Positions 1 through 41,515 of a stretch of 41,515 bases of DNA are shown piece by piece. This DNA is from Candidatus Martarchaeota archaeon. GTDB taxonomy: Archaea; Micrarchaeota; Micrarchaeia; Micrarchaeales; Micrarchaeaceae. The translations under genes were made by a program, and so were the position numbers. Position 1 is the first letter of the stretch; every line of letters starts with the position of its first letter. The notes beneath the pieces are model-generated. The model was not told where the DNA came from. It did not search any database and was given only the letters and a program-made list of their open reading frames with translations. The stretch lies in the NCBI GenBank assembly GCA_023473425.1, contig JAMCYG010000023.1, positions 1-41,515 on the forward strand. Direction: 5' to 3'.

Positions 1-1872
1 ATTCAGCTCTTCGCCATCAACTACTAATCTGTGTTTCGCCATTACCAGTTTTCTCAGCATGTCTGCGCTCTCAGGTTTCATTTCCTTCCTTATCTCATGA
101 ACCACTTTCTCCAGCGCGGCACCAGTAAGCCTCGCCAAGGATTTTTCCTTCACAATCTTGCTTATGCTCTTCTCGTCCTTGCTCGCGGCCTTGAGCAGCT
201 CCTCCACGCCTTGCTTAGTTATTTCCTTCTTTTCGTACAGGCTGAATATCTCCTCAAGCCTGTCGAAGCTTATTGAATAAGCGTCGTAGCCGTTCCTTCT
301 AAGCTCTACGAACTTCTGGAGCAGGGTGTTAGCCACGAACTCTGGCTGGGCCTTCGTATTCCTTATTATGGCCTTAAAGATGCCAAGCAGAGGCGATGTT
401 AGCATCTGCCCTGCTAGCTTCTCCCCGATTGAACGTACTAGCGCTTTTCTTTCCTCTTCTATATCTGGCGCGGATCTCTTTGCTTCCTTCAGCATGCCTT
501 TTGTTATCAGCAACGGCCTTATGTCAGTCTCAGGATACATCCTTGAGCCGCTTGGCAGAGGCCTCAGCACCTTCGTGATGCAGAGCTCAGTGTCCGCAAC
601 GCCTCTGGTCTCCAGAGGTACACCCTCAAGAGCCATATTAGCTCTCAGCTCGAGAAGCTTCAAGACACGTGATGCCGCCCCTTTAGGGCATGCTACTATG
701 GCGAAAGCATCGTCCTGCTTTATGCCTAGCAGCTTCGATAGCGCCGCAATCTCAGCACTGCTGATATCGTACTTCTTCAGGTCCTCATCGCTGTGTATTA
801 TACCCTTCACTCCGGCAAACTTGGCGTAATCGCTTATTTCTGTGCCGAGCCTTCTCTTCGGATTGATTTCGCGGCCCAGCAGGCCGGCAAATCCATAGAG
901 CGCAATTGCGTATACCTCGCCGCCTTTCTCCATCTGTTCCCTTATTATTCTAGACGAAGTGCCTTTGAAAACACTGTCAGAGCGCACAGGCTTCGATACG
1001 CTAGCCTTCCGCTTCCTGAGCTCATCTCTTATTTCTAGAAGCGCCTGCTGCCTCCTAACCTCGTTTTCGATGAATGTGTGCATTGTGTCAAGCTCCTGCA
1101 TGCCCTTTATCTCAACGCGCGCTCCAAAGCGGATTGACACGTTTACATCCTGCCTTATGGTCCCTATACCCCTCTGCACCTTGCCAGTCAATCTGAGAAG
1201 GGTGCCTAGCTTGAGTGCAACGCTCCTCGCCATAAGAGGCGTGGCTATAGTAGGCGAAGTGTCTATCTCAATAAGAGGTATGCCCAGCCTATCGGTGTTG
1301 TATATTATGCTGCCATCACCGCGGCCCTCTATTCCGCACGACTCTTCTTCTAGGAATAGTGAAGGTATCTCTGCTGTGTCCCCATCCACCTCTATGCTTC
1401 CGTTGATTCCTATCAGCGTGCTTCTCTGGAAGGCGCTAGGATCGCTGCCGTCGACCACTTCCTTCCTCATCGGCTGCGGCTCATCGATGATCCTCATACC
1501 CATGGCGCTCGCGACCGACAGCGCCACTTCCAGAGCTTCTCTATTCATTGTATGCGGAGGCTCTTCATCTATTTCCACCAGGCAAGTGCTCCGGTCATAG
1601 ATATTGTAGATGAACTTCCTGCCGCGCATCTCCTCAAATTCTGCCGAGACGTCGACCTCACCAAGCTCGCCCGCAACTGCCCTTTGCCTTCTTTCTATAT
1701 TCGCTGATACTGCGCCAGAGTTCGGAATGTCGGATGGGCACGAGCAGAACAGCTTGGTGCCGGTGGCGAGCCTCTGATGTATCTCTAGGCCGCACATAAA
1801 GCCTATGCTCTCGTAATATTTCCTTCCATGACCGCTTTCGCCATCGCTTTTTTCGTGTACTTTCTCATGCAT
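1..1872 (-). CDS. gatE: Glu-tRNA(Gln) amidotransferase subunit E, 3' end cut off by window start
   Basis: Minus-strand frame open from ATG at 1872 to the window edge: MHEKVHEKSDGESGHGRKYYESIGFMCGLEIHQRLATGTKLFCSCPSDI..., with the GatB/GatE signature GLEIHQ.L.T..KLFC; directly upstream of gatD. Absent from the ORF track because it has no stop in the window. Confidence 0.93.
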   Translation of the reverse strand, partial: MHEKVHEKSDGESGHGRKYYESIGFMCGLEIHQRLATGTKLFCSCPSDIPNSGAVSANIERRQRAVAGELGEVDVSAEFEEMRGRKFIYNIYDRSTCLVEIDEEPPHTMNREALEVALSVASAMGMRIIDEPQPMRKEVVDGSDPSAFQRSTLIGINGSIEVDGDTAEIPSLFLEEESCGIEGRGDGSIIYNTDRLGIPLIEIDTSPTIATPLMARSVALKLGTLLRLTGKVQRGIGTIRQDVNVSIRFGARVEIKGMQELDTMHTFIENEVRRQQALLEIRDELRKRKASVSKPVRSDSVFKGTSSRIIREQMEKGGEVYAIALYGFAGLLGREINPKRRLGTEISDYAKFAGVKGIIHSDEDLKKYDISSAEIAALSKLLGIKQDDAFAIVACPKGAASRVLKLLELRANMALEGVPLETRGVADTELCITKVLRPLPSGSRMYPETDIRPLLITKGMLKEAKRSAPDIEEERKALVRSIGEKLAGQMLTSPLLGIFKAIIRNTKAQPEFVANTLLQKFVELRRNGYDAYSISFDRLEEIFSLYEKKEITKQGVEELLKAASKDEKSISKIVKEKSLARLTGAALEKVVHEIRKEMKPESADMLRKLVMAKHRLVVDGEELN

Positions 1873-1884
1873 TAGTACCAAGCC

Positions 1885-3276
1885 TCAGTTCATGAATTCC
1901 CTATACAGTATCCTGGACTTTATCTCTCCCACCAGGTTCTCTGGCAGCATTTCTCTGGTTTCAGCAGGAGTATAGTTGCCTAGCAGCCATGCAAGCTTTA
2001 CGTATGCAGTCTCAGGAGTCATGTCCTCGCAGAATATCACTCCTGCATTGCTCAGAAGCCTGAGGTTCCTGTACACGCTCGGGTGCACGCGGCCATATAT
2101 GCACTGCGAAGTCATTCCAACGACTACGCCGTCCTTAACTGCTTTTTCTATCGCAGGCAGCCAAAGAAATTCTTTGTGATCGGTAGACACAGGCCCATGC
2201 CCGAGTCCTGTGCCCTCCAGTATTATCCCTTTGTATCCCTTGTCGACATAGTAGCCGATCACCCCAGGATCTGAATTAGGATACAGCTTGACGATCGCGA
2301 CCTTTTTCTCGAAACCGCCTTTAACTGAGGGTGCCGGGGCGCGGACCTTTTCGTTTACTGTCCTGTAATCGGATAGCTTTTCTATCTCAGTGCCATTCTT
2401 TACCAGAAGCAGAGGGCTATCGTTTATTGGCCTGAAAGCGTCCCTACGCGACGTATGCATCTTCCTGACTTTCGTCCCACGGATGAATATGCATTCATTG
2501 TCAGAGCTGCTTCTGTGCATACATATACCGACCTCAGCTGCATCGCTTTTTGCTGCAATGGAGACAGCACTTAGAAGGTTAAGGAAAGCGTCGCTGGATC
2601 CGCGATCGCTGCTTCTTTGGGCGCCGGTAAGCACTACTGGCATGTTTATGCCTTTAAGCATGAAGCTGAGAGCAGAAGACGTATAGTGCATGGTATCGGT
2701 GCCTATGGTTACTACTACGCCGTGATAGCCGTCCTTCGCCGCCTCTGCTATGGCCTTCGCTATCTGCTGCCATTCTATATATGTTATATCTTCGCTCGCT
2801 ATGCTGAACAGATGCTTAACGTCTATGCTTGCTACCTCGGAGATCTCTGGCACACTATGCAGCAGCTCCTCGGGTTTAGTGAGCATGTATACCCCGCCAG
2901 TCTTGTAGTCAACCCTGCTGCCGATTGTACCCCCTGTATACAATATTAGAACCCTTGGCAATCCCTTCGATGGCTTAATGCTAGCCTTCGGGAACGAGAT
3001 ATCCGAACTGCCGGTCTTCAACCTCTCGATTTTCGAGCCTTTGCCATATATCATGCCCACATTGTATCCGTTCTTCAGCTTGAGTATTAACGTGCTTCCG
3101 CTCCCTATTTCAGGCTTTGGCATGAGTTCCCCTTCAAGCGACAGGCCATCAATTGTCACTCTCACCGTATCTCCTTCCTTGACCCCAGCCTTCCTGAACT
3201 CTTCTCGTAGACTGTCAGAGTACATTAGACCACCACGGCTTTTATCAACCCAATGCAACGTGCCCGTAAAGCACAT
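1885..3276 (-). CDS. gatD: Glu-tRNA(Gln) amidotransferase subunit D (asparaginase-like)
   Basis: 463 aa; asparaginase motifs ILYTGGTIGSRVDY and GVVVTIGTDTMHYTSSALSFML; N-terminal GatD-type beta-barrel; adjacent to gatE. Real start may be the downstream MYSDSLREEFRKAG. Confidence 0.95.
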   Translation of the reverse strand: MCFTGTLHWVDKSRGGLMYSDSLREEFRKAGVKEGDTVRVTIDGLSLEGELMPKPEIGSGSTLILKLKNGYNVGMIYGKGSKIERLKTGSSDISFPKASIKPSKGLPRVLILYTGGTIGSRVDYKTGGVYMLTKPEELLHSVPEISEVASIDVKHLFSIASEDITYIEWQQIAKAIAEAAKDGYHGVVVTIGTDTMHYTSSALSFMLKGINMPVVLTGAQRSSDRGSSDAFLNLLSAVSIAAKSDAAEVGICMHRSSSDNECIFIRGTKVRKMHTSRRDAFRPINDSPLLLVKNGTEIEKLSDYRTVNEKVRAPAPSVKGGFEKKVAIVKLYPNSDPGVIGYYVDKGYKGIILEGTGLGHGPVSTDHKEFLWLPAIEKAVKDGVVVGMTSQCIYGRVHPSVYRNLRLLSNAGVIFCEDMTPETAYVKLAWLLGNYTPAETREMLPENLVGEIKSRILYREFMN

Positions 3277-4583
3277 TGGCTGATACCTCGTCTATCACAA
3301 CATTGTAATGTGTGCCTTCTTTAATAAATGGATTGCTGCCGCGGACCACTATCTGTTTGTACGCTGCATTCCTTCCATTGTGGGAGCTTTCCGTGGTCTC
3401 GGTAATTAGGGTGTCGTGGGTTGCACCTATGTGCTTCTCATTCAGTGCTCTTTGCACCCTGCGGACTTCCCTGGAGAGCTCATTGCTCCTACTATTTACA
3501 GTTTCAGTATCAAGCTGCCGCAGCCTTGAAGCAGCTGCATGCGGCCTAGCACCGAACCGCGATATATTGGTTACGTCTGGCTGCGCTCTTCTTACAAATT
3601 CTACTGTGTCGTCGAAATCGCTTTCACTTTCAGTAGGAAAACCGACGATTATGTCAGTTTCTATTGTAACGCCTAGCAGCCTTGACCTTATCTCTTTCAT
3701 CATCTCTTCTACATCTGCAGTAGAGTACTTCCTTTTCATATCTTTCAGAACACGATCGCTGCCGCTTTCTATCGGCATGTGGATGAACTTGTAAAACCTA
3801 TCTGATTCCTCCATCACCGAGAGCATGTCATCAAGGTAGTCGTGCATTCGTTCAGGATTCATCATGCCGATTCTTACCTTGAAGCTGCCGTTTATCCCTT
3901 TTATTTTTGCCATCAGCTTTGCTATATTGCTTGAAGCTGCCGTTTATCCCTTTTATTTTTGCCATCAGCTTTGCTATATTGCTTCCTTTGTCTCGGCCGT
4001 ACGCAGCACAGTCTTGAGATGAAAGGTCTATTTCTGCTGAGCCGGCCTGCGCGGAATAGCTGATGGCGTTCAGTATAGATTCCTCCGGGAAGCTATTGAG
4101 CGGGCCGCGTGCAAGCTTGGTCTCGCAGAACGTGCAGGCGCTCAAGCAGCCATCGCTTATCGGCACTTTCGCAACAGTTCCGATAGGAGTATTTGGGAAC
4201 AGAGATGCCCTGTCAAGCCGCTTATACCCGCTGTTTATCGGCTTTTTTCCCGCGGCAAGATCTCTCATGGCGCGTGGCAGCATGTCCATGTTCTGCGTGG
4301 TCACTATCCCCGCTTCAGGAAAGTGCTTCTCTATAAGGTCGCGGTTTGCTCCGGCCATGCATCCAGTGACAATCACTTTCCTCCCAGCAGCCCTGAGATT
4401 GTCTAGCTCGTAGAGTATTTTCTGGGCTGTTGCGTTCTTTACTGTACAGCTGTTTATTATCACAATGTCGGATTCCTGGGCGCTTTCAGAAACCTCTATT
4501 CCCGCACCGGCTAGGATAGATTTGGCGACTGCGCTGTCCGCCTGATTCAGGCTGCACCCATATGTTTTTATATATGCTCTCAT
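3245..4583 (-). pseudogene. tRNA threonylcarbamoyladenosine methylthiotransferase (e-MtaB/CDKAL1-like radical SAM), frameshifted into two ORFs (3852-4583 and 3245-3913)
   Basis: N-terminal ORF MRAYIKTYGCSLNQADS...CLSACTFC (UPF0004 plus radical-SAM CxxxCxxC); C-terminal ORF has the remaining radical SAM and TRAM-like domains. The ORFs meet at an exact 52-bp tandem duplication; removing one copy joins them as ...LMAKIKGINGSFK-VRIGMMNPERMHDYL... Confidence 0.88.
3881..3984. repeat. Exact tandem duplication, 2 x 52 bp (3881-3932 and 3933-3984)
   Basis: Unit gaagctgccgtttatcccttttatttttgccatcagctttgctatattgctt occurs twice head-to-tail with no mismatch. 52 is not a multiple of 3. Confidence 0.98.
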
Positions 4584-4598
4584 GGTAAATTATACTAA

Positions 4599-4610
4599 TA
4601 TTCGCGAATA
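4599..4610. promoter_or_regulatory. 12-bp perfect palindrome in a divergent intergenic region
   Basis: tattcgcgaata lies in AT-rich sequence between the divergently transcribed methylthiotransferase and zinc-ribbon genes. Confidence 0.35.
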
Positions 4611-4662
4611 AATATAATCTCTTTGCTCGTGCATTTTTACGGCAGAGAGCGCAGTTTCGCGG

Positions 4663-4920
4663 ATGCGTGATACTATGACAGTTAGATGTGAAAGGTGCAA
4701 GACTGAAGTTTACAAGACAGAGTTCTGCAATTACTGCGGCAGGACAATATGCAACAACTGCATGAAGTCCTCCAGCAGAGGCAGTCCGAAGCCAAATAGG
4801 CTCGTGATATGCAAGGACTGCTGGGGCAAGATGGTGAAGAGGCGCGCCTTCAAGCACAAGAGGGCGCTTGTCACTGCGCTCGGCGCATCAGTAGTGCCTT
4901 CATCGAAGCACGGAGGCTGA
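4663..4920 (+). CDS. Small treble-clef/zinc-finger protein
   Basis: 85 aa with CxxC pairs: CERCKTEVYKTEFCNYCGRTICNNCMKSS...ICKDCWGKM. Start may be MTVRCERC. Confidence 0.75.
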   Translation: MRDTMTVRCERCKTEVYKTEFCNYCGRTICNNCMKSSSRGSPKPNRLVICKDCWGKMVKRRAFKHKRALVTALGASVVPSSKHGG

Positions 4921-5044
4921 GAGCCACTGGCAGGCCAATCGGCGCTCGCCTGCTTATTGCCAGTATCTCTTGCATTCATTATCTTTTCTCTATAGGCGTT
5001 ACCGCCTATGCCCCTATTCTACTTTTTCTTTTCGTTTAACCCAT

Positions 5045-8000
5045 TTACTCATTCGGCTCTTTCTTTATGCCTATCCGCACTTTTACTCCATCTATGTCAA
5101 AGTCCCTGCCTTCGACATCAGAGGGTATGCCAATATGGGCTTTCCTTGCGCCGACATGGGACATTACTTCTTTCAGTAGCAAGGAGACAGCTGCGCCTAT
5201 CTCGCCCTGAGCCTCGTAGTAGAGCTCAATCCTGTCCTTCTTCTTCATGTTGAGCTCCTTCCTGTACATCTGCACCCTTCTCTCAAACTCTCTTGCAAGG
5301 GCACCGTCTCTGAGTGCCTTGTCGATAGAGGCATCAATTGAAACACGCCCATACTTGAATGCCGCTTCGTCGGCTTCGGAAGCCTTCTCTATAGAGAAGT
5401 GCTCCGGCTTGATAACGAACTCTCCCTCTTCAGTGCTCAGCACATATGCATTGTTAGAGGAGATTGCCGCCTTGACCTCCTTCGGGTCTGCTTGCTTAAG
5501 CTTCTCTGCGACGAACTTGGCGCGGCTCTTGAATTCCGGCCCCAGCTTCGAGAAGTTTGGCGCGATTCTCTCTGCAGAGTCGCCAGCCACCCCTACCTTC
5601 ACTTCAGCAGCATTGACATACTCCCCTATTAAGTCAGACAGTTTCTCGAGATATGGAAGGGCAGCTTCTTCCTTTAGCTCGATCATTGCGCTCTTTATCG
5701 GCCATCTGAGTTTCGCGCCGGATTTTTCCCTAGCAGACAGTATCGCTGTTATGGAGTCCTTTGCTATCGCAAAAGACCTCTCAGTTTCCAGGTCTATCAG
5801 GGATTCGGAGTGCTTTGGCCATGCTCCAAGGAATATGCTATCGCCTTCGGCCTTACCGTATACATCGAGGTATACCCTTTCGGTTATGAATGGTATTATT
5901 GGTGAGAACAGTACAATTGCGTTGTACAGAACATAGTTGATTATGTCTATCTTTAACCTCGCCTCCTTTCTGTTGCCGTCGGTTATTCTTTTCTTCGCTA
6001 TCTTCAAGTAGAATCTGCTGAAGTCCTCGACCACGAATAATCTCACATCGGTTGTAGCCGTATGAAGATCATAATTTTCATATGCCGCAGTCACGTGCTC
6101 CATAACGCTGTTTATCCTGGAAATAATCCACCTGTCCTCGTATGGCAGACTCTCGAGCGATCTGGGCTTCATGACTTTTTTAGGCGCATATGAAATTGCC
6201 TGGGAGTACTCGGCAAGTAGCTGCGAGATATTGTACAATAGGTGTATGTCCCTGCCCGCTTCACTTATCTCATTGCTGTTGTATATTATATCGAGGTGCT
6301 GCGTATGGGACAATATCCAGAGCCTAGCAGCATCCGCGCCTGCGGTCTTGATCATGTCCTCAGGGTCTATGCCATTGCCCCAGCTCTTGTGCATCTGCCT
6401 GCCGTCAGACCCCAGCATCATTCCATCGAGCACCCCCTTCTTATATGGTGCTTTTCCGTATGCTATAACTCCAGTCTTGAGCAGCGACGAGAACCATCCC
6501 CTGACTTGGTCCCTGCCCTCTATTATGAAGTCTGCTGGAAACAGTCTATTGAACTCCTCCTTTGTAAGTGAAGACGTGTGCGCCACCCCAGAGTCGAACC
6601 ATACATCAGATACATCGGGTATCCTGCTCATGGTGCTGCCGCACTTGTCGCACTTTATTTCTATTAAGTCAATGTAGGGCTTGTGCAGGTCTTTCAGCTC
6701 GTGCACCCTGGCGGGTGTAATGGCTTTGCTCTCAAGCTCACGGATCGATCCAATCACAGTGAAATTGCTGCAGGAAGAGCATTTCCATATAGGTAGTGGA
6801 GTGCCCCAGTATCTCTGCCTTGATATTACCCAATCCGGAGCGGAGCCGAGCACGTCCTCCATCCAACCAAGCACTTCTGGAGGGTGCCATATGGTTCTCT
6901 TATTAGCTCTTACTAGCGCCTTTTTTATTTTCTGTATGTTTATGAACCACTGCGGCATTGCAAGATATATCAGCTTGGTGTTACACCTCCAGCAGTGCTG
7001 GTAGCTGTGGGTTATCTTTGATTTTAGTATCAGAGCGCCTATTTCCCTCAAGTCAGAAAGTATTCTTTCATTTGCGTCAAAAACATTCACGCCAGCATAA
7101 GCTCCAGCTTCATCAGTATAGTTCCCATGCTGATCTACGGGTGAGAATATTGGAATCCTTTTCTTTTTGCCGAGTGCGTAGTCTTCTGGCCCATGCCCGG
7201 GCGCTATGTGCACTATGCCGGTTCCCTCGTCAGCCGATACGATTCCCTCCCCAGCCAGCACTTTGTGGTACTTCCTGAATCCCCTCTGCGCGGGCACCTT
7301 TTCTTCTAGAGGGTTTATGTAATGGATTCCTAAGAGCTCTGAGCCGTAGAATTCCGCTTGGATGACCGCATTCTCCTCCGAAGACTTGAATATGCTCTCG
7401 AACCGGCTTTTCATCATGATTAGGGACTTGTTCTCCATCCTTACCTTTACATAAATCTCCTTTGCATCGATTGCGACTGCCATGTTGGCAGGCAGTGTCC
7501 ATGGCGTAGTAGTCCATATCAAAAGATAGGTTTCTGCGCCGAAGTCGGCCTTCTTGGACCTACCGGTTATCTTGAATGCTACATATATGCTTGGATCCTC
7601 TTCATCGGAGTAAACAACCTCAGAGCCGCCTTGTGAGACCGCAGTCTCGCAGTGCACGCAGTACGGGACGGCCTTGCGTTCCGTATATACTAGACCTTTC
7701 TCATTTGCCTTCTTAATGAAGCCCCAGGAGTTCTCTATGTATGCGTTCCTGTACGGTAAATAAGCACCTTCATAGTCCAAAGACGAGCCAAACCTTGTGA
7801 ATACACCATCCATCTTGCGCTTGTACATATCGGCGTAGCTCTTGCACTTCTCCATAAATATTTCCACGCCCACTTTGGATTCTATGTCCTTCTTCGAGGA
7901 GATGCCGAGTTCCTTTTCCACCTTGTTCTCTATCGGAAGGCCATGAACGTCATAACCCGCGCGGTCGTGCACATCATAGCCACGGTACCTCCTGTATCTA

Positions 8001-8191
8001 AGGAGAGCGTCCTTAGCAGACGTAACCCACACGTGCCCCATGTGTGGATTACCGCTCGTATACGGCGGCCCATCAAGGAAGTAGAACTTCTTTTTCCCAT
8101 GGTTCTTCTTGCGCACTTTGCCGTTAGTGTCATTGTGCTTCCAGTGTTTGAGGATTTCCTCCTCATTTTTAAGCAGGTCCAACATCGCCAT
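5045..8191 (-). CDS. ileS: Isoleucyl-tRNA synthetase
   Basis: PPYTSGNPHMGHVW (HIGH), WTTTPWTLPAN and GTGIVHIAPGHGPEDY (CP1 editing domain), DVSDVWFDSGVAH, DGRQMHKSWGN at the KMSKS position. Likely start MAMLDLLKNEEEILKHWK at 8191; the track ORF extends to 8296. Confidence 0.95.
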   Translation of the reverse strand: MAMLDLLKNEEEILKHWKHNDTNGKVRKKNHGKKKFYFLDGPPYTSGNPHMGHVWVTSAKDALLRYRRYRGYDVHDRAGYDVHGLPIENKVEKELGISSKKDIESKVGVEIFMEKCKSYADMYKRKMDGVFTRFGSSLDYEGAYLPYRNAYIENSWGFIKKANEKGLVYTERKAVPYCVHCETAVSQGGSEVVYSDEEDPSIYVAFKITGRSKKADFGAETYLLIWTTTPWTLPANMAVAIDAKEIYVKVRMENKSLIMMKSRFESIFKSSEENAVIQAEFYGSELLGIHYINPLEEKVPAQRGFRKYHKVLAGEGIVSADEGTGIVHIAPGHGPEDYALGKKKRIPIFSPVDQHGNYTDEAGAYAGVNVFDANERILSDLREIGALILKSKITHSYQHCWRCNTKLIYLAMPQWFINIQKIKKALVRANKRTIWHPPEVLGWMEDVLGSAPDWVISRQRYWGTPLPIWKCSSCSNFTVIGSIRELESKAITPARVHELKDLHKPYIDLIEIKCDKCGSTMSRIPDVSDVWFDSGVAHTSSLTKEEFNRLFPADFIIEGRDQVRGWFSSLLKTGVIAYGKAPYKKGVLDGMMLGSDGRQMHKSWGNGIDPEDMIKTAGADAARLWILSHTQHLDIIYNSNEISEAGRDIHLLYNISQLLAEYSQAISYAPKKVMKPRSLESLPYEDRWIISRINSVMEHVTAAYENYDLHTATTDVRLFVVEDFSRFYLKIAKKRITDGNRKEARLKIDIINYVLYNAIVLFSPIIPFITERVYLDVYGKAEGDSIFLGAWPKHSESLIDLETERSFAIAKDSITAILSAREKSGAKLRWPIKSAMIELKEEAALPYLEKLSDLIGEYVNAAEVKVGVAGDSAERIAPNFSKLGPEFKSRAKFVAEKLKQADPKEVKAAISSNNAYVLSTEEGEFVIKPEHFSIEKASEADEAAFKYGRVSIDASIDKALRDGALAREFERRVQMYRKELNMKKKDRIELYYEAQGEIGAAVSLLLKEVMSHVGARKAHIGIPSDVEGRDFDIDGVKVRIGIKKEPNE

Positions 8192-8311
8192 CACGCCAGT
8201 CCAGGAATAGTGGATACTGACAACTGAATTGATAGTTCTTATGTACAACACAATAAAAACATATATACTTTCTCTCAGGCAATAAAGTTGGGTCATTGGA
8301 GGAAGCAGTCA

Positions 8312-8887
8312 ATGGAGAAAAGTTATAGTGGCCAGTCATCTTACAGATTTATAGACAGGCTTTTGCGCTCGGATGGCAAAGTGCTAATGGTAGTATCCCC
8401 CTTCATGGATGAGTATTATGCAAAGATTCTCAGAGGCATCGCCTCAAGGAAAAAAGTAAAGATTATAACTACTGGAAAAGGTGCGGGGGGAAGCAAAGTT
8501 GTGGCTGCCCTATCAAAAGGAGTCGGGATAGGCACACTTGTAAAAATAGTTTTCTATTTTGCTGCGCTCTTCGCAATCGTAGCATACATAGGCATATGGT
8601 ATGCGGCTGAAGCTATAGCTGCGATAGGGGCACTTGCATTCCTTATGATGTACATACGATTCAGGAATGGGGCCAGAAATATTGAGGTGAGAGTGCTAAG
8701 AGGCCCGTTTGTCCATGAAAAAATTTACATATGCGGCGGCGAAGCGATCACAGGGAGCGCGAACCTGACGTACAGCGGCACTCACAAGAATGTAGAGCAC
8801 ATAGAGATGACAGACGATCCTGAAAGCGTTTCGAACCTCTCCAAGCATTTTGAGGAGCTATGGGAATCTCAGCAGGAGAGGGCATGA
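8312..8887 (+). CDS. Membrane PLD-like (single HKD motif) protein
   Basis: VHEKIYICGGEAITGSANLTYSGTHKNVEHIEM (HxK...GSANLT) plus an N-terminal PLD-like strand region (FIDRLLRSDGKVLMVVSPFMDEYYAKILRGIA). Two hydrophobic helices lie between. Start likely MEKSYSG at 8312. Confidence 0.75.
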   Translation: MEKSYSGQSSYRFIDRLLRSDGKVLMVVSPFMDEYYAKILRGIASRKKVKIITTGKGAGGSKVVAALSKGVGIGTLVKIVFYFAALFAIVAYIGIWYAAEAIAAIGALAFLMMYIRFRNGARNIEVRVLRGPFVHEKIYICGGEAITGSANLTYSGTHKNVEHIEMTDDPESVSNLSKHFEELWESQQERA

Positions 8888-8995
8888 CAAAACGGCACCG
8901 AGATAGCGCGATAGAAACATTTAAATATAAGACAAATATTTGGTTGGAACAACGTATATATATTAGGCAAAACAAGGTTTATACCGGGTGGAGAA

Positions 8996-9832
8996 ATGTC
9001 AGGTAGGATCACTATCGGCAGATCCCAAAATAAGGGACAGACCAGCATTGAGTATGCGGCAGTAATTGTATGGTCGCTTGTCGTAGTGTCTGTGGTTATA
9101 GTTGGAATTTACTTCTATGTGCCCACAAATCCTACAGGATCTGAGGCACAGACATGCTCGTTCGACACGGGCGCGCACTGCTACGATTTCATGTTGGGCG
9201 CTAACTCCTCAGCAAATAGCGCTACGCTCGTGCTTCTGGCTGACAATCAGAATCAGTATCCTCTTGTTAACCCGCAGCTGATGATAAGCATGAACGGCTT
9301 CAATACCTCTCCGATGAGCTGCACTCCTGGATATATAGCACCGGGCGAATCTTTTGTGTGCACCGCAACAGTGTGGGGTAGCGGCTTATCCGCAGGCAAA
9401 TACTTCAGGGCTCCGGTCTATCTGAAGGCGCAGTATTGTGGAATGAACAGCAGCTATATATCTGGTACAGCAGCGAACTGCCTTGGCGCGCCTGCAGAGA
9501 CATATGAAGGCTCGGTAGAGGGGTATGCAGTCAAGCAGGTGACCAATCCAGTAAGGATAACTCTTTCGGCCCAGACGTATAATGCTGTTGCCGATGGCTC
9601 ATACGACAATGTTTATGCTGCGGTAACAATCTTCGGAACGCCGATACATTCGGCTGGGATAAACTTTACTGTTAACAATACCGCATTTGGCATATCAAGC
9701 CCATTTGTCATGTCAGCTGCCAACGGTGGCATAGCCACTACAGATGTATATTCCAACCAGACAGGCAATGTACTTGTGTCCGCAACCTATGGCAGCTATA
9801 CTGCAAACATAACAATAAACTTCCAGAGCTGA
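8996..9832 (+). CDS. Secreted pilin-like protein with class III signal peptide and C-terminal Ig/invasin-like domain
   Basis: KGQTSIEYAAVIVWSLVVVSVVIVGIYFYV matches (K)G|QxSxEY plus a hydrophobic stretch; C-terminal ITLSAQTYNAVADGSYDNVYAAVTIFG...GIATTDVYSNQTGNVLVSATYGSYTANITINF is Big-like. Confidence 0.75.
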   Translation: MSGRITIGRSQNKGQTSIEYAAVIVWSLVVVSVVIVGIYFYVPTNPTGSEAQTCSFDTGAHCYDFMLGANSSANSATLVLLADNQNQYPLVNPQLMISMNGFNTSPMSCTPGYIAPGESFVCTATVWGSGLSAGKYFRAPVYLKAQYCGMNSSYISGTAANCLGAPAETYEGSVEGYAVKQVTNPVRITLSAQTYNAVADGSYDNVYAAVTIFGTPIHSAGINFTVNNTAFGISSPFVMSAANGGIATTDVYSNQTGNVLVSATYGSYTANITINFQS

Positions 9833-10084
9833 CTTTCAGTGGAAAGGGCATGCCAAAATAGTGGTTACTTCCATTTTTTCTGGACTTTGGCGCCCGTCTT
9901 GCAAGCACATAATCAGGATGTATCTTGCTCGCAGATCATTTTGACGACGTAAACGAATTACATTTTATAACACTGCACAGTTCTAGAAGGTTGCTGCCAA
10001 GCATAATTCTATTTATATGTTAGAAAATTCCGCTAAACCTCTGAGAAAGCTATTTATATTTGGTAAAGAGGTAAAGATATTAAA

Positions 10085-10414
10085 GTGCGAGATATGGCTC
10101 GCGTGGGGAAATGCATGGAAATGGATTGCATGGGAAAAACGCCCTTGGGGGTGGATATGAGTGCAATAAGGGGTAAGAGTGTGGGTAGAAAAACAATAGC
10201 CAGAAAGGCAACAGCCGCGTTGAGGGACAGCGACTTTTCGGACGTCCTCGAAAGCGCAATGGCCGCAGAGATAGACAGTGAGGCCACGGCAGCTCTAAAG
10301 AGCGTGCTTGCGCAGAGGGCAACCGAATATACCCTTCGCGCATCAAGGATAGCTAGGAGAAGGGGCATAAAGCTGAGCGCGGCAACAATAATAATAGCAG
10401 CAGAAGACAGATAA
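10085..10414 (+). CDS. Divergent histone-fold protein with basic N-terminal extension
   Basis: C-terminal ~60 aa FSDVLESAMAAEIDSEATAALKSVLAQRATEYTLRASRIARRRGIKLSAATIIIAAEDR aligns by eye with the archaeal histone fold, preceded by ~50 aa including IRGKSVGRKTIARKAT. Start codon uncertain (GTG 10085 or a downstream ATG). Confidence 0.6.
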   Translation: MRDMARVGKCMEMDCMGKTPLGVDMSAIRGKSVGRKTIARKATAALRDSDFSDVLESAMAAEIDSEATAALKSVLAQRATEYTLRASRIARRRGIKLSAATIIIAAEDR

Positions 10415-10442
10415 CGGCAGGAACATTCCAATAACGACTACG

Positions 10443-10495
10443 CCTCCCTGAAGGTAGGAGGTTTCCTTTTATTTTTTCTCTTTTTCCCGTTTTTT
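10443..10495 (+). terminator. Hairpin plus T-rich tract downstream of the histone-fold gene
   Basis: cctcc-ctgaaggta-ggagg followed by tttccttttattttttctctttttcccgtttttt. Confidence 0.55.
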
Positions 10496-10576
10496 ATATT
10501 ATCTGAAATGCACCCGTGCTAGGGCTTTAGAAAGTATTTATATCCTTTCCCACGAATTCTAAATGCAAATCGAGGT

Positions 10577-10649
10577 GCGAGTGTAGTCTAGCCTGGTAGG
10601 ACTTTGCCCCTCCAAGGCAAAGACCCGGGTTCAAATCCCGGCACTCGCA
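10577..10649 (+). tRNA. tRNA-Gly(TCC)
   Basis: Acceptor gcgagtg/cactcgc, D-arm gtct..ggac, anticodon stem ttgcc/ggcaa with loop cctccaa, T-arm ccggg-ttcaaat-cccgg, discriminator A. Confidence 0.9.
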
Positions 10650-10657
10650 TGCTGCAC

Positions 10658-10776
10658 GGCGGGGTAGCTCAGCCTGGTTAGAGCGCTAGACTCATATGCA
10701 GAGCATTATGAGTGATGAGCCATTCTGGCTATGACGAGAAATCTAGAGGCCGCGGGTTCAAATCCCGCCCCCGCCA
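10658..10776 (+). tRNA. tRNA-Met(CAT), elongator-like, with intron at about 10697-10740 (44 nt)
   Basis: Acceptor ggcgggg/ccccgcc, anticodon stem ctaga/tctag, loop ctcata|intron|a, T-arm gcggg-ttcaaat-cccgc. Intron at the canonical 37/38 position. Ile2(CAT) not strictly excluded. Confidence 0.88.
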
Positions 10777-10871
10777 ACCTGATTTTGCAAAGACAGCTTC
10801 AAGGTAGGAGTCAAAAGACTAGCATTAAAGCAGGATGCTACTCCTTTCAGGAGCCTGCATTAAACATTAGC

Positions 10872-11099
10872 GGTGTGCCGTAGCCTCCCTTCTGTTTTAG
10901 GCGACATCAGACCTAAGCGGCTTTGCCTTGCATACTCACTGCGCGCGCATCGGCCGTTTCATCCGCACCCGCGCGCTCGTCTTGTCATCGCTTTATGCGC
11001 GGCAGCGGTTCGTTTCTGCTCCGAATTAGCCCTTTCGGGCATGCGCGCTCTGTATGGGGAGAGCTTCCTCCGCACGAAGCGGTGAGTCGCCCGCACACC
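10872..11099 (-). ncRNA. rnpB: RNase P RNA
   Basis: Minus strand: P1 ggtgtgc...gcacacc, then ccgc-ttcg-tgcggAGGAAGCTC (CR-I-like), GGATGAAACGGCC, ...AAACAGAAGGGAGGCTA (CR-V-like ACAGAA..GGCTA). Confidence 0.88.
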
Positions 11100-11195
11100 A
11101 CTTATATGTATTTGAATGGAATGCTTAAAATGGCATCGCAGGCGAATATAGCAATAGTGCTATGCCAACCCATCAGTTTAAAAGCGTGAAAATCT

Positions 11196-11504
11196 ATGCT
11201 TTTTAAGGTGGAATACGTGACCATAGGTTTGCCATTCGGAAATACGCTTTTGGGAGAGATACTTCTCGTCATCTTGATAGCAGTAGTGCTTTTCATCATC
11301 TTCAAGCTCGGCAAATTCATACTGAAGCTGATATTTGGTATAATAGCCAACAGCATACTCGGCATAATAGCGATATATGTGCTGAACTACGTGCTAGGAG
11401 TCGATATACCGATAACGCTGGCCACGATGATCCCAACCGCGCTCTTCGGCCTTCCGGCCGTGGGCACACTCTTGATACTGAGGTTCTTTGGCGTGCCGCT
11501 GTAA
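11196..11504 (+). CDS. Small membrane protein, BofA (pro-sigmaK processing inhibitor)-like family
   Basis: Hydrophobic ILLVILIAVVLFIIFKLGKFILKLIFGIIANSILGIIAIYVLNYVLGVDIPITLATMIPTALFGLPAVGTLLILRFFGV with BofA-like spacing. Confidence 0.65.
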   Translation: MLFKVEYVTIGLPFGNTLLGEILLVILIAVVLFIIFKLGKFILKLIFGIIANSILGIIAIYVLNYVLGVDIPITLATMIPTALFGLPAVGTLLILRFFGVPL

Positions 11505-11508
11505 GAGA

Positions 11509-11715
11509 TTACTTAAGCGCGAGCTTGACATCAGCCACTTCCACGGTCTTCCGCTTCGCGTGCTTCGACAGGCTGACTGACTTCTTCGCAAGCTGGAAGG
11601 CTATGGAGTCTATATGCTCCTGTATCTTCTTAACTGCATCGCCGCTTATCCTCGATGCACCTGCCTCCTTCAGGAGCTTCCTCACTGCAGCTTCAGGCAT
11701 ATACATTAGAATCAC
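11509..11715 (-). CDS. Archaeal histone
   Basis: MPEAAVRKLLKEAGASRISGDAVKKIQEHIDSIAFQLAKKSVSLSKHAKRKTVEVADVKLALK: canonical HMf-like fold. Start probably the second or third Met. Confidence 0.93.
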   Translation of the reverse strand: MILMYMPEAAVRKLLKEAGASRISGDAVKKIQEHIDSIAFQLAKKSVSLSKHAKRKTVEVADVKLALK

Positions 11716-11773
11716 GATAAGGTACTAGATATTAGCAATCGTGAGGTATAAAAAAGGCTCTCCCTCTGTTCCG

Positions 11774-13933
11774 TTAATCTATCTGCTCGAATATCTTTCT
11801 CGACAATTCCTTTCCGAGAAGCGAGACGACTCTTTCGCGATTGCTCCTTATGTCTACCACTTTCCTTATGCCGTTCGAATACAGGAGCCTGGCTCGCACC
11901 CTTCCTATCTGCTCCAGCCTGACCAGGTCCAGGAGCTCTTCCTTTATACCGTACCTGAGCCTGACCCTTACATCTATGAAGCTGTGGAGGGGCCTCTTCA
12001 TGATTCTGCCGAGCTCTATCGCGGAATAGAGCACCCAGTCGGCATTCCTGAGCTTCGCATACAGTGCACCGGGAGTCGTTGAGTATTTCTTCACTAAGTC
12101 GCCCTCATGCATCTCATCAGTCCAGTCTCTTAGCATGAGAGCAGTACTGAACGCCTTGTCAGTCTCATACCTTGCATCATACATTTCATACTCGCTCGGC
12201 ATCTCTCTGTTCATGTACCTGTACGTCGCGAATTCGGTCTCTGCCTCAGCGGTAACCTTGACATGCGGCCTCATCTCCATCGTGTTCGCGATCGTATATA
12301 ATATAGAAGTCGTATCGTTCGCACGCCCTATGGCGGACACGAGCCAAGCTGCAGAAAGCGGGTCTATGTACAACTCGCTAACTCTTGCACCTATTTTGGT
12401 AGCCGCATAGCTATCAGGACCGGTCTGCTCTACAAACTTCCACTCAATCAACTCGTCAAGGATCTCGTCGACTATCTCACTCATGTGCCTTCGGTCGGTG
12501 TTCTGATGGCCATAGAAGCTCTTCGAAAGGAATGCCAATATGCTCTCCTTCGTGTCGGCGAACTTCTCAGCTATGAAGGCGAGCACGTGGGTCCTCAGTA
12601 CGGACACTATGCCAAGCTTTGAATCTATGGGCACAGGCTCTGCGTTTATGTAAGTAGAATACAGCTCACCTATCCTCTCTGAATTTTTCGCCAGAAGCAG
12701 CGCCCTGCCTTCCGTATCATATTCAGGCCTGCCAGCTCTCCCGAGAAGCTGCAGCATCTCGTTAATCCCTATCATCCCTGATACACCATCATCAAATCTA
12801 GAGACATCCCGCACAAGCACGGTATGAGCCGGCATGTTTATTCCCATACCCAATGTAGTCGTTGAGCATACAACCTTTATCAGGTTGCTTCGGAACGCAT
12901 CTTCAACATAAGATCTCTGTAAATTCAGCAGTCCAGCGTGGTGAAAAGCTACGCCTTCTCTTACGACTGCTGAAAGCTTCCTGCACTGCTCCGTTGGATT
13001 GTCAAGCGCGTTCAGGATTAGGTCGCCGAGCTCTGACAGAGACGCCATTTCATCCTTGCTGGTCAGCTGTGATACTTTCTTCGCTATGCGCAATGACGCT
13101 GCTTCCGCATTTCTCTTTGAAGAGAAGAATATCAATACCTGCTTGCCCATCCCGAGCGTATCCTCTACAACCCTTATTTCGGGATCCTTGCTTGTTCCAT
13201 TGAGAGGTGTGCCAAGCGAAGCTATGTCTTCGCCCTTCTCTATCGTGTCAACGCCATCGAAATATACTTTGCTTCCATAGACGATGCCCTTCTTGAGCTC
13301 TACCGGCCTGTAGTCGCTCACCACGAGCTTTGAGCGCAGCCACTTTGACAGCTCCTCAGCATTGCCAACAGTGGCACTTAGCGCTATGATCTGTGCATCG
13401 CACCTTTCCATGAGTTTGGTTATCAGAAGCTCGAGGGTAGGGCCCCTCGAAGCATCTCCCAGCATGTGCACCTCGTCGAACACTATGCAACCGACCGAGC
13501 CGAGCCAATCAACCCCATGTCTTATTAGGCTGTCGAGCTTCTCGGTCGAGAAGAACATCATCTCATAACTCTCTAGCCAATTGTCAGAAGAGTCAAGGTC
13601 GCCTATAGACATAGCCGCCTTAATAAAGGGGTAGTCTGCCTTGAACCTCTCGAACTTCTCGGATACGAGCGCCCTCATCGGCGCGATGTATATCGCTTTC
13701 TTTCTTCTCGATAATATGGAGTTTACGCACGCCATCTCTGCGATGAGTGTCTTTCCACTGGCCGTAGGGCTCGCTACCATTATATTGCCATATTCGATCA
13801 GGCCGTTCTCTATGGCCTTCTCCTGTGGAGGGGTGAACGTCTTTATGCCCCTGGCTAATATCGACTCGACAATCTCTTTCGGGACCTTCCCTGACAGGTA
13901 GGAGACATCCATATGATGCATTTCCTCATTCAC
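11774..13933 (-). CDS. hel308: Ski2-like/Hel308-type DNA helicase
   Basis: SF2 motifs: ASPTASGKTLIAEMA, DEVHMLGD, LSATVGNAEELSKWL, GMGINMPAHTVLVRD, QLLGRAGRPEYD; C-terminal HhH-like segment (LVRLEQIGRVRARLLYSNGIRKVVDI). Confidence 0.92.
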   Translation of the reverse strand: MNEEMHHMDVSYLSGKVPKEIVESILARGIKTFTPPQEKAIENGLIEYGNIMVASPTASGKTLIAEMACVNSILSRRKKAIYIAPMRALVSEKFERFKADYPFIKAAMSIGDLDSSDNWLESYEMMFFSTEKLDSLIRHGVDWLGSVGCIVFDEVHMLGDASRGPTLELLITKLMERCDAQIIALSATVGNAEELSKWLRSKLVVSDYRPVELKKGIVYGSKVYFDGVDTIEKGEDIASLGTPLNGTSKDPEIRVVEDTLGMGKQVLIFFSSKRNAEAASLRIAKKVSQLTSKDEMASLSELGDLILNALDNPTEQCRKLSAVVREGVAFHHAGLLNLQRSYVEDAFRSNLIKVVCSTTTLGMGINMPAHTVLVRDVSRFDDGVSGMIGINEMLQLLGRAGRPEYDTEGRALLLAKNSERIGELYSTYINAEPVPIDSKLGIVSVLRTHVLAFIAEKFADTKESILAFLSKSFYGHQNTDRRHMSEIVDEILDELIEWKFVEQTGPDSYAATKIGARVSELYIDPLSAAWLVSAIGRANDTTSILYTIANTMEMRPHVKVTAEAETEFATYRYMNREMPSEYEMYDARYETDKAFSTALMLRDWTDEMHEGDLVKKYSTTPGALYAKLRNADWVLYSAIELGRIMKRPLHSFIDVRVRLRYGIKEELLDLVRLEQIGRVRARLLYSNGIRKVVDIRSNRERVVSLLGKELSRKIFEQID

Positions 13934-14034
13934 ATATTTAATCTATTGCGCATGAAGCTGTAAGGCGTGTAGCATTCGTTAGGCTGCCCTCTTGGAAACC
14001 TTTTATACTTTAGCAGTCAACTATGGCTGAGTAG

Positions 14035-16749
14035 ATGACGGGCAGCGGTGAGATTCTTCCCTTCAGCAGGAAGAGGGCGCAGATAGCGCTGGAGTTTATG
14101 ATAGTGTACTCGTTCGTGTTAGTTATATTTATGATACTTTTCGTCATTGTGGTAAACCAGAGAGCGCTGACACTGAATCAGCAGGAATACTCTTCTCTAC
14201 AATTGATAGCGCAGAACATAGCAAATTATATAAACCAGGCACTAAGCTCAGGCAATGGCTATAACGCCACGGTCCTTATACCGGGAGAGATAGGTACAGC
14301 CCCATATACCATAAAGATATCGAGTTCCGGTGTGGTAATTACCAACCTGACCGTAGGTAAGGAAAGCGTGGTAGCTTACGCTTTCAGCAGGGCGCGCAAC
14401 TTTGATATCAACGGTACAATCATAGCGTCGTCAAATGGCGTCACTATCTATAAGATAAAAAATATCGGCCAGGTATCGATTGCGAATTCGCACGGTACAA
14501 TATATGTGGACAAAAATCCCATATCGACCTTATCATTAGAAGGGAGCATGGCAGTAAATCCACTGTCCAGTTCAAAGGCGATAGAGTTCAATGGGCAGAG
14601 CAGCATAATAAATCTGGCATTCCCGATCGACAATTTATCTCTTCATAACATCTGCAACCTCACGCTCGTCGCATGGTCCTATGATTCTGGAATGCCCTCG
14701 ACCGGCAATGAGGGAGGGGTCATAGGCTTGTACAACGGCACTCAGCCGTCTGGACCAACTTCAGGAGGATGGGCTGATATAGAGTACAATGACAATAACC
14801 TGAGGTTTGAGCTCAGGAATGGAACGAGCGGTAACTCATGGAGCGCAAGCGGCACTTTCGCAAAAGGATGGATGATGACTGCCATGGTTCTGAGCAATGG
14901 CATTGCTGAGGCAGGTTACATAAACAACCAGACCTTTGCGGACAACAAGAATATAGGGTGCATAAGCCTGAATGCAGGCCATATAGGTGCGTGGGACAGA
15001 TATTTCAACGGAAGCATAGCGGACGTGCAGGTGTATAACACCGCATTATCATCTAAGCAGATAATGGATCTGTACAATAGCGGGATAGACAGCTATCCAG
15101 TGATGCCCTCGAATGTGGTTCTTTGGATGCCTTTGAACGGGAATACGAAAGAATACGCCCGGAACGGCAATGAAGCTCCGTCAAACTTGGAGGGAAGCAC
15201 GACTGTCTCTCAGCTGGTTGCAAAGGCGGCGCTGGCAAACGGAAATGCGGCAAAAGATTTGTTGATAGGGATGATCGCAGGCAACGGAACTTTCAGCCAG
15301 AGTGGAAGGAGTAATGTTGCACTGCTGACGAACTCATCAGGATACACGAATACATTCCTTACCGGCGCAAACAGGTCAAGCACAGCGGTCGACTCATATG
15401 CGTTCAACGGCAACCAGTCTACAGTGGCAAACATTGTGGGATGGTGGCCGCTTCTGGCGAGTGCCAGTGCCGTAAGCAATACGATATATGACTTGAGCGC
15501 CAAATATGACAACGGCAATTCCAGCAACATAGTTTGGAGCAATTATTCCTCTGCTTCAACCAACTTCATGACGGCACAGTTTGATGGTTCTTCGAGCAAG
15601 ATTGACGGCAGCAATCTCTATGCATATCCGATCAGCGCGCTCGCATGGGTATACCCGACCAACACTGCTAAGACCACCGATCTCGATACCATAATGGAAT
15701 TTGATGGGCAGTCGGCTGACGCTGGCACATACCAATTTTTCTTGGTGAACAAGGGTTCTGGCTATTGCGGGGGAGTGGCAGGCACGCTTTATCTATGGAA
15801 CCCTAGCGGCGGCTTTTGCACTTCACTCGTGGTCCCGACCGATAAGTGGAGCCTAGTTGGTTTCTCATCAAATGCTACAGCCCAGACTGTATATCTCAAC
15901 ACGCAGTTTCAAAGCGCAACAACCGCTTACCAGCCAGGATCTGCCAACACGATGTATGTGATAGGCGACCAGAGCAGCACCCGCTACTTTGAAGGCAACA
16001 TTTCTAACGTACAGCTATATTCCGGCATTATACCCAGTTCCCAAGTAGCACAGGTATACGGCGAAGGCGTCAACGGAGTCCCCCCCACGAGCACGTCTGC
16101 GCTGCTGGCATGGTGGCCATTTGCAGGGGACATGAATAGCTATGCTTCCAACCCTGCCAATATCACGCCGACAAACGTCATATTCGTCAACAACAACTAT
16201 GTGAATAATTACGCATCCGGAAGCGAGGTGGCAAGCTTCAACGGTGTGAATGGGTATGTGGACCTCAACAATCCTACGTACCTGCAGTTTGCGCCCGGAA
16301 CAACTTACACGCTCGGCGCATGGATAAAAGTGAATAGCTGCACCGATGGTGCAATATTTGGCCACGGCGCTTCGAGCTATACGTTCTACATTTATCCATC
16401 AGGCTCCAGTTGCTACCTTGACTTTGCATCATCGACTGTCGCAAACATCGGCACAGGCGTGCAGATACCGACTAACCAATGGATCTACGTTGACGCTGTT
16501 AACAACATAGGCACAAATGTATACCTCTACGTGAATGGGCAGCAGTACGGGCCGTACACATTCACTAACAGCTACTCTTATTCTGAAGATTTGAGGATAG
16601 GCGACTCCCAATCTGATCCGGGATTCTTCTTCAATGGCCAGATAGCCAATGCTCAGATATACAACATCGGGCTTACTCCGACGCAAATAGCACAGCTCTA
16701 TCAGCAGGGGCCGCCGCAGATTGCATATAAGAACCTAACTTTCGGATGA
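14035..16749 (+). CDS. Large pilin-like secreted protein with about three LamG/concanavalin-like domains
   Basis: N-terminus KRAQIALEFMIVYSFVLVIFMILFVIVV (class III signal-like). Repeated LamG hallmarks: RYFNGSIADVQVYNTALSSKQIMDLYNSGI, RYFEGNISNVQLYSGIIPSSQVAQVYGEGV, FFFNGQIANAQIYNIGLTPTQIAQLYQQG; GWWPL/AWWPF linkers. Confidence 0.85.
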   Translation: MTGSGEILPFSRKRAQIALEFMIVYSFVLVIFMILFVIVVNQRALTLNQQEYSSLQLIAQNIANYINQALSSGNGYNATVLIPGEIGTAPYTIKISSSGVVITNLTVGKESVVAYAFSRARNFDINGTIIASSNGVTIYKIKNIGQVSIANSHGTIYVDKNPISTLSLEGSMAVNPLSSSKAIEFNGQSSIINLAFPIDNLSLHNICNLTLVAWSYDSGMPSTGNEGGVIGLYNGTQPSGPTSGGWADIEYNDNNLRFELRNGTSGNSWSASGTFAKGWMMTAMVLSNGIAEAGYINNQTFADNKNIGCISLNAGHIGAWDRYFNGSIADVQVYNTALSSKQIMDLYNSGIDSYPVMPSNVVLWMPLNGNTKEYARNGNEAPSNLEGSTTVSQLVAKAALANGNAAKDLLIGMIAGNGTFSQSGRSNVALLTNSSGYTNTFLTGANRSSTAVDSYAFNGNQSTVANIVGWWPLLASASAVSNTIYDLSAKYDNGNSSNIVWSNYSSASTNFMTAQFDGSSSKIDGSNLYAYPISALAWVYPTNTAKTTDLDTIMEFDGQSADAGTYQFFLVNKGSGYCGGVAGTLYLWNPSGGFCTSLVVPTDKWSLVGFSSNATAQTVYLNTQFQSATTAYQPGSANTMYVIGDQSSTRYFEGNISNVQLYSGIIPSSQVAQVYGEGVNGVPPTSTSALLAWWPFAGDMNSYASNPANITPTNVIFVNNNYVNNYASGSEVASFNGVNGYVDLNNPTYLQFAPGTTYTLGAWIKVNSCTDGAIFGHGASSYTFYIYPSGSSCYLDFASSTVANIGTGVQIPTNQWIYVDAVNNIGTNVYLYVNGQQYGPYTFTNSYSYSEDLRIGDSQSDPGFFFNGQIANAQIYNIGLTPTQIAQLYQQGPPQIAYKNLTFG

Positions 16750-16753
16750 TTGC

Positions 16754-17326
16754 ATGGTAACTCGCATAAAGGGACAGTTTTGGAGTTTTGATGTTATATT
16801 CGCAATAATAATATTCGGGGTAGCAATAACCGTGCTTGCATATACATGGTACAATGTCAACAATCAGCTAGCGCTCGCGTATGGCAACGGCGCAACAATT
16901 ATGCAACTGCAGGCCGAGTCGCTGGCGCAGACTATTATGTCGCCAGGAAATCCGGATAACTGGCAAAGTATTGTGAACACCTCGAATGCAGGCACATGGG
17001 ACAGCGTGAGCATAGGCCTCACGGACGGCAACGGGAGCAGTAGCATATCGCCAGGCAAGCTATACGCTCTGATGTCTATGGCAAATTACAATTATGGGGG
17101 AACCAAGGGCCCGCTCGGCGTAGCATATAACTACTATATAGTGATACAGCAGTCCGGAGGTCCCACATCTGGTGCGAACGAGGCAGGGAACATAACAATA
17201 GGATCTAACCCGCAGAATGGGAAGTCTTTGACCACCTACGTTTACAAGAGAGTGGCTTTCCTTGACGGCGCCCCGGTCACAATATATATAGAGGTGTGGA
17301 CCAACACGCCACTAGCGGTGAGCTGA
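16754..17326 (+). CDS. Pilin-like membrane-anchored protein
   Basis: KGQFWSFDVIFAIIIFGVAITVLAYTWYNVNNQL: class III-like N-terminus; starts 5 bp after the previous stop. Confidence 0.7.
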   Translation: MVTRIKGQFWSFDVIFAIIIFGVAITVLAYTWYNVNNQLALAYGNGATIMQLQAESLAQTIMSPGNPDNWQSIVNTSNAGTWDSVSIGLTDGNGSSSISPGKLYALMSMANYNYGGTKGPLGVAYNYYIVIQQSGGPTSGANEAGNITIGSNPQNGKSLTTYVYKRVAFLDGAPVTIYIEVWTNTPLAVS

Positions 17327-18531
17327 TGAGGAATATGAAGGGATTCGTGTTCACAATCGATGCGGTGTTCGCGCTAATAATAGCCAGCATAGCCACCACC
17401 CTTCTGTTGTATATTAACTTCTATTCACCTATCGTCTATGGAACAGGGGCTCTAGATGCATCAGGGATGGAACAGAGCCTGCTTAGCGCCACAATAGGCA
17501 ATGTGTGCTCATATTTCTACGCGTCCAGCTTCCCCATATGCAGCTTCTCGAGCAACGGCGGCAACGTCAGCTTCGGAGCTTATCAGGTAAGCAGCAGCGA
17601 TAGCGTCCTGCAGGCGCTAGCGGATCTATATCTGACGCAGGGCGCAGGCCCCTATGCTTCATTGATAATGGAAAGAATATACCCGTCGCACAATGCAGGC
17701 ATATACGTCAACAAAACATACGGCCCTTCGATAGGGCTTCGGCTCGGAAACTTCACTAACGGGCCAGCCTTCTATGCCCCGAACTCGCCATCTATAGCGT
17801 TTACCTATTCTGTGAGCCAATGGTTCTACCTCTATTCACAATCCAGCGCAAACAGCGGATATAACCCGATAACTGATATCTACAATGCCAGCAGCAACAA
17901 TGGGATAGGCGGCGGCCAGAATTTCGACTATGGCGGGCTATGGGCAGGATCAACGTCCAACACGTTGGAATATGGCGAGTATTGGCCAACGAATTGGCAG
18001 TTCTGCGTCGCACCTTCCGACATAATCTACCCTGATACATGGTACTATGTAGTAGTAGATGTAAGTGGCTACAGCAACGTAGCCATATATGTAAATGGTA
18101 AAAAGGTGAAGGTATGCTCGCTCAGCGGCGTAGTAGGGCTAACCCCTGCAAGGACGGCTATCGGCATCGGTGATAACCCTCCGGGCGGCAACGAACTTGC
18201 CAATGCGATAATAGCGAATGTCCAGGTATATAACCAGGTGCTCACCCAGAGCAACATCACGAGCATGTACAGGAATGGCATAACGGGCGCCCCGATAGCG
18301 ACAAGCAACCTGATAGGATGGTGGCCGCTTGACGGGAATGCAAATGACTATTCTGGCAATGGCAACAACGGGACATTTACTAGTCCGGCATACACCACAG
18401 TACTTGAAAATACCTATTTGCCCGCAGCGATAACAAACGCGTACCAGATTAGCAAGGCGACGGCGCCGACGTATATCAGCGCGAACGGAGCGAATGCGAT
18501 GTACAACACGAGCGTGGTATTATGGCACTGA
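17326..18531 (+). CDS. Pilin-like protein with LamG domain
   Basis: MRNMKGFVFTIDAVFALIIASIATTLLLYINFY N-terminus; LamG signature ELANAIIANVQVYNQVLTQSNITSMYRNGITGAPIATSNLIGWWPLDGNANDYSGNGNNGT. Start overlaps the upstream stop; the track ORF begins at 17296. Confidence 0.8.
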   Translation: MRNMKGFVFTIDAVFALIIASIATTLLLYINFYSPIVYGTGALDASGMEQSLLSATIGNVCSYFYASSFPICSFSSNGGNVSFGAYQVSSSDSVLQALADLYLTQGAGPYASLIMERIYPSHNAGIYVNKTYGPSIGLRLGNFTNGPAFYAPNSPSIAFTYSVSQWFYLYSQSSANSGYNPITDIYNASSNNGIGGGQNFDYGGLWAGSTSNTLEYGEYWPTNWQFCVAPSDIIYPDTWYYVVVDVSGYSNVAIYVNGKKVKVCSLSGVVGLTPARTAIGIGDNPPGGNELANAIIANVQVYNQVLTQSNITSMYRNGITGAPIATSNLIGWWPLDGNANDYSGNGNNGTFTSPAYTTVLENTYLPAAITNAYQISKATAPTYISANGANAMYNTSVVLWH

Positions 18532-20072
18532 AGAAGAAAGCAAAGGGAGGCGGTCGCAGCAGGATAGCCATTGGCGGCAGCAAAAAAGGGGTCATGTTCA
18601 CGCTGCTGACTATAATACTTTTTGTGCTCATGCTCGCGGAGGTCATAACTTACGTCGTGCTGAATAACACATACAACCAGCAGGCCAGCGAAGCGTCGGC
18701 TATAATAGGAGCAGGCAGCATAGTAAATACACTTAGGGACGGGCTTGGCCCATTCCTTGCCACAAGCGTACAGCATGCTATAAATGTATATCTGCCAGCG
18801 GGCGCGCAGCTCCAGTACCCATTAAACTCGACTGCATCGGCTGCACTATCGTCTCTGGTGTACAACGGCATGATTAATGGCACGAGCTATCCTGGCATGA
18901 GCAATGCAACTGTGATGGCTTTTGCAAGCGCAATGGAAAAGCAGGCGAGCGCCCAGAGCAGTTCCATGAATATATACAACTCAAGCGTGAGAATATATCA
19001 GGATTCTCCAGCATACATAAACGCGACATACACCGGCCTTGCTGCAATAAACACTACCTATGGGTTCTTCACATATCCGCTGAGCATTGAGGCAGGATAT
19101 CCTGTCATGATAGCGTATGTCAACCTTACATTAGAGAATATGCAGCCCGCCCAGTCCCCTTCGCCGTTTCAGCAGATGATCACGTTCGATCCCGCGGCAT
19201 ACAACCAGTACGAGAATTCCGACTTGGGCAACATAAGATTTTACCATGGCGCAACCCCACTGTTCAGCTGGTGCGAGAGCGGTTGCAGCTCTTCAGCGCC
19301 TAGTGCCACATTCTGGGTATCTCTTCCTGGAGGCATAGCGGCAGATTCCAACACCACTATAACCATGGGGTTCATGCCGAAGAATGTGGAGTACAGCATG
19401 GCATACCAAAGTGCAGCCACAACTCCATATGCAGGCGAAGCTCCACAACTCTCGCCTTCATATGCTGAATATGACAATGGCGCAATGGTGTTCAACTTCT
19501 ATGACAATTTCAAGGGCACGAGCCTCAACACGAGCAAGTGGTCTTCATCAGGCGCTGAAACGATAGATAATGGAATAAGCATATCCCCATCGCAGGGCGG
19601 GGATATTGGGACAATCAGCACGTTTTCAAACCCGCTTGTGACTGACATGTACGCAGAGTTCGTAGGACCTGGAACCTCTAGCGGAGGTGTGCTTTCAGGC
19701 ATCTGGTTGAACAGCGGAAGCAACGGAGGAACGTATTTCGACGGATGGCATGCAGCAGTAGATTGCTTCACAGGCGGTGAATGGAACCCAAGCCAGAACT
19801 GGCCGTGCTTCTCCACGCAGCCTTCCGCGTCCACTTATTATGTATGGAGCATAGAATGGCTGCCCAGCTCGTCTGCTGACATATACTATAATTATGGCAA
19901 CGCCCTCTCGCCAACAGACTACAGCGATACGTCAACACCTGTGAATATAGAGATAACCACGCAGGGCAATGCAGTAGCTACCCTGTATGCCTATTGGGTC
20001 AGGGAGAGAGCGTATCCGCCAGGTGGGGTTATGCCTACTGTTCTTATGGGCAATTTAGTAAAAACAAAGTGA
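18522..20072 (+). CDS. Membrane-anchored DUF2341-domain protein
   Basis: N-terminal basic stretch plus TM (GVMFTLLTIILFVLMLAEVITYVVL); DUF2341-like LGNIRFYHGATPLFSWCESGCSSSAPSATFWVSLPGGIAADSNTTITMGF...YDNFKGTSLNTSKW. Confidence 0.75.
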   Translation: MALKKKAKGGGRSRIAIGGSKKGVMFTLLTIILFVLMLAEVITYVVLNNTYNQQASEASAIIGAGSIVNTLRDGLGPFLATSVQHAINVYLPAGAQLQYPLNSTASAALSSLVYNGMINGTSYPGMSNATVMAFASAMEKQASAQSSSMNIYNSSVRIYQDSPAYINATYTGLAAINTTYGFFTYPLSIEAGYPVMIAYVNLTLENMQPAQSPSPFQQMITFDPAAYNQYENSDLGNIRFYHGATPLFSWCESGCSSSAPSATFWVSLPGGIAADSNTTITMGFMPKNVEYSMAYQSAATTPYAGEAPQLSPSYAEYDNGAMVFNFYDNFKGTSLNTSKWSSSGAETIDNGISISPSQGGDIGTISTFSNPLVTDMYAEFVGPGTSSGGVLSGIWLNSGSNGGTYFDGWHAAVDCFTGGEWNPSQNWPCFSTQPSASTYYVWSIEWLPSSSADIYYNYGNALSPTDYSDTSTPVNIEITTQGNAVATLYAYWVRERAYPPGGVMPTVLMGNLVKTK

Positions 20073-20110
20073 GAAGCAGAGTATCGCAAAGCGCTGAGTA
20101 GTGCAGCAGG

Positions 20111-21106
20111 TCAGACTCCTCCGGCTATACTGGAGAACATCAGCGCTATCACGTGCCCTATCACGATGTACATTCCGATGCCTGCGGCTATGAAAAGCGG
20201 AAGGGTTCGCAAACCCTTGAGCGGCGAGCCCGAATTTATTGTCGACATTATCAGCGATGCGAATCCGGTTATTATGAATATTGCTATTATTGAGAAGGTC
20301 TGGTACTCCGAAGGAGTTATCTTGGGGGGGCTGGGCTTGAGGAATGAGACGCCAGCCGTCGGAAGCCCGCCAGGATTTGCGGCGAGTATGCCCTTCCATA
20401 CAGTGTCAGTCACCGTTATCATCTGGCTGGTGAGGCCGTATAGCAGAGGGGCTGCGATGACGCCTGCGAACGCTATGAATATGCTGTACATAAAGAGCTG
20501 CCCGGATATCTCCTTCTGGGTGGTCTGCTGGCTCCTCAGGTCCTTAGATATCTGATCGAGAAGGTCAGCCATGGCTCCACCGTACCTGAGTGCCTCGCTC
20601 ACCATTCTTAGAGAATGCTGCAGCTGGAACGACCTATACTTCTCACCAAGCTCTTTCATCGCTACCTCGAGGGTCTCCCCGCCGAATATCCTTCTGTTCA
20701 TATCCCTTATATCGTCAGAGAAGAACTTGAACTCTGGCCTCGCTGCAAGAAGCAGCGAGCGGTCGAGCGCTATGCCGCTTCTCAGGTTCGCGCTTGCTAT
20801 CTGGAAGTAGTCCGGCAACATCACTTCCATCCTGCTCTTCCTGCCATCTATCATGTACTCCAGGATCATGAATATTATGCCTATGAAAAGCCCTGCTGCG
20901 CCTATTCCTGAAAGCACGTCTATCGCTGGGCTTAAGTGGGCCTTCAGGAACATGGTGAGCGAGACGAGCACTATTATCAGGAACGCTCCTGTTATCGCTA
21001 TGCCCAGAACCTTGTTCAGATCGATTTTCACGCCTGCGAGATCCAGCTCCTTGGAAATCTTCCTTGACAGGTTTCTCGATACAAGCATCTCAAATCTTAT
21101 TGCCAT
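20111..21106 (-). CDS. TadC/FlaJ/GspF-like membrane platform protein (second copy)
   Basis: T2SSF-like MLPDYFQIASANLRSGIALDRSLLLAARPEFKFFSDDIRDMNRRIFGGETLEVAMKELGEKY and several TM helices. Confidence 0.85.
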   Translation of the reverse strand: MAIRFEMLVSRNLSRKISKELDLAGVKIDLNKVLGIAITGAFLIIVLVSLTMFLKAHLSPAIDVLSGIGAAGLFIGIIFMILEYMIDGRKSRMEVMLPDYFQIASANLRSGIALDRSLLLAARPEFKFFSDDIRDMNRRIFGGETLEVAMKELGEKYRSFQLQHSLRMVSEALRYGGAMADLLDQISKDLRSQQTTQKEISGQLFMYSIFIAFAGVIAAPLLYGLTSQMITVTDTVWKGILAANPGGLPTAGVSFLKPSPPKITPSEYQTFSIIAIFIITGFASLIMSTINSGSPLKGLRTLPLFIAAGIGMYIVIGHVIALMFSSIAGGV

Positions 21107-21110
21107 AGTA

Positions 21111-22286
21111 TCACATTGTGAAGACCGGTCTAGAAGACCTTATTATGTTAAGAAATATCACTTGCAGGAACAATATTGCCACGAGAGCGCCGTACAATAG
21201 CTGGGGAGTTATCGTGAAAAGAGAGATGAATGTCGTAAGTATAGTAGCTACAGCTATGCCCATGCTAGGAAGTATTACGCCGAACAGCATGTAGAACATT
21301 GCCAGCGCGTTCAGCCTCTGCCCATACCTCCTGAGCTCTATAATTCTTTCCTGCGACAGCTGATCTATTGCAGACTGCAGCGCCGATATAACATCCGAGC
21401 CTGACTTTATGCTTACGCTTGCCTGAAGCATAACCCTTCTGAACGAGGAACTGCCGGTCTCGGCTATTGCCCGATCTATAGCATCGCCGAGAGGTATTCC
21501 GACCTGCACCATTTCCACTATGCGCTTGAATTCGGCGCTTGCGTCGCCGTAGCCGGTGCTGACTGATGTTATCGCATTGTACAGAGGCATGCCGGATCTC
21601 AATGATATTATTATGTCTCGCACAGCAAAAAGTATGTCGCGCTCCACGCCCTTTCCGGTCTTACGGCCCCTCTGCGCGGGATAGTTCAGGAACATGCCGA
21701 ACATCATCCTGTATACAGCTATCGCGACAAGTGCGCCAAGAAGCAGTTCAATAGGCATGCTAATTGAGGTTTTCTGCAGCACTATGATTATCATGGCGCC
21801 TACGAGCACGCCCATCATTATTGAGGAGAGGAGCATGCGCCTTATGAAGTCCGTTGCAGATTCCTTGACGCCCCTTGCGGTGAGTGCATCCTCCAGTTTG
21901 GGGTGCTTGAACGCTACGCTCTGTATGTAATTGTGCAGGAATCCGCGCTTCGGTCTCTGCTGCGATGCTGCCCTCTGCTGCATCGTAGGCTTTTGAGGCT
22001 GCTGAGCGGTTGGATTGGGCTGCTGAGAAGACCGCTGCGCCTGTGTACTGCCCTGCTGCGTCGGCTGCTGCGGCTGCTGTGCCGGTATAGCGGTGGAGCT
22101 CGTGGACGCGGAAGGCCTGTTTATCAGCTCTGAAGGTGATGTCGGCTGCTTCGCGGCTTTCTGGGAACCGCCGAAGAGCCCTTTCTTGGGCTTGGGCTGA
22201 AGCTCTATCTTCCTGCCGTCCACCTCTATTATTCTAGGACTGCCTTTTTTCTTAAATGGGTTAAAATTAAGAGGCATTGGAACCAA
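21111..22286 (-). CDS. TadC/FlaJ/GspF-like membrane platform protein with Q/P-rich N-terminal linker
   Basis: VERDILFAVRDIIISLRSGMPLYNAITSVSTGYGDASAEFKRIVEMVQVGIPLGDAIDRAIAETGSSSFRRVMLQASVSIKSGSDVISALQ; N-terminal AQQPQQPTQQGSTQAQRSSQQPNPTAQQPQKPTMQQ. Confidence 0.85.
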   Translation of the reverse strand: MVPMPLNFNPFKKKGSPRIIEVDGRKIELQPKPKKGLFGGSQKAAKQPTSPSELINRPSASTSSTAIPAQQPQQPTQQGSTQAQRSSQQPNPTAQQPQKPTMQQRAASQQRPKRGFLHNYIQSVAFKHPKLEDALTARGVKESATDFIRRMLLSSIMMGVLVGAMIIIVLQKTSISMPIELLLGALVAIAVYRMMFGMFLNYPAQRGRKTGKGVERDILFAVRDIIISLRSGMPLYNAITSVSTGYGDASAEFKRIVEMVQVGIPLGDAIDRAIAETGSSSFRRVMLQASVSIKSGSDVISALQSAIDQLSQERIIELRRYGQRLNALAMFYMLFGVILPSMGIAVATILTTFISLFTITPQLLYGALVAILFLQVIFLNIIRSSRPVFTM

Positions 22287-22920
22287 CCGGCTTTTGCTTC
22301 AGTGCGCTTATCGCGTCGACAAGCCTCTGATCCCTGAGGTTCCACATCGACTGCTCAAGCGAGTTGAGCTTCTTCTTTTCCTTCACAACCTGTTTCCTCT
22401 GCAATTCTATGAAATAGTACAGCCCATAGACCTCTTGTTTTACTATGTCAAGATGTTCCTGGTCCAGAACACCCTCGCTTATGCTTTCTATTATTCTCTC
22501 CAGCTCAGACACCTGATCAGGAAGTGAGAGATTTGGTAGCACGAGGTCCTTCAGGTTGACCTTCTTCACCTTGATGCCCTTGAGGGCTACTGGCGTAGAA
22601 GGCACTTGGAGGTCGGCCTGCGGCGCTCCAATTTCCGGGGATACGGCCTTTTCAACCTGCTCCTCGAATGGTGACTTGGCGCCACGTACCTCCTGCTGCT
22701 GTTGCCCTGGCTTCTGCGCTCCAAATATTGCTCTCTTGGATTCCGCGCCCTCAATTTTTGTCAGCAAGTCGTCGTATTTGGCCTTCTGCGGCTGCTCTGA
22801 TGAAAAAAGACCTGAAACGTCTATCTTTATCGCGGCGCGCTCCAAAGCGGAGCTGGCTGCGTCTATGTCGCTGACCGTCTTGGCCATTTCTTCATAGTCC
22901 GGCTGTTTTTCCAGCGGCAT
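22267..22920 (-). CDS. Unknown protein in secretion operon
   Basis: MPLEKQPDYEEMAKTVSDIDAASSALERA...; C-terminal helical domain DQVSELERIIESISEGVLDQEHLDIVKQEVYGLYYFIELQRKQVVKEKKKLNSLEQSMWNLRDQRLVDAISALKQK. Start at 22920 sits at the ATPase stop. Confidence 0.7.
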   Translation of the reverse strand: MPLEKQPDYEEMAKTVSDIDAASSALERAAIKIDVSGLFSSEQPQKAKYDDLLTKIEGAESKRAIFGAQKPGQQQQEVRGAKSPFEEQVEKAVSPEIGAPQADLQVPSTPVALKGIKVKKVNLKDLVLPNLSLPDQVSELERIIESISEGVLDQEHLDIVKQEVYGLYYFIELQRKQVVKEKKKLNSLEQSMWNLRDQRLVDAISALKQKPVGSNAS

Positions 22921-22924
22921 AGCA

Positions 22925-24469
22925 TCACTTGAAAATATCCATTGAGAACTTGACATTGTTTTCTGCTATATCGAGAACCTTGCTCTTGTTCCTGTAGTAG
23001 TTGGCTACGACGAACCCTGCATCGTCAACAGAGATTACGTCGTTCGAAACCATCCATTTCAGCACCTTCGACTTCTCATCTATCTCGCTCTGTATGTCGG
23101 ATGTAGAGAGTCCGGAGTACATGTTGAGCACTTCCGACAGCCTGGTCATGGCACTTATCTGCACCAGTTCATCAGTGTTCATGTTCCACCTGTACAGTAC
23201 GTTCGCATCGCCGTTCTGCAATATTTCCGAATATTCGAGTATTCTTCTTATACCTCTAGCCCTGTGCCTGAAGTTGACTATTATCCCTCCAAGCGAGTTC
23301 AGCGTTATCTTAGGCACACCTATAGGCGGGTTAGTCATCCTTATGACGGCATCCTGGGCATTGTCAGCGTGCAGTGTGCCGTAGACTGCATGCCCTGTAT
23401 GTATGGCTTCAAATAGCGTCTCGGCATCCTCCTTCACCCTTATCTCCCCTACCAGCATTATGTCTGGCCTCTGCCTAAGTGCATTGACCATCAGGTCGTG
23501 CAGTGTAACCTCACCCTTGCCCTCGGGATTTGGCTGCCTGGTAACCATCGCGATCCACTGCAGGAAATTAGGAAGGGAGAGTTCCCTCGTCTCTTCTACA
23601 CTTATTATTCGCCTAGTTGGAGGATAAAATATGCTCGAGGCGTTAAGGAAGCTCGTCTTTCCGGATGCGGTTCCGCCAGCTATCAGCAGGCTTATCTCAT
23701 TCTCTATAGCAAGCCATATCTGCGCAGCCACGCCTAAATCTATGGTCTTGTTCTTTATCATTGCCGGCATTGTCCAAGGGTTCTTTGCGAACTTCCTTAT
23801 TGTGATGGTGTTGCCCACGTGAGATATAGGGTATAATGTCGCATTAACCCTGGAGCCATCAGCGAGCTCTGCATCCATAAGCGGCTGCAGGTTGTTTATC
23901 TCCCTGCCTACCCTTCTCCCCATTCGCTCGCTCTGGTCGTATATCTCGCTGTCGCTCTGCGGCTTTATGTCGGTCTTGCACCATCCGACCGTCTTGTGGA
24001 ACACCCAAATGAAATCTCTGGCTCCGTTTATCGCTACCTCTTCAAGGTTATCATCAGCAAGTGGTATCTCGAGTTCGCCGTAGCCGAGCATCATGTTGAT
24101 TATGTAGGCAGTGAGCAGCTTCCTGGTGTCCTGCCCCAGTCCCGGAAGGTGCTTGTCTATCAGTATGCCGCTCGCTTCTATGTACCTAGTATTCAGTTCT
24201 TTTTCATAATCCTGATCGTCCACCCTCGACGGGTCTATCGGGACCATGTTGAGGAGGTCGGACCTCAGGGACATTATGAGAAGCTTTGTTGCGTCGCTTA
24301 TGCCTGTGGTCTTAGTCATATATCTCGGCACGAACTCGTCAGTGTTAATTATCTTTACGTCTACTGCCATTCCATGAACGTCGAGAGTATAACTAGCCAA
24401 TATATTGCCTTCGGAACTGGCAGACCTAACGCCTTCGCCATCATTCTGGTTCGTCTCCTTTTCAGACAT
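22925..24469 (-). CDS. GspE/TadA/VirB11-type secretion ATPase
   Basis: Walker A LLIAGGTASGKTSFLNA, Asp/His-box region ISVEETRELSLPNFLQWIAMVTRQPN, Walker B DIMLVGEIRVKEDAETLFEAIHTGHAVYGTLHADNAQDAVIRM. Confidence 0.93.
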   Translation of the reverse strand: MSEKETNQNDGEGVRSASSEGNILASYTLDVHGMAVDVKIINTDEFVPRYMTKTTGISDATKLLIMSLRSDLLNMVPIDPSRVDDQDYEKELNTRYIEASGILIDKHLPGLGQDTRKLLTAYIINMMLGYGELEIPLADDNLEEVAINGARDFIWVFHKTVGWCKTDIKPQSDSEIYDQSERMGRRVGREINNLQPLMDAELADGSRVNATLYPISHVGNTITIRKFAKNPWTMPAMIKNKTIDLGVAAQIWLAIENEISLLIAGGTASGKTSFLNASSIFYPPTRRIISVEETRELSLPNFLQWIAMVTRQPNPEGKGEVTLHDLMVNALRQRPDIMLVGEIRVKEDAETLFEAIHTGHAVYGTLHADNAQDAVIRMTNPPIGVPKITLNSLGGIIVNFRHRARGIRRILEYSEILQNGDANVLYRWNMNTDELVQISAMTRLSEVLNMYSGLSTSDIQSEIDEKSKVLKWMVSNDVISVDDAGFVVANYYRNKSKVLDIAENNVKFSMDIFK

Positions 24470-24480
24470 CGTTCAGCGCC

Positions 24481-25920
24481 TCATTTCTTCTTCTGACCTT
24501 TATTAACAGTGGCATCTGGCTTGCCTTTGCCCTTGGGCTGCTGTTGGTCCTGATCCTGGACCTGCGAAAGGGCCGCTCCGCCGCTGACATCCTTCTTCTG
24601 GAGGGCGTCATTGTCCTCAAGCATCTCGCCAGCATTCTTCAACCCAGAGGCAGCCTTGGATATTGAGGACTCCACTTCAGATATCTTCTTATCAGAATCC
24701 GCAGCTTTGTCGCGTATCTCGTTCGCGAGCGTGAGTTCATCATCGGCATCCATGCCCTTAGAATCCAGGACTGCGTTCACATCACCTATCAACCTCTCTG
24801 TGATGGATTCCAGTTCCTTGATTATTTCCGCGGATGTCGATAGATTGAGGCTAACGCTATGCATCTGCTCATCGAACGCGCCCACGACCCCGTAGCCTTC
24901 CTTCACGGCCTTCATCGTTGCATCTACCTCCTTCAGCTTGTCGTGAATCAGCCTGTTCGCGTTGTCGGCCTCTTTCCTGAATTTATTGTATGAGTCAGCA
25001 AACATATCGCGCTTCTTGACTATGGATCCGCGGTCCTTTTCGAGCTCATTTCTAAAATTCTTGTACATGTCAGAGAACCCTTTGGCGGTGTGCAGTTGGT
25101 CGCGTGCACTTCTCTCCACTTCGTCCAGGTTCTTGCGCTCAATGAGCAGCTTCTCAGTAAGCGATTTGCTGTCCTGCTCTATGGAGCTCTCGAGTTCGCG
25201 GAGCTGCGACTCCACACTCTTCCTTATCGCCTGCACCATGTTGTCCTTGTTCCTCCTCATTTCGTCTATTTGCTTCTCTAAGCTGTCTATCCTGCTCTTG
25301 AACTCACTCGCCTCTGGAAGCTTCAGCTCGTTTCCTGATTCGGCGCTCTTGTTGAGGAATGCCTGTATCTTTCTGTCCATCGCATCTATCTCGCTGACGG
25401 ACTTCTCATAATCAGAAGTTATGCTCTTGTATGATGCTTCTATGTCTCTGGCATGCTTCTCAACACCATCATAAATGGAATTTATCTCAGCCAGGCGCTT
25501 GTGCACGTCCGGAAGAGCCTTCCTGTAAAGCTCGTCCACCGCGCTGAACTGCACCTTCAGCTTTGAGAGAGAGTCCGATAGGTTGCCAAGCTTTATAGTC
25601 TGCGTGGTAAGCAGGTTCCTCGCGTTGTTCATCTCCACCTCTGCCTTCTGCTTCATGAGCTGCTCTGAAGCAGTGCGGCCCTCTGGGAGCTCCATGAACA
25701 TACGCCCCACTTCATATGATATCTTTATCAACTTGCCCTCTTCGAGTACCTTGGCCCATCCTTCGATAACATTCGGGCTGGTGTTGAGCTCAGCTGACGC
25801 CCTATTGAGGTCTATCCTGCCCTTCTTCTTTATAAGGTCAAGAAGTGAGTCTATAGTAGTCTTGGTTTCAGCGGTTGGCGCCCTACCTTCGTCTGAGGGC
25901 TTGTACTGGGTCATGGCCAC
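24481..25920 (-). CDS. N-terminal winged-helix plus long coiled-coil protein
   Basis: KTTIDSLLDLIKKKGRIDLNRASAELNTSPNVIEGWAKVLEEGKLIKISYEVGRMFMELPE (wHTH-like) followed by ~350 aa of heptad-like charged helix; Q/K-rich tail. Confidence 0.75.
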   Translation of the reverse strand: MAMTQYKPSDEGRAPTAETKTTIDSLLDLIKKKGRIDLNRASAELNTSPNVIEGWAKVLEEGKLIKISYEVGRMFMELPEGRTASEQLMKQKAEVEMNNARNLLTTQTIKLGNLSDSLSKLKVQFSAVDELYRKALPDVHKRLAEINSIYDGVEKHARDIEASYKSITSDYEKSVSEIDAMDRKIQAFLNKSAESGNELKLPEASEFKSRIDSLEKQIDEMRRNKDNMVQAIRKSVESQLRELESSIEQDSKSLTEKLLIERKNLDEVERSARDQLHTAKGFSDMYKNFRNELEKDRGSIVKKRDMFADSYNKFRKEADNANRLIHDKLKEVDATMKAVKEGYGVVGAFDEQMHSVSLNLSTSAEIIKELESITERLIGDVNAVLDSKGMDADDELTLANEIRDKAADSDKKISEVESSISKAASGLKNAGEMLEDNDALQKKDVSGGAALSQVQDQDQQQPKGKGKPDATVNKGQKKK

Positions 25921-25978
25921 ACAGTCTTAATTGACAATAAACGCTTAAATACCTTCACGATTGCTACGACTGAAAAGG

Positions 25979-26704
25979 TCAAAACATCCTCCTGTAGAAC
26001 AGGGAGAGCATCGCAGCTATTATTATCATGAATATTATGCTGCTGATTGGTATAAGCCTGGTGAAGAGTATCAGTACGAATATTGTGCCCATTGTTGCCG
26101 CATATACGCCAGGATTCCAGGCGAGCACCTTGCTGCCATCAAGTGGAAATATTGGCAGCATGTTGAAGAAAGCGAGAAGTATGCTTATGAACATTATGAA
26201 GTCAAGGGCGAAGCCCATGTAGCTCTGCGCTGCGGGATGGAGAAGTATAAGGGCTGCAGCGAACACAGCGAACACAGCGAAGTTGGTGAGCGGACCGGCA
26301 AGCGAAACAATGCCGTTCTCCCTTTTCGTGAATGAATTCGTATAGATGACAGTTGCGCCAGGTATGCCTAGAAGGAAACCGAAAAGGCTCGTGATAAGGG
26401 TTATGGCAAGACCATTGGTCGATGTCCTGAAGGCGGCGAATGCACCGAAGCGCTGGGCCGCAAACTTGTGCATCAACTCATGAAGCACGAAACTTAGCGA
26501 CACGCCAATGAACGATATTGGGAGCAGCTCTATGATGAGCTGGGCCGCTCTGGATGTACTTCCAGCTATGCCAAATATCCCTCCAGAAAGGGTAATGGTG
26601 AACGCGAGCGTGAGAACCGCATCAGCGAGCAGTATGTCCTTTATCTCAAGCGCATGGCTCACATTGTACCTTGCTTCCATAGCTAACACATCCGCACTTA
26701 GCAT
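25979..26704 (-). CDS. Peptidase M50 / site-2-protease family membrane metalloprotease
   Basis: SLSFVLHELMHKFAAQRFGAFAAFR (HExxH) and FFNMLPIFPLDGSKVLAW (NxxPxxxLDG), multiple TMs. Confidence 0.88.
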   Translation of the reverse strand: MLSADVLAMEARYNVSHALEIKDILLADAVLTLAFTITLSGGIFGIAGSTSRAAQLIIELLPISFIGVSLSFVLHELMHKFAAQRFGAFAAFRTSTNGLAITLITSLFGFLLGIPGATVIYTNSFTKRENGIVSLAGPLTNFAVFAVFAAALILLHPAAQSYMGFALDFIMFISILLAFFNMLPIFPLDGSKVLAWNPGVYAATMGTIFVLILFTRLIPISSIIFMIIIAAMLSLFYRRMF

Positions 26705-26759
26705 TTATAAAACGTTTGGACAATATATATCTTGCCGGGCATATCCGGCATCGATTTGT

Positions 26760-26832
26760 AGCTCCATCGTCTAGTGGTCAAGGACGTCAGGCTCTGGACC
26801 TGAAAACCCCAGTTCGAATCTGGGTGGAGCTA
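26760..26832 (+). tRNA. tRNA-Gln(CTG)
   Basis: Acceptor agctcca/tggagct (A1-U72), anticodon stem tcagg/cctga with loop ctctgga, T-arm cccag-ttcgaat-ctggg, discriminator A. Confidence 0.92.
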
Positions 26833-27022
26833 ATACTAGCGGCCGCGTGCATAAAATTATATGCTTGAGTATATATACGGATTGCACTATGTAAGAGTGG
26901 CAGCATACGCTTATCGTGTAGCCATGATTTATTTATGCGTTGCTCAAAAGCAATAAATTAGCTACAGATGTATAGGAGCCAGTAGTGATTATACGAAAGG
27001 GAAAGCCATTTTCAGCCTTGGA

Positions 27023-27457
27023 GTGTTCGCATGCGTGTTCAGCGAGGATTATTCGAAGATTCTCTTGTTATACAGGAATGCTGAAAAGAGAAAGAAGGGC
27101 GGCGCAGATTGGGGCAATGTAGGTGGTGCGGTAGAAGCGGATGAGACTTCGGCGCAGGCCTGCTCCAGGGAAATAATGGAAGAGATAGGCGTCGACATAC
27201 GCGCAGACACCCTGAAGCTCATATGCGTAAGGGAGGAGCTCAACTTTAAGCAGAACGTGCTTGGAGTGCAATTCATATACGCGACCACAATATCAGTTGA
27301 TACAAAGATAAGGCTAAATGCTAAAGCCCCAACGCTTGAATCAGAGAGGTATGAATGGTTTGACGTCTCTAAGCTTCCAGACAGCATGCTGGATTCCAAA
27401 GAGGACATAGCCAGGTGGAGGGATGCTGCGCAAAGAAATGGCATGCAGCCGTGCTGA
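27023..27457 (+). CDS. NUDIX hydrolase
   Basis: Nudix box GGAVEADETSAQACSREIMEEIGV fits GX5EX7REUXEEXGU. GTG start. Confidence 0.88.
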   Translation: MFACVFSEDYSKILLLYRNAEKRKKGGADWGNVGGAVEADETSAQACSREIMEEIGVDIRADTLKLICVREELNFKQNVLGVQFIYATTISVDTKIRLNAKAPTLESERYEWFDVSKLPDSMLDSKEDIARWRDAAQRNGMQPC

Positions 27458-27545
27458 ATGCCCGAGTGCCACGAAAGCCATTTTATGCAGCATCTGCGTA
27501 GCAACCTGAAGATGCGCCTGAAGTTGACGGGAAAGATACAGAGCC

Positions 27546-28076
27546 TCACAGTTTGTAGTGCTCCTTTATCATCCTTGCTGCTTTATTTGGAGGTACGGAC
27601 GTGTTGTCTATGGAAAAGCTCTCGTAGCCATCGACAGTAGAATGAAGGTCGTACTTCTTTTCCAGCCTTGCAAGTGTCGATGCTGACCTTATCTTGCTGA
27701 ACCGCATTCTAGACTTTGAAATCAGGCGTTTTTTAAGTTCGTCACTGGAACAATACAGCCGTACGAAGAATACCTTGCTGCCGTGTTTCTCTACCGTTTT
27801 CGTTAGTATTTTTAGGTACCCATCGTCTGCGCCTTTTGCATACACGAACGTTGCAACCATTCCTGGAAGGCTTGACGCAGCTGCGGCATCAAGCATTTCC
27901 AACCTGTATCTGTTTATTAGACGATTGAACTCCTTGGTGCCGTAATCGAAAATAGGCAGCACGGCTTCTATGGCCAGATGGTTATGGTAGAGTTTGTAGC
28001 CAGTAAGTCTGGCAAGCGCTGTGGCTACTGCAAGCTTTCCTACGCCAGGCGGACCGTAGATGAAAATGACCTTCAT
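27546..28076 (-). CDS. P-loop kinase-like/AAA_33 protein
   Basis: MKVIFIYGPPGVGKLAVATALARLTGYKLYHNH: Walker A GPPGVGK. Confidence 0.75.
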   Translation of the reverse strand: MKVIFIYGPPGVGKLAVATALARLTGYKLYHNHLAIEAVLPIFDYGTKEFNRLINRYRLEMLDAAAASSLPGMVATFVYAKGADDGYLKILTKTVEKHGSKVFFVRLYCSSDELKKRLISKSRMRFSKIRSASTLARLEKKYDLHSTVDGYESFSIDNTSVPPNKAARMIKEHYKL

Positions 28077-28250
28077 TTCTACCTGTAGTCTTTAAATACA
28101 AATAAGGTTTTTATCGCTGCTGTACAGGTTGAGCCAGAAGCGTCTTTTTAGGGCATTTTGCATATGGTGCTGACGCATCTTGCATATCTCCGCTGCGGTA
28201 TGGTTTTTTATATTCATAATGCGTGGTTAATTAGACGAGGTAGGAGAGAG

Positions 28251-28703
28251 ATGGATGCTGCTGCAGGGCAAGCTAAAGGGGAAAGCGTGCCGCGAAGGTC
28301 AGGGCATGTGATAGTGTGCGGATATGGCGGCGTTGGGCAGAACGTAATCGAGGTACTGGCGGATAAGGGACTGCCTTTCGTTGTGGTGGACCTGGATCCC
28401 GAAAGGACAAAAAGGGCCGCAGAGCTCGGCCACGACACTGTCAACGGCGACGCGACTCAATCGAAAGTGCTGAAACAGGCTGGAATAGAGCATGCGAAAG
28501 CCATAGCAATAGTAATGGACAACGACGCGAAGAACCTTTTCACGGTACTTACTGCAAGGAATCTCAACAGGAAAATATTCATAGCGACCAGAGCCAACGA
28601 CGAGTTTGTCAGGGAGAAGTTGGTCGAGGCGGGCGCGGATTATATAGTAATGCCGCAGAGGTCCGCCAGCAAGGAAATAATAAGGGAGATAATAGGCCAA
28701 TAG
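28251..28703 (+). CDS. Soluble TrkA-N/RCK domain protein (RCK-1)
   Basis: GHVIVCGYGGVGQNVIEVLADKGLPFVVVDLDPERTKRAAELGHDTVNGDATQSKVLKQAGIEHAKAIAIVMDNDAKNLFTVLTAR: intact GxGxxG Rossmann motif. Start at 28251; the track ORF begins at 28158. Confidence 0.88.
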   Translation: MDAAAGQAKGESVPRRSGHVIVCGYGGVGQNVIEVLADKGLPFVVVDLDPERTKRAAELGHDTVNGDATQSKVLKQAGIEHAKAIAIVMDNDAKNLFTVLTARNLNRKIFIATRANDEFVREKLVEAGADYIVMPQRSASKEIIREIIGQ

Positions 28704-28725
28704 TAGTGCAACGCGCAGTGGTTAG

Positions 28726-29502
28726 ATGAGCGACGGTTTGGAGAGCGCGGAAGAGAGCTTTGCATCTCGCGCAGTGCCAATTTTGATAATAAGTGTGGTG
28801 CTGTTCGCACTGATTTCGTTCCTGGTAATAGACAAAATGTCGCACAATACCTATTCCTCGCTATATTATACGCTGGCAGCCTTGTTTGATGCGGGAGGCG
28901 TGGGCGGTTTTGATACACCTCTTATAAGCACTACGCCGCTGTTCAGCCAGGATTTCTACATACTGACTGGAATATCCCTGATAGACGGCATGATAAAGGT
29001 CGTCATAGTGAGCTTTCTCATAGCCTCGCTGCTCGACCTTATCACTGGGATCAATATAAAGTCAAAAATAGTAGCCAGGTCTGCGCACCAGATGATTGGC
29101 CATGTGATAGTTTGTGGCTATTCACCTTTGGGGGAGAAAGTATGCGACGAGCTTGCAGCTAATAAGAAGAAGTTCGTGATAATAGATAAGGACAAGACTA
29201 AGATAGAGGAGATAGAGAGCAAGGGATACTCGTTTATAGAGGGTGATTTCACCAGTTCCGCGACGCTGGAGAGCGCTTCGATAAAGTCAGCTAGCGAAAT
29301 CGTATTCGCAACGGAGAGCGACTTCGACAATATGCTTGGCATAGTTACCGCAAGGACCATCAGCAAGGAGGTCAAGATTGTGTCGAGGGCAAAAGAGGAA
29401 ACGGCAAGGGCAAGCATGCACAGTGCGGGGGCAACCCTGTGCGTGGTGCCGGAGCTGCTCGCTGGGCTCGAAATAGGAGAGATGGTAGCTACGAAGGTGT
29501 GA
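28726..29502 (+). CDS. 2-TM/P-loop plus TrkA-N (RCK-2) channel-like protein with non-canonical filter
   Basis: TM1 AVPILIISVVLFALISFLVI, pore-like YSSLYYTLAALFDAGGVGGFDTPL, TM2, then GHVIVCGYSPLGEKVCDELAANKKKFVIIDKDKTK. Confidence 0.82.
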   Translation: MSDGLESAEESFASRAVPILIISVVLFALISFLVIDKMSHNTYSSLYYTLAALFDAGGVGGFDTPLISTTPLFSQDFYILTGISLIDGMIKVVIVSFLIASLLDLITGINIKSKIVARSAHQMIGHVIVCGYSPLGEKVCDELAANKKKFVIIDKDKTKIEEIESKGYSFIEGDFTSSATLESASIKSASEIVFATESDFDNMLGIVTARTISKEVKIVSRAKEETARASMHSAGATLCVVPELLAGLEIGEMVATKV

Positions 29503-29506
29503 TGAT

Positions 29507-30238
29507 ATGGACAACAGCAGAAGGCGCTACTCGATACTAATCGCCATAGCGGCCGCCCTGTACATCTCTGCTGTGGTGCTGACAATATATGCCGGTGTCA
29601 ACCCGCTGGTCTCCATACTATGGAATGCCATGGCAGCACTGCAGGTCTTCTACGCAGAACTCCTGCCGCTCTCTGCTGCAAAGAACCCGCTCATAGTTGT
29701 TGTCAACATCATAGATGTGATAATATTCGCACTTATCGCATTGTTCCTTGCGACAGAGTTTCTCACGTTCCTCAGAAGCATAGATCTTAGAGAGAGGCTC
29801 ACCTTCAGGAAGATAAAGTCAATGAAGGACCATGTAATAATAGCGCCTTACAACAGCTTCGCAAACACACTGATCAATGACCTGTTCAAAGAAGGCCGCA
29901 AAGATATTGTGGTAATAACAGAGAGCCAGAAGTATGCACATGCACTGAGCAGGATGGGAGTGCCAGCCGTAGTAGGAAAGGCCGGAGCAATGGAGTCGTT
30001 CGCGCTTTCCGGAGCCGCAAAGGCGAAGTTCGTGTTAGCATGCGGCGATGCAGATCTGGACAACGCGCTCATATCTGTTACGGCGAAGTCTGTCAACAGC
30101 AAGCTCAAGGTCATATCGAGGGTGAACAAGCGCGAGAACATACCCAAGCTCAGCATGGCCGGGGCCTACATGACCGTGCTGCCTGAGATAGAAGCAGGAA
30201 GGGTAATAGGTGCGGAGCTGATCAAAAGAATAGTGTGA
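29507..30238 (+). CDS. 2-TM plus degenerate TrkA-N (RCK-3) protein
   Basis: TM1 YSILIAIAAALYISAVVLTIYA, pore-loop-like ILWNAMAALQVFYAELLPL, TM2 VVVNIIDVIIFALIALFLATEFL, then DHVIIAPYNSFANTLINDLF...VVITESQKYAHALSRMGVPAVVGKAGAMESFALSGAAKAKFVLACGDADLDN. Confidence 0.78.
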   Translation: MDNSRRRYSILIAIAAALYISAVVLTIYAGVNPLVSILWNAMAALQVFYAELLPLSAAKNPLIVVVNIIDVIIFALIALFLATEFLTFLRSIDLRERLTFRKIKSMKDHVIIAPYNSFANTLINDLFKEGRKDIVVITESQKYAHALSRMGVPAVVGKAGAMESFALSGAAKAKFVLACGDADLDNALISVTAKSVNSKLKVISRVNKRENIPKLSMAGAYMTVLPEIEAGRVIGAELIKRIV

Positions 30239-30287
30239 CACCATACCAGTGCATGCTGCTCATGCCATGGCCATGCAGCCCGTCTGA

Positions 30288-33200
30288 TCAGGATCGGACT
30301 GCCCTTCTTCTCTGGATCGCTACAGTAATGGCCACGAGCGCGAGAGCGGCAAGCACAGCAATCGCCGCATCATCCTTACCGTAGGATAGGGCGTATATTC
30401 CTATAGGGAAGGTCTGCACGGCTGAATACGGCGAGTAAGAGTAGTTGAACTCCAGCGTATTGAGGTTTGCATTGGGGCGGTTCAACGCAGTGAACTGCGT
30501 AGAAGTGTACGAAGCGTTATTCATGTCAGGCTGTTTGTACAGCATCGGCTCCGGGGAAGGAGCGCCGTAGTAGGAGGCAGTAATCTTCGCAGTACCAGTC
30601 CCGCATACGTTGAACTTATCAGAGAAGTTTCCATTAGAGTCTGTATATGCTATATCCACAAGGCCGAGCTGTGTAGTAAGGTGGCCGGTGCCATTGAGGA
30701 AGGTGGGAACGCAGTATGCAGTCCCGGTAGGATAGCTGGCAGTCTTAGGCAATCCGAAGTACCCGTATATGTTGCAGTTAACGCTCAGGGATGATGCAAG
30801 CAGGCTGTTCGGCTCAAGCGCGCATGTGTTTGCTGTGGAACTGTTGTACTGCGTGTGGAACGTGACGTAGTTGGCTTCTTCTACCCCTGTGGTGTTGTCG
30901 GAATGCGAATAGCTGCCACCGCTGTCTGTCCATGTCCATGTGTAGGTTGGATTAGCAAGCGTGCACCCAGTAGAAAGCGGGCTGAACGCGCAGTTCTCGG
31001 CGTATGCGAAATAATTGGCCGGGTCGGATGACTGCGTGAGCGTTGAGTTGTAGTAGTTTAAGTTAGTGTCATAGTATATGTAAATAGGCGTATCAGGCGG
31101 CATGGGAGTGCAGCCAGTCAGAGCGGTGTTCTGGCAGTTAAGTGCCGTGCCAGACACAGTCACTGCCGACTCATTCGGATTATTGGGGTTAGTATCTATC
31201 GAATGTGACAGCTGTATGCTCGTCAAGTTTGATATGTCAACATCGATTGGGGCTTTAAGCAGGTTGCCGAATTCGTCGGTTATCATGTATATGAATCTAT
31301 CATATCCGAGCGCCTGCTTGCTGCCGAGCAGCGAGTAGGAGAAGCTGTCGCTGTACGATGTCAGTTTGTATATGCTAAACAGCGAGAACGGAGCATTGAC
31401 GTCAGGCCCGGCAAGCGTAAGATTTATCAGGCTGGGCCCGGGATACGCTTCTGGGGCAACCTGTTCCCATGAGCAAGAGTAATTTATTATGAAGTGCTTA
31501 CAAACGTAACGTTCGCTGGGCGGCAGTTGTGTTACGCCTGTGGCAGGAGTGACAGGATTGGAGAGCTCAATCTGGTATGATGGATAAGAGCCAAAGGTGG
31601 ATTTTATGTTATACGTCTGCGTGCCATAGGCCAGCACGCGTGTGTAATTTACAACAAGCGGCGAGGCCACGTTGTTGTCAGGATTCACTGTTTGGTTTAT
31701 GTAGACAGAGCCTATGAGCCTGTCAGTAAGCAGGTTATAGTTTATCAATGGCGGAAGTATCACGTTCTTGTCAGAGATGTTTGCAGTGTACAGGTTGCCA
31801 GTAGTGAGATACTGCAGCAGCGTAGCCCCTCCTTGTATGGTGTAATTGAGGGAAGCAGTATGTACAGGATACTGCGCAACTGCATATATGTCGCGGCTGC
31901 TGCTTTGTGTAGAGCCGAAAGGCACATCATAAGTGCATGGCGCACCGCTGCTGCAATAGATACCTGACAATATTATTTTGCCATTGCTGTACGTGCTTAC
32001 GCACTGGCCACCGGTTGGTATATCATTGCTTCTGTATACCTGAGTGCATGACGAGGGAGATGACCATACCTTGTTCAACGAATAAGAATAGTGCAGTGGG
32101 ACAAGAAATGCACCGCCTATGGAAGTGTTGATGTAAGTGTAGCTGCTGGCAAGCCCTGTGCCGTGCGGTATGGAACTATTCGTAACTTGTGTGTAGTTAA
32201 TGGTTGTAGTAGTGGAGCTCGTGCTCGTCTGGCTTCCGCTGCTGCTCCCGCTCTGCCCAATTCCGAGCGAAGAGAAAGTCGACAGCGCAGATTGGTAGAT
32301 TGATGGCGATCCCTGGGATTCTGCATAGCTGAACGAATTCGGCACCTCTATGAATGGGCCCATGCTCATATTCATAAGCACAGCCGCATCTGAAGAGTTG
32401 TACGCGCTGCCTGGGCTGTTGCTAGGAACCATGCAGGTGGTCTTGCCGGAAGTCGGTGCGGTAGTAAGGTAACAGAAGTACTTGGCATTCGAAGCGAGGG
32501 ATATCTTGGAATAGTTGTAGACCGGAGCTCTGAAGCCTAATAGCTGGATGTATATGGTGCTGATAGAGGAGCCGTAGTTGCTATATGATGACACGTTGGA
32601 AAGCAGGTAAGCGGTTCCATTGTAATCCATTGAGAAATCTATGTACGGCAACAGGCCGTAGGAACGCGAAGTTGCCGGTATGAGCGGTCCTATGGGCTCA
32701 TATGGTGTGTTGAGGTTGGCAGGAGTGAAGTTGCAGTCAGCTGCACAATATGTAATGTGCGCTACTTTGTATGTAGTTGTGTTTATGTATGTCAGATTGG
32801 CAGAAAGGGGCCACCCGTATGGTGGCTGCTCGCCATTGAAGTAGCTGCCGGCGCCTGCATTCAGGAAACTCAGCGCCATAGAGTTTGATGCAACTAAATC
32901 GCTATAGTTGACCGGATCGATCTTTATCTCGGTGCCGTTAGGCGCGAATACGCGCAACATAAGTATAGACGAGTTCAGGTTATCATAGAATGTGTTGCGC
33001 GTGCCTAGATTAGAGCAGGGCTGCATTATCTGATTAGTCTTCTGTATGACCTGTGCACCTTCACCATAATATCCAGGGTTCAGCACGCAGTTATGATACG
33101 TCCACCAGTCAAGCACATATATTAAGCCTTGGTATCCAGCAATGGCTACTGGGTAATGGTTAGACGGAGTGTCGTTACCCAATCCGATGGCAGCTAATCC

Positions 33201-35741
33201 TGCAAGGCTGCCTGTGGAATCATTGGTAAGTACGTTGGAGTAGAATCTTGCTATTGTTGCATTGTTGAATGGGCCGCCATGCGCCATGTAATCCAAAGTG
33301 GACATTTTGGCAGAGAGCCAGGTCGGAGAATATGACAGGGGTATAGTGCCCGCAGGCGCGAAGTTTGATTTCACGCTATATGCAAGTATGTCGCCAGTTG
33401 TATTCGGTAGGTATACGTAGGTACCGCCAGCGTCAGATGCCATGGAGTACACCCCGCCGAAAGGCACACCCTGCAGATTGTTATTTGCTACAATAGTGCC
33501 GTTGGATAGGACGCCTGCCATTTCAAATGTAGGCGATGAGCTGCTTATCGTGCTTGCGGTGGCTCCAAATATGAAAACATCATCGGCATAGTCTGTAGTC
33601 ATCGTGTATGGCACCAGACTGGATATGCAGTCAGAACCTGTACAAGAATTGCTGTATCCACCGAGTCCCCACCAGCTATTCGTATTGCTAGTCAAGTTAT
33701 ACACGTTTGTTACGTACAAGTTGCTTGATTGTTCTGTGCTCGATATCTGCCAATATGCTTTCCAATTAGATTCCCATTCATTCAGCGTGTTAGCCGTCAC
33801 TACAGAAGGTGGATTATTAGTCAGGTTAAGGTAGCCTTTTGGTATGAAGCTCAGAACATAGAGGTATGAACTCATGGTCGAGCTGAAGCATGCCGTGCCG
33901 CATGTTGTAGAATAGTTGATTATGTATATTTTGTTGTTGGGAGATTCAGCCATGTATATCGGTGATTCTACAGGACCGGAAGCGAAGTTGTTTATACTCC
34001 CTAAGGTCTGACCGACAAGTGTTGTGAATCCATTGAGTATCCCTTTGCTTCCAGCATTGCGCTGCTTTATCTGCGAAGGTGTCTCCGCGATCATGAACGT
34101 GGAGTTGCCGTTTCTGAATGCAGCTGGATCAGGATTGCCGACCGACACCAAACTTGACGGGAATTCAGTCACAATCCCGGCAGGATGTGATGAGGAAGTC
34201 ACTGTAGCGAAGAAGCCGTCGCCAGTGTAAATCTTGAACGGATCGAGTTTGGCAGCGCTGAGATAGTTGCTTGGACTGTACATGTCGTATGAGAGGTTCA
34301 GGAATTCGGTTCTATTCGTCGCAGAGCTGACCACAGCTGGCATCGAAGTGTTATAGAGGAAGTAAGGATACATGCCCACATTAATTGTTGGATATGGGGC
34401 TTTCTGCGGCACTACCCAGATGGTTATGTCCCTTTGGGCGTACTTGGAGCAGCCAAAACCAAGAACATCTGGAAAACACGATGTCCAGGCGAAATAGTAG
34501 TTATTGCTGTCGCCCTGGTATGTAGTCATATAGCCGCTCTGGTTCGTGCCATCGGTGTAGTATAAAGTGCCAGACCCGAGGACGTTGTAGCCGCCATTGC
34601 TCAGGCACCAGCTAAGGCTATGTAAAGCACCGCAAGTTGCAGTGGAGGAAAAGCTTGCCGGAGCATATGCACTACCGTCATAAGATATCCAGTCCTCACC
34701 AGCAAATGAGGGATTGACCGAAGGTACAGGCATTGTCGTGGAACTCAGCTTTGAGAGAGTCGCAGAAGTGTCGAAGCTGTAAGTGTACTGGTCCGCCAGA
34801 TTGCCGCAGGGCGCTGTAGAACCGCTGCTGCAGCTCACGGTGTAACCGACGTCATAATGGAGATTCGGATAATTAGCTGATTCGGATATAGAGCCACTCA
34901 TCGCAGGAATGTTGGCAACTTCAGCAAACCATGTCCAGATACCGCTCTGATTCGAGGAGGGAAAGTTCTGAAACACGTTAGACACAGTATCATACCCGTT
35001 GGAGATGTTCGGCGTCTGCCCGCTGTATGAAGCGGCGCCATCATAAGTGAGTGCATACGCATCGCTTCGCACTAGATTGTTGAAAGCAGGACCAGCAAAT
35101 GAGTCCGCAACGGCAGTAGTATTCCACATTGTATGTATGTCAAGCAACTCGTTGGTAGTTAGCGGGCTGGATGGGGCCAAACAGCGGTTGCCATATATGC
35201 CGTCAGCCATGTCTGTAGAAAAGTACTCGAGCGTGTTAGATGGATTCGGAGCTACAGGGCAAGTTATAAGGTTCTGCACATTCGCGCTGTTGAAATTTAT
35301 CACACTACTTATTACAGGAGTATTGCTCGTTTCTGGAGAGGAGGTCACGGTGAAGTTGCCATTACCAGCAGAGCCCGATGGGTAGTCAGTGACAACAGTG
35401 CCGAATTTCTTGTACACGTTGCAGTCTCCGCCATTCGGCGTGGCGGTAGGGCATCCTGGGTATATCGAAGTTGTCGATGTGGAAGTCGTAGTGGTAGTAG
35501 TGACGGAAGTAGTCAGTGAAGAGTTGTACACGCATTGGTAGCATCCGGTCTTAAGAAGGGTGCAAGTTTGTTTGGGGTTAGGACAGTAGCCTATATGCCC
35601 GCAGCTGCATTCTGGAAGGGCATATATAACTTGATTAAGGGTTGAAGACGCCGAACGTGTGCTAGTTGCATTGTTTGCATAAGTGCTACTCGAGATCAAC
35701 AGGGTAGTTGCTATAGCAAGCAATACGAAAAAGCGTGCCAT
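30288..35741 (-). CDS. Giant secreted/membrane-anchored surface protein (~1817 aa)
   Basis: Signal-peptide-like MARFFVLLAIATTLLISSSTYA, Cys-rich N-terminal segment (CSCGHIGYCPNPKQTCTLLKTGCYQC), Thr/Ser tract TTSVTTTTTTSTSTTS, many N-x-S/T sequons, C-terminal TM plus IQRRRAVRS. The track ORF extends to 35783. Confidence 0.82.
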   Translation of the reverse strand: MARFFVLLAIATTLLISSSTYANNATSTRSASSTLNQVIYALPECSCGHIGYCPNPKQTCTLLKTGCYQCVYNSSLTTSVTTTTTTSTSTTSIYPGCPTATPNGGDCNVYKKFGTVVTDYPSGSAGNGNFTVTSSPETSNTPVISSVINFNSANVQNLITCPVAPNPSNTLEYFSTDMADGIYGNRCLAPSSPLTTNELLDIHTMWNTTAVADSFAGPAFNNLVRSDAYALTYDGAASYSGQTPNISNGYDTVSNVFQNFPSSNQSGIWTWFAEVANIPAMSGSISESANYPNLHYDVGYTVSCSSGSTAPCGNLADQYTYSFDTSATLSKLSSTTMPVPSVNPSFAGEDWISYDGSAYAPASFSSTATCGALHSLSWCLSNGGYNVLGSGTLYYTDGTNQSGYMTTYQGDSNNYYFAWTSCFPDVLGFGCSKYAQRDITIWVVPQKAPYPTINVGMYPYFLYNTSMPAVVSSATNRTEFLNLSYDMYSPSNYLSAAKLDPFKIYTGDGFFATVTSSSHPAGIVTEFPSSLVSVGNPDPAAFRNGNSTFMIAETPSQIKQRNAGSKGILNGFTTLVGQTLGSINNFASGPVESPIYMAESPNNKIYIINYSTTCGTACFSSTMSSYLYVLSFIPKGYLNLTNNPPSVVTANTLNEWESNWKAYWQISSTEQSSNLYVTNVYNLTSNTNSWWGLGGYSNSCTGSDCISSLVPYTMTTDYADDVFIFGATASTISSSSPTFEMAGVLSNGTIVANNNLQGVPFGGVYSMASDAGGTYVYLPNTTGDILAYSVKSNFAPAGTIPLSYSPTWLSAKMSTLDYMAHGGPFNNATIARFYSNVLTNDSTGSLAGLAAIGLGNDTPSNHYPVAIAGYQGLIYVLDWWTYHNCVLNPGYYGEGAQVIQKTNQIMQPCSNLGTRNTFYDNLNSSILMLRVFAPNGTEIKIDPVNYSDLVASNSMALSFLNAGAGSYFNGEQPPYGWPLSANLTYINTTTYKVAHITYCAADCNFTPANLNTPYEPIGPLIPATSRSYGLLPYIDFSMDYNGTAYLLSNVSSYSNYGSSISTIYIQLLGFRAPVYNYSKISLASNAKYFCYLTTAPTSGKTTCMVPSNSPGSAYNSSDAAVLMNMSMGPFIEVPNSFSYAESQGSPSIYQSALSTFSSLGIGQSGSSSGSQTSTSSTTTTINYTQVTNSSIPHGTGLASSYTYINTSIGGAFLVPLHYSYSLNKVWSSPSSCTQVYRSNDIPTGGQCVSTYSNGKIILSGIYCSSGAPCTYDVPFGSTQSSSRDIYAVAQYPVHTASLNYTIQGGATLLQYLTTGNLYTANISDKNVILPPLINYNLLTDRLIGSVYINQTVNPDNNVASPLVVNYTRVLAYGTQTYNIKSTFGSYPSYQIELSNPVTPATGVTQLPPSERYVCKHFIINYSCSWEQVAPEAYPGPSLINLTLAGPDVNAPFSLFSIYKLTSYSDSFSYSLLGSKQALGYDRFIYMITDEFGNLLKAPIDVDISNLTSIQLSHSIDTNPNNPNESAVTVSGTALNCQNTALTGCTPMPPDTPIYIYYDTNLNYYNSTLTQSSDPANYFAYAENCAFSPLSTGCTLANPTYTWTWTDSGGSYSHSDNTTGVEEANYVTFHTQYNSSTANTCALEPNSLLASSLSVNCNIYGYFGLPKTASYPTGTAYCVPTFLNGTGHLTTQLGLVDIAYTDSNGNFSDKFNVCGTGTAKITASYYGAPSPEPMLYKQPDMNNASYTSTQFTALNRPNANLNTLEFNYSYSPYSAVQTFPIGIYALSYGKDDAAIAVLAALALVAITVAIQRRRAVRS

Positions 35742-35885
35742 CACAGTGTATTCTTCCCGCATGCGACCAGCAGTTATTAGCATTAATTATTTCTGTTAAC
35801 ACTTTTAAATACTTATATAGTAGTACCATGCGAAAGAAAACGTAAATATTTTGTTTGGCAAATAAACAAATAAAAGGTGATCGAA

Positions 35886-36557
35886 ATGGATATTAGGGAT
35901 GAGCTATTTTGGGTAGGACACGCGAGCTTCTACGCCAAGACCAAAGGCCGCACTATATTTATAGACCCGTATATGCTCTCGGACAAGATAGAGGAAAGCG
36001 CGGACCTGATACTTATAACTCATCCGCATTTCGACCACTACAGCAAAGACGATATAGACAAGATCGTTAAAGATGGCACAAGGATAATTGCACCCCAGGG
36101 CTGCGAGGGCATTAATGGGTACAAGAATGTGCGGATCGTCATGCCAGGGGAAAAGATGAATTTCGATGGTGTGGCGATAGAGACGGTGCCAGCATACAAC
36201 GTAAACAAGGCCAGGCTGCAGAACCATCCAAAGGCTAACGGCTGGGTTGGTTACATAGTCGATTTGGACGGCAAGAGGGTTTACCACGCTGGCGACACAG
36301 ACTTCATTCCCGAGATGAAGGAGATGAAGGGCTTGCATGCAGCGCTGCTGCCAATAGGAGGCACTTATACAATGGACGTTGACGAGGCAATAGAAGCAGC
36401 GCACGCCATAAACGCGAAGTACACGGTACCAATGCACTACAAGATATTGCTTGGCAGGGAGGGAAGCGAAAGAGCAGCAAAGAAGCTGCAGGCGGCAATA
36501 CCTTCGACTCTCCTCTTTGATGAAGTGCAGGAGGTCAGGTATTCGTTCAGAGAATAA
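35886..36557 (+). CDS. MBL-fold metal-dependent hydrolase (UPF0173-like)
   Basis: LFWVGHASFYAKTKGRTIFIDPYM...LILITHPHFDHYSKDDI...VYHAGDTDFIPEM...LLPIGGTYTMDVDEAIEAA. Confidence 0.9.
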   Translation: MDIRDELFWVGHASFYAKTKGRTIFIDPYMLSDKIEESADLILITHPHFDHYSKDDIDKIVKDGTRIIAPQGCEGINGYKNVRIVMPGEKMNFDGVAIETVPAYNVNKARLQNHPKANGWVGYIVDLDGKRVYHAGDTDFIPEMKEMKGLHAALLPIGGTYTMDVDEAIEAAHAINAKYTVPMHYKILLGREGSERAAKKLQAAIPSTLLFDEVQEVRYSFRE

Positions 36558-36581
36558 GCGAACAGGCGGGCACAGCCATAA

Positions 36582-37358
36582 CTAGCACAATCCCGACATC
36601 TGGTGCGCGATATCTAGTATCTGTTCCGGGGTGAGTTTGAACACTACGCTATCTGCATGTGTGAGGCGTAATGAAATGGCGCGAGCAGCATCGTTGTCAA
36701 GGCCTAACTCTTTCCTAGAATCGAACAGTGCGTTCTTCACCCTTTTCTTCTTGTGCTCCATGAGCAGCCTGATCATGTTGTAGTCTTTGGCACCTATCTT
36801 GAAGCCGTTGGGCTTCATGTAAATCAGTTTCGAGCTAACTCTTGGCCTAGGCACAAAGCATGTTGCAGGCACAGGCATTATTTCGGTAATAGATACAGTT
36901 AGACTGCAGATGACGCTCAGCCTCGTATAATTTCTGGTTCCGGGACTCGCCGTCATGTGCTCTACAAACTCCTTCTGGAGGCAGATGACTGATTCTAAGT
37001 CGTTGGCAGTCGCCCACTCTACCACCTTGCTCGAGATATTGTACGGGATATTCGCTATCAGTATGTCTATATCTTTCGGCAGTTTCTCTGCTTCATCCAA
37101 GAAATCAGCTTTTATAACCCTAAGATTACTGCTTCTTACCCTTGTACTGAGCATCTCAGCCATTCCGGAATCCTTCTCAACTGCGATTACGCTACTTGCA
37201 GTTTTGCACAGCTCGTTGGTCAGGAAGCCGAGGCCCGGGCCTATCTCCAGCACGCGCTTCCCTGCAGCGTGAGCGGCGGACGCCTTTGCTACCTTCGGGC
37301 ATATCAGGAAGTTCTGCCCCAGCCTCTTCTTACTCCTTACGTTTCTGACCGCAGACAT
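36582..37358 (-). CDS. ksgA: rRNA adenine dimethyltransferase
   Basis: RSKKRLGQNFLICPKVAKASAAHAAGKRVLEIGPGLGFLTNELCK...ILIANIPYNISSKVVEW...VPRPRVSSKLIYMKP. Likely start MSAVRNVRSKKRLGQNFL at 37358; the track ORF extends to 37478. Confidence 0.93.
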   Translation of the reverse strand: MSAVRNVRSKKRLGQNFLICPKVAKASAAHAAGKRVLEIGPGLGFLTNELCKTASSVIAVEKDSGMAEMLSTRVRSSNLRVIKADFLDEAEKLPKDIDILIANIPYNISSKVVEWATANDLESVICLQKEFVEHMTASPGTRNYTRLSVICSLTVSITEIMPVPATCFVPRPRVSSKLIYMKPNGFKIGAKDYNMIRLLMEHKKKRVKNALFDSRKELGLDNDAARAISLRLTHADSVVFKLTPEQILDIAHQMSGLC

Positions 37359-37476
37359 GTATTCCCCATAGCTCCAGTCGGCGGCTTCAGCTTCGTGTTC
37401 CTGCATGAGAAGTAATGCTGCAGCAGCATATTTATAACTCTGCCGTGAGATAAATTTATACAGCGGGCAAGAGTGC

Positions 37477-38931
37477 ATGAGATCACAGAGTGCGTTGGAT
37501 TTCCTATCGACTTACAGCTTTATGTTCCTAGTAATTGCCATTGCTCTCGCCATACTTTTTATATACTCGACGCTACCAAACAACGTCTTCCCGCTGAACT
37601 GCAACATGTATAATACATTCCTCTGCGTCGATGCGATCCTTACAAATACGACTGTCGCGGGCCAGTCACAACTGCTCGTAGTATTCGCAGACCAGGTGCC
37701 GGGGGTAATAAATGTCAGCTCTTTTCAGCCAACGTTAGATTACAAGGCAGCATCCAACAGCATATGCACGCCAAGCGTCGCACAGTCCGGGCAGAGGATA
37801 TACTGTGTAGCAACGTTTGATAATGGAGCGGTCCCAGGAAGAATATACAGTGGCACTCTTAAACTCTATTCCAACTACTGCGCCAATGCAGCAGGCAACA
37901 CTACTTACACCAGCTGCCCTTCCAACTCGAACTACTCATACGGCGGCTTCATACGCATAGAAGCCTCGACCTTGCCAAAGGACGAGCTGCCGCTAAGCGC
38001 ATCAAACTTCAGCATAACGATCAACAATACGCAGAATGGTGGGGCAATACCTGCACATTTCGACGTACCAATAAGTTTTAGCCCGAAAAATTCCACACTC
38101 GCAACTCATGAGAGGCCAGATCTTGGCAATATAAGGTTTTACTACGGCAGCAAGGAGCTTTACAGCTGGTGTGAATCCAACTGCAGCACATCCGCTAGCG
38201 GCAATGCAATCTTCTGGGTCAGGATACCAGAAGCTATACCTCCACTCAGCAGCAAGAGAAATGTTATGACTCTACAGATGTACTTGCTGCCGATAACCAC
38301 AGAATATGACGGCATATATGCAGGTGAAGCTCCACAGCTTTCGCCTTTATATGCTGAATACGACAATGGTGCAGAAGTGTTTAAAGGCTATTGGAATTTC
38401 AAAGGCACTTCAGCGCCACCAGGATTTACATTTTTGAGTGGATCTGGCGCATCTTATAATAATGGTGTTACACTGAGTGCAACTACAGACATATATTATT
38501 CTACAACTACATACGACCCTGCAGACTACATGCTGGAAGGATATGTTACTTCTACTTCAGCCGCATGGGGCGGATTGATATATTCAACCACAGCTTCACC
38601 AGGCGGGAGTTATGGATTAAATACAGGGTATGCGGCAGGGGAATCAGGGGTACAGCAGATATATTCAGCTGACGCCGGAAGCGAGATATATGTGAACGGA
38701 GTAAGTATAGTATATCCGGCCGTTTATGGGATATACTGGGGTGCAACTGGAACTGCAACCGAATATACAAATTATAATAGTCCCCTGGCCGCGTCCACAA
38801 CTGATGAACCGAGCCTGACAAATTCATATGTAGGGTTGGGGGCTTGGGGCAGCGGAACAATCACTGTAGACTGGCTGCGCCTGCGGCCATACCCACCTAA
38901 TGGTATTATGCCTACGGTCACTATAACTTGA
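37477..38931 (+). CDS. Pilin-like protein with DUF2341-like domain, paralog of the 18522-20072 gene
   Basis: N-terminus MRSQSALDFLSTYSFMFLVIAIALAILFIYS; shares LGNIRFYYGSKELYSWCESNCS and YAGEAPQLSPLYAEYDNGAEVFKGYWNFKGTS with the other protein. Confidence 0.8.
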   Translation: MRSQSALDFLSTYSFMFLVIAIALAILFIYSTLPNNVFPLNCNMYNTFLCVDAILTNTTVAGQSQLLVVFADQVPGVINVSSFQPTLDYKAASNSICTPSVAQSGQRIYCVATFDNGAVPGRIYSGTLKLYSNYCANAAGNTTYTSCPSNSNYSYGGFIRIEASTLPKDELPLSASNFSITINNTQNGGAIPAHFDVPISFSPKNSTLATHERPDLGNIRFYYGSKELYSWCESNCSTSASGNAIFWVRIPEAIPPLSSKRNVMTLQMYLLPITTEYDGIYAGEAPQLSPLYAEYDNGAEVFKGYWNFKGTSAPPGFTFLSGSGASYNNGVTLSATTDIYYSTTTYDPADYMLEGYVTSTSAAWGGLIYSTTASPGGSYGLNTGYAAGESGVQQIYSADAGSEIYVNGVSIVYPAVYGIYWGATGTATEYTNYNSPLAASTTDEPSLTNSYVGLGAWGSGTITVDWLRLRPYPPNGIMPTVTIT

Positions 38932-38954
38932 GGACATCGTAGCCTACATATGCA

Positions 38955-39686
38955 TTAGCCATAGATGTTTGCCTTACATTGGCTCGGATGCGTAGCATTT
39001 ATTCCAAAAGCCTCGAGCGCGCTGTAAGCCCAACAGTATCCCTGCTTTGTATCATTCTCAAGCCTAGCGCGCTGCTGCGCAGAGAGAGTATATGCATATC
39101 CTGTTTCTGGCACGCTTATGGTGCCGTTGGCTGGAATGTACTTAACCCCGCTGCCGACATTTATTGTCATGCTGCTCACGTTGATGTATGTAATGTAGCA
39201 GGGCGATGCATTAGCTATGTAGCCTATTATCGTGCTGACGCTGGAGTAGTTCGCGATAGGGTATACGCGAAGCAATGGGCACGCGTATGTGCCGGTAGTG
39301 GCGCCAGTTATCGCAGGCAGGCTGGTTGCGTTGCTATTGTTTCCAAGATTCTGTGGATTACTATTGGAATTAGGGGCGATTCCACCAAGAGCATATACTG
39401 CAACCAGCACGGCCATTGCTGCAACCACGGCTATGGCGCCTATCCATATTGTATTGAATACGGGCTTAATCTCAGGCCGGTCGTCTGTTTTGAGCTTGTA
39501 GTACTTAAGTCTCTTGAAGTAGTGATTATCATCCTCTTCTATAGCACCCATCCCCTTCAGCTCAGCTAGGTGCTGGCTGATAGTGGACTTGGCGAGTCCT
39601 AGCTCGCCGCTAAGCTGACTTACGGTCCTCCTTCCCTCTTTCAGTTTAATGAGTATCTCCTTCTTCGTCTCCATTGCCTTTCCCAT
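38955..39686 (-). CDS. Membrane-anchored winged-helix (ArsR/MarR-like) regulator with extracytoplasmic domain
   Basis: KKEILIKLKEGRRTVSQLSGELGLAKSTISQHLAELKGMGAIEEDD (wHTH), then TM TIWIGAIAVVAAMAVLVAVYALGG, then ~150 aa with sequons and cysteines. Likely start MGKAMETKK at 39686. Confidence 0.82.
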   Translation of the reverse strand: MGKAMETKKEILIKLKEGRRTVSQLSGELGLAKSTISQHLAELKGMGAIEEDDNHYFKRLKYYKLKTDDRPEIKPVFNTIWIGAIAVVAAMAVLVAVYALGGIAPNSNSNPQNLGNNSNATSLPAITGATTGTYACPLLRVYPIANYSSVSTIIGYIANASPCYITYINVSSMTINVGSGVKYIPANGTISVPETGYAYTLSAQQRARLENDTKQGYCWAYSALEAFGINATHPSQCKANIYG

Positions 39687-39727
39687 TATTTCACCGTCAG
39701 TAGTTAAGAGCGACGCCAAATATAAAT

Positions 39728-39744
39728 AACGTTCCGGAAGCGTT
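39728..39744. promoter_or_regulatory. Imperfect inverted repeat next to TATA-like sequence upstream of the wHTH regulator
   Basis: aacgttccggaagcgtt adjoining tataaat; on the minus strand it sits just upstream of TTTATATTTGG. Confidence 0.35.
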
Positions 39745-40113
39745 AGGTTTTAGTTCGGTTTTACAGTGGTCGTATGTGATTGCCTGCTGGCAGCGGATAA
39801 AACAGAGGAGCGCCCAAAACAAGTATGGGTGCGAGGGTGTTTACTTCGGGCGATGTAACACCATGCGTGACCATAAGAAAAGTTCCATTTGATTATCTGC
39901 CACTACTCGCTGCAAGTGACTTGCTCCAGAGAGAAAAGTTTTCTAATGCAGGGCTTTTATTCGAAAGACGAGTATTTAAAGATTTATACTAGATGGATAC
40001 ATACTGAAATCATAATAGGAAGAAGGTTTATGTCGGTTTAAAGGACTTGAACAAAGAATCTGTAGATAAAAACTCCGCATCTGAAAAAAAGTAATGAATC
40101 TGGGTCTGACAAA

Positions 40114-41133
40114 ATGAACGCAAATTTAGCTATGAACATAGAGTTGGTAACAAGGAATACTGCAGAGATACTTACTAAACAAGAGCTTGAGAACTTGCTT
40201 GCTTCAAAAACAAGGCCTTCGGTATACTTAGGCAGGGCCATAACGGGCCCTTTGCATATGGGTCACTTGGTATCGTTGAGCAAGCTGCTGGACTTGCAGA
40301 ATGTAGGTTTTGAGACGATTGTGCTGCTTGCAGACATACATGCAGCGCTTGATGATCTTAAATCCAAATGGGAGGATCTCGAAATAAGGAGGGAGTATAC
40401 GCGGAAAGCGATAGAATTATCAGTCGAATGGAAAGAAAAACCAAAATTTGTAGTAGGATCTGACTTTCAGCTCAAAAATGATTACCAGATGGATATATTC
40501 AAAATGTCAACCTTGGCAAACGTTCAAACTGCAATGCATGCTGCATCAGAAGTCACTAGAATGAAAAACCCAAAAGTAAGTGAGCTGATCTACCCGATAA
40601 TGCAGGCACTTGACGAACAGTATCTCGGCGTTGATATGCAGCTAGGGGGATTAGATCAGAGGCATATAATGGCATTTGCCAGGGAATATATGCCCAAAAT
40701 GGGCTACAATAAAAACGTTGAGCTGATGATGCCGTTGGTGCCTTCGCTAAAGGGACCGGGTGTGAAAATGAGCTCCTCAGTGTATGGCAGCAATATAAAG
40801 GTTAATGCGTCTGAAGAGGAGATAAAGAAGACCATACAAGAGGCATACTGCCCAATAGGTGTGATGCAGGATAATCCAATAACTGCGATTGTTAGTCTCT
40901 TGATACTTCCAACAGAAGGCAAGCTCGTAATAGCAAGAGACAGCAAATTCGGTGGGGACCTTGAGATAACATCTGCAAAGCAGTTGGAAGAGGTCTATAC
41001 AAGCAAGGCGTTGCACCCGTCTGACCTTAAGGCAGCAGTAACAGAATACCTAATACGTAAGCTCGCAAGAGTGCGCAATTATTTTGAAAGCAACAAAGAC
41101 TTGCTGCATAGGTTGGGTCATAATTTTGAGTAA
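40114..41133 (+). CDS. tyrS: Tyrosyl-tRNA synthetase
   Basis: Collinear with my recollection of archaeal TyrRS: VYLGRAITGPLHMGHLVSL, IMQALDEQYLGVDMQLGGLDQRHIMAFARE, GVKMSSS, FGGDLEITSAKQLEEVYTSKALHPSDLK. Confidence 0.93.
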   Translation: MNANLAMNIELVTRNTAEILTKQELENLLASKTRPSVYLGRAITGPLHMGHLVSLSKLLDLQNVGFETIVLLADIHAALDDLKSKWEDLEIRREYTRKAIELSVEWKEKPKFVVGSDFQLKNDYQMDIFKMSTLANVQTAMHAASEVTRMKNPKVSELIYPIMQALDEQYLGVDMQLGGLDQRHIMAFAREYMPKMGYNKNVELMMPLVPSLKGPGVKMSSSVYGSNIKVNASEEEIKKTIQEAYCPIGVMQDNPITAIVSLLILPTEGKLVIARDSKFGGDLEITSAKQLEEVYTSKALHPSDLKAAVTEYLIRKLARVRNYFESNKDLLHRLGHNFE

Positions 41134-41284
41134 AAGAAATGCAATCCAATCGTATTTTTTAGGCAGTCAGATTTCTGAAGAGAAAGAGGTATGCTGGAAG
41201 AGCATAAAACATTTGCTTATTAATGAAGAACTGTGCAACCTTTATCGAAATATAGAAATTGGCTTGGCTAGCCTGTTATGTATA

Positions 41285-41382
41285 AGCCCCAGGTGGGAGT
41301 TGAACCCACGGCTTTTTGCTTTATGGCAGCGCGCAAGCGCGCACATTACCATGCAAACACTCTGCCACTGAGTTACTGGGGC
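41285..41382 (-). tRNA. tRNA-Thr(GGT) with 26-nt intron at 37/38
   Basis: Acceptor GCCCCAG/CTGGGGC, D-arm ACTC-AGTGGCA-GAGT, anticodon stem TTTGC/GCAAA, loop ATGGTA|ATGTGCGCGCTTGCGCGCTGCCATAA|A, T-arm GTGGG-TTCAACT-CCCAC, discriminator U. Confidence 0.88.
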
Positions 41383-41389
41383 AGCAATA

Positions 41390-41461
41390 AGCCTCAGGAG
41401 GGGATTGAACCCTCGACTTCCAGTTTACAAGACTGGCACTCTACCACTGAGTTACTGAGGC
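41390..41461 (-). tRNA. tRNA-Thr(TGT)
   Basis: Acceptor GCCTCAG/CTGAGGC, anticodon stem CCAGT/ACTGG, loop CTTGTAA, T-arm GAGGG-TTCAATC-CCCTC, discriminator U. Confidence 0.93.
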
Positions 41462-41515
41462 ATTTAAACATTTCTATTATATGCGGTTCCTATTTTATTA
41501 ATTACTGCTATGGGG

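Follow-up and report, generated by a model that had tools for sequence, protein, structure and literature searches.

A conserved three-gene RCK module of Micrarchaeota with a predicted MthK-like fold and no recognisable K+ filter

MthK is a 2TM RCK-gated K+ channel of Methanothermobacter, and CASTOR, initially regarded as a K+ channel, was then proved to be Ca2+-selective. The eight RCK lobes that MthK requires are of two kinds: four belong to the pore chains, and four are soluble products of an internal start (Met107) in the same gene (PMC9440719). In GsuK of Geobacter, the GxGxxG-bearing RCK2 binds nucleotide, and the channel is activated by NAD+ and ADP (PMC3510474). It has been reported that a single Thermotoga locus encodes two RCK proteins, TM1088A and TM1088B, which form one octameric TrkA ring (PMC4380455). 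CASTOR is an RCK-ring Ca2+ channel without TVGYG, in which Asp265 of the filter region is essential (PMC6697748). K+-channel-fold proteins lacking TVGYG are rare and informative. In this study, we analysed a set of three RCK genes in an archaeal window of 41,515 nucleotides (the whole stretch of DNA under analysis). The fold family is already known; of the three-gene filterless module, we found no account in open-licence papers.

As shown in Table 1, the locus consists of three consecutive RCK genes on the same strand, as the initial annotation had stated. Gene 1 starts with the ATG at 28251, and GGAGAG lies 5' of this codon. A Pfam profile search matched TrkA_N (PF02254), the RCK N-lobe domain, in all three genes, and Ion_trans_2 (PF07885) in none of them at E 0.1; thus, the proposed HMM search confirmed the RCK assignment of every gene and was negative for the channel domain. 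The RCK C-lobe (TrkA_C) was not found in genes 1-3 by the Pfam search, TrkA_N being the only one of the two lobes present. In PDB sequence searches, the genes led to GsuK and MthK, and the best profile match of gene 2 was GsuK (1.5e-27). Gene 1 alone resembles KtrA/TrkA lobes. In the genome of origin (734,731 bases, 89% complete), these three genes are the only TrkA_N matches and there are no Ion_trans_2 matches, and the window holds no canonical TVGYGD channel, in agreement with the initial annotation. The module is therefore the only RCK/K+-channel-like system found in its own genome.

Table 1. Positions of the RCK genes, their pore features and the surrounding genes in the window
Feature	Position	Strand	Description
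Large probable surface proteins	14035-20072	+	Laminin_G_3 and DUF2341
Type IV pilus / type II secretion-like operon	20111-25920	-	T2SSF, T2SSF, unknown 229 aa, T2SSE, unknown 479-aa coiled-coil-like; upstream of module
Small P-loop kinase-like protein	27546-28076	-	GPPGVGKL motif; weak Pfam matches, AAA_18 below its cut-off; upstream of module
Gene 1	28251-28703	+	Soluble single RCK N-lobe, 150 aa; CGYGGVG intact and acidic VVDLDPE; PF02254 E=3.5e-33
Gene 2	28726-29502	+	TM1-pore helix-TM2-RCK, 258 aa; no K+ filter; altered Rossmann motif CGYSPLG; PF02254 E=2.6e-26
Gene 2 pore helix and next residues, aa 42-63	28849-28914	+	Conserved Y47, F54, D55, G58; missing-filter site
Gene 2 TM2, aa 75-108	28948-29049	+	D87, G/N88, K/R91, A100 conserved
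Gene 3	29507-30238	+	TM1-pore-helix-like-TM2-RCK, 243 aa; no filter; degenerate Rossmann motif IIAPYNSFAN; PF02254 E=7.4e-17
1831-aa probable surface protein	30288-35783	-	Ser/Thr/Asn-rich, C-terminal hydrophobic stretch; downstream of module

Single-chain models were built with AlphaFold2 from alignments of 77 rows for gene 2 and 74 rows for gene 3. The gene 2 model had a mean pLDDT of 89.6, with values of 71-73 in blocks after the pore helix, and its helices spanned residues 3-39, 42-54, and 75-108. The mean pLDDT of the gene 3 model was 93.8, with helices at 3-28, 33-44, and 61-91. Both models comprise TM1, a short pore-helix-like helix, TM2, a linker helix, and the RCK N-lobe, and a pore-loop fold is present in each. 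The best PDB structure match in a Foldseek search was full-length MthK (8djb), both for gene 2 (E=1.1e-11, 241 columns) and for gene 3 (E=3.7e-11, 231 columns), and GsuK came next for both genes. These whole-chain matches support the MthK-like TM1-P-TM2 topology that had been proposed initially. Whole-chain TM-scores against the PDB were modest (0.5-0.6), and the RCK lobes alone were closer (rmsd 1.4-2 A); since the lobes fit better than the whole chain, the placement of the membrane part relative to the RCK part seems to differ. All three proteins terminate once the N-lobe helix is complete and lack the C-lobe contribution to the flexible interface of MthK. When the membrane profiles were compared with hhalign, genes 2 and 3 matched each other (P=1.9e-7), and their matches to canonical channels, in the expected register, were weak (P 0.005-0.05; gene 2 about 0.02-0.05).

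We then considered how widely the module occurs. Within the same family (f1), 77 of 86 genomes gave a match to gene 2 at a cut-off of E<=0.001, a few of these matches being other RCK proteins. The named relatives are Candidatus Micrarchaeota, including Ca. Micrarchaeum sp. A_DKE and a Ca. Mancarchaeum record. Contigs were scanned for the relatives' loci with gene 1 as query. The full trio, with its gene order and shared strand preserved, was found in 77 of 78 Micrarchaeota loci, the window counted, and in the sole exception the contig ends inside gene 2. Intergenic distances are small; between genes 2 and 3, values of 0 or -4 nt are frequent. Across 165 genomes of the order, with gene 1 called at E<=1e-45 and gene 3 at E<=1e-60, both genes were found in 89 genomes and neither in 71, while gene 1 alone was called in four and gene 3 alone in one. 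These five apparent exceptions were resolved: in four, the module is truncated by the end of a contig, and G004 has a divergent gene 3 in place. The module is thus present in 94 and absent from 71 genomes, some absences in incomplete genomes possibly being assembly gaps, and the three-gene set is all-or-none across the order. The conserved order and the joint presence bear out the proposal that the module acts as one unit. Together with the MthK and GsuK matches and the confident models, its occurrence in 94 of 165 genomes places the observation beyond chance.

Since the models have a channel-like fold, the site of the selectivity filter was compared among orthologues. No K+ filter (T-x-G-Y/F-G) was found in gene 2 or gene 3, nor in their orthologues (77 gene 2 and 74 gene 3 sequences). 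The lone filter-pattern match among the gene 2 sequences, SMGFG in L145, lies in the loop past the pore helix, and the pattern occurs in 0/74 gene 3 orthologues, as expected from the initial description of gene 3 as filterless. The initial annotation had also read GGVGGFD in gene 2 as a filter variant standing where TVGYGD is expected. This reading did not hold up: residue 62 within GGVGGFD is inserted relative to all of the other 76 aligned orthologues, which read LFDAVGID and similar in f1 and FFDAQNTAA in a second family, f2. As GGVGGFD is peculiar to this protein and not conserved, it was ruled out as an altered filter. From a single genome, a sequence error could not have been excluded, and the locus might have been a plain K+ channel whose filter was lost through sequencing error or recent decay here. 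The filterless orthologues across two families refute error or local decay as the cause; moreover, the frames are open with conserved residues throughout, and the duplication that gave rise to genes 2 and 3 is older than the family split. We find this explanation scarcely credible. Judged from the sequences, the loss of the filter is ancestral. Of the three findings that would have spoken against the initial annotation (lost synteny, canonical filters in orthologues, and a predicted structure lacking the pore-loop fold), none was obtained.

The pore region of gene 2 is conserved in spite of the missing filter, with LFDA-x-G at the pore-helix end. Among 77 sequences, Tyr47 was conserved in 75, Phe54 in 66, Asp55 in 64, and Gly or Asn at position 58 in 69; in TM2, the counts were 73 for Asp87, 76 for Gly/Asn 88, 72 for Lys/Arg 91, and 74 for Ala100. 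Asp55 is nearly universal in f1 (51/54) and weaker in f2 (13/23). Information content in gene 2 was 2.52 bits per column in the pore helix, 2.35 in TM2, 2.38 in the RCK domain, 1.72 in TM1, and 1.30 in the loop, and in gene 3 it was 2.07 in the pore helix against 1.73 in TM1. Conservation of the gene 2 pore helix above TM1 and about equal to the RCK domain argues against idle decay. In the profile comparison, where the match was weak, Asp55 aligned with the first Thr of TVGYG; with a conserved Asp at the filter-Thr position, any conduction would use another selectivity element.

Such an element has a parallel, by position only, in the CASTOR/POLLUX/DMI1 proteins, which like gene 2 have an RCK-linked pore without TVGYG, D55 standing at a site comparable to that of D265 in CASTOR. 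Asp55 stands at the pore-helix end in 64 of 77 gene 2 orthologues and may take a place in a filter there. However, the CASTOR-type channels are eukaryotic (plant), with the filter ADS(A)GNHA and another domain make-up, and genes 1-3 showed no Castor_Poll_mid Pfam match and no CASTOR chain among their PDB matches.

The same residues also bear on a different interpretation, in which the MthK fold serves as an anchor or signalling frame, the pore is shut, and the RCK ring reports the redox or nucleotide state to another membrane protein. Were the conserved Lys/Arg of TM2 to point into the cavity, it would disfavour a cation pore; combined with the filterless gene 3, this residue makes a closed, purely sensing complex a serious rival. 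The charged D87 and K/R91 and the filterless orthologues of both membrane genes fit a non-conducting sensor, whereas the conservation of the gene 2 pore helix above TM1 does not. We regard this alternative as quite possible, and short of probable.

The nucleotide site distinguishes the three genes further. The initial annotation had described gene 1 as soluble with an intact GxGxxG and the gene 3 motif as degenerate. Both points were confirmed among orthologues, GxGxxG being present in 69/69 for gene 1 and 1/69 for gene 3. In this study, we found that the Rossmann motif of gene 2 is altered as well (GxGxxG in 2/70 orthologues), and only gene 1 has GxGxxG with an acidic residue after strand 2. 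As the motif is confined to gene 1, one lobe in three is expected to bind a dinucleotide. GsuK is similar to the module in having unlike RCK lobes, one of them with GxGxxG, which in GsuK binds nucleotide (PMC3510474). GsuK differs in that both RCKs lie in one chain and in being a K+ channel with the filter TLGFGD.

These results suggest that the module is probably either a sensor-gated channel for a non-K+ substrate or a sensor that no longer conducts. The reading that fits best is an MthK-like complex whose RCK ring would owe its nucleotide-sensing part to gene 1 and whose membrane part, built from genes 2 and 3, would have either a closed pore or a non-canonical one. We infer the assembly, stoichiometry, ligand, conduction, and ion of this complex. 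In the membrane, genes 2 and 3 would probably combine into a mixed pseudo-fourfold assembly, for which 2+2 is simplest, and each of their subunits would add one RCK lobe beneath the membrane. The ring would be completed by soluble RCK lobes from gene 1, in place of the internal-start lobes of MthK. The likely sensor is gene 1, because it is the sole subunit with an intact dinucleotide pocket, and NAD(H) or an adenine nucleotide is the candidate ligand. MthK resembles genes 2 and 3 in its whole-chain TM1-pore helix-TM2-RCK fold, and the module in its mixture of membrane-linked and soluble RCK lobes, which for the module is predicted from the genes. MthK differs in having TVGYG, one gene, Ca2+ gating, and an RCK C-lobe, whereas the module has three genes, two membrane subunits, and neither filter nor C-lobe. 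The TM1088A/B locus likewise encodes more than one RCK protein, and its two-subunit ring is a precedent for the one that the module may form. The whole-chain MthK match, the gene order in 77/78 loci, the all-or-none presence, and the pore-helix conservation speak for such a complex; the lack of a recognisable filter in either membrane subunit, the weak hhalign match to canonical channels, the missing C-lobe, and the TM2 Lys/Arg, should it point into the cavity, count against it. On balance, we give about an even chance to one membrane complex on the MthK plan, with gene 1 as sensor and genes 2 and 3 as a pore without a K+ filter. A compact prokaryotic RCK module that invariably comes as three genes, two of them for different membrane subunits, would offer a simple model in which to study how a channel of this fold functions, or fails to, once the filter is gone.

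As RCK domains belong to the TrkA/KtrA family, we also considered whether the three proteins are TrkA-like regulatory subunits of a conventional K+ system, either a TrkH/KtrB-type transporter or a canonical RCK channel. The KtrA/TrkA-like character of gene 1 agrees with this. However, TrkH (PF02386) was found in 0/165 order genomes, with the control positive in 11/14 reference genomes, and this largely refutes the TrkH version. KUP was likewise found in 0/165, and with the canonical RCK channel missing from the genome of origin, these possible partners of a non-conducting sensor are also lacking. A separate 2TM-RCK protein with the canonical STVGYGD is encoded elsewhere in about half of the relatives and not in the window's genome, and it is missing from many other module-bearing genomes; Ion_trans_2 was matched in 46/86 f1 genomes. 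Genes 2 and 3, moreover, carry their own MthK-type membrane part. A regulatory role of this kind is therefore improbable. The canonical Micrarchaeota channel (for example in L104-L107 and L188-L213) is like genes 2 and 3 in length, domain order, and organisms, but it has STVGYGD, lies elsewhere in the genome, and forms a separate clade. In G071 (L218:2625-3386; f1, genus g24), a near-complete genome, the filter of the 2TM-RCK channel reads STVGSNIVP and not STVGYGDIVP, a further departure from the canonical filter. Genomes of genus g24 are without the three-gene module.

In f1, the module and the canonical channel coexist. In f2, Ion_trans_2 was above cut-off in 1/24 module genomes compared with 50/55 module-less genomes. 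These raw counts are striking, but the exclusion amounts to about three switches on the EF-2 tree and was not significant in an independent-pairs test allowing for relatedness (median p 0.5); it was not taken as strong evidence. At most, the pattern hints that the module may substitute in a role related to that of the canonical channel. A fuller version, in which an obligate, nucleotide-gated three-gene heteromer with an Asp-lined element (divalent, Na+/H+, or mixed cation) in place of the K+ filter evolved in Micrarchaeota and supplanted the canonical RCK channel in some lineages, is tentative and rather unlikely.

The neighbouring genes were compared among the relatives' loci. Besides the genes in Table 1, an M50 peptidase lies upstream of the module, further off and on the other strand. 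No constant partner gene was found beside the module, and the flanking genes vary in side and strand; this weakens the case for a non-conducting sensor that signals to another membrane protein. A function inferred from the M50 peptidase, the type IV-pilus-like operon, or the surface proteins was dropped for the same reason. The 479-aa coiled-coil-like family is found near the module in many relatives.

The origin of the membrane genes was examined in an RCK-domain tree of 143 columns, in which many forks are unresolved. Genes 2 and 3 form a joint clade (97/94), with a gene 3 clade inside it (100/98) and a less firm gene 2 clade (92/92), and the canonical STVGYGD channel falls into a clade of its own (100/99). 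Members of both f1 and f2 occur in each of the gene 2 and gene 3 clades, which indicates that the duplication predates the families. As read from this tree, genes 2 and 3 are paralogues of long standing and do not belong with the canonical channel. Outside the order and in the same class, family f15 (L309-L313) has a two-gene version consisting of a soluble RCK and a filterless membrane RCK. The two f15 genes group most closely with one another (95/92), and the pairing of soluble and membrane proteins therefore appears to have originated separately there; this second soluble-plus-membrane pair, which recalls the soluble RCKs of MthK, counts in favour of the MthK-like complex. Family f24 (L314-L315), also outside the order in this class, has a single-gene filterless version. 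The pore regions of these f15 and f24 relatives, which are also without a filter, read SVPGFVLDVPGF and CTSLYVDCSAS. This wider occurrence of filterless membrane-RCK proteins in the class is a further point in favour of a non-conducting sensor. L314 carries the single-gene version as two separate open frames.
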